64,000 nt of DNA, taken from NCBI RefSeq assembly GCF_005116455.1, contig NZ_SWBP01000005.1, positions 248,001 through 312,000 of the forward strand, in the 5' to 3' direction. Positions 1 to 64,000 of the stretch are shown in pieces. The translations under genes and the position numbers were made by a program. Source of the stretch: Pedobacter cryophilus. GTDB lineage: Bacteria > Bacteroidota > Bacteroidia > Sphingobacteriales > Sphingobacteriaceae. The notes beneath the pieces are model-generated. The model ran no database searches. It was given only the letters and a program-made list of their open reading frames with translations, and was not told the DNA's origin. Position 1 is the first letter of the stretch. Every line of letters begins with the position of its first letter.

Positions 1-1173
1 TACATAAACCTTATTTTCATAAGCTGCAGTATTGGTCCATAATTCTAGTTGAGCCAAAGTTTGGTTAGTGAATGAGTTAGACATTACAAAACTTGGGTGA
101 CCAGTTGCGCAACCTAAATTCACTAAACGGCCTTCTGCCAATACAATTACATCGTTTCCATCAATAGTATATTTATCTACTTGAGGTTTGATTTCGATTT
201 TAGTATCGCCATAAGTTGAATTTAACCAAGCCATATCAATTTCGTTATCAAAGTGACCGATGTTACAAACGATGGCTTTGTCTTTTAACGATTTAAAATG
301 CTCGCCTCTTACGATGTCTTTATTACCAGTTGCGGTAACTACAATATCGGCTTCTTTAATGGCGGTATTTAATCTTTTTACTTCATAACCTTCCATTGCT
401 GCTTGTAAAGCGCAAATTGGGTCAATTTCTGTGACAATAACTCTTACGCCTGCTCTACTTAAAGATTCTGCAGAACCTTTACCCACATCGCCATAACCAC
501 AAACAACGGCTACTTTACCAGCCATCATAATATCTGTTGCTCTACGAATTGCGTCAACTAAAGACTCACGACAACCGTATTTGTTATCAAATTTAGATTT
601 TGTTACAGAATCGTTGATGTTGATTGCAGGCATTAATAAAGTTCCTTTTTTAACACGATCGTGTAAACGTAGAACGCCTGTAGTGGTTTCTTCTGAAATT
701 CCTTTGATGCCAGCGGCTAATTCTGGGTATCTGTCTAAAACCATATTGGTTAAATCGCCACCATCATCTAAAATCATGTTTAATGGTTCGCGGTTTTCTC
801 CGAAGAATAAAGTTTGCTCAATACACCAATCAAATTCTTCTTCGTTTAAGCCTTTCCAAGCGTAAACGGGAACACCAGCAGCAGCAATTGCAGCAGCAGC
901 GTGATCTTGTGTGGAGAAAATGTTACAAGAAGACCAGGTTACATCTGCACCTAATTCTACCAAAGTTTCAATTAAAACTGCGGTTTGAATGGTCATGTGT
1001 AAACAGCCTGCAATTCTAGCTCCTTTTAAAGGTTTGCTTGCGCCAAACTCTTCTCTAAGTGCCATTAAACCTGGCATTTCTGCTTCGGCTAATCCAATTT
1101 CTTTTCTTCCCCATTCGGCTAGGGAAATGTCCTTTACTTTAAAAGGAACGTAATTTGTCTCTACTGATGACAT
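1..1173 (-). CDS. ahcY: adenosylhomocysteinase (partial, C-terminus beyond the left edge)
   Basis: Hydrolyses S-adenosylhomocysteine to adenosine and homocysteine in the cytoplasm, relieving product inhibition of methyltransferases. The 391 codons visible read [22 protein letters not shown] at the start, then the substrate-domain segment with [13 protein letters not shown] and the [16 protein letters not shown] block, all typical of the family. The NAD-binding loop [10 protein letters not shown] is encoded around 475-505. The family is about 435 residues, so only the last 45 or so are missing. The start is the ATG at 1171-1173, 23 bases after a good -7 box. No neighbour on this strand shares its operon. 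Identification is firm; the gene is incomplete only because the window starts here. Confidence 0.96.
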
Positions 1174-1195
1174 AGTTTGTTTTTTAAGTGAGCTG

Positions 1196-1227
1196 CAAAG
1201 GTAGGGAATAGGGGTGTGAATTTCAAA
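1196..1227 (-). promoter_or_regulatory. Bacteroidota-type promoter of ahcY
   Basis: On the minus strand TTTG (1227-1224) is followed after 20 bases by TACCTTTG (1203-1196), matching the Bacteroidota -33/-7 pattern TTTG-N19/20-TAnnTTTG. The ahcY ATG lies 22 bases downstream. Confidence 0.7.
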
Positions 1228-1256
1228 TGGTTAACAGTAAGTTAATGGGAGGGTTG

Positions 1257-1312
1257 ATTTATGACAAACCCTTGATACGCTTTTTTATTAGTAAGCAGTT
1301 AAAAGCTTAATT
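1257..1312. repeat. 56-bp direct repeat, copy 1 (flanks higBA)
   Basis: Matches 2015-2070 at 53 of 56 positions by eye. This copy lies between ahcY and higA. It has lost the TAnnTTTG box that ends the second copy: the bases after the shared TTAATT are CAATTT here and TTGCAG there. The shared 3' part ends in AAAAGCTTA, which is an inverted repeat of TAAGCTTTT in copy 2. Confidence 0.9.
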
Positions 1313-1349
1313 CAATTTAGAAATAGAATTTTTCTTGATAATAGAAATG

Positions 1350-1667
1350 CTACAAAACTGCCACCGCTTTACGCCAAAACACTTTAACGTTATCAATATT
1401 GATTTTTTTTCTGGCCAAAGCTAAATCATAATTTTCTTGCGCCCTTAACCAAAAATCAGGACTCGTATCAAAAGCCTTAGCTAATTTTAAAGCCATTTCT
1501 GGACTTATACCTTGCTTTTGATTAATAATAGCTGATAAAGTTTTACGGCTAATTTCTAAACCAGCAGCAACTTCTTCTAAAGTCAGCTTGCTTTGCGTTT
1601 CTTCTTTAATACCGTCAATAGTTTCTTTTATTAGCTCACCGGGGTGTGCTGGTGCAAACATTGCCAT
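1350..1667 (-). CDS. higA: HigA-family antitoxin (XRE helix-turn-helix)
   Basis: A 105-residue DNA-binding antitoxin that should neutralise the upstream HigB-like toxin and repress the operon. The N-terminus contains HPGELIKETI, the hallmark of the HigA/VapI branch of XRE regulators, and residues about 28-65 form the helix-turn-helix (LTLEEVAAGLEISRKTLSAI). The C-terminal FDTSPDFWLRAQENYDLALA is also typical. It follows the toxin gene by 10 bases, giving the toxin-first order characteristic of higBA. The whole pair is bracketed by a 56-bp direct repeat. Family call is firm; activity is inferred from homology. Confidence 0.92.
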   Translation of the reverse strand: MAMFAPAHPGELIKETIDGIKEETQSKLTLEEVAAGLEISRKTLSAIINQKQGISPEMALKLAKAFDTSPDFWLRAQENYDLALARKKINIDNVKVFWRKAVAVL

Positions 1668-1677
1668 AATTCTAGTT

Positions 1678-1956
1678 TTAATGATAATCTAAATAGTCAA
1701 CGTCTAAAACATTTTCCTTATCAAATCTAAATATGATTCGATAATTTTTGTCAACTTTTACACTCCAAAAGGGATATAAATCTCCTGAAAGTTGATGGAG
1801 ATGATAGCCAGGAACGTTCATGTCTTCAGCACTTAAAGCTGCATCTAAACGAGTTAATATCAGCCTAATCTTGCTAATATGCATAGGCTGTAATTTTGAA
1901 CTATCTCCTTTGAGGTAAAAGGCTTTTAATCCTTTATGTTTGATGTTAAGTATCAA
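1678..1956 (-). CDS. higB: HigB-type mRNA interferase toxin (RelE fold)
   Basis: A 92-residue toxin of the RelE/HigB superfamily, expected to cut mRNA on the ribosome. Diagnostic segments are KHKGLKAFYLKGDSS near the N-terminus, LTRLDAA in the middle, the GYHLHQLSGDLYPFWSVKV block and YRIIFRF near the C-terminus; they align with HigB/PlmD proteins from start to end. The start is TTG at 1956-1954, because the next in-frame ATG (codon 26) would remove the conserved N-terminus. A -7 box TATATTTG ends only 4 bases before this TTG, so the message may be leaderless. higA follows directly. Confidence 0.9.
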   Translation of the reverse strand: MILNIKHKGLKAFYLKGDSSKLQPMHISKIRLILTRLDAALSAEDMNVPGYHLHQLSGDLYPFWSVKVDKNYRIIFRFDKENVLDVDYLDYH

Positions 1957-1960
1957 TAAT

Positions 1961-1968
1961 CAAATATA
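1961..1968 (-). promoter_or_regulatory. -7 box of the higBA promoter
   Basis: TATATTTG on the minus strand fits TAnnTTTG. Its last base is 4 bases from the TTG start of higB, which places transcription start at or beside the start codon. Confidence 0.6.
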
Positions 1969-2014
1969 CAATGTAACCCTTTAAGTTACAAACTAAAAAA
2001 TAAGGAAGAATCAT

Positions 2015-2070
2015 ATTTATGACAAACCCTTGATAAGCTTTTTTAGTAGTAAACAGTTAAAAGCTTAATT
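2015..2070. repeat. 56-bp direct repeat, copy 2 (promoter of bacilliredoxin gene)
   Basis: Second copy of the repeat at 1257-1312 with three substitutions. It contains the 9-base inverted repeat TAAGCTTTT (2034-2042) and AAAAGCTTA (2059-2067), and its end runs into a -7 box, so this copy appears to be the working promoter region of the next gene. Confidence 0.9.
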
Positions 2071-2073
2071 TTG
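2066..2073 (+). promoter_or_regulatory. -7 box for the bacilliredoxin gene
   Basis: TAATTTTG fits TAnnTTTG and lies 57 bases upstream of the ATG at 2130. A poor -33 match (TTTTAG) lies about 20 bases upstream. Confidence 0.55.
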
Positions 2074-2129
2074 CAGTGTTAATTTTAAAACTTTCAACTT
2101 ATTACTTTGAACTTTTAACTCAAATAGAA

Positions 2130-2540
2130 ATGTATCCAGAATATTTAGTTGCCCCAATGAGAACCGACTTAACAAGTGTTGGTTTTGAAGAATTAAAAAA
2201 CGCTGAAGAAGTGAAAAATGCTATTGAAGCAGAAGGAACAACGTTTGTAGTGGTAAATTCTGTTTGTGGTTGTGCAGCAGCAAATGCTCGTCCGGCTGCA
2301 AAATTAGCAGCTACTACAGGTAAAAAACCTGATAGATTAGTGACTGTTTTTGCAGGAATGGAAAAAGATGCGGTTGATGCAGCTCGTAACCATATGTTGC
2401 CTTATCCTCCATCATCTCCATCAATGGCTTTATTTAAAGATGGTAAATTGGTACATATTATAGAACGTCACCAAATTGAAGGCAGACCAGCGCAAATGAT
2501 TGCCGATAACTTAATGGGTGCTTTTGAACAATATTGCTAA
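2130..2540 (+). CDS. BrxA/BrxB family bacilliredoxin
   Basis: A 136-residue thioredoxin-fold protein of the YphP/YqiW family, which removes bacillithiol or related low-molecular-weight thiols from oxidised proteins. The active-site CGC motif is seen in NSVCGCAAANARPA, about residue 50, and the family block YPPSSPSMALFKDGKLVH follows. I use the ATG at 2130 (MYPEYLVAPMRTD) because family members start there; an in-frame extension to 2076 would overlap the promoter. Convergent with the histidine kinase gene across a shared terminator. Whether this organism makes bacillithiol cannot be told from the window. Confidence 0.9.
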   Translation: MYPEYLVAPMRTDLTSVGFEELKNAEEVKNAIEAEGTTFVVVNSVCGCAAANARPAAKLAATTGKKPDRLVTVFAGMEKDAVDAARNHMLPYPPSSPSMALFKDGKLVHIIERHQIEGRPAQMIADNLMGAFEQYC

Positions 2541-2561
2541 TCAATAATTTTGATTAGACAC

Positions 2562-2599
2562 AAAAAAAGCCAATCTGAACCCTCAGATTGGCTTTTTTT
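2562..2599. terminator. bidirectional terminator between brx and the histidine kinase
   Basis: Near-perfect hairpin with arms AAAGCCAATCTGA and TCAGATTGGCTTT around the loop ACCC, with an A-run on the left and a T-run on the right, so it can serve both convergent genes. Confidence 0.85.
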
Positions 2600-2611
2600 G
2601 TTGGAGATACT

Positions 2612-4585
2612 TTATCCTTTATCTAACACAAAGCAAAATTTAGAGCCTTTGCCTAATTCACTTTCGGTCCATATTTTGCCGCCGTTTAATTCAATAAATT
2701 CTTTACTAAGCATTAAACCTAATCCAGTTCCTTTTTCTTTAGAAGTGCCTAAAGTGCTTTTGCTATCCGTATTAAATATTTGATTGATTTGTTCTTTTGT
2801 CATTCCTATGCCGGTATCGGCTACGCAAAATTTTTGTTGATTTTGACCGTAATCTGAACAGGAGATTTTTATCGAACCGTTTTCTGGAGTGAATTTAATG
2901 GCGTTTGATAAAAGGTTTCTAATCACAAAATCAAAATGATTGACATCGGCTTTTATAGGAACATTGCACTGGTCAGAAATTTCTATAGAAATTTGTTTTG
3001 CCAGAAATTGATCTTTAAGAAAGGCTATGTTTTTTTGAACTTCAACTCCGGCTTCAAAAACGGCAGTAGTTATTTTAGTTCCTTTTATTTGAGAGTGCCC
3101 CCACATTAATAAATTATCTAAAGTTTCTAAAGCAGATTGAGATTGAGTAATTACTTTACCAATAAATAATTCTTCTTCTTCTTTGTTTAAATCGCCATCT
3201 TTTAAAAGATTTAAAAATCCTAAGGTACTGTTATAGGCACTTCTAAGATCATGCCCTATAATAGAAAAAAGCTTGTTTTTAATTTCGTTGCTATCTATTA
3301 ACAAGGTTCTTTGTAAAGAAATTTCATGATGTAGTTTCTTTATCCTAAAATAATAAAATGCAAAAACCGACATGGAAAGAAAGCCCAATACAGTTAGTAA
3401 AATCATTAATTCTCTCTGATCAATTGCTTCTTGATTCAACTGATCTAATAGTTTTACCTGTTCTTGTGCTTTTTTTAAATCGTAGGTAGATTGTAAATCA
3501 GCTATTTCTTTATCTCTTTGTGCGTTTTTTAGCTTGTTTTCTTCTGCAAAAAACTCTTCATTATACTTTAATGCATTTTTATAATCATTTAATGATTTGT
3601 AGTTATGAGTAATCAGATCTAAAGTTTCGGTGACTAAATCTTGGAAAGATGCTTTTTTTGCTGATACTAAAGTTTTTAATGCGATATCATTACTGGCTTC
3701 AAATTTATTTTGATCAGTGTAAAGCAATGCAATGTTTAATTGATTTCTAATACGTTCGTTTGGTAAATTGCCTTTTTCTGCTTCTTCTGCAGATTTTTGA
3801 AGGTATTCTAAAGCCTTTTCATATTGGCCTTTTTCTTTGTAAACCAAACCAATATTCATTAAGCAATTTACTTTGCTTGATATAAAACTTAAGCCTCCTT
3901 TTTCGGCAATATCATACCCAGCCTGAAACATTTTTAAAGCATTATCAAAATCACCTTGCATGGCATAAAGAATTGCTTTATTGTTTAAAATGTCAATCTG
4001 ATAGGCTTTATCTTTTAACTTTTTATTTATTTGTTCTGCTTTATCATTATGCGAGAAAGCCAACTTAAGGTCTCCATTTAATCTGGATATTACGCCTAGT
4101 TTTATATAACTAGATGTTTGCCCATCATTATCTTTTAAGTCTTCAAAAATCTTCAAAGACATTAAAACATTTTTCATAGCTAATTCATAATCACCTCTTT
4201 TGCCATAAACTACCCCCAAGTTATTAAGGATATTAGCCTTAAGGGATTTATTTTTTTTCTGATCTACGGTTTTTAAGGCTGCTAACAAATAGGTTTCAGC
4301 TTTTGAAAGTTCACCATGATTAACCGAATACTTTCCGGCGTTAAAATTTACGAGTGTTTCTCCTTGGTTATAATTGTTTTGTTTGGTATAAGTGAGTGCT
4401 TTGTTAAAGTAATTGGCAATGGAATCTGTTTGATTGGGATTAAAACTTTTGATAATTTTTAAATAGGCATCAACTACTAATGAATCGTTTGTAGCTTTCT
4501 TAATAATGTCTCTTTCTATTCTAAAATTTGGTTGTTGAAATAAAAGAATAGGAGCTATTAAAAGTGCAAATAAAAAATTAAGCAT
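2612..4585 (-). CDS. TPR-containing sensor histidine kinase
   Basis: A 657-residue membrane sensor kinase. An N-terminal hydrophobic segment (residues 1-17) exports a sensor domain of tetratricopeptide repeats (about 60-345), with repeat signatures such as NNLGVVYGKRGDYELA and MNIGLVYKEKGQYEKALEYL. A coiled segment (350-390), one membrane helix (about 393-412) and the kinase core follow: the H-box SIIGHDLR with phospho-acceptor His445, the N-box NLLSNAIKF (about 557-565), G1 DTGIGM and G2 GTGLGL. No response regulator lies beside it, so it is an orphan kinase; its partner is unknown. The TPR-HK layout is common in Bacteroidota. Divergent from the M1 aminopeptidase gene. Confidence 0.9.
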   Translation of the reverse strand: MLNFLFALLIAPILLFQQPNFRIERDIIKKATNDSLVVDAYLKIIKSFNPNQTDSIANYFNKALTYTKQNNYNQGETLVNFNAGKYSVNHGELSKAETYLLAALKTVDQKKNKSLKANILNNLGVVYGKRGDYELAMKNVLMSLKIFEDLKDNDGQTSSYIKLGVISRLNGDLKLAFSHNDKAEQINKKLKDKAYQIDILNNKAILYAMQGDFDNALKMFQAGYDIAEKGGLSFISSKVNCLMNIGLVYKEKGQYEKALEYLQKSAEEAEKGNLPNERIRNQLNIALLYTDQNKFEASNDIALKTLVSAKKASFQDLVTETLDLITHNYKSLNDYKNALKYNEEFFAEENKLKNAQRDKEIADLQSTYDLKKAQEQVKLLDQLNQEAIDQRELMILLTVLGFLSMSVFAFYYFRIKKLHHEISLQRTLLIDSNEIKNKLFSIIGHDLRSAYNSTLGFLNLLKDGDLNKEEEELFIGKVITQSQSALETLDNLLMWGHSQIKGTKITTAVFEAGVEVQKNIAFLKDQFLAKQISIEISDQCNVPIKADVNHFDFVIRNLLSNAIKFTPENGSIKISCSDYGQNQQKFCVADTGIGMTKEQINQIFNTDSKSTLGTSKEKGTGLGLMLSKEFIELNGGKIWTESELGKGSKFCFVLDKG

Positions 4586-4888
4586 TAATTTTTCTGTTTA
4601 ATATGGGTTGAATAAGTTTCTTCTGATATCAGTTTTCAAAATTAAAATTGAAAATTAGCTTTAATAAAAGCCACACCTAATATTACAAAAAATAAGTTTA
4701 GCTAAAATATTTTTTTAGTTTTTAAGAAAACGTTTTTTTTTATTGCTAAAAATAGCGTTTTTGTTCTTTTAAATTTTTTAAGTACTGATAATAATTAAGC
4801 TTAAAACATAATTTTATTTCAAAACGTTACTTTTGTAAAATACAGTCCCAATAGTTAAACAATAAATTAGATCAAATAAATTTATTCT
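4586..4888. other. divergent intergenic region
   Basis: About 300 bases of very AT-rich sequence between the histidine kinase and aminopeptidase genes. It contains T- and A-runs and the -7 box described at 4828; I see no gene or RNA. Confidence 0.6.
4828..4835 (+). promoter_or_regulatory. -7 box for the M1 aminopeptidase gene
   Basis: TACTTTTG fits TAnnTTTG, 53 bases upstream of the ATG at 4889. The -33 region (ATTTTATTTC) is a weak match. Confidence 0.55.
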
Positions 4889-7402
4889 ATGTTAAAATTT
4901 AAAAACTCAACATTATGTTTTGCAGCATTAATGTTGGCATCTTCTTATTTATTCTCACAAGAAAAAGCTTCAATTCTTGATAAAAACTTAGTTCAGGTTT
5001 ACAGAGCAAGCACTACTAAAATCAACGATTTAGTACATACAAAATTAGATGTAAAGTTTGATTACGCTAAAACCTATTTGTATGGAAAAGCTTGGATAAC
5101 CTTAAAACCTCATTTTTATCCAACAGACTCCTTAACCTTAGATGCAAAAGGAATGGATATCAACACGGTAGCTTTGTTTGATGGAGTGAAGAATATCCCA
5201 TTAAAGTTTATCTACGATAGTTTGTTCCTAAAAATTAATTTAGGGAAAACCTACAAAGCTGATAACAAGTACACTGTTTATATAGGCTATACTTCAAAAC
5301 CAAATGAGTTTAAATCTAAAGGAAGTGCGGCAATTACAGATGCCAAAGGATTGTATTTTATTAATCCAGATAGCAGTGTAAAAGGAAAACCCGTTCAAAT
5401 TTGGACACAAGGAGAAACTGAAGGGTCTTCAGTTTGGTTTCCAACCATAGATCGTCCAAATCAAAAAACCACACAAGAAATCACCATGACGGTGCCCGCC
5501 AAATACGTTACCCTTTCTAATGGCGCATTAATTAGCCAAAGGAAAAATAACGATGGTACCAGAAGCGATACCTGGAAAATGGATAAACCTCATGCGCCTT
5601 ATTTATTTATGATGGCTGTTGGAAATTTTAAAATCTATCGTGATAAATGGAAAAATACGCCAGTAGATTATTATTTAGAGCCTGCTTTTGCACCTTATGC
5701 AAAAGATGTTTTTGGTAAAACACCAGCTATGATGGATTTTTTCTCTAAAAAGTTAGGAGTAGATTACCCTTGGAATAAATATGCGCAAATAGTAGTAAGA
5801 GATTTTGTAAGTGGCGCTATGGAAAACACAACCGCCACCTTACACGGAGATTATGTGCAGCAAACTTCTCGTCAGCTTTTAGATGGCAGCGGAGATGGCG
5901 AACCCACCATTGCTCATGAATTGTTTCATCAATGGTTTGGAGATTATGTTACTACAGAAAGCTGGAGCAATTTATCGGTAAACGAATCTTTTGCTGATTT
6001 TAGCGAAACCCTTTGGATAGAACATGCTTACGGAAAGGACGCCGGTGATGCGCATAATAACGATGCAATGAACGCTTATTTGGCAGATCCTACTTCAAAA
6101 GCTAAAAACCTTATTCGTTTCAATTATAAAGATAAGGAAGACATGTTTGATGTAGTTACCTATCAAAAAGGAGGAAGAATATTAAACATGCTGAGAAATT
6201 ATTTAGGAGAAGATGCTTTCTTTAAAGGTCTTAATCTTTACCTAAAAACTTATGCGTTAAGCAATGGGGAAGCTCATCAATTAAGATTAGCTTTTGAGCA
6301 AGTGAGCGGAAAAGATTTAAACTGGTTTTTTAATCAGTGGTATTTTGGAGCCGGCAACCCAGAGTTAAATATAGATTATAAATGGGATCAAGCATCTAAA
6401 ACACAAACCATTTACTTCAATCAAACTCAAAAGGATGACGCTTTTAAACTTCCAATTAAAATAGAGATTTATGTTAACGGTAAAAAAGAAACACGCAACT
6501 ATTGGATGACCTCTAAAACCGATTCTGTAAGTTATTCTGTAGCTTCTAAGCCAAACTTGGTTAATGTAGATGCAGATAAAATTTTGTTGATCAAGAAAAC
6601 AGATAACAAGTCTTTAGAAGAATTTGCATTTCAATATAAAAATGCGCCTTTATTTTTAGATAGGTTAGAAGCAATAGAAGCAGCCGCAAAAAGTAAAGAA
6701 ATTAGCGCCCAACAAATTATAATTGCAGCTTTACAAGACCAATATTTTGAGCTTCGCATTAAGGCTATTAACGAGCTTAAATTAGATGATGAAGCTATAG
6801 TTAAACAAGCACTCCCAATTATTTTGAATCTCGCCAAAACAGATCCAAAAACATTGGTAAAAGCAGCCGCTTTAGATGCTTTAGCATCTTTAAAAGATCA
6901 AACCTATTTGCCTTTGTTTAAAGATGCCGTTAAAAATCAATCTTATGCGGTTGCAGGTGCTGCATTAGGTGGTGTTGCAGCTTTAGACGATACTGAGGGT
7001 ATGAAAATCGCTAAATCTTTAGAGAAAGAAAGCGAAGGTCCATTAGCATTAGCCATTATCAATCTTTACACTACAAACGGCACCGATGCTGATTTTCCTT
7101 ACGTTTCTAAAGCCTTTGGAGAATTAACAGTAGGAGAGAAGTTCCAAATCATACCTGGTTTCGCCTCCATGTTGTTTAAAGTAAACCAAACTTCTTATTT
7201 AATAGACGGAGTAAATCAGCTTAAACAATTAGGGGTTCAGTACAAAACTTACGGCGTAGATAAATATGTAACTGTAATGCTTAATAATTTATTGGGGAAT
7301 AAAAAAGGTCAGTTAGAAAAAGCAGATTTAGCTACCAAATCAAATTTAGAAACACAAATAGCGTATATCCAAAAAACTATAGACGAATTAAAAAAGCTAT
7401 AA
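4889..7402 (+). CDS. exported M1 family zinc aminopeptidase
   Basis: An 837-residue gluzincin peptidase that removes N-terminal residues from peptides, probably in the periplasm or at the cell surface. A signal peptide ends near residue 24 (SSYLFSQ). The N-terminal beta domain is followed by the GAMEN substrate motif (309-313) and the zinc site HELFHQWF, with His343, His347 and Glu366 (NESFAD) as ligands and Glu344 as catalytic base. The last 250 residues (from about 590) are an alpha-helical, HEAT-like region (repeated ALDALASLKDQ-type helices) that shapes the substrate cavity in this family. Monocistronic, ending at a hairpin terminator. The exact substrate preference is unknown. Confidence 0.93.
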   Translation: MLKFKNSTLCFAALMLASSYLFSQEKASILDKNLVQVYRASTTKINDLVHTKLDVKFDYAKTYLYGKAWITLKPHFYPTDSLTLDAKGMDINTVALFDGVKNIPLKFIYDSLFLKINLGKTYKADNKYTVYIGYTSKPNEFKSKGSAAITDAKGLYFINPDSSVKGKPVQIWTQGETEGSSVWFPTIDRPNQKTTQEITMTVPAKYVTLSNGALISQRKNNDGTRSDTWKMDKPHAPYLFMMAVGNFKIYRDKWKNTPVDYYLEPAFAPYAKDVFGKTPAMMDFFSKKLGVDYPWNKYAQIVVRDFVSGAMENTTATLHGDYVQQTSRQLLDGSGDGEPTIAHELFHQWFGDYVTTESWSNLSVNESFADFSETLWIEHAYGKDAGDAHNNDAMNAYLADPTSKAKNLIRFNYKDKEDMFDVVTYQKGGRILNMLRNYLGEDAFFKGLNLYLKTYALSNGEAHQLRLAFEQVSGKDLNWFFNQWYFGAGNPELNIDYKWDQASKTQTIYFNQTQKDDAFKLPIKIEIYVNGKKETRNYWMTSKTDSVSYSVASKPNLVNVDADKILLIKKTDNKSLEEFAFQYKNAPLFLDRLEAIEAAAKSKEISAQQIIIAALQDQYFELRIKAINELKLDDEAIVKQALPIILNLAKTDPKTLVKAAALDALASLKDQTYLPLFKDAVKNQSYAVAGAALGGVAALDDTEGMKIAKSLEKESEGPLALAIINLYTTNGTDADFPYVSKAFGELTVGEKFQIIPGFASMLFKVNQTSYLIDGVNQLKQLGVQYKTYGVDKYVTVMLNNLLGNKKGQLEKADLATKSNLETQIAYIQKTIDELKKL

Positions 7403-7421
7403 GTTTATTTCAGTTTGTCAC

Positions 7422-7453
7422 AAAAGCTCCTTTAAATTAAAGGGGCTTTTTTT
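7422..7453 (+). terminator. terminator of the aminopeptidase gene
   Basis: Hairpin AAAAGCTCCTTTAA / TTAAAGGGGCTTTT with one G-T mismatch, followed by a T-run. Confidence 0.85.
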
Positions 7454-7489
7454 GTTTTGGAAAAGCAATTGCAGTACATTTTAGTTAAG

Positions 7490-7572
7490 ATAGTCCCGTT
7501 TTACGTTACAAGTCCGCCCAATACCTAGCCCAATACACTTCGGGCTTTTCTCTTCACCCGGGTTTATTTTAC
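7490..7572. repeat. dispersed intergenic element, copy 1
   Basis: Begins ATAGTCCCG and ends CGGGTTTATTTTAC. The same two ends are seen at 56921-56992 around a different middle. The segment is C/G-richer than the AT-rich intergenic DNA around it, and carries no ORF. Within 7454-7787 I see nothing else besides this element. Confidence 0.55.
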
Positions 7573-7787
7573 ATAATACAGTGCAAATCAATCAGGTTCT
7601 TATAAAATTCATCTAAAATTAACCTCGTTTTAAAGAAAAAAAAGCGTTAAGACTTCCAATAAATTAGAAGATTCTTAAATAGTGTATTATTTACACACTA
7701 AAAATTTAAATTAGTGATGAAAAAGCTATTTTAATATAAAATTTTTATAAAAATTAAATATTATTTAGTAAAAACGCAAAGTATATC

Positions 7788-7795
7788 TATTTTTG
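7788..7795 (+). promoter_or_regulatory. -7 box for the small exported protein gene
   Basis: TATTTTTG fits TAnnTTTG, 39 bases before the ATG at 7835. No convincing -33 element. Confidence 0.5.
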
Positions 7796-7834
7796 TTGTG
7801 TAAATAATTTTTTAACAATTAAAAAAGAAAAATC

Positions 7835-8329
7835 ATGAAAAAGTTAATCATATCATCACTATTTATTTTTTTAGCCACATCTGCTTCTATTAAAGCAAAC
7901 ACAAAAGTGGTTATTAAAGACAATGGCATTGAAAGTATAGCTTCAGATGTTTTAAGGCAATTTGGCTATTCATTTTACAGAGCCACAAACGTAAACTGGA
8001 CAATCAATAATACTTATCAAAAAGCCACATTCTTATTAAATGGAAAAGTTACTTATGCTCTTTACGATTTAAATAACAGGTTTTTAGTAGCTACTCAATT
8101 AACAAATGTAAGCGAATTACCAGAGAGAGTAAAAGCTAGCTTAACATCAGAATATGCAGCTTATAAAGTAACCAATGTTTTAAAAGTGATAGAAAGACCG
8201 TCAGACTTTCAATATGATGATGATACCAATTCTTATTGGTTGGATCTTGTGAGTGAAAAGCAGCATCTTGTAGCAATAGCGGTAACCAACTCATCAATAA
8301 ATATTGTAAAAAAAGAAAACGTACAATAA
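7835..8329 (+). CDS. small exported protein, PepSY-like/DUF2874-type
   Basis: A 164-residue protein with a signal peptide (residues 1-21, cleavage near SIKANT). The mature part reads as short beta strands with the pattern VNWTINNTYQKATFLLNGKVTYALYD, resembling the PepSY-like beta-lactamase-inhibitor-like proteins that are common in Bacteroidota and often bind in the periplasm. The family link is by general pattern only and is tentative; no catalytic residues are evident. It is a single gene with its own promoter and terminator. Function unknown. Confidence 0.65.
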   Translation: MKKLIISSLFIFLATSASIKANTKVVIKDNGIESIASDVLRQFGYSFYRATNVNWTINNTYQKATFLLNGKVTYALYDLNNRFLVATQLTNVSELPERVKASLTSEYAAYKVTNVLKVIERPSDFQYDDDTNSYWLDLVSEKQHLVAIAVTNSSINIVKKENVQ

Positions 8330-8356
8330 AAACTATAAAGCACAAATCAAATCTTA

Positions 8357-8387
8357 GAAAAGAGCCTCTTTCAGGCTCTTTTTTTAT
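8357..8387 (+). terminator. terminator of the small exported protein gene
   Basis: Hairpin AAAGAGCCT / AGGCTCTTT with a short loop and a T-run. Confidence 0.85.
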
Positions 8388-8477
8388 GCAGTAAAAATCC
8401 AAATCACCACTTAAGAGATAAGATATTTTCATTTTTAATAAGTAAATAATAACTTAGTCCCCTCGTAAAAAAAAAAT

Positions 8478-9434
8478 ATGAAAACATCTTTCGACTTTGA
8501 TAAGCCCATTGCAGATTTACAGCATCAGGTAGAAAAAGTAAAGCAGATAGCAGAAAAAACAAAAGTTGATATGTCTGCCACTTTGAAAGAACTGGACGAA
8601 AAAATCGAAAAAGCAAAGCTAGATATCTACAGTAATCTTACTGGATGGCAACAAGTTCAAATCTCCAGACATCCAGAACGTCCTTACACTTTACAATATA
8701 TAGAATCTATTTGTGATGATTTTATAGAAATGCATGGCGACAGAACTGTAAAAGATGACAAAGCAATTGTAGGTGGTTTTGGTTCAATTAATGGTCAAAC
8801 TGTGATGTTTATTGGTCATCAAAAGGGAATTAATACCAAGATGCGCCAATACAGAAATTTTGGCATGGCTAATCCAGAAGGATACAGAAAAGCTTTACGC
8901 TTGATGAAATTGGCCGAAAAATTCAACAAACCAGTAGTTACTTTTATTGATACTCCAGGCGCTTTTCCAGGTTTAGAAGCCGAGGAAAGAGGTCAGGGCG
9001 AAGCCATTGCAAGAAATTTACTAGAGATGTCTGTACTTCGAGTTCCTATTATTTGTATGATAGTAGGAGAGGGAGCATCAGGTGGAGCTTTAGGAATTGG
9101 AATTGGCGATAGAGTTTATATGTTAGAGCATACTTGGTATTCTGTAATCTCTCCCGAATCTTGCTCTTCTATATTATGGAGAAGTTGGGATTTTAAAGAA
9201 AAAGCTGCTGAGTGTTTGAAATTAACGGCTGATGATATGTTAGCTAATAAGTTAATTGACGGCATTATTAAAGAGCCTATGGGTGGTGCACATCAAGATC
9301 CAGAAGCGATGAGTGCAACCATTAAAGAAAAAATCATTGCAGATTTAGCCGAATTAAGAAGCAAAAAAGTAGATACTTTAATTACTGAAAGAATTGATAA
9401 ATTTTGCGCCATGGGCGTGGTAGTAGAAGAATAA
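8478..9434 (+). CDS. accA: acetyl-CoA carboxylase carboxyltransferase subunit alpha
   Basis: Transfers the carboxyl group from carboxybiotin to acetyl-CoA to make malonyl-CoA, the first committed step of fatty acid synthesis, as part of the AccA2-AccD2 complex. At 318 residues it has the usual length. The coiled N-terminus ([17 protein letters not shown]) is followed by the crotonase-fold core with [37 protein letters not shown] and the oxyanion region [15 protein letters not shown], then [13 protein letters not shown]. The accD gene is not adjacent, which is common in this phylum. Ends at a strong terminator shared with the convergent DUF2723 gene. Confidence 0.97.
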
Positions 9435-9451
9435 GAATTTCTAAACATCAT

Positions 9452-9496
9452 AAAAAGAGCCTTATCAATTTTACTTGATAAGGCTCTTTCTTTTTA
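9452..9496. terminator. bidirectional terminator between accA and the DUF2723 gene
   Basis: Perfect arms AAAGAGCCTTATCAA and TTGATAAGGCTCTTT, with A- and T-runs on the outer sides. Confidence 0.85.
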
Positions 9497-9510
9497 CAAG
9501 GTATTTTTTA

Positions 9511-12500
9511 TTAACGGGTCATTCCAAACTGACTTTCATAAACTTTTAGCTTACTACTCACTTCTTTGTTAAGTGCAGTTTCGCCATATTTTTTGGTCAT
9601 TTCATCAAACTGTGTTAACACAAAAAGATTTAATTGAATATCTCTACTTCCTAAGTTCTCTTTGTTCTGAATTAAACTTTGGTGGTAATCTAATTCTTCG
9701 CAAATTAAAGTAGTGCTTTGTTTTAAGAGGTCATTAGCCTCGTTTTTCATGCCTATTTGATACATAATACTAATCATCTCATATTTGCCTAAAGCAAAAT
9801 TAGGGTCGTAAGTAGTTTTTACTGGTATCACATTTAAACACTGTTTCATTACCTTTCTTGCACTATCAACTTTGCCTTCAAAAATCAGATTTTTAGCTAA
9901 TTCGTTGAATTTATTCACCGATAGAAAAACCATTTTTTGAGATTCGGGGTCTAAATATTTTGCAGTTTTAAGGTTGTCCCAATTAAATTTAGTCATTAAA
10001 TTGGTGTACATCACATCAGTATTTACAGCTTCAGTTTCATTTATTGGGCTATCAGATGGTATTTTGTCTTTAATTTTAGGAATCAGTCTTAAAGCAAATC
10101 CTTCATTAAATAGATACTTGTCTAAGCCCATAAAATTGCTGTTAGGAACCGTAAACGCAAAATAAATAGGACGTTCCCAATTATTATGTAAAAGCATATC
10201 TAAAATAGCTAGTTGGCCTTTAGTTAAATAACCATTGCTAAAGCTCCATTCCATTTCTTTAACAATTTTGAAACCTTCTTCTTTGGTAATGGTATTGGTT
10301 TTTAATAGCTGAAAAGGATCAACAGTTAGCTTAAAGTTTTTGGTAGGCAAGAAGTTTTCTTTTTTACCACTTTGGTATTCTACTTTGGCTTCTGGATTAT
10401 CAGAAGTAACAAACTCAAAAATATCTTTAAGATCTTGTGGGCCTGTTAAATTAAAATCTTGATAAAAGATCACATCTCTAACTCCACTTACATATTGCTC
10501 TGGCTTAAGCGACATGGGTAAAGGAGCCGAACCATTAAAAGGCCTTCTTAACTGGTTAATATACCAGTCAGTATCAAATAAACTTAAGTTTACAATTCTA
10601 ACATCGGGTCTAAAATTTTCTACTTCCTGAACATACCATAATGGATAGGTGTCGTTATCTCCGTAAGTAAACAAAATTGCATTTGGAGCGCAACTATTTA
10701 AATAGTTTTTAGCAAAATCTCTGGCTGTAGTTTTCTCAGAACGATTATGATCATCCCATTCTTGACTAGCCATTAATATAGGTGCAGCAAATAAACAAAT
10801 GGCTGTTGCGCCAATAGCAGCTGTTTTTGGAGTAATTACTTTTCTTAACCAATCCGTTACTGCAAAAACACCTAAGCCAATCCAAATGGCAAAAGCGTAA
10901 AAAGAGCCTACATACGCATAATCTCTTTCTCTGGGTTGACTAGGGGTTTGATTCAAGTAAATTACGATAGCTAATCCTGTAAAGAAAAAAAGTAACCCTA
11001 CTATTCCAGCATCTTTCTGGCTATTTTTAAAGTGCCAAAATGCACCTAACAATCCAATAATTAAGGGCAAAAAGAAAAGTTGATTATTCGCTTTATTTTT
11101 GGTGATGCTTGATGGTAGTTTAGATTGATCACCTAATCTCCAGGCATCTAAAAATTTAATTCCACTTATCCAGTTTCCATCTGTGTAGTTTCCAATTCCC
11201 TGAGTATCATTTTGTTTGCCTGCAAAATTCCATAAGAAATAACGCATATACATAAAGCCAATTTGGTAAGTACCAAACCAGCCTAAGTTGGTGGCAAAAG
11301 TTGGACTCTCTTCCGGACCTAAATCCATCCAGTCTCTGTAAACTGCCGGATGATTAGAATCATCACTATACATTCTTGGAAAAAGTGTGTTTTTATCATA
11401 TACATAAGATTGCTTTTGCCCAGCTATCTCATATTTTTGCTCTCCTTTTCTATAAATATTTCCATTTTGTTTAGACTCTACCGGTTTAGAATCAAAATTC
11501 TGACCATACAATAATGGTCTGTCGCCATATTGTTCTCTGTTTAAATAACTTAAAAAAGAAAATGCATCTGAAGGATCACTGTTGTTTAATGTTGGATTTG
11601 CTTTGGCTCTAATCACCACAAAGGCATAAGAACTATAACCAAATAAGATTAAAACAAAAGACAACATGGCTAAATTTAGAATAGGTTTTTTCTTTTTGAT
11701 AGAATACATAATCAACCAAATGGTTGTGGCTGTTAACAATATGCCAAAGAAAATAACCCCGCTTCCAAATCCTAAACCAAAAGTGTTAACAAACAATAAA
11801 TCAAAATTGGCGGCAATTTTAATCATGTATTGAATGATGCCGTATTGCACAAAACCTAAAATAAGGATACCAACAAAAAGGGCTATGAAAACGCCTCCTG
11901 TTGTTGTGGTTTTAGCTCTTCTAAAGTAGTAAACCACAGCCATTGCTGGGATTGCTAATAAGTTTAACAAATGGACGCCAATAGATAAACCCATTACATA
12001 AGCAATAAATAAAATCCATTTATCGGCTCTTGGTTCATCTGCATGAGCATCCCATTTTAAAATGGCCCAAAAAACTACCGCAGTAGATAAGGAAGACATG
12101 GCGTAAACTTCGGCCTCAACAGCAGAAAACCAAAATGAATCTGAAAAGGCATAAGCCAAGGCTCCAACTAATCCAGCTCCCATGATGCTGATCATTCTAA
12201 ATTGATCAGGGGTTTCACCATATTTTAAAACTGCTTTTCTTCCTAAAGCGGTGATGGTCCAAAACAAAAACATAATAGTAGCAGCGCTAGAAAGTGCCGA
12301 ACTCATGTTTACGCAATAAGCAACCATCTTAGGGTCATTAGCAAACAAACTAAAAACTTTGCCAACAATAAGAAATAATGGAGCACCCGGTTGGTGAACA
12401 ATTTGAAGTTTATAAGCGGCAGAAATAAATTCACCACAATCCCAATAGCTGGCAGTAGGTTCTAATGTTAAAATATAAACTGTAGATGCAATTAGAAACG

Positions 12501-12540
12501 TTAGCCAGCCTAACAGGTTGTTAATTTTAGTATAGGTCAT
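9511..12540 (-). CDS. DUF2723 polytopic membrane protein (GT-C-like glycosyltransferase candidate)
   Basis: A 1009-residue protein with roughly a dozen membrane helices in the first 610 residues and a soluble, helical C-terminus from about 620. The start, WLTFLIASTVYILTLEPTASYWDCGEFISAAYKLQIVHQPGAPLF without interruption, is the DUF2723 signature; the acidic pair in WDCGEF sits after the first helix, where GT-C enzymes keep a catalytic acidic residue. The family includes eukaryotic TMEM260, reported as a protein O-mannosyltransferase. Bacteroidota do O-glycosylate exported proteins, so a lipid-linked sugar transfer role fits, but this is inference. Single gene; convergent with accA. Confidence 0.85.
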   Translation of the reverse strand: MTYTKINNLLGWLTFLIASTVYILTLEPTASYWDCGEFISAAYKLQIVHQPGAPLFLIVGKVFSLFANDPKMVAYCVNMSSALSSAATIMFLFWTITALGRKAVLKYGETPDQFRMISIMGAGLVGALAYAFSDSFWFSAVEAEVYAMSSLSTAVVFWAILKWDAHADEPRADKWILFIAYVMGLSIGVHLLNLLAIPAMAVVYYFRRAKTTTTGGVFIALFVGILILGFVQYGIIQYMIKIAANFDLLFVNTFGLGFGSGVIFFGILLTATTIWLIMYSIKKKKPILNLAMLSFVLILFGYSSYAFVVIRAKANPTLNNSDPSDAFSFLSYLNREQYGDRPLLYGQNFDSKPVESKQNGNIYRKGEQKYEIAGQKQSYVYDKNTLFPRMYSDDSNHPAVYRDWMDLGPEESPTFATNLGWFGTYQIGFMYMRYFLWNFAGKQNDTQGIGNYTDGNWISGIKFLDAWRLGDQSKLPSSITKNKANNQLFFLPLIIGLLGAFWHFKNSQKDAGIVGLLFFFTGLAIVIYLNQTPSQPRERDYAYVGSFYAFAIWIGLGVFAVTDWLRKVITPKTAAIGATAICLFAAPILMASQEWDDHNRSEKTTARDFAKNYLNSCAPNAILFTYGDNDTYPLWYVQEVENFRPDVRIVNLSLFDTDWYINQLRRPFNGSAPLPMSLKPEQYVSGVRDVIFYQDFNLTGPQDLKDIFEFVTSDNPEAKVEYQSGKKENFLPTKNFKLTVDPFQLLKTNTITKEEGFKIVKEMEWSFSNGYLTKGQLAILDMLLHNNWERPIYFAFTVPNSNFMGLDKYLFNEGFALRLIPKIKDKIPSDSPINETEAVNTDVMYTNLMTKFNWDNLKTAKYLDPESQKMVFLSVNKFNELAKNLIFEGKVDSARKVMKQCLNVIPVKTTYDPNFALGKYEMISIMYQIGMKNEANDLLKQSTTLICEELDYHQSLIQNKENLGSRDIQLNLFVLTQFDEMTKKYGETALNKEVSSKLKVYESQFGMTR

Positions 12541-12727
12541 TTTTATTTTGATCTTTTAAACGCCGAAAATAACTATTTGAAATTAAAATCAAGCCAATTT
12601 AACATTTATTAACCCTAGTAGTAAATTCTAATAGTGTGGTTTGATCTTGATGATGAATAGTTTAGCACTTATAATTAACTCATATTGAGATTTTAAAGAT
12701 AGATTTAGTATTTATTTGTAAAATAAA

Positions 12728-12758
12728 TTTGCATCGTTTATTTAATGCCCTATATTTG
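12728..12758 (+). promoter_or_regulatory. promoter of tRNA-Gln
   Basis: TTTG (12728-12731), then exactly 19 bases, then TATATTTG (12751-12758): a textbook Bacteroidota sigma-A promoter. The tRNA begins 41 bases downstream. Confidence 0.85.
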
Positions 12759-12799
12759 CATTCCATTTCAGGAAAAGAATATTTTTTTTGAAATAAGAT

Positions 12800-12870
12800 T
12801 GCCCGATAGTATAAAGGTAGTACAACGGTTTTTGGTACCGTTTGTCTAGGTTCGAATCCTGGTCGGGCAA
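12800..12870 (+). tRNA. tRNA-Gln(TTG)
   Basis: A 71-nt cloverleaf. The acceptor arms TGCCCGA (12800-12806) and TCGGGCA (12863-12869) pair fully, the discriminator is A, the anticodon loop reads TTTTGGT with anticodon TTG, and the T-arm contains GGTTCGAATCC. CCA is not encoded. Followed by its own terminator. Confidence 0.97.
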
Positions 12871-12874
12871 CTTC

Positions 12875-12914
12875 AAAAATTCGGATAGTAAATATACCAT
12901 CCGAATTTTTTTTT
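12875..12914 (+). terminator. terminator after tRNA-Gln
   Basis: Hairpin AAAAATTCGGAT / ATCCGAATTTTT followed by a T-run; it separates the tRNA from prs 27 bases later. Confidence 0.8.
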
Positions 12915-12940
12915 AATTTTCTATTCGAATTCGAAAGATC

Positions 12941-13882
12941 ATGCCATCAGCTTTTAATACAGTAAAACTTTTCTCTGGCTCAGGCACTACTGCCTTATCA
13001 GAAAGAATTTCAAAATCTTATGGTAAAGAATTAGGAAAAATCACCCTATCTCGTTTTTCTGATGGGGAGTTTCAACCTTCTTATGACGAGTCTATCCGTG
13101 GTTGCGATGTTTTTTTAATCCAATCCACCTGTCAACCCAACGATAATTTATTAGAGCTTTTGATGATGATTGACGCTGCTAAAAGAGCATCGGCACATTA
13201 TATTACAGCTGTTATTCCTTATTTTGGTTTAGCCAGACAGGATAGAAAAGACAAACCAAGAGTAGCTATTGGAGCAAAATTAGTAGCTAACTTATTAGTA
13301 GCCGCCGGAATCCACCGTATTATGACTATGGATTTACATGCAGCACAAATCCAAGGTTTTTTTGATATACCGGTAGATCACTTAGATGCTTCAGTAATAT
13401 TTGTTCCCTACATTAAAAGTTTAGGATTAGAGAATTTAACTATTGCATCACCAGATATGGGCGGTTCTTACCGAGCCAGAACTTTTGCAAAGTATTTTAA
13501 TGCAGAGGTGGTTATTTGTGATAAAAGAAGAAAAAGAGCCAACGAAATAGAATCTATGTCTATTATTGGAGATGTAACAGGGCAAGATATTGTATTAATA
13601 GATGATATTATTGATACAGCGGGTACACTATCAAAAGCAGCCGGATTAATTATGGAAAAAGGGGCCAGAAGTGTGAGAGCAGTTTGTACCCACGCCGTAT
13701 TATCAGGCAAAGCTTATGAAACCATTGAAAATTCGGCTTTAACAGAGTTAATTGTAACAGATACAATTCCTTTGAAACACGAGAGTCCAAAAATTAGGGT
13801 TTTATCAACTTCAGATCTTTTTGCAAAAGCAATTGCCAACGTAAATGAGCATGCTTCAATAAGTGATCTTTTTAAAATTTAA
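12941..13882 (+). CDS. prs: ribose-phosphate pyrophosphokinase
   Basis: Makes phosphoribosyl pyrophosphate from ribose 5-phosphate and ATP for nucleotide, histidine and tryptophan synthesis. The 313-residue protein has the usual length. Visible hallmarks are KLFSGSGT and FSDGEFQPSYDESIRG at the N-terminus, the catalytic flexible loop PYFGLARQDRKDKPR, DLHAAQIQGFFDIPVDHL, and the PRPP-binding loop VLIDDIIDTAGT near residues 210-221. rplY follows after 31 bases and is probably co-transcribed, a pairing often seen in bacteria. Confidence 0.97.
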   Translation: MPSAFNTVKLFSGSGTTALSERISKSYGKELGKITLSRFSDGEFQPSYDESIRGCDVFLIQSTCQPNDNLLELLMMIDAAKRASAHYITAVIPYFGLARQDRKDKPRVAIGAKLVANLLVAAGIHRIMTMDLHAAQIQGFFDIPVDHLDASVIFVPYIKSLGLENLTIASPDMGGSYRARTFAKYFNAEVVICDKRRKRANEIESMSIIGDVTGQDIVLIDDIIDTAGTLSKAAGLIMEKGARSVRAVCTHAVLSGKAYETIENSALTELIVTDTIPLKHESPKIRVLSTSDLFAKAIANVNEHASISDLFKI

Positions 13883-13913
13883 TTAATTAAACAATACATA
13901 TAATAATAAAAGC

Positions 13914-14492
13914 ATGAAAACATTCGCTATTAGCGGTTCTCCTAGAGAGAACGTAGGGAAACGCGACGCAAAGGAATTGCGTTACGAAGGTAAAGTACCA
14001 GCTGTTTTATACGGTGGTAAAACGCAAACTCATTTTGCAATTGATGCTCCGGCATTAAAAGGTTTGGTTTACACAGATGAAGTAAACTTTGTAGAGTTGA
14101 GTATTGATGGCAAAAAATCTAAGGCCATTATGCAGGCTATCCAGTTTCACCCATTAACAGAAAAAATCTTACATATTGATTTTCTTCAATTATTTGATGA
14201 TAAAGCTGTAACTATTGAGATTCCAGTGAAATTAACCGGAACTTCTCCAGGTGTTAAAGAAGGTGGTAAACTAGTTCAAAAATTACGTAAACTAAAGGTA
14301 AATGCATTACCTAAAGATATGCCACAGTTTGTAGAGGTTTCTTTAGAGCCTTTAGAAGTTGGTAAATCTGTTAGAGTACGTGATTTACAAGCTAAAGGTT
14401 ATACTATCACTAACGTAGCAGAAGATACAGTTGTTTCTGTAATTATGTCTAGAGCATTAAAGCAAGCAGAGCAAGTAGCTGGTAAAAAGTAA
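13914..14492 (+). CDS. rplY: 50S ribosomal protein L25/Ctc
   Basis: Binds 5S rRNA in the large ribosomal subunit. The 192-residue protein is the long Ctc/TL5 form: an L25 domain (residues 1-90, with GSPRENVGKRDAKELRYEG and PAVLYGG) plus a C-terminal TL5-like beta domain (about 95-182, with EIPVKLTGTSPGVKEGG and LRKLKVNALP). It lies 31 bases downstream of prs and ends at a perfect palindromic terminator. Confidence 0.96.
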   Translation: MKTFAISGSPRENVGKRDAKELRYEGKVPAVLYGGKTQTHFAIDAPALKGLVYTDEVNFVELSIDGKKSKAIMQAIQFHPLTEKILHIDFLQLFDDKAVTIEIPVKLTGTSPGVKEGGKLVQKLRKLKVNALPKDMPQFVEVSLEPLEVGKSVRVRDLQAKGYTITNVAEDTVVSVIMSRALKQAEQVAGKK

Positions 14493-14510
14493 TTTTTACT
14501 GATCTTGACA

Positions 14511-14550
14511 AACCAAAAAAGGCTTCGAATTTTCGAAGCCTTTTTTGGTT
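14511..14550. terminator. bidirectional terminator between rplY and recA
   Basis: Perfect 40-base palindrome with arms of 18 bases or more (AACCAAAAAAGGCTTCGA and its complement) and a 4-base AT loop. A- and T-runs on both sides suit termination of both convergent genes. Confidence 0.9.
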
Positions 14551-14573
14551 AAATATGATTTTAAGAATGTTAT

Positions 14574-15590
14574 TTATTCCGGCTCTACTGGTAAAGTAAC
14601 TCCAGAAACAGCATTTTTAATTTTTAATTCTATTTCATCACTTAACTCTGGGTTATCTTTTAATAAGTTTTTTACCCCATCTCTTCCCTGACCTAGTTTG
14701 GTATCGCCATAGCTAAACCAAGAACCTGCTTTTTTAACAATTCCGTATTCTACCCCTAAATCTATAATTTCTCCAACTTTAGAAATTCCTTCCCCAAACA
14801 TAATGTCAAATTCGGCAATTCTAAAAGGTGGTGCTACTTTGTTTTTAACGATTTTTACTTTTACACGGTTACCAGAAACCTCATCGCTATCCTTAATTTG
14901 TGCAATTCTTCTAATATCCAAACGAACAGATGCGTAAAATTTTAATGCATTACCACCGGTTGTAGTTTCGGGGTTACCAAACATTACACCAATTTTCTCT
15001 CTCAACTGATTGATGAAAATACAAGTACAATTGGTTTTGCTAATGGTACCAGTCAATTTTCTTAAGGCTTGAGACATTAAACGAGCTTGTAAACCCATTT
15101 TAGAATCTCCCATTTCACCTTCAATCTCACTTTTTGGAACTAAAGCTGCAACAGAGTCAATAACGATGACATCTATGGCTCCAGAACGGATTAAATTATC
15201 TGCAATTTCTAAAGCTTGTTCGCCATTATCAGGTTGAGAGATTAATAAGTTTTCAATATCAACACCTAATTTTTTAGCGTAAAACTGATCAAAAGCATGT
15301 TCTGCATCAATAAATGCTGCAATTCCACCTTTTTTCTGAGCTTCAGCAATAATGTGAGTAGCTAAAGTAGTTTTACCAGAAGATTCTGGGCCGTAAATTT
15401 CAACCACTCTTCCTCTTGGCACACCACCAATACCTAAAGCAATATCTAAACCCAAAGAACCGGTAGAGATAAACTCCATAGCTTCAACAGGGGCATCGCC
15501 TAGTTTCATTACAGCACCTTTACCATAAGATTTTTCTAATTTATCTAAGGTTAATTGAAGGGCTTTTAGTTTTTCGTTACTTACGCTCAT
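14574..15590 (-). CDS. recA: recombinase RecA
   Basis: Forms the ATP-dependent filament on single-stranded DNA for homologous recombination and for LexA-type co-proteolysis. The 338 residues include Walker A GPESSGKT (67-74), the Walker B region [13 protein letters not shown], loop L1 around [22 protein letters not shown], loop L2 with [20 protein letters not shown], and the C-terminal domain. Full length. It is transcribed alone; nth is 136 bases upstream on the same strand. Confidence 0.98.
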
Positions 15591-15725
15591 GTATAATATT
15601 TTTAGTATTTGGCTTTAAAATCAATTTCGAACTGCAAAAATTGCTAATATTTTTGGCATTTTAAAATTTATTATTTTAAACTTAATTAAGATGATTCAAT
15701 TTTCAAATTAATGTGAGTAAAAAGC

Positions 15726-16478
15726 CTATTTAACGGCTCTTTTGTTTAATTCTTTAGCAATTTTATCTTTCTTTAATTTTTGTGCTTTTTGCTTTTTTAG
15801 TTTGATTTGTGCTTTTTCTGCTCTTTTTAAAGCTGCTGGAGTGTTTTGCGCTTCATAATATTTGCAAAAATGACTAATTGGGCAAATCTCACATTTTGGA
15901 CTTCGGGCTAAACAAATATAGCGACCATGTAATATGAGCCAATGGTGCGCAATATGAATTTTCTCTTCAGGAAGATATTTTACCAATTGCTTTTCTACGG
16001 CTAATGGGGTTTTTGCAGCAGTGGTTAAGCCTAATCTGTTAGAAACTCTAAACACATGCGTATCTACCGCCATGGTAGGGGCGTTGTATATCACAGATGC
16101 AATCACATTAGCCGTTTTTCTGCCTACACCAGGCATTTTTTGTAAATCGTTAATGTCTTCTGGTACTATGCCTTTAAATTCTTCCACCAAAATTTTTGCC
16201 ATGCCTACTAAATGCTTGGCTTTATTATTAGGATAACTTACTGAACGTATATAAGTGAAAACTTCATCAGAGGTTGCCGCAGCTAATGATTCTGGTGTTG
16301 GAAAGCGTTCGAATAGTTTAGGGGTAATTTGATTGATGCGTTTATCAGTGCATTGAGCCGAAAGAATAACTGCAATTAATAATTCAAACGGATTGGTATA
16401 ATGTAATTCGGTTTCTGCTATTGGTTGATGGGTTGAAAAATAATCAACAAAGGCTTTGTAACGATCTGTTTTTAACAT
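15726..16478 (-). CDS. nth: endonuclease III (base-excision repair glycosylase/AP lyase)
   Basis: Removes oxidised pyrimidines from DNA and nicks at the abasic site. The 250-residue protein has the helix-hairpin-helix LQKMPGVGRKTANV with catalytic Lys121, the catalytic Asp139 in VDTHVFRV, and the [4Fe-4S] cluster set Cys189-X6-Cys196-X2-Cys199-X5-Cys205. A lysine-rich tail of about 35 residues (from 215) extends beyond the usual end of the family and may add DNA affinity. hepT ends 19 bases upstream on the same strand. Confidence 0.96.
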   Translation of the reverse strand: MLKTDRYKAFVDYFSTHQPIAETELHYTNPFELLIAVILSAQCTDKRINQITPKLFERFPTPESLAAATSDEVFTYIRSVSYPNNKAKHLVGMAKILVEEFKGIVPEDINDLQKMPGVGRKTANVIASVIYNAPTMAVDTHVFRVSNRLGLTTAAKTPLAVEKQLVKYLPEEKIHIAHHWLILHGRYICLARSPKCEICPISHFCKYYEAQNTPAALKRAEKAQIKLKKQKAQKLKKDKIAKELNKRAVK

Positions 16479-16496
16479 GAATAATTTTGTAAATGA

Positions 16497-16832
16497 TTAT
16501 TTGATTAACGCAATAATCTCGATTTTTAATTGAGGAATATGTTTTATAACTAATCCCCAAATTACATCATCAGAAACGGAATCATAACCATGAATTATTC
16601 TATTTCTTACATCTACCAGCTTTCTTGAGTTTGAAATTAAAATTAAAGAATCTTTTTTTAATATTCTATTCATTGCCTCTCCAATGATCTCTACATTTCT
16701 TTCTACAGCTCTTTTTGTTCTAATATCTGCTTGATAATTTTTAAAGATTTTTGGTTGGTTTAAGAAGAAAGAGTCTATTTCATCAATGGCATTTAACATA
16801 TCATAAAGCCATGTATTTACATCATTGTCCAT
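16497..16832 (-). CDS. hepT: HepT-type RNase toxin (HEPN domain)
   Basis: A 111-residue HEPN (DUF86) protein, the toxin of the HepT-MntA system. The nuclease motif RX4HXY is complete: Arg76-NRII-His81-Gly-Tyr83. In characterised systems the Tyr of this motif is AMPylated by the partner MntA, which inactivates the RNase. I use the ATG at 16832; a TTG two codons upstream is possible but not needed. The start overlaps the end of mntA by 11 bases, so the two are translationally coupled. Confidence 0.92.
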   Translation of the reverse strand: MDNDVNTWLYDMLNAIDEIDSFFLNQPKIFKNYQADIRTKRAVERNVEIIGEAMNRILKKDSLILISNSRKLVDVRNRIIHGYDSVSDDVIWGLVIKHIPQLKIEIIALIK

Positions 16833-17127
16833 AAACAAGCTGTTTGTTTTGGTTTATTGATTGTCTTAGATAAGGGTTTTTAATGGCTTTTTCTTCCAAC
16901 AGGTCAATTGGTCTTTTAAGTATATCTTGTAATGAGAACTTAAAATCAAAGTAATTATCTGCATAATCCTCTACCTCAATATTAGAGAAATCAACAATTA
17001 GGTCAATATCACTAGATTCGTTGAAGTTGTCATTTAAAACAGAGCCGAAAGCGTACAGACTTTTAACTTTATATTTTTTACAAAGATTTACAATATCCGC
17101 AGTATATTTTTCTAATCTATACATCAT
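16822..17127 (-). CDS. mntA: MntA-type nucleotidyltransferase antitoxin
   Basis: A minimal nucleotidyltransferase of about 101 residues that acts as antitoxin by adding AMP groups to HepT. The family motif GSX10DXD is exact: Gly28-Ser29, ten residues, then Asp40-Ile-Asp42, and the third acidic residue follows in IVDFSNIEVEDY. Start taken at the ATG at 17127; a second ATG is adjacent, and a TTG lies two codons upstream. It precedes hepT with overlapping reading frames. Confidence 0.92.
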   Translation of the reverse strand: MMYRLEKYTADIVNLCKKYKVKSLYAFGSVLNDNFNESSDIDLIVDFSNIEVEDYADNYFDFKFSLQDILKRPIDLLEEKAIKNPYLRQSINQNKQLVYGQ

Positions 17128-17266
17128 AATCAATTATAAATTTAAGAATTTTATTTTTTGACTAAACATATTTTAGTAATTATAAAGTTAAATAGTTGGT
17201 TAATTGATGTTTATTTCTTTTCAAATTCAACTTATTACTTTAAACTCTTTACTTTCAACTTTTAGC

Positions 17267-18193
17267 TTAACTCTCAAACTTAATCCAACCTTCCCCTTCA
17301 TAACCAAAAACCAAATATTTAGGAGTAATCATCTCGGCAAGCATTTCTATGGTATCAACCACTCTTGGGCCGCTGCGATTAAAATAGGCGTTACCATCGG
17401 CAATGTAAATCATGTTGTTTTTTACGGCTGTTAAATCTCTCCAGCCGGGTAAGTTTATTAACAAATCAATTTCTCTTAATGTTCTGTCAATAGTAAAGCC
17501 GCAAGGTGAAACAACCATAACATCGGGGTTTTCATCATAAATTTGTTCCCAAGTTACAAAGGGAGAATGTTTGCCGTTTTCGGTTAATATGGGCATTCCG
17601 CCAGCTATTTCTATCAATTCTGGAATCCAATTGCCTGCTATCATCATCGGCGAAAGCCATTCTATACAAGCTACTTTAGGCTTACTTGGGAAAAATTTAA
17701 GCTTGTGTTTTACTAAATCAATTCGTTCTTGTAAGTCTTCTATAAGTTGATTCCCAGTTTCTTCAATCTCTAAAATTACGGCAGTTTCTTTTATTTCCCT
17801 AAAAATATCAGTTAAAGTATTGGGCTGTAAAGAAATTAATCGGGTGTTGTTTTTAAGTAAATCACTCAGGGCTTCTTCCACATCTTTTTCAGAAACCGCA
17901 CACACTTCACATTGTGCTTGGGTGATGATAATATCTGGTTTTAAAGATTCTATGAGTGCTTTGTCAATTTTGTAGATAGATAAAGCGTCTGATAAAATTT
18001 CCTTCACTTGGCGGTCTATTTCTACACTGCTGTTGCCAGATACAAATTTAGCATCAGAACAAACAGGCAATTCTTTTACACTTAAAGGGAAATCACATTC
18101 GTGAGAACGGCCAACTAAGTTGTCTTCTAAACCTAAAGCACAAATAATTTCTGTAGCTGCAGGTAATAAGGAAATGATTCTTTTCTTGTGCAT
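17267..18193 (-). CDS. cobalamin/metal-chelate binding protein, BtuF-like, without a signal peptide
   Basis: A 308-residue TroA-like 'helical backbone' binding protein related to BtuF. The N-terminal RIISLLPAATEIICALGLEDNLVGRSHECDFP is a contiguous match to the cobalamin-binding branch, followed by KPDIIITQAQCEVCAVS and the second lobe with PKVACIEWLSPMMIAGNWIPELIEIAGG. No signal peptide or lipobox is present (MHKKRIISLLPAATE), so it may act in the cytoplasm or depend on an unusual route, as in other COG0614 proteins of this type. No btuCD genes are near. A -7 box TATATTTG lies 15 bases upstream of the ATG. Confidence 0.8.
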   Translation of the reverse strand: MHKKRIISLLPAATEIICALGLEDNLVGRSHECDFPLSVKELPVCSDAKFVSGNSSVEIDRQVKEILSDALSIYKIDKALIESLKPDIIITQAQCEVCAVSEKDVEEALSDLLKNNTRLISLQPNTLTDIFREIKETAVILEIEETGNQLIEDLQERIDLVKHKLKFFPSKPKVACIEWLSPMMIAGNWIPELIEIAGGMPILTENGKHSPFVTWEQIYDENPDVMVVSPCGFTIDRTLREIDLLINLPGWRDLTAVKNNMIYIADGNAYFNRSGPRVVDTIEMLAEMITPKYLVFGYEGEGWIKFES

Positions 18194-18208
18194 TTATGAG
18201 TATTTTGG

Positions 18209-18216
18209 CAAATATA
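18209..18216 (-). promoter_or_regulatory. -7 box of the BtuF-like gene
   Basis: TATATTTG on the minus strand, 15 bases before the ATG at 18193, inside a 40-bp divergent intergenic space. Confidence 0.6.
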
Positions 18217-18233
18217 AAAATTTGAATGGTCTA

Positions 18234-19895
18234 ATGAGCTTATTCCGCTTTTCTAAATCCCTTTTTGGTATCCAAAATAACATGATTTGCTTTGTTATTG
18301 TTTCGTTTTTGATGGCTTGCCATTCGGGATCAAAAAAAGAAGATAAAAAAGTGTTTACCCTTAATTTAGATCAGGGTTTAACATCTTTAGATCCCGCTTT
18401 TGCTCGTAACCAAAATGTACTTTGGATGACCAACCAAATTTTTAATGGTTTGGTTCAAATTGATGATAGCTTACAAATAAAACCTTGTGTGGCTAAAAGT
18501 TGGGAAATATCAGCAGATGGAAAGCAATATATTTTTCATTTAAGAAACGATGTTTATTTTCATGATGATGCTTTGTTCCCAAACAAAAAAGGCAGAAAAG
18601 TAAATGCAGGTGATTTTAAATATAGTTTTTCTAGAATTATAGATCCCAAAACAGCTTCTTCCGGTTCTTGGATTTTTAGCGATAAAGTTGATGGAGAGGA
18701 AGCTTTTATTGCAACCAATGATTCTACCTTAATTATTCAATTAAATAAACCTTTTCCTCCATTTTTAGCGATGCTATCTGGGCAATATTGTTCGGTTATT
18801 CCATTTGAAGTGGCTGAACATTATGGTAAAGAGTTTAGAAATCATCCTATTGGTACAGGTCCGTTTAAATTTAAATACTGGAAAGAAGGCGAAGTTTTAG
18901 TCTTATTAAAGAATGAAAATTATTTTGAAAGGGATGCTGATGGGGTTCAATTACCTTATTTAGATGCCGTAAAAGCTACTTTTATTCCAGATAAGCAAAC
19001 TGCTTTTATGGAATTTATTAAAAAGAAATTAGATTTTTTTAACAGTATAGATGGGAGCTATCGCGATGATATTCTCACTAAAAGTGGAAAAATGACGAGT
19101 AAGTATGAAGGAAAATTTCAGATGGTGAAAGGCCCTTATCTCAATACCGAGTATTTAGGCATTTTGGTAGACAGCAATTTAGCAATTGTGAAAAATTCGC
19201 CACTTAAATATAAAAAAATAAGACAGGCCATTAATTACGCTATTAATAAAGAGCGATTGGTTAAATACTTAAGAAACAGTATTGGAATACCAGGATCATC
19301 GGGTTTTATTCCCGCTGGAATGCCAGGTTTTGACGCTAAAGCGGTAAAAGGTTATAGTTATAATCCTGCAAAAGCGAGACAATTGTTGAAAGAGGCAGGT
19401 TTCCCAAATGGAAAAGGAATGAGCGAGATTACTTTAAGCACCACCACCACTTACAAAGATTTGATAGAATTTATTCAAGGCGAGTTAAACAATGTAGGCA
19501 TTAAAACAAAAATTGAAGTAAACCAAAGCGCTTCATTAAGAGAAGTAATTGCCAAGCGCCAAGTGAATTTTTTTAGAGGAAGTTGGATTGCCGATTATGC
19601 TGATGGAGAAATTTATCTTTCTATGTTTTATTCTAAAAATTACGTTCCTATTGGTCCAAACTATACTAGTTTTAATCATAAGGAGTTTGATGTGCTTTTT
19701 GAGCAGTTAAATTTTGTGAAAGACGATGAAGAAAGGTTTAAACTTTATCAAAAAATGGATCAGTTGGTGATGGATGAAGCGCCTGTGGTGGTTTTGTTTT
19801 ACGATGAATTTATTAATATGTATCAAAACAATATTAGTGGTTTTAGTAAGAATGCTCAAAATTTGGTAGTTTTAAAAAAGGTGAAAAAGGATTGA
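18234..19895 (+). CDS. peptide ABC transporter substrate-binding lipoprotein (SBP_bac_5)
   Basis: A 553-residue DppA/OppA-type solute-binding protein that should capture oligopeptides for import. I start it at the ATG at 18234, because reading further upstream would run into the divergent gene; a hydrophobic helix and the lipobox LMAC (Cys about residue 29) follow. Family blocks include LDQGLTSLDPAFARNQN, VAKSWEISADGKQYIFHLR, KVNAGDFKYSFSRIIDP and GTGPFKFKYWKEGE, with INYAINKERLVKYL in lobe II. No permease or ATPase genes are adjacent, so its membrane partners are elsewhere or it has a sensing role. Confidence 0.9.
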   Translation: MSLFRFSKSLFGIQNNMICFVIVSFLMACHSGSKKEDKKVFTLNLDQGLTSLDPAFARNQNVLWMTNQIFNGLVQIDDSLQIKPCVAKSWEISADGKQYIFHLRNDVYFHDDALFPNKKGRKVNAGDFKYSFSRIIDPKTASSGSWIFSDKVDGEEAFIATNDSTLIIQLNKPFPPFLAMLSGQYCSVIPFEVAEHYGKEFRNHPIGTGPFKFKYWKEGEVLVLLKNENYFERDADGVQLPYLDAVKATFIPDKQTAFMEFIKKKLDFFNSIDGSYRDDILTKSGKMTSKYEGKFQMVKGPYLNTEYLGILVDSNLAIVKNSPLKYKKIRQAINYAINKERLVKYLRNSIGIPGSSGFIPAGMPGFDAKAVKGYSYNPAKARQLLKEAGFPNGKGMSEITLSTTTTYKDLIEFIQGELNNVGIKTKIEVNQSASLREVIAKRQVNFFRGSWIADYADGEIYLSMFYSKNYVPIGPNYTSFNHKEFDVLFEQLNFVKDDEERFKLYQKMDQLVMDEAPVVVLFYDEFINMYQNNISGFSKNAQNLVVLKKVKKD

Positions 19896-20057
19896 AAAAT
19901 ATGTTTATCTCCAAATTATTGGGATAAAAATCACAAAAAGATTAACCTTTATAATAGTAGAAATAAATGCAGGTTGACATTTTTAAACTATTTTGAATAC
20001 TAGATGTTACCTTTAAACTTTACAGTATATCCACATAAAAATTAATTAAAGTATCTG

Positions 20058-20065
20058 TATTTTTG
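20058..20065 (+). promoter_or_regulatory. -7 box immediately before lipA
   Basis: TATTTTTG fits TAnnTTTG and ends 5 bases before the lipA ATG, so the message may be leaderless. Confidence 0.55.
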
Positions 20066-20070
20066 CGACT

Positions 20071-20949
20071 ATGATAGACTTACCCGTAATTTCGGCAAGC
20101 CAGTTACAACGAAAACCCGATTGGTTAAGGGTTAAACTCCCAATTGGAAAAGAGTACGCACACGTACGTGGCTTGGTTGATGAGCATAAATTACACACCA
20201 TCTGCGAAAGCGGAAATTGCCCTAATATGGGCGAATGTTGGGGTGCAGGAACTGCCACTTTCATGATTTTAGGTAACATTTGTACCCGTTCATGCTCTTT
20301 TTGTGCCGTAGCTACAGGTAGGCCATTAGCGGTTGATTTGGATGAGCCTAATCGGGTGGCAAACTCTATTAAATTAATGAGCGTGAAACATGCGGTAATT
20401 ACTTCTGTAGATAGAGATGATTTAAAAGATGGCGGTTCTATTATTTGGGCCGAAACCATTAGTGCCATTCGCAGAGAAAGTCCGGGGACTACCATGGAAA
20501 CCTTAATTCCGGATTTTAAAGGAGTTTGGGATAATTTATACAGAGTTTGCGAAGAAAGACCAGAAGTGGTTTCTCATAACATAGAAACCGTTAGAAGGTT
20601 AACTAAAGAAGTAAGGGTACAAGCTAAATACGATAGAAGTATGGAATGCTTAAAACGTATTTCGGAATTTGGTTTAAGAACAAAATCAGGAATTATGCTG
20701 GGTTTGGGCGAAACTGAATCTGACGTTTTAGAAACCATGCAAGATTTACTTGAAGCAGGGGTTCATGTTTTAACTATTGGCCAATACATGCAACCAACAA
20801 AAAATCATCATCCGGTAATAGATTGGGTACATCCAGATCAATTTGCTTTTTACAAACAAGCAGGAAAAGAGATGGGTTTCAAATATGTAGAAAGTGGACC
20901 TTTGGTAAGATCTTCTTATCATGCCGAAAAGCATTTATTTGATTTTTAA
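20071..20949 (+). CDS. lipA: lipoyl synthase (radical SAM)
   Basis: Inserts sulfur at C6 and C8 of protein-bound octanoate to make the lipoyl cofactor of 2-oxoacid dehydrogenases. The 292-residue protein shows both [4Fe-4S] sites: the auxiliary set Cys45-X4-Cys50-X5-Cys56 in [12 protein letters not shown] and the radical SAM set Cys71-X3-Cys75-X2-Cys78 in [17 protein letters not shown] and [12 protein letters not shown] are also characteristic, and the C-terminus ends with the conserved [11 protein letters not shown]. It precedes the sigma factor gene by 26 bases and may be co-transcribed with it. Confidence 0.97.
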
Positions 20950-20975
20950 ATTATCCTCTATATATTAGTCTGATT

Positions 20976-21527
20976 GTGATTAAAACAAAAAAAATATTTT
21001 TAGAAGAGCCTGAGTTGGTAGCGGCGCTACAGCAAAGGAAAAAAATTGGGGCCGATGCCTTGTACGAAATGTACTCGGCATCTCTAATGGGTATTATCAG
21101 CAGGGTAATAGTTGATCAAGAGATTGCCGAAGATGTTTTGCAAGAAGCTTTGGTGAAAATTTGGAATTCTATACCGCAATATGATCCCACAAAAGGTCGT
21201 TTATTTACTTGGATGGTGAATGTTGCTCGTAATTTAGCAATAGACAAGGTAAGATCTAAAGATTATCGTAACCATTCTAAAAACCAAGATTTAGAAAACC
21301 ACGTAAATTCAATTGATGAACAGAGGAACTCGGTTTACAAGCCAGAACACATTGGTTTAAAAGATCTTATCCAAAAACTTAGACCAGAGCAACAAGTAAT
21401 TGTTGATATGATTTATTTTAAAGGTTATACCCATGTTGAGGTTTCAGAAGAACTCGAAATTCCTTTAGGAACAGTTAAAACCCGTTTAAGAATGGGCATT
21501 ATTGAATTGAGAAATTATTTTAAATAA
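20976..21527 (+). CDS. RNA polymerase sigma factor, ECF-type sigma-70 family
   Basis: A 183-residue sigma factor. Region 2 spans about residues 25-95 (DALYEMYSASLMGII to TWMVNVARNLAIDKVRS) and region 4 about 125-180 (LRPEQQVIVDMIYFKGYTHVEVSEELEIP, GTVKTRLRMGI). Start is GTG at 20976. The next gene begins 2 bases after the stop and encodes an RskA-type anti-sigma factor, so the pair forms a typical envelope-signal-responsive unit, similar to SigK/RskA. The regulon is unknown. Confidence 0.92.
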   Translation: MIKTKKIFLEEPELVAALQQRKKIGADALYEMYSASLMGIISRVIVDQEIAEDVLQEALVKIWNSIPQYDPTKGRLFTWMVNVARNLAIDKVRSKDYRNHSKNQDLENHVNSIDEQRNSVYKPEHIGLKDLIQKLRPEQQVIVDMIYFKGYTHVEVSEELEIPLGTVKTRLRMGIIELRNYFK

Positions 21528-21528
21528 G

Positions 21529-22365
21529 GTGGAAAGCGTTAAAACATATATTGAATCGGGCATTTTAGAACTTTACGTTTTAGGAGACCTTAGTGCTGAA
21601 GAAAGATCAGACGTAGAGGCGATGTCTAAGCTACATCCAGAGGTAAAAACCGAATTGGATGAGATTGAAAAGGTAATGAGTGCGGTTGCAGAAAACTTTG
21701 CTACAGTACCTTCAAATAAAGTAAAAGAGCAGTTTTTTAATCAACTTTCATTTTCTGACGAAGATGAGGGTGATGTTGATGAAACAAAAGCAGAAGCTAA
21801 AGTTATCCCTTTAAATAACTCTAATTTAAATTTTTATAAATTATCATTAGCTGCCTGTGTTGCTTTATTATTGGTAAGTGTTGTGGCTATTGTAAATTTA
21901 AACAACAGTTTAAAAGACTCAAAACAGCAAATTGCGCAATTACAAACTAGCAATCAAAGTTTTGCTAATAGAGTAAATTATTTAGACCAAAAAGTTACCG
22001 TAAGTGATGAAGCATTAAATATTTTTACGAATGCTGATTTTAAAATGGTAAAGCTTAATGGAACTGCAAATTCTCCTGAATCTAATATTTTAGTAGCTTG
22101 GAATCCGAAGCAACAAAAAGTAATGATTGATATGCGCAGCATGAAAATGCCGATAAATGATCAAGATCATCAATACCAATTATGGGCTTTAGTAGATGGT
22201 AAACCGGTTGATTTAGGTGTTTTTGATGCCGAAAACAAAACAGCAGGATTAATAACAATGAAAGCAATAGGGGTAGCACAAGCATTTGCGGTTACATTAG
22301 AACCAAGAGGCGGAAGCGTGAATCCTACGATGGATAAAATGATGGTAATGGGTGCTACTATTTAA
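21529..22365 (+). CDS. RskA-type membrane anti-sigma factor
   Basis: A 278-residue single-pass membrane protein expected to hold the preceding sigma factor inactive. The N-terminus (ESGILELYVLGDLSAEERSDVEAM) is the cytoplasmic anti-sigma segment, a membrane helix lies at about 104-124 (LSLAACVALLLVSVVAIV), a coiled stretch follows, and the exported C-terminal domain is the RskA beta-sandwich (VAWNPKQQKVMIDMRSMKMP, YQLWALVDGKPVDLGVFDAE, AVTLEPRGG). Start is GTG, tightly coupled to the sigma gene stop. The zinc-binding HXXXCXXC motif of ZAS anti-sigma factors is absent. Confidence 0.9.
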   Translation: MESVKTYIESGILELYVLGDLSAEERSDVEAMSKLHPEVKTELDEIEKVMSAVAENFATVPSNKVKEQFFNQLSFSDEDEGDVDETKAEAKVIPLNNSNLNFYKLSLAACVALLLVSVVAIVNLNNSLKDSKQQIAQLQTSNQSFANRVNYLDQKVTVSDEALNIFTNADFKMVKLNGTANSPESNILVAWNPKQQKVMIDMRSMKMPINDQDHQYQLWALVDGKPVDLGVFDAENKTAGLITMKAIGVAQAFAVTLEPRGGSVNPTMDKMMVMGATI

Positions 22366-22982
22366 GGTAGCATCCATTCCTTTTTAACCTCATTTTCTTC
22401 ATAAAGAAACTGGGCTCTTCTATGTCCAACATGATTTAAAAAAAGCCAATCTATACTTGTTACTTTGGTTTTTACGACTACAAAATTCTGAAACCCTTCT
22501 GCAACATTTTCTTCGGTAAGATCCTTAACTTCTAAGTTCTTTGGTAATCCGTCTTCAGGGAAATCTATTAATACAGAAGGAGCGGGGGTTACTAAATAAC
22601 ATCTTCTGCTTTCTAATCTCGAATCTTTCCATCGGCTTAAGGCAATATCATCTAAATGATGTATGGTGGCTTTTGCTTTTAATCTGATTTGTATTCTTGA
22701 TTTTTCATCATAAAATAACCAGCTGATTTTATTGTTCTTTCTAATTTGATCAATTTTTGGTGAGCGCTCATCAGAGTGGAAAATCAAAGTTCTTTCTGCA
22801 GGAATTATTTTGCGTAAAACAACCGTTCTCAATTCCACCTCATCATTATTAACAGTTCCTAAAGTAGGGCAATGGAAAGGATGTTTGGATGATTTTACTC
22901 CGTTTATTAATCTATGCCAGCAATCGGCTAAAATTCCATCTAAATTATAAGGGATGTCGTTAATGATGACAGTATTTTGCAT
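22362..22982 (-). CDS. pyridoxamine 5'-phosphate oxidase-family flavoprotein (Alr4036-like)
   Basis: A 206-residue split-barrel FMN-binding protein. Segments such as CPTLGTVNNDEVELRTVVLRKIIPAERTLIFHSDERSPK and WLFYDEKSRIQIRLKA match the Alr4036-type branch rather than true PdxH, because the C-terminal PdxH substrate motif is not seen; the protein ends with DWLFLNHVGHRRAQF. The reaction is unknown; reduction or oxidation of a small metabolite with FMN is likely. It overlaps the anti-sigma gene by 4 bases at its 3' end, convergently. Confidence 0.82.
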   Translation of the reverse strand: MQNTVIINDIPYNLDGILADCWHRLINGVKSSKHPFHCPTLGTVNNDEVELRTVVLRKIIPAERTLIFHSDERSPKIDQIRKNNKISWLFYDEKSRIQIRLKAKATIHHLDDIALSRWKDSRLESRRCYLVTPAPSVLIDFPEDGLPKNLEVKDLTEENVAEGFQNFVVVKTKVTSIDWLFLNHVGHRRAQFLYEENEVKKEWMLP

Positions 22983-23041
22983 GTTTTATTAACAGCGTAT
23001 TTGTAAAAGAGTTTAAAGAGATTTTAATTTGGGCGTTTAAA

Positions 23042-23087
23042 AGATTTGTCAACTCTCTTGCCAATTTATTAGAGCGTTGACAAATCT
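23042..23087 (-). terminator. terminator of nnr
   Basis: Perfect 12-bp inverted repeat AGATTTGTCAAC / GTTGACAAATCT. On the minus strand it is followed by TTTT, so it fits the end of the nnr transcript. Confidence 0.65.
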
Positions 23088-23152
23088 AAAATCAAATTAA
23101 AAGGATGTCTCTTCAATCTTTAGCGCATCAAAAAAATAAAAACTAGTTAACC

Positions 23153-24646
23153 TTATTTAGGCAATAACTCTCTTAACACAAAAGGAATTTGTTTAATTAA
23201 ATTGGTTGCCGGTACCACGTACATTTTTTGCGCTAATTGCTCACCAGCATAACCATGACTAAAAACGGCTAATTGAACTGCTTTTTCTACGCTGTATCTT
23301 TGCGCTAGTAAGCTGGTAATCATTCCGGTTAAAACATCGCCCATGCCGCCACTAGCCATAGCTGGCGAACCTGATGAATTGAAATAACAAATGCCATCAG
23401 GAGTAAAAATCATAGTGGATCTGTTTTTTAAAACAATAAACACTTTTAATTTAGTTGCTTGTTTAAAGGCGTTTTCAATTCTTTGCCACCAACTTTCTTG
23501 CTCTCCAAAAAGTCGGTCAAATTCTTTCATGTGTGGGGTAAGCACAGAATTTTGAGGAATAAGCGTTATTAAATCTTGATGTTTTGCTAAAATATTTAAA
23601 GCATCGGCATCAATTACTATTGGTTTTTTAAAATGGGTTAATACCATCTTCAAGAGTTCAACGGCTTTTTCTGATATTCCTAAGCCGGGCCCTATACCAA
23701 TCACTTTATATTTCTCTAAATCAGCTTCTAAAAAAGAGAGCTTAGAGCAATACATAGCCTCGGGCACACGAGTATTTAGAGCTCTTAAGCCACTTTCTGG
23801 AATAAGAGCGGTTGTTAAGCCGGCTCCGCTTCTGTGGCAAGCTTCGGTACACAATAAAGCGGCTCCCATGGTTTCATCTGCGCCAGCAATAATTAAAGCA
23901 TGTCCTAAAAGCCCTTTATGCTCAAAAGGCTGACGAGCTTTGATGTAATTTTGAACATCGCCTTTCCAAAACCAATAATAGGGAGAGGAAGTACTTTGAA
24001 TAAAATTCTCATTTAAACCAATATTAACCACTTTCCATTCCTTAATATATGGGCTAGAAATAGGTAATAAGAAATTTAGTTTTGGGCGTTGAAAAGTAAT
24101 GGTCCAATCAGATTTGATGATGCTATCATTAAATAGTTCGCCTTCGCAGGGCATCCCGGTAGGAACATCTACACTGATTTTATAACCTGGGAATTGATTG
24201 ATTTTTTTAACAAGTTTTTCCCATTCGGCAGTTAAAGGTTTGTTTAAGCCTGAGCCTAATAAAGCATCAATAATTACGTCAGCTTGTTGAATATCAATAT
24301 CATTAGATGATCTTAAATTAGAAATAGCAGCTTCTTTTAGCTGTAAACGATCTAAGTTATGTTCAAAATCTTCGGTAGATTTTTCAGTAAAATCTGCAAT
24401 AAAAACCTGAATTAAAGTATAACCTTCGTCTAATAATAATCGGGCTATAGCCAAACCATCACCGCCATTATTCCCTTTGCCACAAAAAATGATAATGGAG
24501 TTTTTACGATCCATAAATTTCTCTATAAAAACTTTGGTGAAAGCTTTGGCTGCTCTTTCCATTAAATCAGAAGAGCGAATGGGTTCATTTATGATGGTGT
24601 ATTGATCAACTTGGTGAGTTTGCTGTGCAGTAAGTAGCTTTAACAT
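23153..24646 (-). CDS. nnr: bifunctional NAD(P)H-hydrate epimerase / ADP-dependent NAD(P)H-hydrate dehydratase
   Basis: Repairs hydrated NADH and NADPH. The 497 residues form two enzymes: the NnrE epimerase (about 1-215, with SSDLMERAAKA and the CGKGNNGGDGLAIARLL loop) and the NnrD dehydratase (about 225-497, with HKGLLGHALIIAGADETMGAALL, IGIGPGLG, NSVLTPHMKEFDRLFG and the nucleotide loop SPAMASGGMGDVLTG). The fused arrangement is the common bacterial one. Ends at the hairpin at 23042-23087. Confidence 0.95.
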   Translation of the reverse strand: MLKLLTAQQTHQVDQYTIINEPIRSSDLMERAAKAFTKVFIEKFMDRKNSIIIFCGKGNNGGDGLAIARLLLDEGYTLIQVFIADFTEKSTEDFEHNLDRLQLKEAAISNLRSSNDIDIQQADVIIDALLGSGLNKPLTAEWEKLVKKINQFPGYKISVDVPTGMPCEGELFNDSIIKSDWTITFQRPKLNFLLPISSPYIKEWKVVNIGLNENFIQSTSSPYYWFWKGDVQNYIKARQPFEHKGLLGHALIIAGADETMGAALLCTEACHRSGAGLTTALIPESGLRALNTRVPEAMYCSKLSFLEADLEKYKVIGIGPGLGISEKAVELLKMVLTHFKKPIVIDADALNILAKHQDLITLIPQNSVLTPHMKEFDRLFGEQESWWQRIENAFKQATKLKVFIVLKNRSTMIFTPDGICYFNSSGSPAMASGGMGDVLTGMITSLLAQRYSVEKAVQLAVFSHGYAGEQLAQKMYVVPATNLIKQIPFVLRELLPK

Positions 24647-25032
24647 AGAAGAGTATTATTAGCTATGAAAATTTCATTTTTAAATTTAGAATTATTCTTG
24701 TTTAAAACAACATATTAAAATTTAGGTAAGTATTTAATAAAAAGCAATGTAATGCGTTAAATAAACCTTATTGAAACGGATACCGGCCATAAAAGGGCTA
24801 TTGAAAGGGGGGAGAGCTTAATGCCTTGTGGCGTATGAGTGGAAAGAAGGTAGCCAGAAGTTAAGAAAGATGGAAATGCTTTTCTAATTATTATTTTCTT
24901 TATTTTTTGGTGATAAAAATGATACTCATTCTGTCTAAAACAGTATATATTTACAAAATCACAACTTTTGCTATACGTTTAACGTAGAGAAATAAGTATT
25001 ACAACTATCATTTATTTTATTAAACCGTTTTA
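24647..25032. other. intergenic region between nnr and the hybrid kinase
   Basis: About 385 bases. A purine-rich middle stretch around 24770-24860 contrasts with AT-rich flanks. I found no ORF, hairpin terminator or clear TAnnTTTG box; any promoter of the kinase is not obvious. Confidence 0.4.
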
Positions 25033-28000
25033 ATGTCCATTCTTTCTAACGAACAAGATAGATTAAAAGCGCTGTTAAATTACAAGATTCTGGATACTTT
25101 GCCAGAAAAGGAATTTGACAGGCTTACTACTTTGGCGTCGGCTATTTGCGAAACTAATGTTTCTTTGATTTGTCTGTTAGATGATCATCGTCAGTGGTTT
25201 AAGTCAAAAACAGGGATTGATATTAGTGAAACACCTAAAGAACTTGCTTTTTGTAGTTATACAATTTTAGGGAACGAATTAATGGAGGTAGAAGATGCCT
25301 CTAAAGATGAGCGGTTTAAATATAATCCTTTAGTAGTTTCAGATCCTCAGATTAGGTTTTATGCGGGTTACCCATTAATTGATCAGTTAGGAAATGCTTT
25401 AGGGACAATTTGTGTAATAGATACAGTACCAAAAAAGTTAAATGCCCACCAAAAGCAAGCTTTAAAGTTGTTGGCAGATTTTGCAATAGAACTGATTCAA
25501 GAACGCAGAAATAGTCAGGAATTTAAATATTTTAATAAGCTTTTTAAATTAACCAACGATTTAATTTGTGTTGCCGGGACCGATGGTTTTTTTAAAAAAG
25601 TGAATCCTGCTTTTAACGAGTTATTGGGTTGGGATGAAAGTTATTTACTTAAAATTTCTTTTCTAGATCTTACCCATCCTGATGATGTGGTGAAGACTAA
25701 ATTAGAGATAGACCAGTTAGAAAAAGGAATTGTGGCAGTGAGTTTTATCAATCGTTTAAGATGTAATGATGGGACTTATAAATACATACAGTGGGCTACC
25801 GCCCCAGAGGTTTCTACAGGCTATTTGTTTTCAATAGGCAGAGACCTCACCTTAGAAAAGCAGAAGGAAATTTTACTCACTAATTCTGAACATAAATTAA
25901 GGTCGTTTTTTGAAAATTCGCAGGGCTTTATGTGTACACATGATGTTGCTGGAAATTTTTTAACCGTAAATAGTTCTGGAGCCGAATCTTTAGGCTATTT
26001 GCCAGAAGAGATGACTAAAATGAGTCTTTTTGATGTAGTACCAGCCAGCCATCACCAAGAATTGGAACGCTATTTAGCCCTTATACTTGAAAAGGGTATA
26101 GCTAAAGGAATAATGCATACCAAGAATAAGAACGGTAGTTTAATGATTTGGTTATTTAGTAATGTGGTTGAGGAGGATGCAGACGGAAATAAATATATTA
26201 TAGGTAATTCTATTGATATAACAGAAAGGCACAGGTTAGAAGCTGATTTAAAATGGACCAAAGAAATGATGGAGCATACTAATGAAGCTGCCAGAATTGG
26301 AAGTTGGAACATTAACTTACAAAGCAATAAAATATATTGGTCTGATATGACCAAATCTATCCATGGCGTTTCACTTGATTATGTACCAACTTATGAGACG
26401 GCTATTTCTTTTTTTGAAGGGACTAGTATAGATTTAATAAATTGTGCTGTAGAAAAGGCCATAAATAAGGGTATTGCTTACGATTTAGAGTTAAAAATTA
26501 AAACAGCCAATGGCGAGCTATTGTGGGTGAGAACAATTGGTACTCCAGAGTTTAAGGATGGTGTTTGCAAAAGATTATACGGTACTTTTCAGGATATTAA
26601 TGATAAAAAGAAAGTAGAGGAAGCTTTGCTTAATCAAAAATCAAGGTTAAGAGCTTTTGTAGATCATGCCCCTGCGGCCGTAGCCATGTTTGATACTGAC
26701 ATGAAATATATAGCGGTAAGTAAACGATGGATAGAAGATTATCATTTAAAAGATAAAGAGATTATTGGAGTTTCTCATTTTGAGGTATTTCCACATATTA
26801 CTGATGAGTGGAAAGCGGTTTTTGCAAGATGCCTTAAAGGTGATATAGAAAAAGATGATGAATACTTGAGAAAGGTTGAAGGAGCGGATGACCAATATTT
26901 ACAATTTGAAATAAGACCTTGGTATAAATTTGATGCCACAGTAGGTGGTGTAATGATATTTACTCAGGATATTACCGAATCTATTGCTCATAGAGAAGAA
27001 TTAGAAAAGGCAAAAATTTTAGCCGAAGATGCAAGTATTGCTAAATCAGAATTTTTGGCCAATATGAGTCATGAAATTCGTACCCCTTTAAATGGCGTGA
27101 TTGGGTTTACAGATTTGGTACTGAAAACAAATTTAAATAGCACACAGCATCAATATCTTTCTATTGTTAATCAATCTGCTAATTCTTTATTACTAATTAT
27201 TAATGATATTCTTGATTTTTCTAAAATAGAGGCAGGAAAATTAGAGTTAGATGTTGATAAAACCGATTTGTACGAAATTAGTAGTCAGGCTATTGATATT
27301 ATAAGCTATCAAGTACAAAATAAGGGATTAGAGTTATTGCTTAATATTTCGGTTAATTTACCAAGGTTTATTTGGGTAGATGCGGTAAGGTTAAAGCAAG
27401 TTTTAGTAAATCTTTTAGGAAATGCAGTGAAATTCACTGATAAAGGAGAGATAGAATTAAAAATAACAGCGTTAGATGATCCTTCAGCTAATGAAATTAA
27501 CCTTAGGTTTGAAGTAAGAGATACCGGAATTGGGATTCAGGAAGATAAGCAGAGTAAGATATTTGAGGCTTTTTCTCAGGAAGACGCTTCTACCACAAAA
27601 AAATATGGTGGCACAGGATTAGGACTCACCATTTCTAACAAGTTGTTAGGCTTAATGAATAGTCAATTACAGCTTAAAAGCGAGCCAGAGCAGGGCAGTA
27701 CTTTTTTCTTTGATTTAAAATTAAAAACAGAACATGGCTTGCCTATGGTTTGGGAAAATATAAATCAAATTAAAAAAGAAGCAATTCTTTCAGAAAGTGA
27801 GTCTATCAATATCTTTAAAATGTTAGCGCAAAGGTTAAAGGTATTGGTGGTAGAAGATAATTTAGTGAACAAGCTTTTGGCTAAAACTATTATCCAAAGA
27901 ATTGTCCCTCTTGCAGAAATTATAGAAGCTAATGATGGATTAGAAGCCGTTAGATTGTTTTCTGCCTTACGGCCTGATATTGTTTTTATGGATATTCAAA

Positions 28001-28593
28001 TGCCAGTAATGAATGGCTATGAAGCCACCCAAAAAATAAGGGCTTTAGCAAATGGCAAGCATATCCCAATTATTGCCTTAACTGCGGCCAATATAAAAGG
28101 AGAAAAAGAAAAATGCTTAGCTGCCGGAATGGACGATTTTTTATCTAAGCCTTTTGTTGAAGATGATATTGCAGCTTTACTTGTTAAATGGAATAATGAT
28201 TTAGAAGACACTACTCTAATTAGTATGGAAAATGAAAATAATGTAGAAGTTGACCCCCATTTTGATGCCGAAATGGTAAAAGAATTTGTTGATAACGATA
28301 AAGAATCATTAATAGAGATATTAAATCTTGTTTTAAAATCGATACAAGATTCTTTAACAATGATGGAACAACAACTTGCCAACCAAGATTTAGCAGCATT
28401 AAACGCCAGTGGGCATAAACTTTTTGGTACCGCCGCTGGAACAGGAATGAATGTTTTATCTAAAATAGCCCGCGAATTTGAATATTTAGATCATTTAGAG
28501 ATCACCCAAACTAACGATTTGTTAGAAAGAGTAACAGAAGAAATAAAGCTTGTAACTTTCTTAATTAATGATTTTTTACAGAAGTTGGATTAA
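25033..28593 (+). CDS. large hybrid sensor histidine kinase (GAF-PAS x4-HisKA-HATPase-REC-HPt)
   Basis: A 1186-residue cytoplasmic phosphorelay kinase holding all relay steps in one chain. Residues about 20-155 are a GAF domain (LDDHRQWFKSKTGID, AFCSYTI). Four PAS-type segments follow at roughly 165-280, 290-400, 420-530 and 545-660 (for example CAGTDGFFKKVNPAFNELLGW). The kinase core has the H-box NMSHEIRTPLNG with His680, N-box NLLGNAVKF, DTGIGI and GTGLGL. The receiver domain begins near 934 with phospho-acceptor Asp987 (VFMDIQMPVMNGYEA). The C-terminal HPt has His1128 in SGHKLFGTAAG. No membrane helices or adjacent output regulator are visible. Confidence 0.93.
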   Translation: MSILSNEQDRLKALLNYKILDTLPEKEFDRLTTLASAICETNVSLICLLDDHRQWFKSKTGIDISETPKELAFCSYTILGNELMEVEDASKDERFKYNPLVVSDPQIRFYAGYPLIDQLGNALGTICVIDTVPKKLNAHQKQALKLLADFAIELIQERRNSQEFKYFNKLFKLTNDLICVAGTDGFFKKVNPAFNELLGWDESYLLKISFLDLTHPDDVVKTKLEIDQLEKGIVAVSFINRLRCNDGTYKYIQWATAPEVSTGYLFSIGRDLTLEKQKEILLTNSEHKLRSFFENSQGFMCTHDVAGNFLTVNSSGAESLGYLPEEMTKMSLFDVVPASHHQELERYLALILEKGIAKGIMHTKNKNGSLMIWLFSNVVEEDADGNKYIIGNSIDITERHRLEADLKWTKEMMEHTNEAARIGSWNINLQSNKIYWSDMTKSIHGVSLDYVPTYETAISFFEGTSIDLINCAVEKAINKGIAYDLELKIKTANGELLWVRTIGTPEFKDGVCKRLYGTFQDINDKKKVEEALLNQKSRLRAFVDHAPAAVAMFDTDMKYIAVSKRWIEDYHLKDKEIIGVSHFEVFPHITDEWKAVFARCLKGDIEKDDEYLRKVEGADDQYLQFEIRPWYKFDATVGGVMIFTQDITESIAHREELEKAKILAEDASIAKSEFLANMSHEIRTPLNGVIGFTDLVLKTNLNSTQHQYLSIVNQSANSLLLIINDILDFSKIEAGKLELDVDKTDLYEISSQAIDIISYQVQNKGLELLLNISVNLPRFIWVDAVRLKQVLVNLLGNAVKFTDKGEIELKITALDDPSANEINLRFEVRDTGIGIQEDKQSKIFEAFSQEDASTTKKYGGTGLGLTISNKLLGLMNSQLQLKSEPEQGSTFFFDLKLKTEHGLPMVWENINQIKKEAILSESESINIFKMLAQRLKVLVVEDNLVNKLLAKTIIQRIVPLAEIIEANDGLEAVRLFSALRPDIVFMDIQMPVMNGYEATQKIRALANGKHIPIIALTAANIKGEKEKCLAAGMDDFLSKPFVEDDIAALLVKWNNDLEDTTLISMENENNVEVDPHFDAEMVKEFVDNDKESLIEILNLVLKSIQDSLTMMEQQLANQDLAALNASGHKLFGTAAGTGMNVLSKIAREFEYLDHLEITQTNDLLERVTEEIKLVTFLINDFLQKLD

Positions 28594-28638
28594 GGCTTTC
28601 AGCGCCTTTTTTAAAATAAAACTCAACAAAGCAGAATC

Positions 28639-30591
28639 TTAGACTTCAATAGATTCTGTTTTATTCTTTTTTGGTGTTGATAAATTAGCGGTTCTGTCAC
28701 CTAAGATTTTTTCTAAATCTTCTTTAAAAATGATTTCTTTTTTGAGCAATAATTCTGCAACAGCTTTTAAATTTTCTTTATTTTCTTTGAGGATATTTTT
28801 ACTTCGTTCATAAACTTCGGCTACCAGTTTTCTTACTTCTTCATCAATTAATTTACCGGTTTCTTCGCTAAATGGTTTTTGTATTCCGCTATCTCTTTGC
28901 CCTGTAGAATCATAATAGCTAATATTACCTAACTTTTGGTTAAACCCATAATAAGTTACCATCATATAGGCTTCTTTAGTTACTTTTTCTAAATCGTCTA
29001 AAGCACCAGAAGTGGTTTCATTAAAAATTATTTCTTCTGCAGCTCTTCCTCCCAAGGTGGCGCATAAACTGTCTATAAAAGCAGCTTTACTTTTTAATTG
29101 TTTTTCTTCGGGCAAATACCAAGCAGAACCTAAAGATTTGCCCCTTGGAATGATGGAAACTTTAACTAAAGGATCTACATTTTTTAATAACCAGCTTACT
29201 ACCGCATGGCCAGCTTCATGGTAAGCAATTATTTTTTTCTCATCGGGCGAGATAATTTTACTCCTTTTTTCTAATCCGGCAACTACACGGTCTATGGCAT
29301 CTAAAAAATCAGATTTATTTACATATTCATTCTTTTTTCTGGCGGCTATTAAGGCAGCTTCATTACAAATATTGGCAATATCAGCACCCGAGAAACCAGG
29401 AGTTTGACTGGCTAGGAAATTAATATCTACTTTACCATCTGTTACCAAGGGCTTTAAGTGTACTGCAAAAATCTCTTCTCTTTCTTTTTTATTTGGAAGT
29501 TCTAAATAAATGTGCCTATCAAACCTGCCGGGCCTCAAAAGGGCAGCGTCTAATAAATCAGCCCGGTTAGTTGCGGCCAACACAATTACGCCACTATTGG
29601 TCCCAAAGCCATCCATTTCGGTAAGTAATTGATTGAGGGTACTTTCTCTTTCATCATTTGCGCCACTTAAAAAAGTGCCTTTCCCTCTTGATCTTCCTAT
29701 GGCATCAATCTCATCAATAAATATAATGCAGGGGGCTTTTTCCTTAGCTCTTTTAAATAAATCTCTTACTCTAGAAGCACCAACACCCACAAACATTTCT
29801 ACAAATTCCGATCCTGATAAGGTAAAAAAAGGAACTTGTGCTTCGCCAGCAACAGCTTTGGCTAAAAGGGTTTTGCCGGTTCCGGGTGGGCCAACCAGTA
29901 CAACTCCTTTTGGTATTTTTGCGCCTAATTTGGTAAATACTGTTGGGTTTTTTAAAAAACTAACAATTTCTATAATCTCTACTTTTGCTTCTTCTAAGCC
30001 GGCTACATCTTTAAAAGTAAGGTCGCTTTTTTTCTTTTCTATTAAGGTTGCGGTAGATTTTCCAAAATTAAAAACCGAATTTCCTTCTGCGGCACTACTA
30101 CTCCATCTTCTAATAAAATAGGCCCAAAAAGCGATGATTAAAATAAGCGGTAAAATCCAGCCTAAGCTGTTTAAAAACCAATTGGTATATTTTACATAAG
30201 TCACCGGAATTTTATCTTTGGGTAAAAAATCTTTTTCGGCCAATTCCATTTTATGTTCAAAAGATTCTAAAGAACCAATACTAAAGGAGTATTGAGGCTG
30301 CCCACTAGTACTCACTCTAGAAAATGGGTCTTTTGCTGGTTTCTCTTTAAGGTAAACTTCAACCTTTTCATTATTAATGACCACCAGTTTTTCGACTATT
30401 TTTTTACTCAATATATTTTGCTCAAAATACTGCCAAGTAATTTCTTTTCCGGGTGTAGCAGTAAAGTAGGGAAGAAAGAATAATAAGCCAAAAACTACAA
30501 GATAAAGAAACCACCATTTAAATCGTTTTTCAACAGGTTGATTTTCTTTGGAACTCTGCCGAAGGGTAGTTTTTTTTGGCTTGGGATTCAT
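28639..30591 (-). CDS. ftsH: membrane AAA+ zinc protease FtsH
   Basis: Degrades misfolded or short-lived membrane and cytoplasmic proteins. The 650-residue protein has two membrane helices (about 26-43 and 138-160) around a small periplasmic domain, then the AAA module with Walker A GPPGTGKT, Walker B CIIFIDEIDAIG and the pore-loop region FVGVGASRVRDLF, and the M41 peptidase with HEAGH (His458, Glu459, His462) and the distal Asp in SGALDDLEKVT. Length is normal. The basic N-terminal tail (MNPKPKKTTLRQ) suggests it may be a second FtsH paralogue, as many Bacteroidota have two; this cannot be settled here. Divergent from a 58-codon gene. Confidence 0.95.
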   Translation of the reverse strand: MNPKPKKTTLRQSSKENQPVEKRFKWWFLYLVVFGLLFFLPYFTATPGKEITWQYFEQNILSKKIVEKLVVINNEKVEVYLKEKPAKDPFSRVSTSGQPQYSFSIGSLESFEHKMELAEKDFLPKDKIPVTYVKYTNWFLNSLGWILPLILIIAFWAYFIRRWSSSAAEGNSVFNFGKSTATLIEKKKSDLTFKDVAGLEEAKVEIIEIVSFLKNPTVFTKLGAKIPKGVVLVGPPGTGKTLLAKAVAGEAQVPFFTLSGSEFVEMFVGVGASRVRDLFKRAKEKAPCIIFIDEIDAIGRSRGKGTFLSGANDERESTLNQLLTEMDGFGTNSGVIVLAATNRADLLDAALLRPGRFDRHIYLELPNKKEREEIFAVHLKPLVTDGKVDINFLASQTPGFSGADIANICNEAALIAARKKNEYVNKSDFLDAIDRVVAGLEKRSKIISPDEKKIIAYHEAGHAVVSWLLKNVDPLVKVSIIPRGKSLGSAWYLPEEKQLKSKAAFIDSLCATLGGRAAEEIIFNETTSGALDDLEKVTKEAYMMVTYYGFNQKLGNISYYDSTGQRDSGIQKPFSEETGKLIDEEVRKLVAEVYERSKNILKENKENLKAVAELLLKKEIIFKEDLEKILGDRTANLSTPKKNKTESIEV

Positions 30592-30771
30592 CCTGTAAAG
30601 TTTAAGAAATTAGGAGGATAAAGTAATGATAGCAATCAGTTAAAAGCCTGATTGAGTTGATCATCGCTTGAATTTTAAAGCGATAAATTTAAATGGTTTT
30701 AACTTAGGCTTAAGTTTTGTTGATAGAAAAAGGGTGGCAAAACGTTAGCATAAATTCTTAAGAAAAACATC

Positions 30772-30948
30772 ATGAAAGAACTATTTAACGACTTTGGTTT
30801 AGAATTAAACGATTTAAATTCAATGGTAAAAGAAAGAGCAATAGAAATTGCTAACCAATTATTAGAAGAAGAAGGTTGGTTAAAAGAAGAGGCTTTAAAA
30901 GAAGGAATTAAACAGGCCCAAGAATGGTTTTTAGATTTGGAGGGATGA
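30772..30948 (+). CDS. small acidic/helical protein of unknown function, 58 residues
   Basis: An intact small ORF beginning ATG at 30772 and ending TGA at 30946-30948, reading MKELFNDFGLELNDLN at the start and ending AQEWFLDLEG. The sequence is amphipathic and helical, rich in Glu, Leu and Lys, with no Cys and no signal peptide. I do not recognise the family. It is transcribed away from ftsH, about 180 bases from that gene's start. The good amphipathic pattern and absence of low-complexity noise support a real gene. It could modulate FtsH or be its substrate, but that is only a guess from position. Confidence 0.6.
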   Translation: MKELFNDFGLELNDLNSMVKERAIEIANQLLEEEGWLKEEALKEGIKQAQEWFLDLEG

Positions 30949-31020
30949 TTATTTTAAAAACAGCACTTTACTCTCATAAATTGAATGCTGGCAGATTTTT
31001 GCATTAATTTTCTTATTCTT

Positions 31021-31608
31021 CATCCTTTTTATTTAACAGCAAATGAGATGTTATATTCTCAAAATCTGCATCTTTATCTTGGTGCAAAGCCTAAAGAGCC
31101 GGGTGAAAGTACTTGAGCCGAGTTAAGAGAGGCTCAATCTATGGCTCTTGCTTTACCAAATACAGGTATGGCGGTCACTCATGATATTGGACAATGGAAT
31201 GATATTCACCCGCTTAATAAAATGGATGTGGGCAAACGATTAGCACTATCAGCACAAAAAGTAGCCTACGGAGATGAAAATGTTGTTGCTTTTGGTCCTA
31301 CTTTTAAGTCTATGGAAATTATCAAAAACCAATGTGTAATTACATTTGATAATATAGGAAGCGGACTAAAGATAAACAGTGATGGAAATTTAAACCAGTT
31401 TACTATTGCTGGGGCTGATCATAAATTTTTAAAAGCCAATATTCGTATTGAAAACAATAAAATATTTATTTGGAATGATACCCTTGATCAACCTGTTGCA
31501 GTAAGATATGCTTGGGCAAATAACCCAGAAGGAGATAATTTGTATAATAAGGAAGGATTGCCAGCATCATCTTTCCGTACGGATGATTGGAAGGGAATTA
31601 CTCAGTAG
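31021..31608 (+). pseudogene. sialate O-acetylesterase, decayed 3' fragment
   Basis: The frame through 31608 encodes the C-terminal third of a sialate O-acetylesterase: AELREAQSMALALPNTGMAV, then a HDIGQWNDIHPLNKMDVGKRLALSAQKVAYGD segment with the catalytic DIHP motif (Asp/His), and the terminal VRYAWANNPEGDNLYNKEGLPASSFRTD block. Upstream the frame is closed by TGA at 31114-31116 at a position where the family has Trp before AELREAQ, so TGG to TGA is the simplest change. The N-terminal two thirds, including the catalytic Ser, are missing. The remains lie just outside the left boundary of the tRNA-Ser island. Confidence 0.85.
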
Positions 31609-31698
31609 ATTAATTTTTTATGCTGATTAATTCGTTTCTTCTGATAAAAAACTTAAATTTTATGAAATAGGGTATTAAATTTATTTCACTTTGTAAAC

Positions 31699-31740
31699 AA
31701 AAAAAGTCCTGCAAATCATTTGATTTGCAGGACTTTTTTT
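31699..31740. terminator. strong hairpin next to the tRNA-Ser 3' fragment
   Basis: Perfect 20-bp stem (31699-31718 and 31721-31740) with A- and T-runs. Its core, CAAATCA...TGATTTGCAGG, matches the terminator beside the complete tRNA-Ser at 55961-55996, so it is probably the original terminator of that tRNA, displaced by island insertion. Confidence 0.8.
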
Positions 31741-31748
31741 GTTTAAGT

Positions 31749-31771
31749 TGCGGAGAAAGAGGGATTCGAAC
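31749..31771 (-). other. tRNA-Ser 3'-end fragment: putative attachment site (distal att)
   Basis: 23 bases are identical to 56019-56041, the 3' end of tRNA-Ser(GGA) (acceptor strand, discriminator and the T-loop side of the T-arm). Identity stops abruptly at 31772. The rest of the tRNA is absent here. The fragment has the same orientation as the complete gene, as expected for the direct repeats produced by tyrosine-recombinase insertion into a tRNA 3' end. Confidence 0.8.
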
Positions 31772-32019
31772 TTTAATTTTAACTAGTTGTTAATTAGCTG
31801 TTTAAAGTTTGTGTTTTCTCTTAGTTCTCGATTTGCTCTACTTTATATTGATTTTACTTTCTGCAATTTATAGTATAAATATATAAAATATTAGTTGAGC
31901 TTCTTGAAAAAGAAATCATTTTTAGGTTATTGCTATGTTAATTTTAGGGATATTAAGTTACCCTTTACTAATTTCAGGTGGATGAGTCATACTTTTTTAT
32001 TTTGTGAGAATTATCTAAT
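31772..32019. other. left island margin, no gene seen
   Basis: AT-rich sequence between the tRNA fragment and the permease operator. A 64-codon open frame overlaps it and the operator (31895-32089), but its composition and overlap with the promoter argue against it being a gene. Confidence 0.5.
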
Positions 32020-32059
32020 AAAAATACTTAAACTTGTGTATACAAGTTTAAGTATTTTT
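32020..32059. promoter_or_regulatory. GntR operator upstream of the permease (40-bp palindrome)
   Basis: Two perfect 18-base arms (32020-32037 and 32042-32059) around GTAT. The centre ACTTGTGTATACAAGT matches the operators at 34379 and 48805. It ends 2 bases before the -7 box, so it covers the -33 position and a bound protein would block transcription. Confidence 0.85.
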
Positions 32060-32061
32060 AT

Positions 32062-32069
32062 TATTTTTG
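32062..32069 (+). promoter_or_regulatory. -7 box of the permease promoter
   Basis: TATTTTTG fits TAnnTTTG; the ATG follows 28 bases later at 32098. Confidence 0.65.
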
Positions 32070-32097
32070 ATCTTAAACCAATAGAATAAACTAAATT

Positions 32098-33510
32098 ATG
32101 AATAATACCGTAAGCCCAGAGCAACCTAGGTATACCATTCCTTTTGCTACTTTAACTACCTTGTTTTTTATGTGGGGTTTTATTACCTGCATGAATGATG
32201 TACTTATTCCACACCTTAAAGAGCTGTTTAATCTCAGTTATTTACAGTCTATGTTGGTGCAATTCTGTTTTTTTGGGGCATACTTTACAGGTTCTGTTAT
32301 TTACTTTATCACATCTTATTTATGGGGAGATCCTATTAATAAAATAGGGTATAAAAACGGTATGTTACTTGGACTATTGACTGCGGCTATTGGGTGTTTT
32401 TTATTTTATCCTGCGGCGGTATTTTCTGTTTACGGTCTTTTTTTAAGCGCACTATTCATTTTAGGATTAGGTTTTACTTTGTTACAGATTGCAGCTAATC
32501 CTTATGTTTCTTTATTGGGCAAACCAGAAGGAGCTTCTAGCCGCTTAAACCTTGCGCAGGCATTTAACTCTTTAGGAACCACCATTGCACCTATAATAGG
32601 TGGCTTTCTTATTTTTGAATTTTTCGCCGTAAATGGAGAAATTACTGCAGCAGCAACAGAAATTCCATATATAATTTTTACAGGGGTATTTTTGCTGTTA
32701 GCAATACTTCTGTATAAAATAAAATTGCCTGAATTTAAAACAGAAGAATCTTTACCAGAAGGTTTAGGGGCATTGCAATTTTCACATTTAAAATTGGGTA
32801 TTTTGGGTATCTTTTTTTATGTCGGAGCAGAAGTGTGCATAGGAAGTTTTGTTATCAATTTTTTGGCTTTACCAGAAATTATGGGTATTCCAGAATCGGT
32901 AAGTAAAAATTATTTGGCGTTGTATTGGGGAGGAGCGATGATAGGCAGATTTATAGGAGCCATATCTTTAAGTCAGGGATTGTCAGGAAGTAAAAAAATA
33001 AGCTACATGGTTATTGCTGCTTTGCTGGTTTTTGGGGTAATATTTGCTATTGTTGATCTCAGTTTTTCGCAAATTTCTACCTTTTTAATATTTATGATCA
33101 TCAATCTTATTGGTTTTTTTATTGGGAAATCTGCGCCAGCAAAAACATTAGCTCTTTTTGCTTTAGTTAATGTGGTATTGGTGTTCATTACAATTTTTAC
33201 TAACGGTTCTATTGCTATGTGGACGGTTTTAAGTGCCGGACTTTTTAATTCTATTATGTGGTCTAATATTTTTACGCTTTCTATACACGGTTTGGGTAAA
33301 TATACTAGTCAAGGATCTTCATTATTGGTGATGGCTATTCTTGGAGGAGCGATATTACCACTTGTTCAAGGTGCGTTAGCAGATTCCTTAGGGTTACAAT
33401 ATTCTTTTATTGTACCTGTTTTTTGTTACCTATATATTGCCTTTTTTGGTTTTTATTGCAGCCGAAAATTAGGAGATGTAAAGGTGGAAAGTATAAGTGG
33501 AGGTCACTAA
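32098..33510 (+). CDS. FucP/GluP-type sugar:H+ symporter (MFS, FHS family)
   Basis: A 470-residue, 12-helix inner-membrane sugar permease. The N-terminal FATLTTLFFMWGFITCMNDVLIPHLKELF is the hallmark of the fucose/glucose/galactose permease family, and LGLGFTLLQIAANPYVSLLG, LNLAQAFNSLGTTIAP and GAMIGRF follow at the expected places. Acidic and Asn residues of helix 1 (MNDVLIP) take part in proton coupling in FucP. A GntR-type palindrome overlaps its promoter, so it is probably the importer for the sugar released by the nearby hydrolases. Convergent with gntR. Confidence 0.93.
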   Translation: MNNTVSPEQPRYTIPFATLTTLFFMWGFITCMNDVLIPHLKELFNLSYLQSMLVQFCFFGAYFTGSVIYFITSYLWGDPINKIGYKNGMLLGLLTAAIGCFLFYPAAVFSVYGLFLSALFILGLGFTLLQIAANPYVSLLGKPEGASSRLNLAQAFNSLGTTIAPIIGGFLIFEFFAVNGEITAAATEIPYIIFTGVFLLLAILLYKIKLPEFKTEESLPEGLGALQFSHLKLGILGIFFYVGAEVCIGSFVINFLALPEIMGIPESVSKNYLALYWGGAMIGRFIGAISLSQGLSGSKKISYMVIAALLVFGVIFAIVDLSFSQISTFLIFMIINLIGFFIGKSAPAKTLALFALVNVVLVFITIFTNGSIAMWTVLSAGLFNSIMWSNIFTLSIHGLGKYTSQGSSLLVMAILGGAILPLVQGALADSLGLQYSFIVPVFCYLYIAFFGFYCSRKLGDVKVESISGGH

Positions 33511-33532
33511 TTTTTTTATATTTTGCGGAGAT

Positions 33533-33570
33533 AAAACAGGCTGTTTTCCTAAAAAAAACAGCCTGTTTTA
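33533..33570. terminator. bidirectional terminator between permease and gntR
   Basis: Hairpin AAAACAGGCTGTTTT / AAAACAGCCTGTTTT with A- and T-rich sides, between convergent stop codons. Confidence 0.85.
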
Positions 33571-33571
33571 A

Positions 33572-34288
33572 TTAAAAATAATCTTGTAAGAAGTATTCTT
33601 CTGTATTACAATACAGCGAAGAATAAATATTTAAACCTTGAATGTTTGTTTGTAATCTTCTTTTCATATGAACAAGAGGATGACTGGTTTTAATATCTAG
33701 TAATTTACTGATCTTTTTATCACCATGTATAGCCCATATTTTCTGTTCACCTTCTTTTACTTCAACTTGATATTGTTCGTTAAGTAATTTAAACAACGAA
33801 CGGTTTTCCAAGTTTTTTGAAGAAAATCTAGGCAGGTGTTGGTTGGTAATAAAAGTCTCTTCATATAAAACCGGAACTTGGTCTATAAACCTCAACCTAG
33901 TTAAAAAAATGCAACCTTTCTTTTGCTCTTCTTCGTCCAAATCATAAAAAAAATCTACTGGCCAATCCTGTTTTATTTGTTTTTGCAATATAGAGGTCAC
34001 TAAATCTTGATCTCCCACACCTGCAGTTACACCACTTAAAGAAAGAATTCCCAAGCCTTTTTTAGGTTCAGAAACAATACTGCCTTTACCATGCCTACGG
34101 GTAATATAGCCCATATTTATAAGGCCAGATAATGCTTGCCTTACGGTAACTCTGGTGGTGTTATAAGTTTTACATAAATCATTTTCAGAAGGTAGCAAGT
34201 CGCCTTTTTTATAATCGCCTTTGTCTATTAAAGCTTTAAGGTCATCTATTACCTTTTTATATAAAGGAGTGTTGTCTTTCTTAATCAT
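33572..34288 (-). CDS. GntR/HutC family transcriptional repressor (UTRA domain)
   Basis: A 238-residue regulator. The N-terminal winged helix is typical GntR: PLYKKVIDDLKALIDKGDYKKGDLLPSENDLCKTYNTTRVTVRQALSGLINMGYITRRHGKGS read in consecutive segments. The C-terminal UTRA effector domain (about 85-235) contains FLTRLRFIDQVPVLYEETFI and is expected to bind a phosphorylated sugar. Start is the ATG at 34288; a TTG at 34318 would overlap the -7 box of the gene's own promoter. Four matching palindromes in this window overlap the promoters of this gene, the permease, the SUS operon and the catabolic operon, so it is very probably the local repressor. Confidence 0.92.
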   Translation of the reverse strand: MIKKDNTPLYKKVIDDLKALIDKGDYKKGDLLPSENDLCKTYNTTRVTVRQALSGLINMGYITRRHGKGSIVSEPKKGLGILSLSGVTAGVGDQDLVTSILQKQIKQDWPVDFFYDLDEEEQKKGCIFLTRLRFIDQVPVLYEETFITNQHLPRFSSKNLENRSLFKLLNEQYQVEVKEGEQKIWAIHGDKKISKLLDIKTSHPLVHMKRRLQTNIQGLNIYSSLYCNTEEYFLQDYF

Positions 34289-34315
34289 TTCATTTAAAAA
34301 AATAGGTTTCTTTTG

Positions 34316-34323
34316 CAAATGTA
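34316..34323 (-). promoter_or_regulatory. -7 box of the gntR promoter
   Basis: TACATTTG on the minus strand fits TAnnTTTG, 27 bases before the ATG at 34288. Confidence 0.6.
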
Positions 34324-34342
34324 GTTATTGTTATGCTTATCA

Positions 34343-34356
34343 GATGTATATACAAG
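34343..34356. promoter_or_regulatory. GntR operator, gntR side (imperfect)
   Basis: GATGTATATACAAG differs from the consensus CTTGTATATACAAG at two bases in the left arm. It lies 19 bases upstream of the gntR -7 box and suggests autoregulation. Confidence 0.7.
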
Positions 34357-34378
34357 GCAAAAAATATTTCATTTTTAT

Positions 34379-34392
34379 CTTGTATATACAAG
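34379..34392. promoter_or_regulatory. GntR operator of the SUS operon
   Basis: Perfect 14-bp palindrome CTTGTATATACAAG, ending 10 bases before the -7 box at 34403, so it covers the -33 region. Confidence 0.8.
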
Positions 34393-34402
34393 TTATTCTT
34401 TT

Positions 34403-34410
34403 TATGTTTG
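34403..34410 (+). promoter_or_regulatory. -7 box of the SUS operon promoter
   Basis: TATGTTTG fits TAnnTTTG; 54 bases separate it from the first ATG at 34465. Confidence 0.65.
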
Positions 34411-34464
34411 ATATGTAACATCATCCAGATGTTCAAAACCAATTAAAACTAAAATATAAATCAG

Positions 34465-35583
34465 ATGAAAAGAAAAATTTACTTATCTATTTTACTTTTT
34501 TTTATTCTAAAAGGAGTAAATTCTCAAACTATCCAAACATTAGACAATTGCGAAAGTGTTACTGGTTGGTCTACCGAGTGGACTAATAATGGAATCAGTT
34601 TAGACGCTACTAACTTTAAAGAAGGCGCAAATTCTATACAAACAGCAAATAATACAGCAACTAATTATGTTCTTGCTTCTAAAACATATACTGTCCCATT
34701 TAATACGGGAGTTGATAAAGCAACAGGGTATTTGTCATTTTGGTTATATGTATCGGATGTGGTTGCCTTAAATCCGTTAGATTGGACTGGGGCAATAGAA
34801 ATCACAAGTTCAGGTGGTGCTGATGTAAATGAATGGGCTTGGAATATTAATAGCTCCTTAAATTTACATAACGGATGGAATAATGTGATTTTGAAGTTAA
34901 GTGATGCTAATACATCTGGAGGAGAAGCTAATATTGCCGCAATAAATTTTTTCAGAATTTATAAAGAAGTAACCGGACCTGTAAGTCTCAAAATAGATGA
35001 TATAAAATTTTCTTCTACTTATTCGGTTTTGCCAGTAAGCTTAACTAGTTTTTCAGCAGATTATTATGGTGAAAAATCAAGAATTCAATGGACTACTATT
35101 ACGGAGAATAATAACTCTCATTTTGAAATTCAAAAATCAAATAATGGCATTGATTTTATAAAATTAACTGATTTACCTGCAAAAGCAAATAGTGAAGAAA
35201 AACACCTATATGTAGCATATGATAATTCTCCAAGCTTGGGGGTTAATTATTACAAATTACTTCAATTTGATTTAAATGGCAAGTTTCAAGATTTTGGTGT
35301 TAAAGCCGTAAATATTGCTATAAGAAATAATGATGGTTTTACTGTATATCCTAACCCGAGTAACGGGGAGTTTAATCTGATAATCCCTAGTTTGGCAGAT
35401 AAAAATTTCAATGTTACAATAACTGATTTATCAGGCAAAAAAATACTTTCCGATAAAATAAAGTACAGTACAGATAATACAAATTATAATTTTAGGTATT
35501 CTGAAAAATTAAACAAAGGATCATATATACTAACCATTAATTCAGTAGGTATGAGCAAAACATCTATTATTATAATAAATTAA
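34465..35583 (+). CDS. secreted protein with jelly-roll carbohydrate-binding-like domain and T9SS sorting domain
   Basis: A 372-residue exported protein. A signal peptide (1-20, ending near GVNSQ) leads into a beta-sandwich (about 23-185) resembling galactose-binding-like carbohydrate-binding domains: CESVTGWSTEWTNNGISL, EGANSIQ, GYLSFWLYVSD and VSLKIDDIKF. A fibronectin-like segment follows (190-290, LPVSLTSFSADYYGEKSRIQW), then the type A T9SS C-terminal domain (about 295-372, FTVYPNPSNGEFNL, KGSYILTI). No catalytic domain is seen, so it probably captures the glycan outside the cell. It is the first gene of the GntR-controlled operon, 33 bases before susC. Confidence 0.8.
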   Translation: MKRKIYLSILLFFILKGVNSQTIQTLDNCESVTGWSTEWTNNGISLDATNFKEGANSIQTANNTATNYVLASKTYTVPFNTGVDKATGYLSFWLYVSDVVALNPLDWTGAIEITSSGGADVNEWAWNINSSLNLHNGWNNVILKLSDANTSGGEANIAAINFFRIYKEVTGPVSLKIDDIKFSSTYSVLPVSLTSFSADYYGEKSRIQWTTITENNNSHFEIQKSNNGIDFIKLTDLPAKANSEEKHLYVAYDNSPSLGVNYYKLLQFDLNGKFQDFGVKAVNIAIRNNDGFTVYPNPSNGEFNLIIPSLADKNFNVTITDLSGKKILSDKIKYSTDNTNYNFRYSEKLNKGSYILTINSVGMSKTSIIIIN

Positions 35584-35616
35584 TAATACAAATTAACTTA
35601 ATCAATTATATAATTT

Positions 35617-38600
35617 ATGAAATCAATTGTATTTAATAGTAAATCCTTAGGATTGAAAGTATACTTATTGAATATCATTTTTCTATTTTTTTCTGTCCCT
35701 CTTAATATTTTCGCTAATAATAATGTGGAGATATTAAAAGGTGTAGATATTAGAATTAGTGGTGTTGTAAAAGGAGATAATGGAGAAACTCTGCCGGGGG
35801 CATCTGTAACAATAAAGGGGACATCTAAGGGTGCTATCACTGATGTTGAAGGGAGGTTTGTTATAAATGTTCCTTCAGAGCAGTCTATTTTGGTTATAAG
35901 TTTTGCCGGTATGGAGCTTAAAGAGGTTGTTGTTGGGCAAAATGTTAATCTTGAAATTCAATTAAAAAGTAGTAATAAAAATTTAGATGAAGTAATTGTT
36001 GTAGGTTATGGAACTGTTAAAAAAGGTGATTTAACAGGTAGTGTAGCTTCTATAAAAGGGGATAAAATAACACAAGTTTCATCTGGGTCTTTCGAGACGT
36101 TATTGCAGGGGCGTGTATCTGGTTTAACAGTGATAAATAACAATAATGATAATCCTCAAGGTGGTTCTACAGTTAGAATACGAGGTGTTAGTTCTATAAA
36201 TGGATCTAATGCCCCACTAGTTGTATTAGATGGGATTCCTTTAGGTGATGCAGGTAATCTAAATGCAATTAACCCAAATATTATTTCATCTATTGAAGTA
36301 TTAAAAGATGCATCTGCTACTGCTATTTATGGTTCTAGAGGCGCAAATGGTGTAATTATGATAACCACTAAGCGTGGTACAGAGGGTACTTCAAATGTGT
36401 GGTTTAATCAAAAAAATAGTTTTGGTTTTTTTAGCAATGAACTTGATTATTGGCGAAATCCTCTTGATATGGCTATTCTTGAAAATGAGTCGTATGAAAA
36501 TGCGGGTGTAGAACCCCGTTATATTGGTAAAAAAGATCAATTAGGAACTTATTATCCTTCTATAACGGAATTGAAGAACAATGACTGGCCGTATCAAACT
36601 AATTGGTCAGATTATATATTTAGAAAAGCATCTGTTACTCAGGATTATAACTTAGGAGTTGAAGGTGGGTCGCAAAAAGATCATTATTATGTTAGTTTAG
36701 GTTATTATAAAGGACAAGGAATGCAGATTGACGATGATTATAATAAGTTATCTCTTGATTTATCTTATGATCATAATGTCGCTAAAACATTAGTAATAAG
36801 AAGTCGTACTGGATTTTATAGAGGTAAAAGAAACGTGAATTATGGCATGGACTATACTAGAAATCCTTTATTTCCTGTACTTAATGGGGATGGGTCTTAT
36901 TATAAAATGTTTGATACAGATTATGGAAATCCCTTGGCTTTAACCAATGAGCGAACAAATAAAGGGGAGAATTTAGATGGATATGCACAATTACAAGCTG
37001 ATTGGGATATTTTACCAGATTTGAAATTTGTTTTACGAGGAAATGCTAGATCTGGTATGGGAAATACATATTATTTTAATCCTGTTAAGTACACCGTAAG
37101 CGGAGATAGATTTAACGGCGATGGTGGAATAGGAGCATCCAATTATCTTAATGTCACATCAGACGCATATCTTACTTATACAAAAAAACTGAAAGGATCA
37201 CATGATTTTAGTGTAATGCTTGGGTCTACTATAGAAAATTCAGTTTCTAAAGGGGTAAGTACTGTTGGACAAGGATTTTCTAATACAGTTTTACGAGAAG
37301 AGAATTTAGGTGGTGCTGATAAGCAGATTGTTGGAAGTTATAGGACTGAATCCGTATTGATGTCGGGTTTTGCCCGTCTTAATTATACATTTAAAAACAA
37401 ATATCTTTTTACGTTTACAGGTCGGGCAGATGGGAGTTCTAAATTTGGAACAAATAATAAATGGGGTTTTTTCCCATCAGGTGCGCTTAGCTGGAAATTA
37501 ATTGAAGAAGATTTTATAAAAAATTTAAATGTTTTTGATCAGTTAAAAATCCGTACTAGTTATGGTATATCTGGTAATCAAGGTATTTCACCCTACCAAT
37601 CTATTTCTCAATATGGACAGGATTTTTATTATCTAAACGGCGAAGAGTATATTATTTATGGTGTAGGCAGAGAGATTGGAAGAGAGGGAGAAGGTAACAG
37701 ATATGTACAATGGGGAGGAATGGCTAGTAAAGATTTACGTTGGGAGAAAACTGCTCAGTTAGATTTAGGTTTAGATATGTCGTTCTTTAAAAGTAGGCTT
37801 AATTTGGTTTTTGATTATTATCATAAAATAACTACAGATCTTTTAAGAAGACAGTTTTTGAATCCAAGTACAGGGTTTGATCGCGTTTGGACAAATGATG
37901 GAGAAATTTTGAATAAAGGGATAGAACTATCTCTAGACGCAAACGTGATCACAAAAGGCGATCTTAAATTTAACGCAGGCCTTGTATTTAATGCAAATCG
38001 TAATAAAGTAGTCAGTATAGGCTCTAAATCTAGTTCAGGATATAGTGAAGTTAATGGATTAAAGTACGAAGCTTATGGTTCAGGTGTACTTAATGATGCT
38101 TTTTTAAATGTATTGGCTATTGGTTATCCTGTTAATTCTTTTTATGGCTATCAAGTAAACGGAATTATACAAGATATGCCTGATAATCCCACAAAAACTA
38201 ATAGACCAGGAGAATTTAATTATGTTGGTTTAAAAGCAGATGGAACATTAGATCCTAATGCTAGAACAATTATTGGTGATCCTAATCCAGATTTTACAGC
38301 TGGCCTTAATCTGCAATTTACTTATAAAAAAGGTTTAGATCTTGCTATACAATTTTATACAGTGTATGGTAATGATATCTTTTCGACAAGAAAATTAAAT
38401 GGTATTGCTTATACAGCAGATAGATGGACTCCTGAGAATCCTAATAATCTGCGTCCTTCATTACGAGCAGATAGGCAATATTATGCTTCATCTTGGTTTG
38501 TAGAAGATGGCTCTTTTTTAAGAGTACAAAATGTCACTTTAGGATATACTTTTTCTCCAAAACAGATAAGAAAACTTCAGGGAGCAAGGCTCTATTTCAA

Positions 38601-38727
38601 TATCAATAATCCATTTACATTTTCAAATGTTAGTGAATTTGATCCGGAAACTAGTGAAGATGGCCGTGGATCGGCTCCTTATTCCAGAATTTCAACATTT
38701 ACAACAGGTTTAGAAATTAAATTCTAA
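35617..38727 (+). CDS. SusC/RagA-type TonB-dependent outer-membrane receptor
   Basis: Imports oligosaccharides across the outer membrane using TonB energy. The 1036-residue protein has an N-terminal signal region, a carboxypeptidase-regulatory-like domain (about 48-120, ISGVVKGDNGETLPGASVTI), the SusC plug motif VVGYGTVKKGDLTGSV with VRIRGVSSINGSNAPLVVLDGIPL, and a 22-strand barrel ending with GLEIKF. The start is unusually hydrophobic (LLNIIFLFFSVPLNIFAN). It is followed by its SusD partner after 10 bases. The pair defines a polysaccharide utilisation locus. Confidence 0.95.
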   Translation: MKSIVFNSKSLGLKVYLLNIIFLFFSVPLNIFANNNVEILKGVDIRISGVVKGDNGETLPGASVTIKGTSKGAITDVEGRFVINVPSEQSILVISFAGMELKEVVVGQNVNLEIQLKSSNKNLDEVIVVGYGTVKKGDLTGSVASIKGDKITQVSSGSFETLLQGRVSGLTVINNNNDNPQGGSTVRIRGVSSINGSNAPLVVLDGIPLGDAGNLNAINPNIISSIEVLKDASATAIYGSRGANGVIMITTKRGTEGTSNVWFNQKNSFGFFSNELDYWRNPLDMAILENESYENAGVEPRYIGKKDQLGTYYPSITELKNNDWPYQTNWSDYIFRKASVTQDYNLGVEGGSQKDHYYVSLGYYKGQGMQIDDDYNKLSLDLSYDHNVAKTLVIRSRTGFYRGKRNVNYGMDYTRNPLFPVLNGDGSYYKMFDTDYGNPLALTNERTNKGENLDGYAQLQADWDILPDLKFVLRGNARSGMGNTYYFNPVKYTVSGDRFNGDGGIGASNYLNVTSDAYLTYTKKLKGSHDFSVMLGSTIENSVSKGVSTVGQGFSNTVLREENLGGADKQIVGSYRTESVLMSGFARLNYTFKNKYLFTFTGRADGSSKFGTNNKWGFFPSGALSWKLIEEDFIKNLNVFDQLKIRTSYGISGNQGISPYQSISQYGQDFYYLNGEEYIIYGVGREIGREGEGNRYVQWGGMASKDLRWEKTAQLDLGLDMSFFKSRLNLVFDYYHKITTDLLRRQFLNPSTGFDRVWTNDGEILNKGIELSLDANVITKGDLKFNAGLVFNANRNKVVSIGSKSSSGYSEVNGLKYEAYGSGVLNDAFLNVLAIGYPVNSFYGYQVNGIIQDMPDNPTKTNRPGEFNYVGLKADGTLDPNARTIIGDPNPDFTAGLNLQFTYKKGLDLAIQFYTVYGNDIFSTRKLNGIAYTADRWTPENPNNLRPSLRADRQYYASSWFVEDGSFLRVQNVTLGYTFSPKQIRKLQGARLYFNINNPFTFSNVSEFDPETSEDGRGSAPYSRISTFTTGLEIKF

Positions 38728-38737
38728 GAATAAAAAT

Positions 38738-40267
38738 ATGAAATCAAAACACATTATAATCCTTATGTTGATTGTTTTTAGCATAAGTTCTTGTAAGAAA
38801 CTTTTAGAAGAAAAACCATATGGTACTTTTTCAGAAAATAATTATTATACAACTGAAAAGGATGCATTCAATGCACTTCTATATGCTTACGATCCAATCA
38901 ATAACATTGAATATGGCTCTCGCTTCTTATTTAATATAGCAGACGTTCCTACTAATCAATATAATGATTATGGAAGAGGTTTCCCTAATACATTTTATTC
39001 TTGGGACGTTAATTCAAATACCGAGGAGTTTTTGTATTTCTTCAAGTATGCTTATTTAGGTATAAGCAGAGCGAATTCTGTTTTAGCAAATGTTAGTGCA
39101 ATGAATAATATTTCACAAACTAGCAGGAAACAATTTTTAGGAGAGGCACATTTTTTAAGAGCGTTCCATTATTTTAATTTGGTGCGTACTTATGGTAGTG
39201 TTCCTCTCCATTCTAAAGTGGTGGAGAGTATAGAAGATGCTGGAGCTCCTTATGCTTCAATTCCAGATATTTATGCATTTATAGTAAAAGATTTAGAGGA
39301 TGCAATTTTACTTTTAGGTATCTCAAAACAGCAAGGAAGAGCAGATAAAGTAGCGGCACAAGCAACATTAGCTAAAGTTTATCTAACGTTGGCATCTTCA
39401 AAATTAACAGGTGCTTCAGGCTATGAGTGGGTACAAAATGCAGAAGAAATGTATACTCTTTCTACAAAATATGCTGGAGATGTACTTTATAATCAAAGTG
39501 TTTATGCTTTGGATTCAGACTTACTAAATGTATATGATGTGAAACATCAGGCAGATAGTAAAGAGCATATTTTTATTACTTCAATGTATAGAGATGCAAA
39601 AGGAGAAGAAGGTAATTTTTCTCAATTGCCGCAATTATTTGGCATAGGCCTTCCTCAAATTTATGTTTCATCATCTATATCAGGTGGAGCAGGTGTAAAT
39701 AAGTTTATAAATAACACAGCATGTTGGAGTTATTACAGAGTTGATAAAGACTTTTATAATTCATATGCGAGTAATGATCGACGTAAGAAATTAATGGTTT
39801 CTACCATTTACAATGCAAACGGAAGTGTTCTTGCAAATTGGATACCGACAAATGTCACTAGTTCTAATCCTACAGAAAATGCATTCTTTTATCCTTTTTG
39901 TAGAAAATATACTGACCCAGAATCTTTAGGAACAAGAACTAGTGCAAATTTATATCTCATCAGATTTGCAGAAGTAGCCTTAACCTACGCAGAAGCTGTA
40001 GGTCCTACATTAGGTTATGAGTGGGTAAATAAAATAAGGCAAAGAGCTAATGCAGATCCGCTTACACCGGGTTTAAATATTTCAGACTTTAGAAAAGCAA
40101 TATGGAAAGAAAAATCTTTTGAATTGGCTTTTGAAGGTCATGGTATTTATGAATTACGAAGAACAAATCGTGTAATTGAAGAAATAACCAATAAAACTGT
40201 AAAAACAGAATATGCATATTTCTATCCAATTCCTCAAAGAGAAACTGATATTAATCCTAAAAAATAA
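38738..40267 (+). CDS. SusD/RagB-type surface glycan-binding lipoprotein
   Basis: The lid that delivers glycans to the SusC channel. A lipoprotein signal (ISSCKKLLEEKPYG, Cys about residue 19) leads into the helical SusD fold with TPR-like pairs. Diagnostic segments are FLGEAHFLRAFHYFNLVRTYGSVPL, KVAAQATLAKVYLTLA, LIRFAEVALTYAEA and the C-terminal WKEKSFELAFEGHGIYELRRTN. The 509-residue length is normal. Cotranscribed with susC. Confidence 0.95.
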   Translation: MKSKHIIILMLIVFSISSCKKLLEEKPYGTFSENNYYTTEKDAFNALLYAYDPINNIEYGSRFLFNIADVPTNQYNDYGRGFPNTFYSWDVNSNTEEFLYFFKYAYLGISRANSVLANVSAMNNISQTSRKQFLGEAHFLRAFHYFNLVRTYGSVPLHSKVVESIEDAGAPYASIPDIYAFIVKDLEDAILLLGISKQQGRADKVAAQATLAKVYLTLASSKLTGASGYEWVQNAEEMYTLSTKYAGDVLYNQSVYALDSDLLNVYDVKHQADSKEHIFITSMYRDAKGEEGNFSQLPQLFGIGLPQIYVSSSISGGAGVNKFINNTACWSYYRVDKDFYNSYASNDRRKKLMVSTIYNANGSVLANWIPTNVTSSNPTENAFFYPFCRKYTDPESLGTRTSANLYLIRFAEVALTYAEAVGPTLGYEWVNKIRQRANADPLTPGLNISDFRKAIWKEKSFELAFEGHGIYELRRTNRVIEEITNKTVKTEYAYFYPIPQRETDINPKK

Positions 40268-40276
40268 TTAAAGGTT

Positions 40277-41713
40277 ATGAAAAATATTAAAACTATATAT
40301 TTTGCTGTTTTTACGGGAATATTCCTTTTTGTAGTTACTGGTTGTAGCAAGGTAGAAAATGAACTTACTCAGGGTACAGATTATACTTTAAACACTCAGC
40401 AAGATGTTGCCCAATTTAAAACTACTGAAGGAATCAGAACACTGACAATAAGCGGCAATAATATCACCGATGTTTCTATGCTTAGTTTTAAAACTGTTAA
40501 AACCTTGATAATTGAAAACACTTCTATTAAAAATCTTTCATTGCCTCAGTTAACATCAGTAACATCATCATTAATTATACAGAATAATGATGTTCTGGAG
40601 TCTGTTAATATGCTTACCAATTTTAAATTCTTAAATGGCAATTTAAATATTGTTAATAATAAGTTACTTACAGATATTTCGGGCTTTTTGCAATTAAAAG
40701 TATTTAAGGGAAATCTCTTAATAACGGATAATGTTTTATTGGGAGAAAATCTAACCTGTACATCAACAAGTATCGGGTTTTGTGTAATTAAATATTTGCT
40801 GGAGAATTCAATAATTAGTGGCACCATAACTTTATCCAACAATCATCCAAAAGCAGTTACCGATGCCTCATTGATAGGTGTTATAACAGGGGGTAATATT
40901 ATCAGCTACACACTTGGTTCAAAAGCTGATATCGAAAATTTTGCACCACAATCTGATACCGTTCAAAATTTAACCATCTCTGGTATTGATATTACCGATA
41001 ATGTATTATCCCTGATTAAAGATCGTATTAAAGGAGTGAAAGGAACGGTAAGTATTACGAATACTTCTATTAAAACTACCGAGAATTTCTTCGAGGCTAT
41101 AAAATGTAATGGAAGCATTATACTGCGTAATAATCTGGAGTTGACAAATCCACAGGGTTTTAAAGGTTATATTCTTATTAACGGAGACTTAATTATAGAA
41201 AATTGTCCAAAACTAAATTATTGGGGTACACCAAGAGGAGGTGCTGGTTTTTCTGGAGTTGTAAGAATTGAGGGTAGCCTCAAACTAAACCCAGTACCTG
41301 AAATGGCAGAAGGTGGTGCTGGACTTATCTCTTTGATTTACGTGGGTGGAGATTTTGAAATTGTTGGAGACCGTACAAAAGGAGGAATATACAATTTAGA
41401 TACGTGGTATCAGTTAGGCGGAGGTATTAAGCATATTGGAGGTAGCCTTATTTACAACAACCATTACATGGTAAATGGACTTGGAGGTTTTGAAAATCTC
41501 GAATACTTAGGCGGTGATGTGACAATTCTAGACAATGGTGTTACAGCCGGTACCATTCCCTTGCAAAGTTTAACGAATCAGGTAGGTTTCTGTCTCATTA
41601 AGAAATTTTTAGATAGTGGGATTATTAAAAAAAGTAATCCTACAATACAGCTTCGTGTTAAACCTGGCGATCCGTTTATTGAAGTAAATACTTTGATACC
41701 ATGCAACAAATAA
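40277..41713 (+). CDS. repeat-rich surface lipoprotein (SusE/F position)
   Basis: A 478-residue lipoprotein (lipobox VVTGC, Cys about 23) in the place where PULs encode surface glycan-binding proteins. The chain is built of short beta strands spaced about 20-25 residues apart (for example RTLTISGNNITDVSM, KTLIIENTSIKNLSL, SLIIQNNDVLESV), resembling receptor L-domain or beta-helical solenoids. There seem to be two homologous halves: FCVIKYLLENSIISGTITL near 170-190 and FCLIKKFLDSGIIKK near the C-terminus, each closing a run of repeats. Glycan binding is inferred from position; the family is not one I can name. Confidence 0.6.
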   Translation: MKNIKTIYFAVFTGIFLFVVTGCSKVENELTQGTDYTLNTQQDVAQFKTTEGIRTLTISGNNITDVSMLSFKTVKTLIIENTSIKNLSLPQLTSVTSSLIIQNNDVLESVNMLTNFKFLNGNLNIVNNKLLTDISGFLQLKVFKGNLLITDNVLLGENLTCTSTSIGFCVIKYLLENSIISGTITLSNNHPKAVTDASLIGVITGGNIISYTLGSKADIENFAPQSDTVQNLTISGIDITDNVLSLIKDRIKGVKGTVSITNTSIKTTENFFEAIKCNGSIILRNNLELTNPQGFKGYILINGDLIIENCPKLNYWGTPRGGAGFSGVVRIEGSLKLNPVPEMAEGGAGLISLIYVGGDFEIVGDRTKGGIYNLDTWYQLGGGIKHIGGSLIYNNHYMVNGLGGFENLEYLGGDVTILDNGVTAGTIPLQSLTNQVGFCLIKKFLDSGIIKKSNPTIQLRVKPGDPFIEVNTLIPCNK

Positions 41714-41736
41714 GGGATATTTTTAAAATAAAAGTT

Positions 41737-43005
41737 ATGAAAAGAATAGTGTATGCATTTATGCTTTTTGCAGCCATATTGGCATGTAAGAAAGACAAAA
41801 ATCAAGTAATTGAATCTAAACGAGATATACAACGGAGTTACACTTTTTCTAATGGTATAATGCCTGAAAATGTATTGAGAAGTTATTTGTCACGCAGTAT
41901 AACACAAGCTGAATTTTTAACCACAGATGGTTTTTATAATGATGGAGCTTACCCAGATAAGGCCGATGATACCCGTATGTTGAAGAATATGGGAGCTAAA
42001 TTTATTGGCCGTTCTATTTATACATGGGGGCTCGAAGGTCGTATTAACAACCCCCTTTTCATGAGTAATGCTAAAGTTAAAATTAGTGAAATGCATCTTA
42101 CAGATTCAGATATGCTATTTCAAGCCGCTATTTTTGAAATTATTACACCAGATGTAAATACTGTACCAGTACCAGCATGGGTATTTCAAGAATTTGGTTT
42201 AGCTGTTAGTGCAAGAAATTTTGTTTATACCGATATGATAAACTTAGATGGTGTTGGCGTAGGACAATGGGGATATGGCAGTGTTCCAGATATATCTCGC
42301 TTAGAAACTCGTATGTATTTCTTTTTTCTAGCCACAAAATATATAGGAACTGGCATAGAAGCCATTCATTTTGGTCAGGTAGAGTTAATGTCAATGGTTG
42401 ATAAGAATAATAACTATGCCGGCTGGTCTGATCTTTTAACCCGCATAAGAGCCATGGCTAAAACAAAAGCAATTAGAGGTACTGTGATATGTGACGCCCA
42501 TTTAGGTAGTGGCGGAATTGTAATTGATGGAAAATTATTGTTTGATTTTGTGTCGTTTCCTATGCGGATAAAAGAGATTTCTGGAGAGCCACAAAAAGGT
42601 GAATTAAAGAAATTTTATCTTGATGCTATATACGGAAGAACAAAAGGAGGCATTACCCCATCTGGTTGGAGTTGTGATAAAGCACTATACCAAGTTGAGT
42701 TTGACAATTTTGGAATAAGCGATCATCCTGGCGTTTCAAGCATATCAGATGAATGGACTTGGGGTTATGATGAAATTAGCTGGTATTATAATCAATCAGA
42801 AGATTACCGAAACGAATTTTTAAAATATGCCAGTAAATGGATAGTGAAAACAGATCTTAACGGTTATGTACAAATGCCAGGCAGCCGTGTGGTTATTACT
42901 TCTAACGGTGCAACACGTTACCGGGCAAATAAAAAAAGTGATGCTTGCGTAAATGGTAGGAATCAAGAAGAAACAATAAAATTGTTATGGTTAGAAGAGG
43001 AATAA
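41737..43005 (+). CDS. lipoprotein of unrecognised family, tandem paralogue 1 (possible TIM-barrel glycosidase)
   Basis: A 422-residue lipoprotein; I use the ATG at 41737 (lipobox AAILAC), not the one at 41701 that would precede the signal peptide. It is clearly homologous to the next gene product over its full length. Shared blocks include AKFIGR-IY-WG, FQAAIFE, P-WVF, SVPDI-R-ET, EA-H-GQ, DAH and VE-DNFG. Regular strand-end acidic and His residues suggest a TIM-barrel hydrolase, with the Glu of QAAIFE and the Asp/Glu of VEFDNFG as candidates for catalysis. I do not recognise the family; an enzyme acting on the locus glycan is inferred from position only. Confidence 0.55.
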   Translation: MKRIVYAFMLFAAILACKKDKNQVIESKRDIQRSYTFSNGIMPENVLRSYLSRSITQAEFLTTDGFYNDGAYPDKADDTRMLKNMGAKFIGRSIYTWGLEGRINNPLFMSNAKVKISEMHLTDSDMLFQAAIFEIITPDVNTVPVPAWVFQEFGLAVSARNFVYTDMINLDGVGVGQWGYGSVPDISRLETRMYFFFLATKYIGTGIEAIHFGQVELMSMVDKNNNYAGWSDLLTRIRAMAKTKAIRGTVICDAHLGSGGIVIDGKLLFDFVSFPMRIKEISGEPQKGELKKFYLDAIYGRTKGGITPSGWSCDKALYQVEFDNFGISDHPGVSSISDEWTWGYDEISWYYNQSEDYRNEFLKYASKWIVKTDLNGYVQMPGSRVVITSNGATRYRANKKSDACVNGRNQEETIKLLWLEEE

Positions 43006-44240
43006 AGTTGCTGCTTGTAACTATTTTATTTTTAATGAGTTGTACTGTCAAAGCTGAAACTGAAAATCTCGCCTATCATTTTGATAAGGCGGGCATCTCA
43101 GAGCAAGTTTTAACTAATTACTTAAAACGGGCGGTAACCATGTCCGAGTTTCTTACTGTTAATCCATTTTGTAATGATGGGCTACAGTCTGATAAAAGCG
43201 ATGATATCCGATTGATTAAGAATATTGATGCTAAATTTATTGGTAGGGCAATTTACCGTTGGGGAGATGAACATGCATTTAATAGTCCTGAATTTCTTGG
43301 ACAAGCAGCTCGATTAATTAAAGACGTTCATCGCAATGATTCTGAAGTAATTTTTCAGGCAGCAATTTTTGAAAATGTCACCCATGAAGTTGATCAGATC
43401 AATATTCCTAATTGGGTTTTTATAGCATTAAATATGCCCGTTGAAAAGAGAAATTTCAGTTATGCCTCTATGCTTAATCTTAAAGGCAAGTATGTTGATC
43501 ATTGGGAAAAAGGACATAGTGTACCTGATATTACCCGATATGAAACACAACTTTGGTTTACATTTTTAGCAGGCTCTTACATTAATATCGGTTGCGAAGC
43601 TCTTCATCTAGGGCAAATAAACCTGATAGGCATGGAAGATGCCGGACTGAAATTTTGGGTAGCATGGTGTGGGAGTATTCGTAAGTATGCAAAGAAACAC
43701 GCTCGCCGCAACTGGGTTTTGCTAGATGCTCATTCTACAGAAGGGGGAACTCTCATTGATGATAAAAGCCTTCTCGACTTTAATTCCTATCCATTACGTA
43801 TTAAAGAGGATATTAATTCTCCAATGCAAGGAGTTTTAGAAAAGGGTTATTTAGATTCATTTTATGGTAGAAGTAAAGCTTGTGAAACTCCAACTGGTTG
43901 GAAATGCAAAGCATTACCATATTTGGTAGAGCTTGACAATTTTGGAGTGAGTGCAAAACCCGGCATTGCAAATCTTAGCTCACATTATATATGGGGATAT
44001 GACGAAATTACTTGGTTTTATATTCAGAAGGAGGATTATCGTAAAGCTTGGTTGAAATATGCTAATAATTGGATTCAGGAAAATGATATTGCAGGTCATC
44101 TTCAAATGCCAGTTACAAGAATCATTACATTAGATAATCATATTCCTGTATTTAAAAATTTCGGAAACAATAAGTCTTCCAAATGTCCTGATGGGATGAA
44201 TTTGGAAGAAACGATTAAAAGTATTTGGTATAAACAATAA
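42987..44240 (+). CDS. lipoprotein of unrecognised family, tandem paralogue 2
   Basis: A 417-residue protein with an N-terminal membrane segment and lipobox-like FLMSC. It overlaps the preceding gene by 19 bases, which implies translational coupling. Homology to paralogue 1 runs from residue about 35 (VLTNYLKRAVTMSEFLTVNPF) to the end (LQMPVTRIITL, EETIKSIW). Conserved motifs: DAKFIGRAIYRWGDE, IFQAAIFENVTHEV, SVPDITRYETQLWFTFLA, EALHLGQINLIGMED, LLDAHSTEGG and VELDNFG. Tandem duplication with divergence suggests two specificities for one substrate. Function unknown. Confidence 0.55.
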   Translation: MVRRGIKLLLVTILFLMSCTVKAETENLAYHFDKAGISEQVLTNYLKRAVTMSEFLTVNPFCNDGLQSDKSDDIRLIKNIDAKFIGRAIYRWGDEHAFNSPEFLGQAARLIKDVHRNDSEVIFQAAIFENVTHEVDQINIPNWVFIALNMPVEKRNFSYASMLNLKGKYVDHWEKGHSVPDITRYETQLWFTFLAGSYINIGCEALHLGQINLIGMEDAGLKFWVAWCGSIRKYAKKHARRNWVLLDAHSTEGGTLIDDKSLLDFNSYPLRIKEDINSPMQGVLEKGYLDSFYGRSKACETPTGWKCKALPYLVELDNFGVSAKPGIANLSSHYIWGYDEITWFYIQKEDYRKAWLKYANNWIQENDIAGHLQMPVTRIITLDNHIPVFKNFGNNKSSKCPDGMNLEETIKSIWYKQ

Positions 44241-44250
44241 GTTATTAATA

Positions 44251-46581
44251 ATGAGTCGATTGAAATTATTACCCTTGAATTTAGTTTTATTTTTTGCTGT
44301 ATTATCTATTTCTGAAACTGTAGCACAGGAAATAAATTCTCAACTTAAATGGAAAATAGCTTACCATAAAACTGAAAGTGAGATTCCTGAAAAATGGTTA
44401 CCAGCAACAGTGCCAGGTGCTGTACAGCTAGATGTGATGAAAGCAGAAAACTATAAACAACCCTATTGGTATGCAGATAATTTTAAACAGTTTGACTGGA
44501 TGGAGGATTACTTTTTTAGCTACAAAACTGTTTTTAAGCGACCTTCCTTACCAAAAGGAAATCGAGTATTCTTTCATTCAAAAGGAATAGATTATCAATT
44601 TAAACTTATTCTTAACGGCATAAATATTTTTGAACAAGAAGGGATGTTTACTTATGTAGATATAGACCTGACTGATAAATTAAAAGACGAGAACGAGTTG
44701 AAAATTATTCTAATGCCTATTCCAAAAATCAAAGAAGCGGCTACTTATATTCCAGGTTCTGAAACTTATAGGCAAAATGCTAGAGAAAGTGTAAAACCTG
44801 CCGTTAGTTACGGATGGGACTGGCACCCAAGATTAGTTACCCGCGGGATTTGGGATGAAACTTATCTTTCAGTGAGAAAGAGTATCCATTTAACTGACTT
44901 TGACATTTCTTATACTTTAAATGATGAATTTAAAAATGCTAATCTGAGTTTAAGTTTAAAAGGAGAAAATCTTAAAGGAAAACGGTATAAGTGGGCGTTA
45001 ATAGATAATAAAGGTAGTGTGGTTTTTACAAAAACAGGTTCATTCAACTCAAATAATGAAGAGGTTTTTGCCAATATTAATAATCCAGCATTATGGTGGC
45101 CTAATGGTTATGGCGCTCCAACACTTTATCAAAGCGAGATTTTATTACTTGATAAGCGTGGTAAGCTATTAGATAAAAAACAGTCTAAAGTTGGCTTTCG
45201 TAAAATAAGCATGATTATGAATGATGGGGAGTGGGATAAGTCGGCGGGGTTTCCTATAACTAGAAACAGGGCGCCAGCAAGTTTAGAGGTAAATGGCAAA
45301 AGAATTTTTGCCAAGGGCTCTAATTGGGTTCATCCCGAAATTTTTGTTGGTCTTATCAATAAAGATACTTATCAAAAGCAATTACAATTAGTAAAAGACG
45401 CGAATTTTAATCTAATAAGGGTATGGGGAGGAGGAATAACTAATAAAGAATCATTTTTTGATATATGTGACGAAAAAGGGATTCTAGTATGGCAAGAATT
45501 CCCTCTGGCATGTAATAATTATACAAATGATGCCAAATACTTATCTGTTTTACAACAAGAAGCCACTTCTATTATAAACCGGTTGAAAAAGCATGCTAGT
45601 TTAGCAATCTGGTCTGGAGGGAATGAGTTGTTTAATAGCTGGAGCCGTATGACTGATCAATCCTTAGCCTTACGCTTATTAAACAGTTTATGCTACCAGC
45701 TTAACCCTCAAACTCCATTTATTTATACCTCACCTTTATACGGGATGGGGCATGGAAGTTATGTTTTTTTTGATAAAGATAATAGTAAAGGGAATGAAGT
45801 TTTTCAATGGTTGGCTAAGTCTGATAATACAGCCTACACAGAATTTGGAATACCTAGTGTAGCTAATTTAGATGTACTGAAACAGTTTATACCAAGCAAT
45901 GAACTTTTTCCGCCAAAGAAAGGCACCTCTTGGGAAACCCATCATGCATTTGGAGCCTGGGGCGAGAACAGATGGTTAGAGCTGCCTTTTCTGGAAGATT
46001 ATTTCGGTAAAATCTCGTCTTTAGAAAACCTGGTAATTTACAGTCAGTTGACTCAATCAGAAGGGCTAAAATTTATTTATGAGGAAGCCCGCAGGCAAAA
46101 ACCTTATTGTAGCATGGCTTTAAGTTGGTGTTTTCAAGAGCCATGGCCTACGGCAGCTAATAATAGCTTGGTAAACTGGCCCAATGCTGTAAAACCAGCA
46201 TATTATCAGGTTGCAAATGCATGTCGGCCAGTTTTAGCAAGTATAAGTGCACCAAAATTTCTCTGGATAGAAGGAGAAGAATTTAGTTGCGAATTATATC
46301 TATTAAATGATACTTACGACACATTAAAGTCTGGAACTATTAAAGTTAGCTTACTTTATGATGATAAAAAAGTAGATTTTGCATCTTGGGATTTCAAAGA
46401 GCCTAAACAATTCGAAAACACAAAAGGACCAAAGGCAACCATAAAGTTACCCGTTATGAAAAATGGGCTTTTCATTATTAAAGCCGAAGTAGTAGGCATG
46501 CCTCAATATAATTCTACGTACACTTTTTTGTATAAAGGGACTAGTGTAACCTATCTAAAATCTTCTGTTTCCAATAATTAA
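44251..46581 (+). CDS. GH2-family beta-mannosidase-like glycoside hydrolase
   Basis: A 776-residue exported hydrolase (signal peptide to about residue 25). It has the GH2 layout: sugar-binding jelly-roll (about 30-205, ATVPGAVQLDVMKA, YGWDWHPRLVTRGIWDE), Ig-like domain (215-330) and the TIM barrel with FNLIRVWGGGI. The acid/base is Glu459 in WSGGNELFNSW, and the nucleophile is Glu531 in AYTEFGIPSV. The early WYADNF and WMEDYFFSYKT motifs and the GG before NE place it nearer to beta-mannosidases (and CsxA-like exo-enzymes) than to beta-galactosidases. Together with the next gene it points to a mannose-containing or manno-configured glycan; exact specificity is not proven. Confidence 0.82.
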   Translation: MSRLKLLPLNLVLFFAVLSISETVAQEINSQLKWKIAYHKTESEIPEKWLPATVPGAVQLDVMKAENYKQPYWYADNFKQFDWMEDYFFSYKTVFKRPSLPKGNRVFFHSKGIDYQFKLILNGINIFEQEGMFTYVDIDLTDKLKDENELKIILMPIPKIKEAATYIPGSETYRQNARESVKPAVSYGWDWHPRLVTRGIWDETYLSVRKSIHLTDFDISYTLNDEFKNANLSLSLKGENLKGKRYKWALIDNKGSVVFTKTGSFNSNNEEVFANINNPALWWPNGYGAPTLYQSEILLLDKRGKLLDKKQSKVGFRKISMIMNDGEWDKSAGFPITRNRAPASLEVNGKRIFAKGSNWVHPEIFVGLINKDTYQKQLQLVKDANFNLIRVWGGGITNKESFFDICDEKGILVWQEFPLACNNYTNDAKYLSVLQQEATSIINRLKKHASLAIWSGGNELFNSWSRMTDQSLALRLLNSLCYQLNPQTPFIYTSPLYGMGHGSYVFFDKDNSKGNEVFQWLAKSDNTAYTEFGIPSVANLDVLKQFIPSNELFPPKKGTSWETHHAFGAWGENRWLELPFLEDYFGKISSLENLVIYSQLTQSEGLKFIYEEARRQKPYCSMALSWCFQEPWPTAANNSLVNWPNAVKPAYYQVANACRPVLASISAPKFLWIEGEEFSCELYLLNDTYDTLKSGTIKVSLLYDDKKVDFASWDFKEPKQFENTKGPKATIKLPVMKNGLFIIKAEVVGMPQYNSTYTFLYKGTSVTYLKSSVSNN

Positions 46582-46591
46582 TAACCATACA

Positions 46592-48796
46592 ATGATGTTG
46601 AATTATAAATTTATTGCTGCCATTTTGTTTTTAGGTTCTAGTGTATTCGCACAGAATAAAACATCTAATCTTTCTTATGTAGATCCTACAATTGGTGGTG
46701 TAGGAGTCATTTTAGAACCAACCCGTCCTGTTGTTCATTTACCTAATAGCATGTTAAGGGTTTATCCAATGAAAAAAGATCAGCTTGATGATCAGATAAG
46801 TCAATTCCCTTTAAATGTTGCATCTCATCGTATTGCCTGGGTGTTTTCATTTTTGCCAGTATGTGATAGTAATGTAGATAAATTATGGACAGCCCGGTTT
46901 TCAATTGAAAAAGAACAAACAACGCCTTATTACTATCAAGCCGAAGAGGAAATTTCACAAAACACTGTTGAATTTACACCCACCGCAAAATGTGGCTTTT
47001 TTCAAACTAAATTTAATAATAAGGCAGATAAATACCTGCGCTTAGGTATTTGGGGTTCAGAAGGGCAGCTTAATGTTTCAGACAAACGTGTAATTACAGG
47101 AACCGAGAGTTTTTCCGGGATGAAAGCATATTTCTATGGGGAAACAGATACGGATATTGAGCAGGTTAAATTTCAAGATAAAAATCAGCATAAACTACTA
47201 GCCAGAGTAAGTGATAATACTGCCTCTGTAGGTTTCAAATACGGAATATCTTATATCAGTATCGAACAGGCAAAGCAAAATCTTTATAAAGAAATCCCAG
47301 GTTGGGATTTTAATGCCATTAAAAATAACGCCTATATAACTTGGGATAAGCTGCTGGATCAAGTACAAATAAAGGGTGGATCTTTAGCTCAAAAACGTGT
47401 TTTCTATACTTCTTTATATCGCTCCTATGAACGTGTGGTTGATATTAATGAATATGGTCAATACTACAGTGCTTATGATCATAAAATTCATCAATCAAAA
47501 GAACCTTTTTTTGTAGATAACTGGTTGTGGGATACATATATTGCTTTAGAACCATTGCACATGATTCTTAACCCAAAACAAGAAGCAGAAAAAATCAGGT
47601 CGTATATTGATATGTATAAGCAGGGTGGCTGGATGCCTTCGTTTGCAGTAACTTTTGGAGATTGGCCGGCAATGACGGGTAATAATGCTGCGATATGGAT
47701 GTCGGATGCATGGTTTAAAGGGATCAAAGATTTTGATCTTAAAACAGCTTACGAAGGCATGAAGAAGAATTCTTTACAAGGAACTATACTGCCATGGCGC
47801 AATGGTGCGGCAACTTCTTTAGATTCTTTTTATAATAAAAACGGGTATATGCCTGGTTTGAAAATTGGCGAAACTGAACCAGTGAAGGAAGTTGATGCTG
47901 GCTGGGAGAAAAGACAATCAGTATCCGTAACGCTAGATAATAGTTATAGCGATTGGTGTATAGCAAATTTAGCATCTTACAACAAGAACAAAGCTGATCA
48001 AAGTTTATTTCTTAAGCGATCAGAAAACTATAAAAATGTATTTCGAGTAGAAAAAGGTTTTATGTGGCCAAAAGATAAAGATGGTAATTGGATTGAGCCT
48101 TTTGAACCAAAGCTTGCTGGTCGAGAGTATTTTACAGAGAATAATGCCTACAATTTTAATTGGGATGTGAAGCATGATTTTAAAGGCCTTTTTGCCCTCA
48201 TGGGAGGAAGGAAAAATGCAGAAGAAAAACTAGATCAGCTTTTCAGAGAAGAATTAGGCTTACCTAAATATAAGTACTGGTATACACAGCCGGATGCTTC
48301 TGGCTTGGTAGGGCAGTATGTAATGGGGAATGAGCCCGGATTGCATATTCCATATTTATATAATTATACAGGATCGCCTTGGAAAACCCAAAAACGTATC
48401 AGAATGCTATTAGATACTTGGTTTACAGATAATCTTTTTGGTATGCCTGGTGATGAAGATGGAGGAGGAATGTCTGCTTTTGTAGTATTTTCAATGATGG
48501 GTTTTTTCCCGGTAACACCGGGTGTGCCCGTGTATAATATAGGCAGTCCAATATTTGACCGCGTATCAATTCGCTTAACAGATGGAAGTGTTTTTGAAAT
48601 TACTGCTGTAAATAACTCTGCTGAGAATAAATACATACAAAAAGCATCTTTAAATGGTAAAGATTTGAACAAACCTTGGTTTACTCACGAAGATCTGATT
48701 AAGGGAGGAAAACTAGTATTTGTTATGGGTAATAAACCTAATACCGAATGGGGGAATTCTGAAGATGCAGCTCCCCTTTCAATCATAAATAAATAA
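46592..48796 (+). CDS. GH92-family alpha-mannosidase-like hydrolase
   Basis: A 734-residue exported enzyme (signal peptide ending near VFAQ) of the calcium-dependent GH92 exo-alpha-mannosidase family. Family signatures: YVDPTIGGVG at the start, VDNWLWDTYIALEPLHMIL, GGWMPSFAVTFGDWPAMTGNNA, GNEPGLHIPYLYNYTG (with the acid Glu) and the base motif region GDEDGGGMSAFVVFSMMGFFPVTPG. The N-terminal domain is shorter than in some members and carries PTRPVVHLPNSMLR. It is the last gene of the SUS operon. Known members release mannose from N-glycans and mannans; some are specific for other linkages, so this substrate is open. Confidence 0.9.
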   Translation: MMLNYKFIAAILFLGSSVFAQNKTSNLSYVDPTIGGVGVILEPTRPVVHLPNSMLRVYPMKKDQLDDQISQFPLNVASHRIAWVFSFLPVCDSNVDKLWTARFSIEKEQTTPYYYQAEEEISQNTVEFTPTAKCGFFQTKFNNKADKYLRLGIWGSEGQLNVSDKRVITGTESFSGMKAYFYGETDTDIEQVKFQDKNQHKLLARVSDNTASVGFKYGISYISIEQAKQNLYKEIPGWDFNAIKNNAYITWDKLLDQVQIKGGSLAQKRVFYTSLYRSYERVVDINEYGQYYSAYDHKIHQSKEPFFVDNWLWDTYIALEPLHMILNPKQEAEKIRSYIDMYKQGGWMPSFAVTFGDWPAMTGNNAAIWMSDAWFKGIKDFDLKTAYEGMKKNSLQGTILPWRNGAATSLDSFYNKNGYMPGLKIGETEPVKEVDAGWEKRQSVSVTLDNSYSDWCIANLASYNKNKADQSLFLKRSENYKNVFRVEKGFMWPKDKDGNWIEPFEPKLAGREYFTENNAYNFNWDVKHDFKGLFALMGGRKNAEEKLDQLFREELGLPKYKYWYTQPDASGLVGQYVMGNEPGLHIPYLYNYTGSPWKTQKRIRMLLDTWFTDNLFGMPGDEDGGGMSAFVVFSMMGFFPVTPGVPVYNIGSPIFDRVSIRLTDGSVFEITAVNNSAENKYIQKASLNGKDLNKPWFTHEDLIKGGKLVFVMGNKPNTEWGNSEDAAPLSIINK

Positions 48797-48804
48797 ATAA
48801 TTTT

Positions 48805-48834
48805 TTTCTCTACTTGTATATACAAGTAGAGAAA
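48805..48834. promoter_or_regulatory. GntR operator of the catabolic operon (30-bp perfect palindrome)
   Basis: The 30 bases read identically on both strands, centred on CTTGTATATACAAG. The end lies 6 bases upstream of the -7 box at 48841. Confidence 0.88.
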
Positions 48835-48840
48835 TTTAAC

Positions 48841-48848
48841 TATATTTG
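48841..48848 (+). promoter_or_regulatory. -7 box of the catabolic operon
   Basis: TATATTTG fits TAnnTTTG and ends 4 bases before the ATG at 48853, which predicts a leaderless or nearly leaderless transcript. Confidence 0.6.
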
Positions 48849-48852
48849 AATC

Positions 48853-49698
48853 ATGAAGACATATAAATTAAACAGATTATTTAATAGCAAATCAGGTAAT
48901 TGTTTTGATGTTGCTATAGACCATGGTTTTTTTAATGAGTACGCATTTTTAAGCGGGATAGAAAACATACAAAGAGCAGTAGAAGTTTTGGTAGCAGCAT
49001 CTCCAGATGCCATACAGCTTACTATCGGACAAGCACAATATTTGCAATCTATTCCGGGCAGAGAAAAACCATCTTTAGTTTTAAGAACAGATGTAGCCAA
49101 TGTTTACGGAAAAGAACTTCCACGTACTTTGTTCAGCAGAATTATCGAAAATCCGGTAGAACAAGCCATTCGTTTAGATGCCGCTTGCATAGTAGTAAAC
49201 CTGTTCAGTATTTCTGGTCAGCCAGAAGTTACCGATCAGTGTATCCAAAACATTCTGAAAATTAAACCCATTTGCGAGCAGTATGCTATGCCTTTAATGA
49301 TAGAACCATTGGTATTTCGTCCAAACAGCGAAGCTGGCGGTTATATGGTAAACGGCGATCCTGAAAAAATTGTACCATTGGTAAGACAAGGTGTTGAGCT
49401 TGGTGCAGATATTATCAAAGCAGATCCAACAGATGATGTAAACCTTTACCATAGAGTAATAGAAATTGCTGGAAATATCCCGGTTTTAGTACGTGGTGGT
49501 GGTAAAGCAACAGATCAAGAAATATTAGAAAGAACTTACGGTTTAATGCAGCAAGGAGCTAGAGGAATTGTTTACGGACGTAATGTAATTCAGCATGCAA
49601 ACCCAGCCGGTATGACCAAAGCTTTAATGGCTATCGTACATGAAGGCGCTCGTCCGCAAGATGTAATAGGCTTAATCCAACAATTGGAAAATGTATAA
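48853..49698 (+). CDS. class I aldolase of the DhnA/FbaB/LacD type
   Basis: A 281-residue Schiff-base aldolase that should split a ketose phosphate into two three-carbon units. The N-terminus FDVAIDHGFFNEYAFLSGIEN is the DhnA/LacD signature, with AIDHG at the phosphate site end of strand 1. Schiff-base Lys189 lies in ADIIKADPTDD, and the phosphate-binding VLVRGGGKATDQE and GARGIVYGRNVIQ follow. It is the first gene of the operon behind the 30-bp operator. In this context the likely substrate is the phosphorylated ketose made by the isomerase and PfkB kinase downstream. Confidence 0.85.
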   Translation: MKTYKLNRLFNSKSGNCFDVAIDHGFFNEYAFLSGIENIQRAVEVLVAASPDAIQLTIGQAQYLQSIPGREKPSLVLRTDVANVYGKELPRTLFSRIIENPVEQAIRLDAACIVVNLFSISGQPEVTDQCIQNILKIKPICEQYAMPLMIEPLVFRPNSEAGGYMVNGDPEKIVPLVRQGVELGADIIKADPTDDVNLYHRVIEIAGNIPVLVRGGGKATDQEILERTYGLMQQGARGIVYGRNVIQHANPAGMTKALMAIVHEGARPQDVIGLIQQLENV

Positions 49699-49705
49699 AA
49701 TTTAA

Positions 49706-49749
49706 AGGAAAAATTTGGTTGATGTATTCTCATCTTCCAAATTTTTCCT
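49706..49749 (+). terminator. hairpin after the aldolase gene (attenuator or processing site)
   Basis: Perfect 13-base arms AGGAAAAATTTGG and CCAAATTTTTCCT with an 18-base loop. No T-run follows, so it is a weak terminator or an mRNA-stability element within the operon. The 170-bp gap here is the largest in the cluster. Confidence 0.5.
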
Positions 49750-49868
49750 GATGGTATTTATCCAAATATCACACAATAACAACCAATGCGGTTATCTTAA
49801 ATACCGTAAAATAAACCAATAAGCAAGAATAGATAATTAGCTATTACTGTTTTATTTAAATAATTATT

Positions 49869-51023
49869 TTGATGAAAAAAGTAAATATTGGCATCATAGG
49901 CGGAGGGCTTATGGGTAAAGAATCTGCAAGTGCTTTCGGAAGATGGTTTGCTCTTAATGATTTCCCTGTTTCTGTAGAATTAATTGCTGTTTGCGATCTT
50001 AATGAAAAAGTTTTAGAATGGTACAAAGCCATACCAACTGTGAGTTTACTCACTACTAATTATAAAGAATTATTAGCTCGCCCAGATATAGATATAGTTT
50101 ATGTTGCTTTGCCCCACAACCTTCATCAGCAGTTTTACTTAGAAGTATTAGAATCTGGAAAAGACCTTTTGGCCGAAAAGCCATTCGGAATAGACTTAGA
50201 AGCCGCTTTAGCTATACAAGAAGCAGCAGAAAGATTAGGTCGTTTTGTAAGATGCAGCTCAGAAATGCCATTTTTACCAGGTCCGCAAAGAGTAATGAAA
50301 GAAGTGCTTTCTGGTAATTTGGGAGAAATTATTGAGATTAAAGCTGGCTTTTTACATTCAAGCGATTTAGATACCTCAAAACCTATCAACTGGAAAAGAC
50401 AAGTGAAATTTTGCGGTGAAATAGGGGTAATGGGTGATTTAGGAATGCATGTATTGCATGTTCCTTTAAGGTTAGGTTGGAAACCCGAATTGGTTCATGC
50501 TAATCTTCAAAAAATAATAACCGAACGTCCAGATGGTAAAGGAGGAATGGCAAAATGCGATACATGGAATAATGCAACATTACACAGCACTGTAGCTATC
50601 GAAAATAATGCTGTCCCTATGACATTGGAGATGAAGCGTATTGCTCCAGGTGAAACCAATACTTGGTACATAGAAGTATTGGGAACAAAAGGTGGTGTAA
50701 AATATAGTACCAAAGATACCAAAGCATTGTGGATATTTAAAGTAGGAGATGAGCAATGGTGGCAACGTACAGATTTAGGCTTTAAAGGCGTACCTTTTCC
50801 AACCATTACAGGTGGCATTTTTGAACCTGGTTTTACCGATTGTTTTATGCAAATGCTAGCTGCTTACGTAGCAGAAAGAGCAGGAGCTTTAAATAATAGA
50901 TTTGGTTGTGTAACACCAGAAGAAGCAGTAGCAAGTCATTATGTTTTTGCGGCAGCACTTAAATCATTTGCCAACAATACGGTAGAAAAAGTAGAATATC
51001 AATTAGAAAAACTATCGATATGA
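49869..51023 (+). CDS. Gfo/Idh/MocA family NAD(P)-dependent oxidoreductase
   Basis: A 384-residue two-domain oxidoreductase. The Rossmann fold begins IGIIGGGLMGKESA (residues 8-16), contains VCDLNEK, and the catalytic EKP is at 103-105 (LAEKPFG). The C-terminal beta sheet holds GVMGDLGMHVLHVP with the family active-site His. Members oxidise sugars or inositols, some act as NAD-dependent glycosidases (GH109, GH177/179, GH188) through a transient 3-keto sugar. The stop overlaps the next start by ATGA, so translation is coupled. Its exact reaction here is not known. Confidence 0.85.
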   Translation: MMKKVNIGIIGGGLMGKESASAFGRWFALNDFPVSVELIAVCDLNEKVLEWYKAIPTVSLLTTNYKELLARPDIDIVYVALPHNLHQQFYLEVLESGKDLLAEKPFGIDLEAALAIQEAAERLGRFVRCSSEMPFLPGPQRVMKEVLSGNLGEIIEIKAGFLHSSDLDTSKPINWKRQVKFCGEIGVMGDLGMHVLHVPLRLGWKPELVHANLQKIITERPDGKGGMAKCDTWNNATLHSTVAIENNAVPMTLEMKRIAPGETNTWYIEVLGTKGGVKYSTKDTKALWIFKVGDEQWWQRTDLGFKGVPFPTITGGIFEPGFTDCFMQMLAAYVAERAGALNNRFGCVTPEEAVASHYVFAAALKSFANNTVEKVEYQLEKLSI

Positions 51024-51592
51024 AAAGATCTGCTATAAATAAAGTTATAGGTGCTGCTAAACTATTTTTTAACCAAAACGGTTGGACTTTACCACCATCA
51101 CCAAGGTGGGACGTTACAGATTTTGGCTTAGACTCATTTTTGGCTTCGGGTTTGGTATTGGTAAATTTAGCAGAAGAAGTAGAATATTGCGAGAAGTTGA
51201 TGTATGCAGTAAAAAATCAACTTACACCTGCACATACCCATAAAAAGAAGAAAGAAGACATCATTTGCAGAATAGGTAAACTAGTTATTCAATTATGGAG
51301 CAAAGATCCGAAAAAAGGAGAATCAGGAGATAGTTTTAATGTTAAAATTAATGGTGTTTTTTGTCTAGTAAAATCAGGAGATACTATTCATCTTTCGGCT
51401 GGCGAAAGGGTAACAATTGTGCCGGGTATTTGGCATGCATTTTATCCCTCGTCTGAAGAGTGTATTATTGGCGAAGTTTCTACAGCTAATGATGATTTAA
51501 ATGATAATTTCTTTTCTGATGCAGAAGTAGGACGTTTTTCTGAAATACTGGAAGATGAACCAGCTATTGTTAAATTAGTAAGCGACAAATAA
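51020..51592 (+). CDS. cupin sugar isomerase, D-lyxose/D-mannose ketol-isomerase type
   Basis: A 190-residue single-domain cupin matching the D-lyxose isomerase family (YdaE/EcSI). The metal ligands are evident: His72 and His74 in PAHTHKKKKED, Glu79, and His139 in VPGIWHAFYP. GEVST (Glu152) and DVTDFGLDSF complete the family pattern. Characterised members interconvert D-lyxose and D-xylulose or D-mannose and D-fructose. It overlaps the oxidoreductase by 4 bases, and pfkB begins 5 bases later. It would turn a manno-configured aldose into the ketose for the kinase. Confidence 0.85.
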   Translation: MKRSAINKVIGAAKLFFNQNGWTLPPSPRWDVTDFGLDSFLASGLVLVNLAEEVEYCEKLMYAVKNQLTPAHTHKKKKEDIICRIGKLVIQLWSKDPKKGESGDSFNVKINGVFCLVKSGDTIHLSAGERVTIVPGIWHAFYPSSEECIIGEVSTANDDLNDNFFSDAEVGRFSEILEDEPAIVKLVSDK

Positions 51593-51597
51593 TTTTT

Positions 51598-52623
51598 ATG
51601 AGGAAAGGAATATTAGTTGCAGGCAACTGGATCATCGATCAGGTAAAGATAATCGATGTTTATCCTGAAGAAGAAAAACTGGTAAATATTTTTACCGAGT
51701 ACAATAGCAATGGCGGCTCGGCATATAATGTTTTAAAGGGATTAACAAAGCTAAAGGCTAATTTTCCTTTAAGCGGATTGGGTTTGGTTGGCGATGATGA
51801 AAGAGGAAGACAGATTATTGAAGAGTGTGAAGCTTTAAAAATTGACACGCATCAAATCAAGAAAACAACAGCTGCTTATACTTCCTATACTGATGTGATG
51901 ACGGTGAAATCCACAGGAAAAAGAACCTTTTTTCATCAGCGAGGAGCAAATGCCTTGTTGGATATTGATCATTTTGATTTTGATATTTCGCAAGCAAAAA
52001 TCTTTCATTTGGGTTATCTATTATTATTAGATAAACTGGATATTATAGAAGAAGATGGAAATACTAGAGCATCAAAAGTGTTGAAAAAAGCAAAAGAACA
52101 AGGCTTTATTACTTCTGTGGATATTGTGAGCGAACGTTCTGATCGTTTTAAAGAGATTATACCTTCATCTCTTCCTTACGTTGATTATCTTTTTGTAAAC
52201 GAATTTGAAGCCGGTATGATTACAGTGATAGAAACGGTTGCAACAAATGGAGAATTAATACTTGATAATTGCTACAAGGCAGCTCACAGAATTATTGAAA
52301 TGGGCGTTAAAAAATGGGTGATTCTTCATTTTCCTAATGGATGCATTGCAGTGAGTAAGGACGGAGAAGTATTATTTCAGTCTAGTATTCAATTGCCTTC
52401 AGATAAAATTGAAGGAGCAGTTGGAGCTGGAGATGCTTTTGCAGCAGGTGTATTAATGGGTATTCATGATGATTGGGAAATGGAACAAAGCCTAAAATTA
52501 GGTGTTTGTGTTGCCGCTGCCAGTTTATTTGCTGCAACATCTTCAGATGGCATTTTATCTTCAGAAAAATGCCTTTTATTAGCAGACCAATTCGGATTTA
52601 GAAATGAAACTGTAAAAGTTTAA
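51598..52623 (+). CDS. PfkB-family sugar kinase
   Basis: A 341-residue ribokinase-fold kinase. Early motifs are LVAGNWIIDQV and the glycine-rich NSNGGSAYNVLKGLTKL; the catalytic motif is EGAVGAGDAFAAGVLMG with base Asp279. Position after the isomerase and the presence of an aldolase suggest phosphorylation of a ketose at C1. Five bases after the isomerase gene; the FAD/Fe-S gene begins 20 bases after its stop. Substrate is inferred. Confidence 0.88.
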   Translation: MRKGILVAGNWIIDQVKIIDVYPEEEKLVNIFTEYNSNGGSAYNVLKGLTKLKANFPLSGLGLVGDDERGRQIIEECEALKIDTHQIKKTTAAYTSYTDVMTVKSTGKRTFFHQRGANALLDIDHFDFDISQAKIFHLGYLLLLDKLDIIEEDGNTRASKVLKKAKEQGFITSVDIVSERSDRFKEIIPSSLPYVDYLFVNEFEAGMITVIETVATNGELILDNCYKAAHRIIEMGVKKWVILHFPNGCIAVSKDGEVLFQSSIQLPSDKIEGAVGAGDAFAAGVLMGIHDDWEMEQSLKLGVCVAAASLFAATSSDGILSSEKCLLLADQFGFRNETVKV

Positions 52624-52643
52624 TGCTCAGATCTATATCGTAA

Positions 52644-55478
52644 ATGGACGGACAAAAAATTAGTGTAGCATTAAGGTCAATATTTCCAAAAGAAAGAATA
52701 AAATCCAGCTTAATAGATTTAGTAGCTTGTGCTTCGGATGCAGGATTTTATTATTTGCGTCCAAAAGCAGTGGTTTTGCCAGTTTCAGAACAAGAAATTA
52801 TCCAATTGTTTGCCTTTTCGCAACAAAATCACATTCCTCTGGTTTTTCGTACCGCTGGAACAAGTTTATCGGGGCAATCCATTACAGATGGTATTCTGGT
52901 AGATTTAAGTCAGCATTGGGATACCATTAAAGTGGAAGGAGAAGGTGCTACCGTGAGGGTAAAACCCGGTGCAATAGGTGCAATTGTGAATGCGCACCTA
53001 CAAAAGTACCACAAAAAAATAGGCCCCGATCCTGCCAGTATCAATTCGGCAATGATGGGCGGTATCATTTCCAATAATGCCAGCGGAATGTGTTGTGGGG
53101 TGTGTAAAAACTCTTACCATACTGTAAAATATATCCGTTTTATTTTACCTAATGGGAAAACTTATAGTACAGAAAAAATAGCTGATTATCAGCGTTTTAA
53201 ACAGGAATGTTCCGTTGTTTACCATCAATTGCAAAGCTTGCAATTGATGGTAATGGGGAATGTGTCAATCCATGATAAAATCAGGAAGAAATACCTCACT
53301 AAAAATACAGTAGGCTATTCTGTAAATGCTTTTATAGATTTTACAGAGCCATTAGATATTCTTGCACACTTGTTAATAGGAGCAGAAGGCACATTGGGTT
53401 TTATTGCCGAAGCAGTAATGGAGACCATTCCAGATTATTCAGAGAAATCAACAGCCTTATTGTATTTTACAGATATTTATTCGGCTTGTAAAGCAATTAT
53501 TCCTTTAAAATATTCGGGAGCAGCAGCTGTAGAATTAATGGATAGAGCTTCATTACATTCAATAGAAAACATGGTAGGCGTTCCGTCTATTATTAAAACC
53601 CTCCCAGAAACAGCAGCAGCATTATTAATAGAATATCAGGGAAATACACAAAATGAATTGCAGCTGCAAATAGATGGTTTTTTAACAATAGCGCCACAAC
53701 TCTCCTTAATTAACGCTGCCGAATTTACCACGGTAAGTTACGAACAGGCTTTATTATGGAAAGTACGCAAAGGGATGTTCCCTGCCGTAGGTGCTGTACG
53801 AGCAAGTGGTACAACTGTAATTTTAGAAGATGTGGCTTTCCCGGTAGAAAAACTAGGGGAGGCAATTATCGATTTACAGCAACTTTTCACTAAACATGGT
53901 TACCATAAAGCTATTATTTTCGGTCATGCTAAAGATGGGAATATCCATTTCGTAGTTACACAAGCATTTGACACTAAATTAGAAATAGAAAGGTACGCAT
54001 GTTTTTTAGATGAAGTGGTTGACCTAGTGATAAAAAAATACGATGGCGCTTTAAAAGCGGAACATGGTACCGGACGTAATATGGCGCCATTTGTAGAAAC
54101 TGAATGGGGCGGAGAAATTTACAAGATTATGAAGTCTGTTAAAGAACTCATAGATCCAGAAAATTTGCTCAATCCAGGTGTGATTATCAATGCAGATAAA
54201 GCAGCGCATATCACCAATCTTAAAGAACTTCCACAAGTTGAAGAAGAAGTAGATAGGTGTATGGAGTGTGGCTTTTGCGAACATAAATGCCCAAGTCGTA
54301 ACGTTACGCTCACTCCAAGAAAACGTATTGTAGTAAGGCGTGAGCTTTTAAACCTAAAGAATAAAGGAAATAAAAAGCAATATCAAACCCTACTCAAGCA
54401 ATATCAATATGAAGGTTTAGATACCTGTGCAGTAGATGGATTGTGTGCCACAGCCTGCCCAGTAGATATCAATACAGGCGATTTAGTAAAACGCTTGCGC
54501 AGAGAAAGTCATTCTGAAATGGCGAATAAAATAGCCCTGCTCACAGCTAAAAACTTTAAAACAGTATCTAAGACTGTGAAATTTGCACTTGCATCGGGTA
54601 TAATGATGAACAAAACATTCGGCAATAAAACGATGTATCGTGTTACTCACTCGCTCAGAAAAGTAATCTCTGCATTTCCATTATGGTCAAATCAGCTGGC
54701 ATTAGCAAAAGCTATTCCAAAGCAAAAAGAAGAGCAAGACCCAATTACAACTGTGGTTTATTTTCCCGCTTGTATATCGAGGATAATGGGCGATGTAGAA
54801 GAAAGCGAAAAAGGAGTGATGCAGACATTTTTAGATGTTTCTAGCAAAGCAGGCATTCAAGTTGTTATCCCTAGTAATATTGAAAAGCAATGTTGCGGTC
54901 AAATTTATTCTTCAAAAGGATTTAAAGGGGCATATAGCTATACGGTAAATGATACCATATCTAAGCTTTGGGAAATCACCAATAAAGGAGCATATTCTGT
55001 TGTAATAGATATTAGTTCTTGCACCCAAACATTAAACAACTGTCGACCTGCATTAACTGCAGGTAATAAAGAAAAATTTGATTTAATGCAGATCATCGAT
55101 AGTGTAGCTTACCTACATGATTATGTGATGCCTAAAGTAATCGTTTCAAAGAAAAAATCTAGGATTGTTTTACATCCCGTATGCTCCTTACAAAAAATGG
55201 ATGGTTTAGAAAGAAAATTCAATGCTTTGGCTACTCATTTTGCAGATGATGTTACCCAACCTTTATTTGCTGGTTGTTGTGGTATGGCTGGCGATCGTGG
55301 TTTCCTTTTTCCAGAATTGACTAAATCAGCAACCCTGTTGGAAAAGAAAGAAGTCTGGTCATCTGGAGAGTTTGATGGTTATTATTCTTCATCAAAAACC
55401 TGTGAAATTGCTTTATCAGAAGCATTAGGGAAGAATTACCATTCTATATTGAAATTGGTTGATGAGTGTAGTTTTTAA
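52644..55478 (+). CDS. D-lactate dehydrogenase-like FAD/Fe-S fusion protein
   Basis: A 944-residue quinone- or cytochrome-linked 2-hydroxyacid oxidase. The N-terminal half is a PCMH-type FAD domain (VVLPVSEQEIIQLF, FRTAGTSLSGQSITDGILVDLS, GGIISNNASGMCCG) with the FAD-oxidase C-terminal part (EHGTGRNMAPFVETEWG, DPENLLNPGVI). Two 4Fe-4S motifs follow: CMECGFCEHKCPSR (about 540) and CAVDGLCATACPVDINTG (about 595). The C-terminal CCG domains contain CCGQIYSSKG and CCGMAGDRG. Members oxidise D-lactate or similar acids. In this cluster it could burn the acid made from the aldehyde half of the aldol cleavage. Confidence 0.88.
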   Translation: MDGQKISVALRSIFPKERIKSSLIDLVACASDAGFYYLRPKAVVLPVSEQEIIQLFAFSQQNHIPLVFRTAGTSLSGQSITDGILVDLSQHWDTIKVEGEGATVRVKPGAIGAIVNAHLQKYHKKIGPDPASINSAMMGGIISNNASGMCCGVCKNSYHTVKYIRFILPNGKTYSTEKIADYQRFKQECSVVYHQLQSLQLMVMGNVSIHDKIRKKYLTKNTVGYSVNAFIDFTEPLDILAHLLIGAEGTLGFIAEAVMETIPDYSEKSTALLYFTDIYSACKAIIPLKYSGAAAVELMDRASLHSIENMVGVPSIIKTLPETAAALLIEYQGNTQNELQLQIDGFLTIAPQLSLINAAEFTTVSYEQALLWKVRKGMFPAVGAVRASGTTVILEDVAFPVEKLGEAIIDLQQLFTKHGYHKAIIFGHAKDGNIHFVVTQAFDTKLEIERYACFLDEVVDLVIKKYDGALKAEHGTGRNMAPFVETEWGGEIYKIMKSVKELIDPENLLNPGVIINADKAAHITNLKELPQVEEEVDRCMECGFCEHKCPSRNVTLTPRKRIVVRRELLNLKNKGNKKQYQTLLKQYQYEGLDTCAVDGLCATACPVDINTGDLVKRLRRESHSEMANKIALLTAKNFKTVSKTVKFALASGIMMNKTFGNKTMYRVTHSLRKVISAFPLWSNQLALAKAIPKQKEEQDPITTVVYFPACISRIMGDVEESEKGVMQTFLDVSSKAGIQVVIPSNIEKQCCGQIYSSKGFKGAYSYTVNDTISKLWEITNKGAYSVVIDISSCTQTLNNCRPALTAGNKEKFDLMQIIDSVAYLHDYVMPKVIVSKKKSRIVLHPVCSLQKMDGLERKFNALATHFADDVTQPLFAGCCGMAGDRGFLFPELTKSATLLEKKEVWSSGEFDGYYSSSKTCEIALSEALGKNYHSILKLVDECSF

Positions 55479-55497
55479 GGAAATACTTTAAATATGA

Positions 55498-55614
55498 ATG
55501 AAATATAAACTTGGTGTCGACATTGGAGGTTGTCATATTGCAGCTACAGTTGTAGATATGGAGAACCGGTCTTTTGTGGAAAGCTCTTATTTTTATTATA
55601 AGTTTGAAACCTAA
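55498..55614 (+). pseudogene. ROK-family sugar kinase/repressor, 38-codon N-terminal stub
   Basis: Starts ATG 20 bases after the previous stop and reads MKYKLGVDIGGCHIAATVVD, the phosphate-1 ATP loop of ROK proteins (DIGGTHI-type), then runs into TAA after FYYKFET. ROK proteins are about 300 residues, so nearly all is missing. No downstream frame restores it. It probably belonged to this operon before a deletion at the tRNA-proximal island end. Confidence 0.75.
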
Positions 55615-55957
55615 TCAAATAATCGATTAAAGGATTGTACTAAAAATCATAATTTAACTAAAAAACTTCACAACTTAGGTTGAGGTTGTGAATCCACGAT
55701 AATCCTTAAATAGATAGGGATGGTACCACTAATGTAGTTTTTTGGCTTTTTAAGATGAAAGCATAGATGCATTTAATTACTCATGATTTTAAACATTAAA
55801 AGTTAAACAAAATTACTTTTGTAGTTGAATAAAATCAAGATGTTTAGTGGTTGAACATGTTGTATTCCAGCTTTTTATGTATTCAAAGTAGAGTCAATTC
55901 TTTCAACTTTTTTACTCCACTTTATATTGCCAAATATTGCATATTTTGCCACTATTC
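55615..55957. other. tRNA-proximal island margin, no intact gene
   Basis: Some 340 AT-rich bases with no convincing ORF, where an integrase gene would be expected. A 98-codon open frame crosses it but reads through the tRNA antisense and is rejected. Confidence 0.5.
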
Positions 55958-55960
55958 AAA

Positions 55961-55996
55961 AAAAAAAGCCTACAATCATATGATTTGCAGGCTTTT
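55961..55996 (-). terminator. terminator of tRNA-Ser
   Basis: On the minus strand AAAAGCCTGCAAATCA pairs imperfectly with TGATTGTAGGCTTTT and is followed by a run of T. Related in sequence to the hairpin at 31699-31740. Confidence 0.75.
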
Positions 55997-56020
55997 AATA
56001 AAGTTTGATACGAGTATCTG

Positions 56021-56107
56021 CGGAGAAAGAGGGATTCGAACCCTCGGTACCGTTGCCAGTACACCAGCTTTCCAAGCTGGCTCATTCGACCACTCTGACA
56101 TCTCTCC
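56021..56107 (-). tRNA. tRNA-Ser(GGA)
   Basis: An 87-nt class II tRNA with a long variable arm. Acceptor GGAGAGA (56107-56101) pairs with TTTCTCC (56028-56022), discriminator G at 56021. The anticodon loop gives GGA (CTTGGAAAG), and the T-arm has GGTTCGAATCC. Its 3' 21 bases plus two flanking bases recur at 31749-31771. Confidence 0.96.
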
Positions 56108-56232
56108 GGATTTTGAATGGGATGCAAAACTAAGATTTTCTAGTTAATATTTCAGCACTATATCACAAATTTATGATAAACCGTTGGCTTAACATTTAGA
56201 TGTTTATTTTAGCAGCAAAAAACAATATTATT

Positions 56233-56877
56233 ATGTACGAAGCTTATTTATTCGACCTTAACGGCACCATTATAGACGATATGCAATTTCACGCCAGAGC
56301 ATGGCATGAAATTTTAACGAAAGACTTAAAGTTTGAAATTACTTTTGACGAAACTATTTTGCAGATGTATGGCAAAAACTCTGAGCTGTTAGAGCGTGTT
56401 TTTGGAAAAGGATATTTTACCCAACAGCGAATGGATGAGCTTTCTATGGAAAAAGAACTAAGGTATCAGGCCGCATTTAAACCCCATTTAAAACTAATTG
56501 ATGGCTTAGGTCAATTCTTAGATAAGGCACATCAAAAGGGCATAAAAATGGCCATCGGATCTGCGGCTATTCCTTTTAATATTGATTTTGTTTTAGATAA
56601 TTTGAATATCAGAAAGTATTTTCCGGTAATTGTAAGTGCAGAAGATGTGATTTTAAGCAAGCCTCACCCAGAAACTTTTACTAAAGGAGCCGAACTGCTA
56701 AATGTGGAGTATGCTAAATGCTTAGTGTTTGAAGATGCCCCAAAAGGTATTGAAGCCGCCCAAAATGCAGGGATGCAAAGCATAGCGCTTACTACTTTGC
56801 ACCAGCCAGAAGATTTTGTGCAGTATCCCAATATTTTAAAATTTATTACTGATTACCAAGCATTAGATTTACTTTAA
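56233..56877 (+). CDS. HAD-superfamily phosphatase/phosphomutase with DLNGT motif
   Basis: A 214-residue beta-phosphoglucomutase-like hydrolase. I use the ATG at 56233 (MYEAYLFDLNGTIIDD), since the upstream extension adds no conserved sequence. Motif I reads DLNGT: the nucleophile Asp is present but the second Asp, the usual acid/base, is Asn. Motif II is KMAIGSAA, motif III Lys lies in LSKPHPETF, and motif IV is VFEDAPKGIEAAQNAGM. A four-helix cap lies at about 20-90. Such DLNGT proteins recur in Bacteroidota in my recollection, so the change may be functional. Substrate unknown. Confidence 0.85.
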   Translation: MYEAYLFDLNGTIIDDMQFHARAWHEILTKDLKFEITFDETILQMYGKNSELLERVFGKGYFTQQRMDELSMEKELRYQAAFKPHLKLIDGLGQFLDKAHQKGIKMAIGSAAIPFNIDFVLDNLNIRKYFPVIVSAEDVILSKPHPETFTKGAELLNVEYAKCLVFEDAPKGIEAAQNAGMQSIALTTLHQPEDFVQYPNILKFITDYQALDLL

Positions 56878-56920
56878 CTATTAAATATTAGAAAAGCAAG
56901 GCTTGTACTACTATCTCCCG

Positions 56921-56992
56921 ATAGTCCCGCCCTCTGCTTTAGTCCCCAATAAAAAATTGGGGCGCTGCCGCTGCCGGTCGGGTTTATTTTAC
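56921..56992. repeat. dispersed intergenic element, copy 2
   Basis: Begins ATAGTCCCG and ends CGGGTTTATTTTAC like 7490-7572. The interior contains the inverted repeat CCCCAAT/ATTGGGG and the G/C-rich GCGCTGCCGCTGCCG. The rest of 56878-57317 shows nothing further. Confidence 0.6.
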
Positions 56993-57317
56993 GCAGGTTA
57001 TTGCTAAAAAGGATGAATTTTAATTCTCAAAAAATTATAAACTAAACCTTTGGTTTTAATTTAAGCAATAAACGCAAATCGTCAAGAATTTGTGATCTCG
57101 TATTAAAATTTCTAGAAGCAATAATGAGGGCATTTAAGAGCTATTATTTATCAATTATCATAAATGTTTGATAAATAGGTTTTTAATAGTGTTTGTATGA
57201 AGAAAAACATCACTAACTGTTTTCTGGTAATTTACTTAAAAATGTGCAAAATCATCCTTTTACCTGATAAGGTACTGTGGTGTAATTGCATACTTTTACT
57301 GTCTAAATAATTTTAAA

Positions 57318-57866
57318 ATGAAAATTTTATTACCAGAAGTAGAACTTATAAACGATTCTTACGGAAAGAATATTTTAAGGTTTCAAAAAAGATTTTGCAG
57401 ACTTTTTTTAGTAGGAGCTATTTTATTATCAACCTCTATTTCAAGCAATGCAAATGTTTTTACTTTTATTAAAACTGAAAATCATTTCGATTACCAATCA
57501 CTCCGCGAAAATTTCTTGATAGACGAAAATTGGATATTAGATACTACGGTAAATAATGTGACTTTTTACCATAAGATTATAGATTGCGGAGGAAAGAATG
57601 CTGTGTTATTAAAATTCGATAATTTAAATAGCAAAACAGCTTCCATTTCTTTTAAAGAGAGTTTTACCACAAAACAAGTCAAAGAAGGTTTAGACGGTTA
57701 TTTCGGAGTAAAAGAAATAACCCTTAATACTGGTTTAACTTCTCCAGCAAATTGTGAAGATTTAAATAATCCGAAGTTAATTGTTTTATCCCAGCAAGTA
57801 GATCCAACATATTTATCAGATATACTAACTTTTTCTTTTAAAGAAATTAAAGTAGTTCAATTGTAG
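57318..57866 (+). CDS. small exported protein of unknown function
   Basis: A 182-residue protein with an N-terminal membrane segment after an unusual charged stretch (residues 1-29), then a hydrophobic helix (about 30-46, LFLVGAILLSTSISSNAN) that looks like a late signal peptide. The mature part has two Cys (IIDCGGKN, ANCEDLN) and mixed sheet-helix character. I do not recognise a family. It lies 29 bases upstream of the giant adhesin frame on the same strand and may share its transcript. Confidence 0.65.
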   Translation: MKILLPEVELINDSYGKNILRFQKRFCRLFLVGAILLSTSISSNANVFTFIKTENHFDYQSLRENFLIDENWILDTTVNNVTFYHKIIDCGGKNAVLLKFDNLNSKTASISFKESFTTKQVKEGLDGYFGVKEITLNTGLTSPANCEDLNNPKLIVLSQQVDPTYLSDILTFSFKEIKVVQL

Positions 57867-57895
57867 TCACTCATTATTTTTTAAAATAAGTAAAA

Positions 57896-60800
57896 TGAAA
57901 AAAACATACAATAATATTGTTAAAAAATGCTTAGTTTTTATTTTAACTATTGTGTTTTTTGCAGGGATAGCCAGCAGTGTTAAAGCCCAAACAGGAAAAG
58001 ACAGTAAGGGTAACGATTTCTGGCTTACTTTTCCAGAAAACAACTCAAACAGCGGAACAGCCTATCTTTATATCTCGGGCGAACAAAATACAACAGGTAA
58101 CGTTTCTGTTCCGGGTTTAAATTTCTCTCAAAATTTTAACGTCACCGTTGGTCAAATTACAACCATAACGTTACCAAATACAGTTTTTTTAGCATTAAGT
58201 GCAGCAACAGAAAACAAAGGTATTCATGTTACGGCCGCAAAAGAGGTTACAATTTACGGTATGAACCAAAGATCTGCAACTACAGATGCGTATTTGGGTT
58301 TGCCAACAGATGTTTTAGGCTTAGAATATATGGTTATGAGCTACCAAGGTGGCTTTAATGGTGGCCAAATTGGAATAGTTTCTACGGTTAATAATACCAC
58401 TGTAAGCTTTAAACTTACTGCTACAACCGGTAATTACATAGCTGGTACTACCTACAGTATTAATCTTAATCAAGGGCAAACATTTTATCTAAAAAATACA
58501 GCCGATTTAACTGGGTCACTAATTACATCTACTAACCCTGTAGCAGTATTTTCGGGAAATCAATGTGCAAATGTTCCCACTACCAGCTTTGCTTGCGACC
58601 ATTTAGTTGAGCAAATGACACCAGCAAACACTTGGGGCAAAAATTTTGTTTCTATGCCATTGAAAAATAGAGTTGGAGATACTTATAGATTTTTAGCTGG
58701 AACAAATAATACAGTTTTAACCATTAATGGAGTTGTTGTAGCTACCTTAAATAGAGGTCAGTTTTTTGAGAAAATTTATACTCCTGCTTTAAACATTACT
58801 GCATCTGAACCAATTTTAGTTGCGCAATACGCAAATGGAACAAGTTACGATAATAAAACTGGTGATCCATTCATGATGTTGGTTTCCCCTTATGAACAAT
58901 TTCTAGGTGCATATACAATTACAACACCCGCAACTGGCTTCCCTAACAACTATACAAATATTGTTGCTTCTACCGCTGCCGTTGGAACTATTAAATTAGA
59001 TGGTAATATCATTTCATCAACTTTGTTTTCACCAATAGGAAATTCTGGTTTTTCTGGAGCTCAAATAGATTTAAGTGTTGGAAATCACAATTTAATAAGT
59101 AACGGTTTACCATTTGGCGTGTCAGTTTATGGATTTAACAATGCAGATTCTTATGGCTATCCTGCTGGGTCATCTTACTCACCTATAGCTACCGTTTCAA
59201 CATTAGATATTACTCCAAAGGTTGGAAGTTTTATAAAGGGATCAAACAATTGTATTTCTGCTAAGGTGTTAGACCAATTTAATAATCCTGTTGAAGGTGT
59301 TAGAGTAGATTTTTCAATAGTAGGAGTCAATAGTTCTAATTCCGGATTTGCTAATTCTGATGTAAATGGAAATGCTGTTTTCTGTTACACAGGAAATAAT
59401 TCTGGTACTGATGTAATTACCGCTTCTATTGGAACATTAAATTCAGTTTCAAATGTAGTTTGGCTACCAAATGCAACTGCGCTAAACTTTGATGGTCAAA
59501 ATGATAGAGTAATTTTATCAAATCCAACCGTTGCTAACTTACAAACTTTCACGTTTGAGGGTTGGGTAAAATGGAATGGAACAGATAACGGGGCAATTTA
59601 TGCCGAGGGAAATACAGGTTCAGATAACCCAATGTTTTCTATTATCCCAAGAAGCGTTGAAAATGGAGGTTTAGAAATCGTTTTAAGAAATTCATCAGCA
59701 GTTGGTTTAGTTATTCAACCTGCTGCGGGTAGAATCCCAACCAATGTTTGGACCCACGTTGCATTCGTAAGAACTTCAGCAACAACTGCACAGGTTTATA
59801 TCAACGGTGTAAAAACAGACGATTTAACATTTGCTGACCCTGGAAACATTAGTGTTAATACAGCTCATATTGGTGTTCGTCAACGTACTGGTTTCGATAG
59901 CTTTTTTAGTGGAAATATAGATGAGGTTCGTATATGGAACAGAGCATTATGCCAAGGAGAAATTCAAAATAATTTAAATAACGAGTTAGGTGCGGGTCAA
60001 ACTGGTTTATTGGCTTATTACAAAATGAACCAAGGTTTTGTTGGAAATAACAATTCTACTGTAAACACTTTAACAGATTTAAGTGGAAATAACAGGACAG
60101 GGTCTTTATTGAATTTTGCTTTAACTGGCACTACTTCTAACTGGGCAGCTGGTACCGTTACAGGTACAGCTCCAACATTTATAGCTCCCGTAGCTACAAT
60201 TACAGCTAACGGACCTTTAACGTTTTCTTTATCTCAATCAGTAGTTTTATCAGCAAATACTGGTTCTGGTTTAACTTATCAATGGACAAAAGACGGAATC
60301 AATATTCCATCTGCAACATTGGCAAATTATACAGCTAATTTATCTGGAAGTTACAACGTTATTGTTCGCCAAAACGGATGTACTAGTTTAGCAACTCCTG
60401 TTACAGTTGCGGTAGTTGATGATGTTGCACCTCTCGTAAAAGTTAAAGATATTACTGTATTTTTAAATCAAGCAGGAACAGCGTCAATTACACCACAGTC
60501 AATTGATAATGGTTCGAGCGATAATTCTGGTAGTGTATCTTTAAATATTGATAAAAGTACATTTGATTGCTCAGATTTATTGGCTAAAAATGAAGCTACG
60601 ATAGTTTCAGATGCATCATGGAAACAATCAACCTATGCAACTTCAACCCCACAACCATTTATTTCTGTGGTTAGCCAACTTCCAGCTAAGAGTACGTATA
60701 CTTTAGCTTCAAACACACAAAATCCATATAATCAAGCTGGATTTTTCAAGCCTGCAATACCTGGTGCTGGTAGCATAAGATCTTTTGACGGATTGAAATT

Positions 60801-63800
60801 TTTTAGAAATGACTTTGTGTTAACAGGTCGCCCACAATCATTAAGGTTAAGAGCGAGAGTAGATAATGTAATGGAAATTTTCATCAATGGAGTTTCTATT
60901 GGTAGAGAGGATGATTTTGATGTATTAAATTTTAGCAATACTGCATATCATGATTTGTTTATAGATAATAATGGCGTAACAAATGGTTACCAAAACGGAA
61001 TGCAATTTGATTTTGTTACTTCTCAATCTATTTTAGATTTATTAAAAGAAGGACCTAATGAAATTGTATTTGCCATTGGTAATGCAAATACTGCAAATGA
61101 TGATGGTGGTTTTATGGTTAGAATGGATGCGGTGGCAGATGGAGTACCAGTTGTCTTAACAGCAACAGATGCAAGTGGAAATAGCTCAAATTCTACAGCT
61201 TTTGTAGTTGTAAAAGATAATTTGGCGCCAGTAATTGCTAGCAAACCAATATCTGTTACTTTAACAACTTCTGGTACAGTAAGTATTACTCCTCAAGATG
61301 TTGTTTTATCAGGAACTGATAATTGCAGCCCTGTAATTACTTATACATTAAGCAGAAATGCATTTAGCGCAGCAGACGTTACTAATAGTCCAGTAACAGT
61401 TCAATTAACAGGAACAGATGCAAGCGGAAACTTTAGTACAGTGCCGGTTTCTGTAACAGTAATTGATCCAGTACCAGTTGTAATTACGCAAAACATTACA
61501 GTTGCTTTAGATGCAAACGGAAATGCAACCATTACACCACAACAAGTTGATAATGGTTCTAGCTCAGTAGTGGGATTATTATTAGAAGGAGGTTTAGTAT
61601 TAGATAAAACTACTTTTGATTGCTCAAACATTGGAGCAAACACAGTGAAATTAACCGCAACTAGTACTTTAGGAAGTACAGCTTTTGCTACTGCAACAGT
61701 AACAGTAGAAGATAAAATTGCGCCATCTCAGCCTATTTTGGCTGATTTAACAGGTCAATGTGAGGTAATTGTAACCTCAATTCCAACCACTTTGGATAAT
61801 TGTAAAGCGGTAGTAACTGGGACAACAACAAATCCTTTAACCTACACCTCTCAAGGAAATTATGTAATTACATGGAGTTTTAACGATGGAAATGGAAACA
61901 TTACTACTGCTACTCAAAATGTGATTGTTAAGGATGATATTAAACCTGTTTTTGCAGCCATTAATAATATTTCTGTAAATACATCCGCAGCATCTTGTGA
62001 TGCGGTTGTGACTGTACCAGTACCAGTAGCAACAGATAATTGCGAATCAACAGGTAATGCTTTGAAATTTGATGGGGTTAATGATTACGTTTCTATTCCA
62101 AGAAGCGTTTCTGGAAATTTCACTATCGAATATTGGATGAAAACTACACAAGTTGGTCCTAATTCAACAGGTAGTCAGTGGTATCAAGGTATAGGAATTG
62201 TAGATGCTGAAGTTGGTGGAGTAACTAATGATTTTGGTACTGCATTATTAGGAAACAGAATTGCTTTTGGTGTTGGAAATCCCGATAGAACAATATTTTC
62301 AACTGTTCCTGTTAACACGGGAAATTGGGTTCATATTGCCGCTACAAGAAATCAAGTTAACGGGCAAATTCAACTTTATGTAAACGGAGTTTTACAATCA
62401 ACAGGTACCGGTTCTACTAATCTTTTAGCTCAACCATCAAGAATATTGCTTGGTTTAATGCAAACAGGTGCTAATGGTTTTTATAACGGTTCATTAACAA
62501 ATCTTCGTTTATGGAATACGGTTAGATCAGCGTCACAAATCGCAGCTAACATGAATGCATCAGTTGCTGGTCAAACTGGTTTGGTTGCCAATTATGGATT
62601 TAATCAAGGTGTAGCTAACGGAAATAACTCAGGAATTACCTCTTTAGTTAATGATGCTTCAAGTTCACTTAATGGAACTTTAAATGGATTTACTTTAACT
62701 GGTACTAATTCTAATTGGGTTAGTGGAGTTTCTTCATCATCAGTTACTTTAACCAATAATAAAACCAATACTTCAAATGCTTCTGGTATTTTCCCAATTG
62801 GGCCAACAGTTATTACTTGGACAGCAACTGATGCTGTAGGAAATCAAACAACTATTCAACAAACTGTTACCGTAATTGACTCCATCAAACCAATCGTAAT
62901 CACACAAAACGCAACAATCCAATTAGATGCAGCCGGAAATGCGAGCATTACCGCAGCAGACATCAATAACGGAAGTACAGATAATTGTGCGATTGCTACC
63001 ATAGTTTTAGATAAAACAACTTTTACAGGAGCCAACATTGGAACTAATATAGTTACTCTTACTGTGTCAGATGTAAATGGAAATGTATCATCAGCAATAT
63101 CAACAGTTACAGTTGAGGACAAAATTGCACCAATTTTCACTTCAACACAAGTAAATGTAGTAGTTGCTTTAGATGCGATTAACGGAACGGCAACATTAAC
63201 TGATTATTCAGGTTTTGCTACAGCAACTGATAATTCAGGTTTGCCAGTTTTAATTACACAATCTCCAGCTGTTGGAACTGCATTGGTACAAAATGTGCCT
63301 TTAACAGTTACTTTAACAGCAACGGATGCTTCTGGTAATTTAAAAACTCAAACATTTACAGTAACAGCAACAGATCAAACTGCTCCGGTAGCGTTGGCAC
63401 AGAATATTACGGTTCAATTAGATGCTACAGGAAATGCAGTAATCACGCCACAACAAGTAGATAATGGTTCAACAGATAATGTTGGAATTGTTAATTACGT
63501 CTTAAATAAGACTGCTTTCAACTGTGAGAATGTATCAGGAAATACAATTTTAGATGTTTATGCTTACAAGGCTAATAGAGTATCAGGAACTCAGAACTGG
63601 CAAGGAGCTTTAGGAAACGATTTTAGGGTTAATAATCCTAACGGAATTGTTATAAATAAATTAGGTGCTTTTGATGATAATCAAAATGGAATATTTGGTT
63701 CATTATCAGGGGGCAGCATTAGAGTTGCTATATTTAATAGACAAACTCAAACTATAGTTCCAGGCTTAGACGTAATGATTTCAGGAACAAATCAGCCTTT

Positions 63801-64000
63801 AATTAATGGTTTTAGAATGAGAACTATTAGTGAAGTAGTATTAATGCCAGGAGATTATTCAGTAGTTGCTCTTGGTTTCAATGGCAATGAAAGAAATGGT
63901 AATTTCCTTGTGCCTTTATCTACCATTAACGACGGAAATGGGTCTATAACTTTCCAAGGAACGGGAAGATATACAAATTCTGGATTTTCTTATCCAACTA
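57896..64000 (+). CDS. giant multidomain adhesin (partial; start out of frame, C-terminus beyond the window)
   Basis: An open frame of over 2,000 codons (frame starting at 57901) to the window edge. The signal peptide CLVFILTIVFFAGIASSVKAQ is in this frame, but the only suitable ATG (57896, ATGAAAAAACAT) is one base out of register; inserting one A in the A6 run gives MKKTYNNIVKK. Domains by position: IgGFc-binding-like (58000-59200, GNDFWLTFPENN), Ig-like (59215-59460), LamG (59479-60040, LNFDGQNDRVILS), Ig-like (60187-60420), HYR-like repeats with ITPQQVDNGS motifs (60440-61960), LamG (62056-62590, LKFDGVNDYVSIP), more HYR-like repeats (62880-63500). Probably a secreted, T9SS-type surface protein; the end is not seen. 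Confidence 0.8.

Follow-up and report, generated by a model that had tools for sequence, protein, structure and literature searches.

A putative utilization regulon for a 6-deoxy-D-manno sugar, possibly D-rhamnose, in Pedobacter cryophilus

Across the 64,000-nucleotide window of the Pedobacter cryophilus genome analysed here (the window), a gene cluster stands out as a candidate regulon, complete in itself, for the use of a 6-deoxy-D-manno sugar. The most likely sugar is D-rhamnose, and we give this reading slightly less than an even chance. This version is partly supported by three lines drawn from sequence, namely an operator-defined regulon, an altered GH92 subfamily, and a recurrent enzyme core with adjacent oxidases. 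We place it no higher because one of the four kinds of exit module found next to the core, the YdiJ-like one, does not point to lactate as the other three do, and because just 6 of the 25 LYX-type isomerase loci (some contigs being short) have an oxidase adjoining the core. The gene set, its motifs, the operator sites and the recurrence of a core whose entry and exit genes are exchanged are direct readings, while the substrates and reactions given below are all predictions.

Gene content and proposed pathway

The cluster (Table 1) looks like a tRNA-Ser island; the comparison across congeners covered the tRNA-Ser–HAD neighbourhood (n = 5). As in Bacteroidota polysaccharide utilization loci, a SusC/SusD pair, recognized by reading the translations, is accompanied by glycosidases. 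Two further probably secreted proteins, X1 and X2, share 45% identity and had no match in a Pfam search, and the structure model of X2 with X1 reached a pLDDT of 30.5. Both ORF calls and Pfam agree with a first-pass annotation that had placed aldolase, Gfo/Idh/MocA, cupin, PfkB and FAD/Fe-S genes after the GH2 and GH92 genes; all five core ORFs are intact. Its description of these genes, all on the plus strand, as one operon calls for a correction: the aldolase has its own operator 26 bp upstream and is separated from the Gfo gene by 170 bp. Because of this operator, the catabolic genes are probably also driven by their own promoter, in addition to the upstream operon.

Table 1. Features of the locus, with positions in the window
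Feature	Position	Strand	Basis
23-bp copy of tRNA-Ser 3' end, left edge of island-like cluster	31749-31771		
GntR-type operator CTTGTGTATACAAG before sugar importer	32033-32046		exact site
MFS sugar importer, GluP/FucP type	32098-33510	+	TIGR01272 314.6 bits, cut-off 202.55
GntR-family regulator, probable operator binder	33572-34318	-	read from translation
GntR-type operator CTTGTATATACAAG in regulator–SusC/D operon intergenic region	34379-34392		exact site
Probably secreted protein, polysaccharide operon gene 1	34465-35583	+	relatives in L035-L037
SusC-like outer-membrane transporter	35617-38727	+	read from translation
SusD-like glycan-binding lipoprotein	38738-40267	+	read from translation
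Lipoprotein, leucine-rich-repeat-like by eye	40277-41713	+	read from translation
X1 and X2, probably secreted paralogs	41701-44240 (X1 41701-43005, X2 42987-44240)	+	
GH2 hydrolase	44251-46581	+	Pfam
GH92, altered subfamily, exo-alpha-manno-type glycosidase	46592-48796	+	Pfam catalytic domain 510.9 bits, cut-off 24.6
GntR-type operator CTTGTATATACAAG ahead of aldolase	48813-48826		exact site
Class I (Schiff-base) aldolase, ADH-synthase/LsrF type	48853-49698	+	DeoC/LacD 125 bits
Gfo/Idh/MocA oxidoreductase	49869-51023 (start TTG at 49869)	+	GFO_IDH_MocA 63 bits
D-lyxose/D-mannose isomerase-type cupin	51020-51592	+	Lyx_isomer (PF07385) 170.5 bits
PfkB kinase	51598-52623	+	PfkB 118 bits
FAD/4Fe-4S 2-hydroxyacid dehydrogenase	52644-55478	+	FAD-oxidase_C 179 bits, FAD_binding_4 107, 4Fe-4S
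Matching 23 bp at tRNA-Ser 3' end, right edge of island-like cluster	56019-56041		
tRNA-Ser	56020-56107	-	

In the proposed route, a glycan would be taken up with the help of SusC/D and secreted enzymes, the altered GH92 would release its terminal manno-configured sugar, and the MFS protein would import it. The cupin would then isomerize D-rhamnose to 6-deoxy-D-fructose, and the PfkB kinase, as a ketose 1-kinase, would phosphorylate the product at C1. This 1-phosphate would be split into DHAP and D-lactaldehyde by the class I aldolase, acting as a 6-deoxyketohexose-1-phosphate aldolase. The weakest step is the oxidation of the aldehyde to D-lactate, for which the Gfo/Idh/MocA protein may be responsible: this family is not known to oxidize free aldehydes, and a lactaldehyde dehydrogenase reaction is not known for this fold. 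No aldehyde dehydrogenase was found among the regulon genes either, and the search for one under other GntR sites, suggested by the first-pass annotation, met a genome with no further exact site. The FAD/Fe-S protein would finally convert D-lactate to pyruvate.

Since none of the five core genes reached an NCBIfam cut-off, their names are given at family level only. Each carries motifs expected for activity. The cupin contains HxHx4E and PGxxH (as HTHKKKKE and PGIWH) and scores 126.5 against the NF051472 equivalog (cut-off 350); its metal-site and C-terminal motifs align with those of E. coli D-lyxose isomerase (3kmh, 3mpb), but it is shorter (190 vs 246 aa in chain). The kinase carries GAGDxF, with IolC as its nearest NCBIfam model and YdjH as its nearest solved structure. 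A uronate or IolC/IolJ-like route, prompted by the former and by a paralogous aldolase (about 50% identity) that adjoins a CoA-acylating MMSDH gene, was set aside as no MMSDH was seen in the locus. The aldolase itself contains GADIIKAD, and its Lys189 aligns with the Schiff-base lysine of LsrF and ADH synthase. The best structural matches of its predicted model (pLDDT 90) are ADH synthase with DHAP or F1,6P, and true aldolases are less close to it than are ADH synthase and LsrF. It shares fold and Schiff-base lysine with M. jannaschii ADH synthase, LsrF and archaeal class I FBP aldolase, but at 24-28% identity, and the Tyr of the ADH-synthase segment MMYPRG is not kept, the position reading EPLV in 42 of 42 aligned relatives. 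The Gfo protein displays EKP and DxxxH; an NAD-dependent glycosidase role was considered and dropped, its match to 8qc2, presumably the sulfoquinovosidase SqgA, being distant (E 2e-5). In the FAD/Fe-S protein, FGHxxDGNxH, EHGxG and two Cys motifs are present, so that FAD, metal-site and Fe-S motifs are all represented. It scores best against the D-2-hydroxyglutarate dehydrogenase YdiJ (197.7 bits, cut-off 1350) and then GlcD (187.7, cut-off 567.9), both below cut-off. Among solved structures it is most closely related to LctD, part of a lactate dehydrogenase, and we propose it to be a D-lactate dehydrogenase.

In logic the route resembles the phosphorylated L-rhamnose and L-fucose pathways (RhaI-RhaB-RhaD/RhaEW, lldEFG), which run through the same series of isomerase, 1-kinase, DHAP aldolase, lactaldehyde and lactate. 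The locus enzymes, however, belong to other families (cupin isomerase, PfkB, ADH-synthase-type class I aldolase), no RhaI/RhaB/RhaD-type enzyme was found among the operon proteins searched with Pfam and NCBIfam, and the genome keeps a separate L-rhamnose-isomerase-like and rhamnulokinase-like pair elsewhere, both below equivalog cut-offs. In certain Actinomycetales and Rhodobacterales, lldD/lldEFG is part of RhaR regulons (PMC3870299).

A shared operator and an altered GH92

Exact operator sites occur three times in the 4.0-Mb genome, every one inside this locus. With the count limited to aldolases matched by tblastn from residue 1 onward, 12 loci have the operator (in two of them a looser form) within 150 bp, and in 10 of these it lies 21-27 bp ahead of the aldolase. 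Orthologs of the GntR regulator (60-78%) adjoin operators in other genomes, and in relatives the operator also precedes GH92 orthologs (54-68% identity in an alignment that leaves out two fragments, L034 and L054, of 132-135 aa). Two of these orthologs sit either on a different contig from the aldolase or 275 kb away from it. The recurrence of GH92 in this regulon argues for the manno-configured sugar suggested earlier.

By sequence the locus enzyme is a GH92. Its subfamily shares the catalytic domain, GDED and an Asp353 equivalent with the alpha-mannosidases BT3990, BT3130 and BT3965, and the last two features are kept in all nine members found, but it differs from them by an N-terminal loop deletion and a Trp-to-Phe change in the -1 subsite. 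The WIGDYG-type loop is absent and Phe replaces Trp in nine of nine members, whereas loop and Trp are both present in the other GH92s aligned (5/5). In solved GH92s, according to PMC5930347, a backbone Gly holds O6 and that Trp holds O4. Neither contact is found in the locus GH92, Trp390 having been placed by alignment and Gly92 placed in the loop by inference; the link proposed between the missing loop and O6 depends on an alignment in a variable region. Given these changes in all nine members we have lowered the “D-mannosidase” label. They also strengthen the earlier suggestion of a sugar altered at its C4/C6 end, and we propose that the enzyme may release 6-deoxy-mannose.

Recurrence of the core and its exit modules

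The aldolase-Gfo-kinase core recurs across 100 loci from several phyla, as counted from a tblastn map plus cluster labels, with L053 left outside the set because its contig (15,342 bases) and coordinates are identical to those of L070. The order aldolase-Gfo-isomerase-kinase is also present in other Sphingobacteriaceae and in Verrucomicrobiota, and hence is not due to chance. Gfo is the aldolase's most frequent partner (57/100 loci), and the entry modules are interchangeable: LYX in 24 loci, XylA-like in 14, both in 1, PIG-L plus NagB-like in 13, c36 in 4, SftI-like in 3, and none seen in 41, where genes scored as seen include the PIG-L/NagB-like genes of L089, far off on the opposite strand, and a LYX-like gene 9.4 kb away in L085. 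Since L085 encodes a RhaEW-like aldolase/dehydrogenase in addition to the core aldolase, the roles of the two may differ.

A 2-hydroxyacid oxidase adjoins the core on the same strand in 18 of the 100 loci, a raw neighbour count in which several loci are near-identical, so that the 18 represent perhaps seven lineages. Four kinds are found (Dld-like 4, LutABC 5, GlcD(F) 7, YdiJ-like 2), the LutB-like and GlcD-like proteins scoring under their cut-offs; oxidases of L071 (opposite strand, about 9-10 kb off) and L128 (9.7 kb off) were not scored as adjacent. This variety lends support to the hydroxyacid product proposed in the first-pass annotation, and LutABC suggests L-lactate in one clade. Two of the modules presumably resemble Shewanella Dld (SO_1521) and LldEFG. 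These two lactate systems of Shewanella, D-LDH (dld) and L-LDH (lldEFG), neighbour each other (PMC5432575).

A broader and doubtful extension would be a modular 6-deoxyhexose route in Bacteroidota, Verrucomicrobiota and Chloroflexota, with a fixed aldolase-Gfo-kinase core, LYX (manno), XylA-like (gluco) and PIG-L plus NagB-like (N-acyl-amino) entries, several lactate oxidases draining part of the lineages, and Gfo as lactaldehyde dehydrogenase.

Alternative substrates and significance

Both the O4 and O6 contacts of the GH92 look changed, which would also suit another C4- or C6-modified manno-type sugar (4-amino-4,6-dideoxy-mannose, 6-deoxy-talose or an O-methyl sugar), but neither an aminotransferase nor a demethylase was seen among the operon genes. 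Alternatively, Gfo might oxidize the sugar or ketose-phosphate prior to cleavage, with the LsrF-like aldolase-family enzyme yielding lactate or methylglyoxal directly; the frequency of Gfo and the affinities of the aldolase would fit such chemistry. We consider this whole group of options unlikely. Slightly less probable still is ordinary mannose, converted via fructose and fructose-1-phosphate to DHAP and glyceraldehyde, with the oxidase acting on glycerate or in unrelated metabolism. The cupin family is named for lyxose and mannose and GH92s are alpha-mannosidases, but the genome has a PMI type I gene elsewhere, the -1 subsite is altered, and LutABC and Dld-like enzymes are ill-suited to glycerate, which their specificities do not match.

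We see little likelihood in a ketopentose-1-phosphate route from D-lyxose (D-xylose in XylA-like loci) through xylulose-1-phosphate to DHAP and glycolaldehyde, then via glycolate to glyoxylate by GlcDF-type oxidases: the isomerase families and GlcD/GlcF neighbours fit, but LutABC partners indicate lactate, GH92 substrates are hexopyranosides, and D-lyxose is a rare sugar. Sulfo-sugar catabolism is the least probable reading, and very much so. Sulfo-EMP uses an isomerase, a PfkB kinase and a class I aldolase in the identical reaction order, with an isomerase of another family than the locus cupin, and 8tnf, a sulfohexulose-1-phosphate aldolase, appears at rank 36 of the aldolase structural matches. 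Mannose-6-sulfate catabolism falls under the same reading, and a GH92 releasing that sugar has been reported (PMC13063451). Behind the three exact operators, however, no sulfatase, sulfonate gene, sulfonate exporter or SLA enzyme was seen (operon genes, translations, Pfam), a hydroxyacid oxidase is present, the importer is of GluP/FucP type, Gfo is far from 8qc2, and the kinase matches sulfofructose kinase weakly (7ag6, E 2.3e-4). We thus rejected a sulfo-sugar as the main reading; of the earlier proposal of a D-rhamnose-type route, the manno sugar, its altered end and the hydroxyacid product found support and the sulfo-sugar alternative did not.

Surface glycans of bacteria can contain D-rhamnose, the Pseudomonas aeruginosa common antigen being an example. 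Among the matches listed from the open-licence literature, we found neither a paper on a D-rhamnose catabolic pathway, which an unlisted or subscription paper could describe, nor any report of this gene set. If the D-rhamnose reading is true, the locus would provide candidate genes for every step of D-rhamnose catabolism and a GH92 of new specificity, and its core would make the same metabolism recognisable in several phyla. Overall, this bacterium would cut a mannose-like sugar off a glycan, import it, and convert it to central metabolites via lactate.

The gene set and its genomic setting

The five core genes are intact at the positions where the first-pass annotation had placed them, with the GH2 and GH92 genes immediately upstream. 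Activity motifs were read from the translations of all five products, yet none attained an NCBIfam cut-off in a profile search, and their functions must hence be read from context.

Coordinates of features in the window and in loci fetched from other genomes (L numbers)
Feature	Position	Strand
Candidate island	31749-56041	
MFS importer	32098-33510	+
GntR regulator	33572-34318	-
Two adjoining paralogs	41701-44240	
GH2	44251-46581	+
GH92	46592-48796	+
Aldolase	48853-49698	+
Gfo/Idh/MocA (Gfo)	49869-51023	+
Cupin isomerase	51020-51592	+
PfkB kinase	51598-52623	+
FAD/Fe-S oxidase	52644-55478	+
Short frame	55498-55614	
Genes of clusters c5 and c36, both distant from NagB	L045:5019-5951; L039:10169-11098; L105:6906-7850	
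RhaEW-like bifunctional aldolase/dehydrogenase	L085:5208-7193	

A search of 17 other genomes of the genus turned up no copy of the aldolase. On both sides of the cluster lies a 23-bp direct repeat of the tRNA-Ser(GGA) 3' end (local alignment score of 104 vs 51 for the best of 200 base shuffles), and this tRNA and the HAD gene on its right stay paired in all five congeners examined. The cluster is likely a tRNA-integrated island, although a foreign origin is unsupported by composition since GC content is alike inside and outside (0.342 vs 0.338). The short frame downstream of the operon, ended by a stop, is probably a gene remnant, which by eye we take to resemble the beginning of a sugar kinase of the ROK type. 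The two paralogs (45% identical) are probably secreted, and a profile search returned no Pfam match for either.

Operator sites and the putative regulon

A palindrome, CTTGT(A/G)TATACAAG, occurs between GntR and the SusC/D operon, ahead of the MFS importer, and 26 bp ahead of the aldolase. A whole-genome search found the exact pattern CTTGTNTATACAAG at three places in this 4.0-Mb genome and no others, leaving no further exact site for the sulfonate exporter or aldehyde dehydrogenase that the first-pass annotation had suggested looking for under other GntR sites. One mismatch added two places, and a backwards-read control gave 0 forward and 2 reverse matches vs 5 and 4 for the real pattern. With up to two mismatches the window held 8 matches vs 2.95 expected, a count reached in 4 of 100 shuffles, so that the exact operator alone is informative.

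A looser pattern, CTTGTNTANACAAG, matched 42 forward sites, vs 2 for the control, in 15 genomes selected for their aldolase gene. Among 17 stretches fetched around operator sites for neighbour comparison, an ortholog of the window GH92 adjoins the operator in six (L191, L194, L197, L203, L204, L205), on a different contig from the aldolase in L203 and ~275 kb away from it in L204. Operator-side orthologs in relatives are 60-78% (GntR) and 63-79% (MFS) identical. The operator lies at the GH92 start in L203, where the MFS gene is merely adjacent; in L204, and for the MFS gene of L194, it overlaps the 5' end of the frame as called, and the real start is therefore probably later. Because other sites precede other genes, several unannotated (L190, L192, L193, L195, L196, L198-L202, L206), the regulon appears broader in relatives. 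Judged from sequence, the sites in P. cryophilus would tie sugar release to import and catabolism.

A recurrent core and the sugar it may serve

Across 100 loci (99 fetched plus the window; mapped by tblastn), from which an aldolase tree was built, Gfo was seen in 57 and PfkB in 53, counts that span many short contigs. Entry genes, namely isomerase-type or PIG-L plus NagB-like neighbours, comprised a D-lyxose/mannose-isomerase-type cupin (24 loci), a XylA-like gene (14), both (1), a PIG-L deacetylase with c5 (13, every aldolase locus having c5), c36 close to the aldolase (4) and an SftI-like gene (3); none was seen in 41. Cluster c5 is a distant NagB relative (E 3.8e-7, profile vs solved structures) matching the c36 profile (E 3.3e-17), and two members searched had no Pfam match under E 0.1. 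L100, L118 and L127 combine aldolase, PfkB kinase, a class III aminotransferase and the isomerase that weakly resembles SftI (34.5 bits vs a cut-off of 700), with no Gfo seen in the tblastn map. Neutral-ceramidase-like genes, often several, lie near the aldolase in L039-L041, L044, L046, L073, L100, L118, L121, L127 and L128; two were scanned, one over and one under the Pfam cut-off. In L050-L052, a ~50%-identical paralog aldolase near MMSDH, GlpD-like and GH141-like genes perhaps marks a separate aldolase-based pathway.

The window GH92 and eight relatives (54-68% identity) form a subfamily whose alignment (n=9) keeps the GDED motif and an Asp aligned with Asp353 of BT3130. They lack a WIGDYG-type loop present in five other aligned GH92s, and have Phe where five others have Trp. 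The portion of PMC5930347 on the BT3130 -1 subsite describes contacts from the Gly92 backbone amide to O6 and from Trp390 and Asp353 to O4, which the paper calls fully conserved in two enzymes differing in specificity. Trp390 was matched to the Phe by alignment (chain numbers are 16 lower than those in the paper); Gly92 would fall in the missing loop, that BT3130 segment being absent from the alignment. The simplest reading would be a manno-configured sugar altered at its C4/C6 end, and a mannose-6-sulfate-releasing GH92, in the section of PMC13063451 concerned, provides a precedent for accepted C6 changes.

The aldolase model (pLDDT 90) best matches M. jannaschii ADH synthase (TM 0.81, 27% identity), structures of which hold DHAP or fructose 1,6-bisphosphate. 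LsrF and archaeal aldolases come next, and a sulfohexulose-1-phosphate aldolase stands 36th. In alignment, Lys189 falls on the Schiff-base lysine. The cupin aligns with E. coli D-lyxose isomerase through the metal site. Elsewhere the genome encodes a type I PMI (56.9 bits), an L-rhamnose-isomerase-like protein (495 bits vs a cut-off of 647) together with a rhamnulokinase-like one (60 vs 528), and ExaC-like, piperidine-6-carboxylate and SSADH-like aldehyde dehydrogenases plus two more family matches. Because aldehyde-dehydrogenase homologs occur in just five of the 100 loci (L050-L052, L060, L107; local blast, single MMSDH query) and a full-length RhaEW-like protein in L085 only, we propose Gfo as the putative oxidiser of lactaldehyde. 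The L085 gene lies downstream of the same operator, in one run with aldolase, Gfo and the GH92 ortholog.

Same-strand 2-hydroxyacid oxidase genes adjoin the core in 18 of 100 loci (tblastn map), including 6 of 25 with the lyxose-isomerase-type cupin: Dld-like FAD/Fe-S (window, L034, L054, L055), LutABC (L045, L047-L049, L073), GlcD(F) (L110, L115, L117, L119, L124, L125, L130) and YdiJ-like (L035, L116). These modules spread over different parts of the aldolase tree; as same-module members are often near-identical, we count about seven lineages. Scores fell below cut-off for the LutB-like (435.6 vs 444.8), GlcD-like (511.5 vs 567.9), GlcF-like (231.2 vs 333) and L035 YdiJ-like (611 vs 1350) proteins. 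The window oxidase seems unlikely to be a chance neighbour, since PF01565 has just three matches in the 4.0-Mb genome, this gene among them. Enzymes of the LutABC, Dld-like and GlcDF types are established to have lactate as a common substrate (see also PMC3870299 and PMC5432575); YdiJ is known to act on D-2-hydroxyglutarate, and the YdiJ-like module is thus no pointer to lactate.

Overall, D-rhamnose, as the first-pass annotation proposed, stands as the leading hypothesis for the sugar used, at slightly less than an even chance, and the sturdier result is the core that recurs with exchangeable neighbours.
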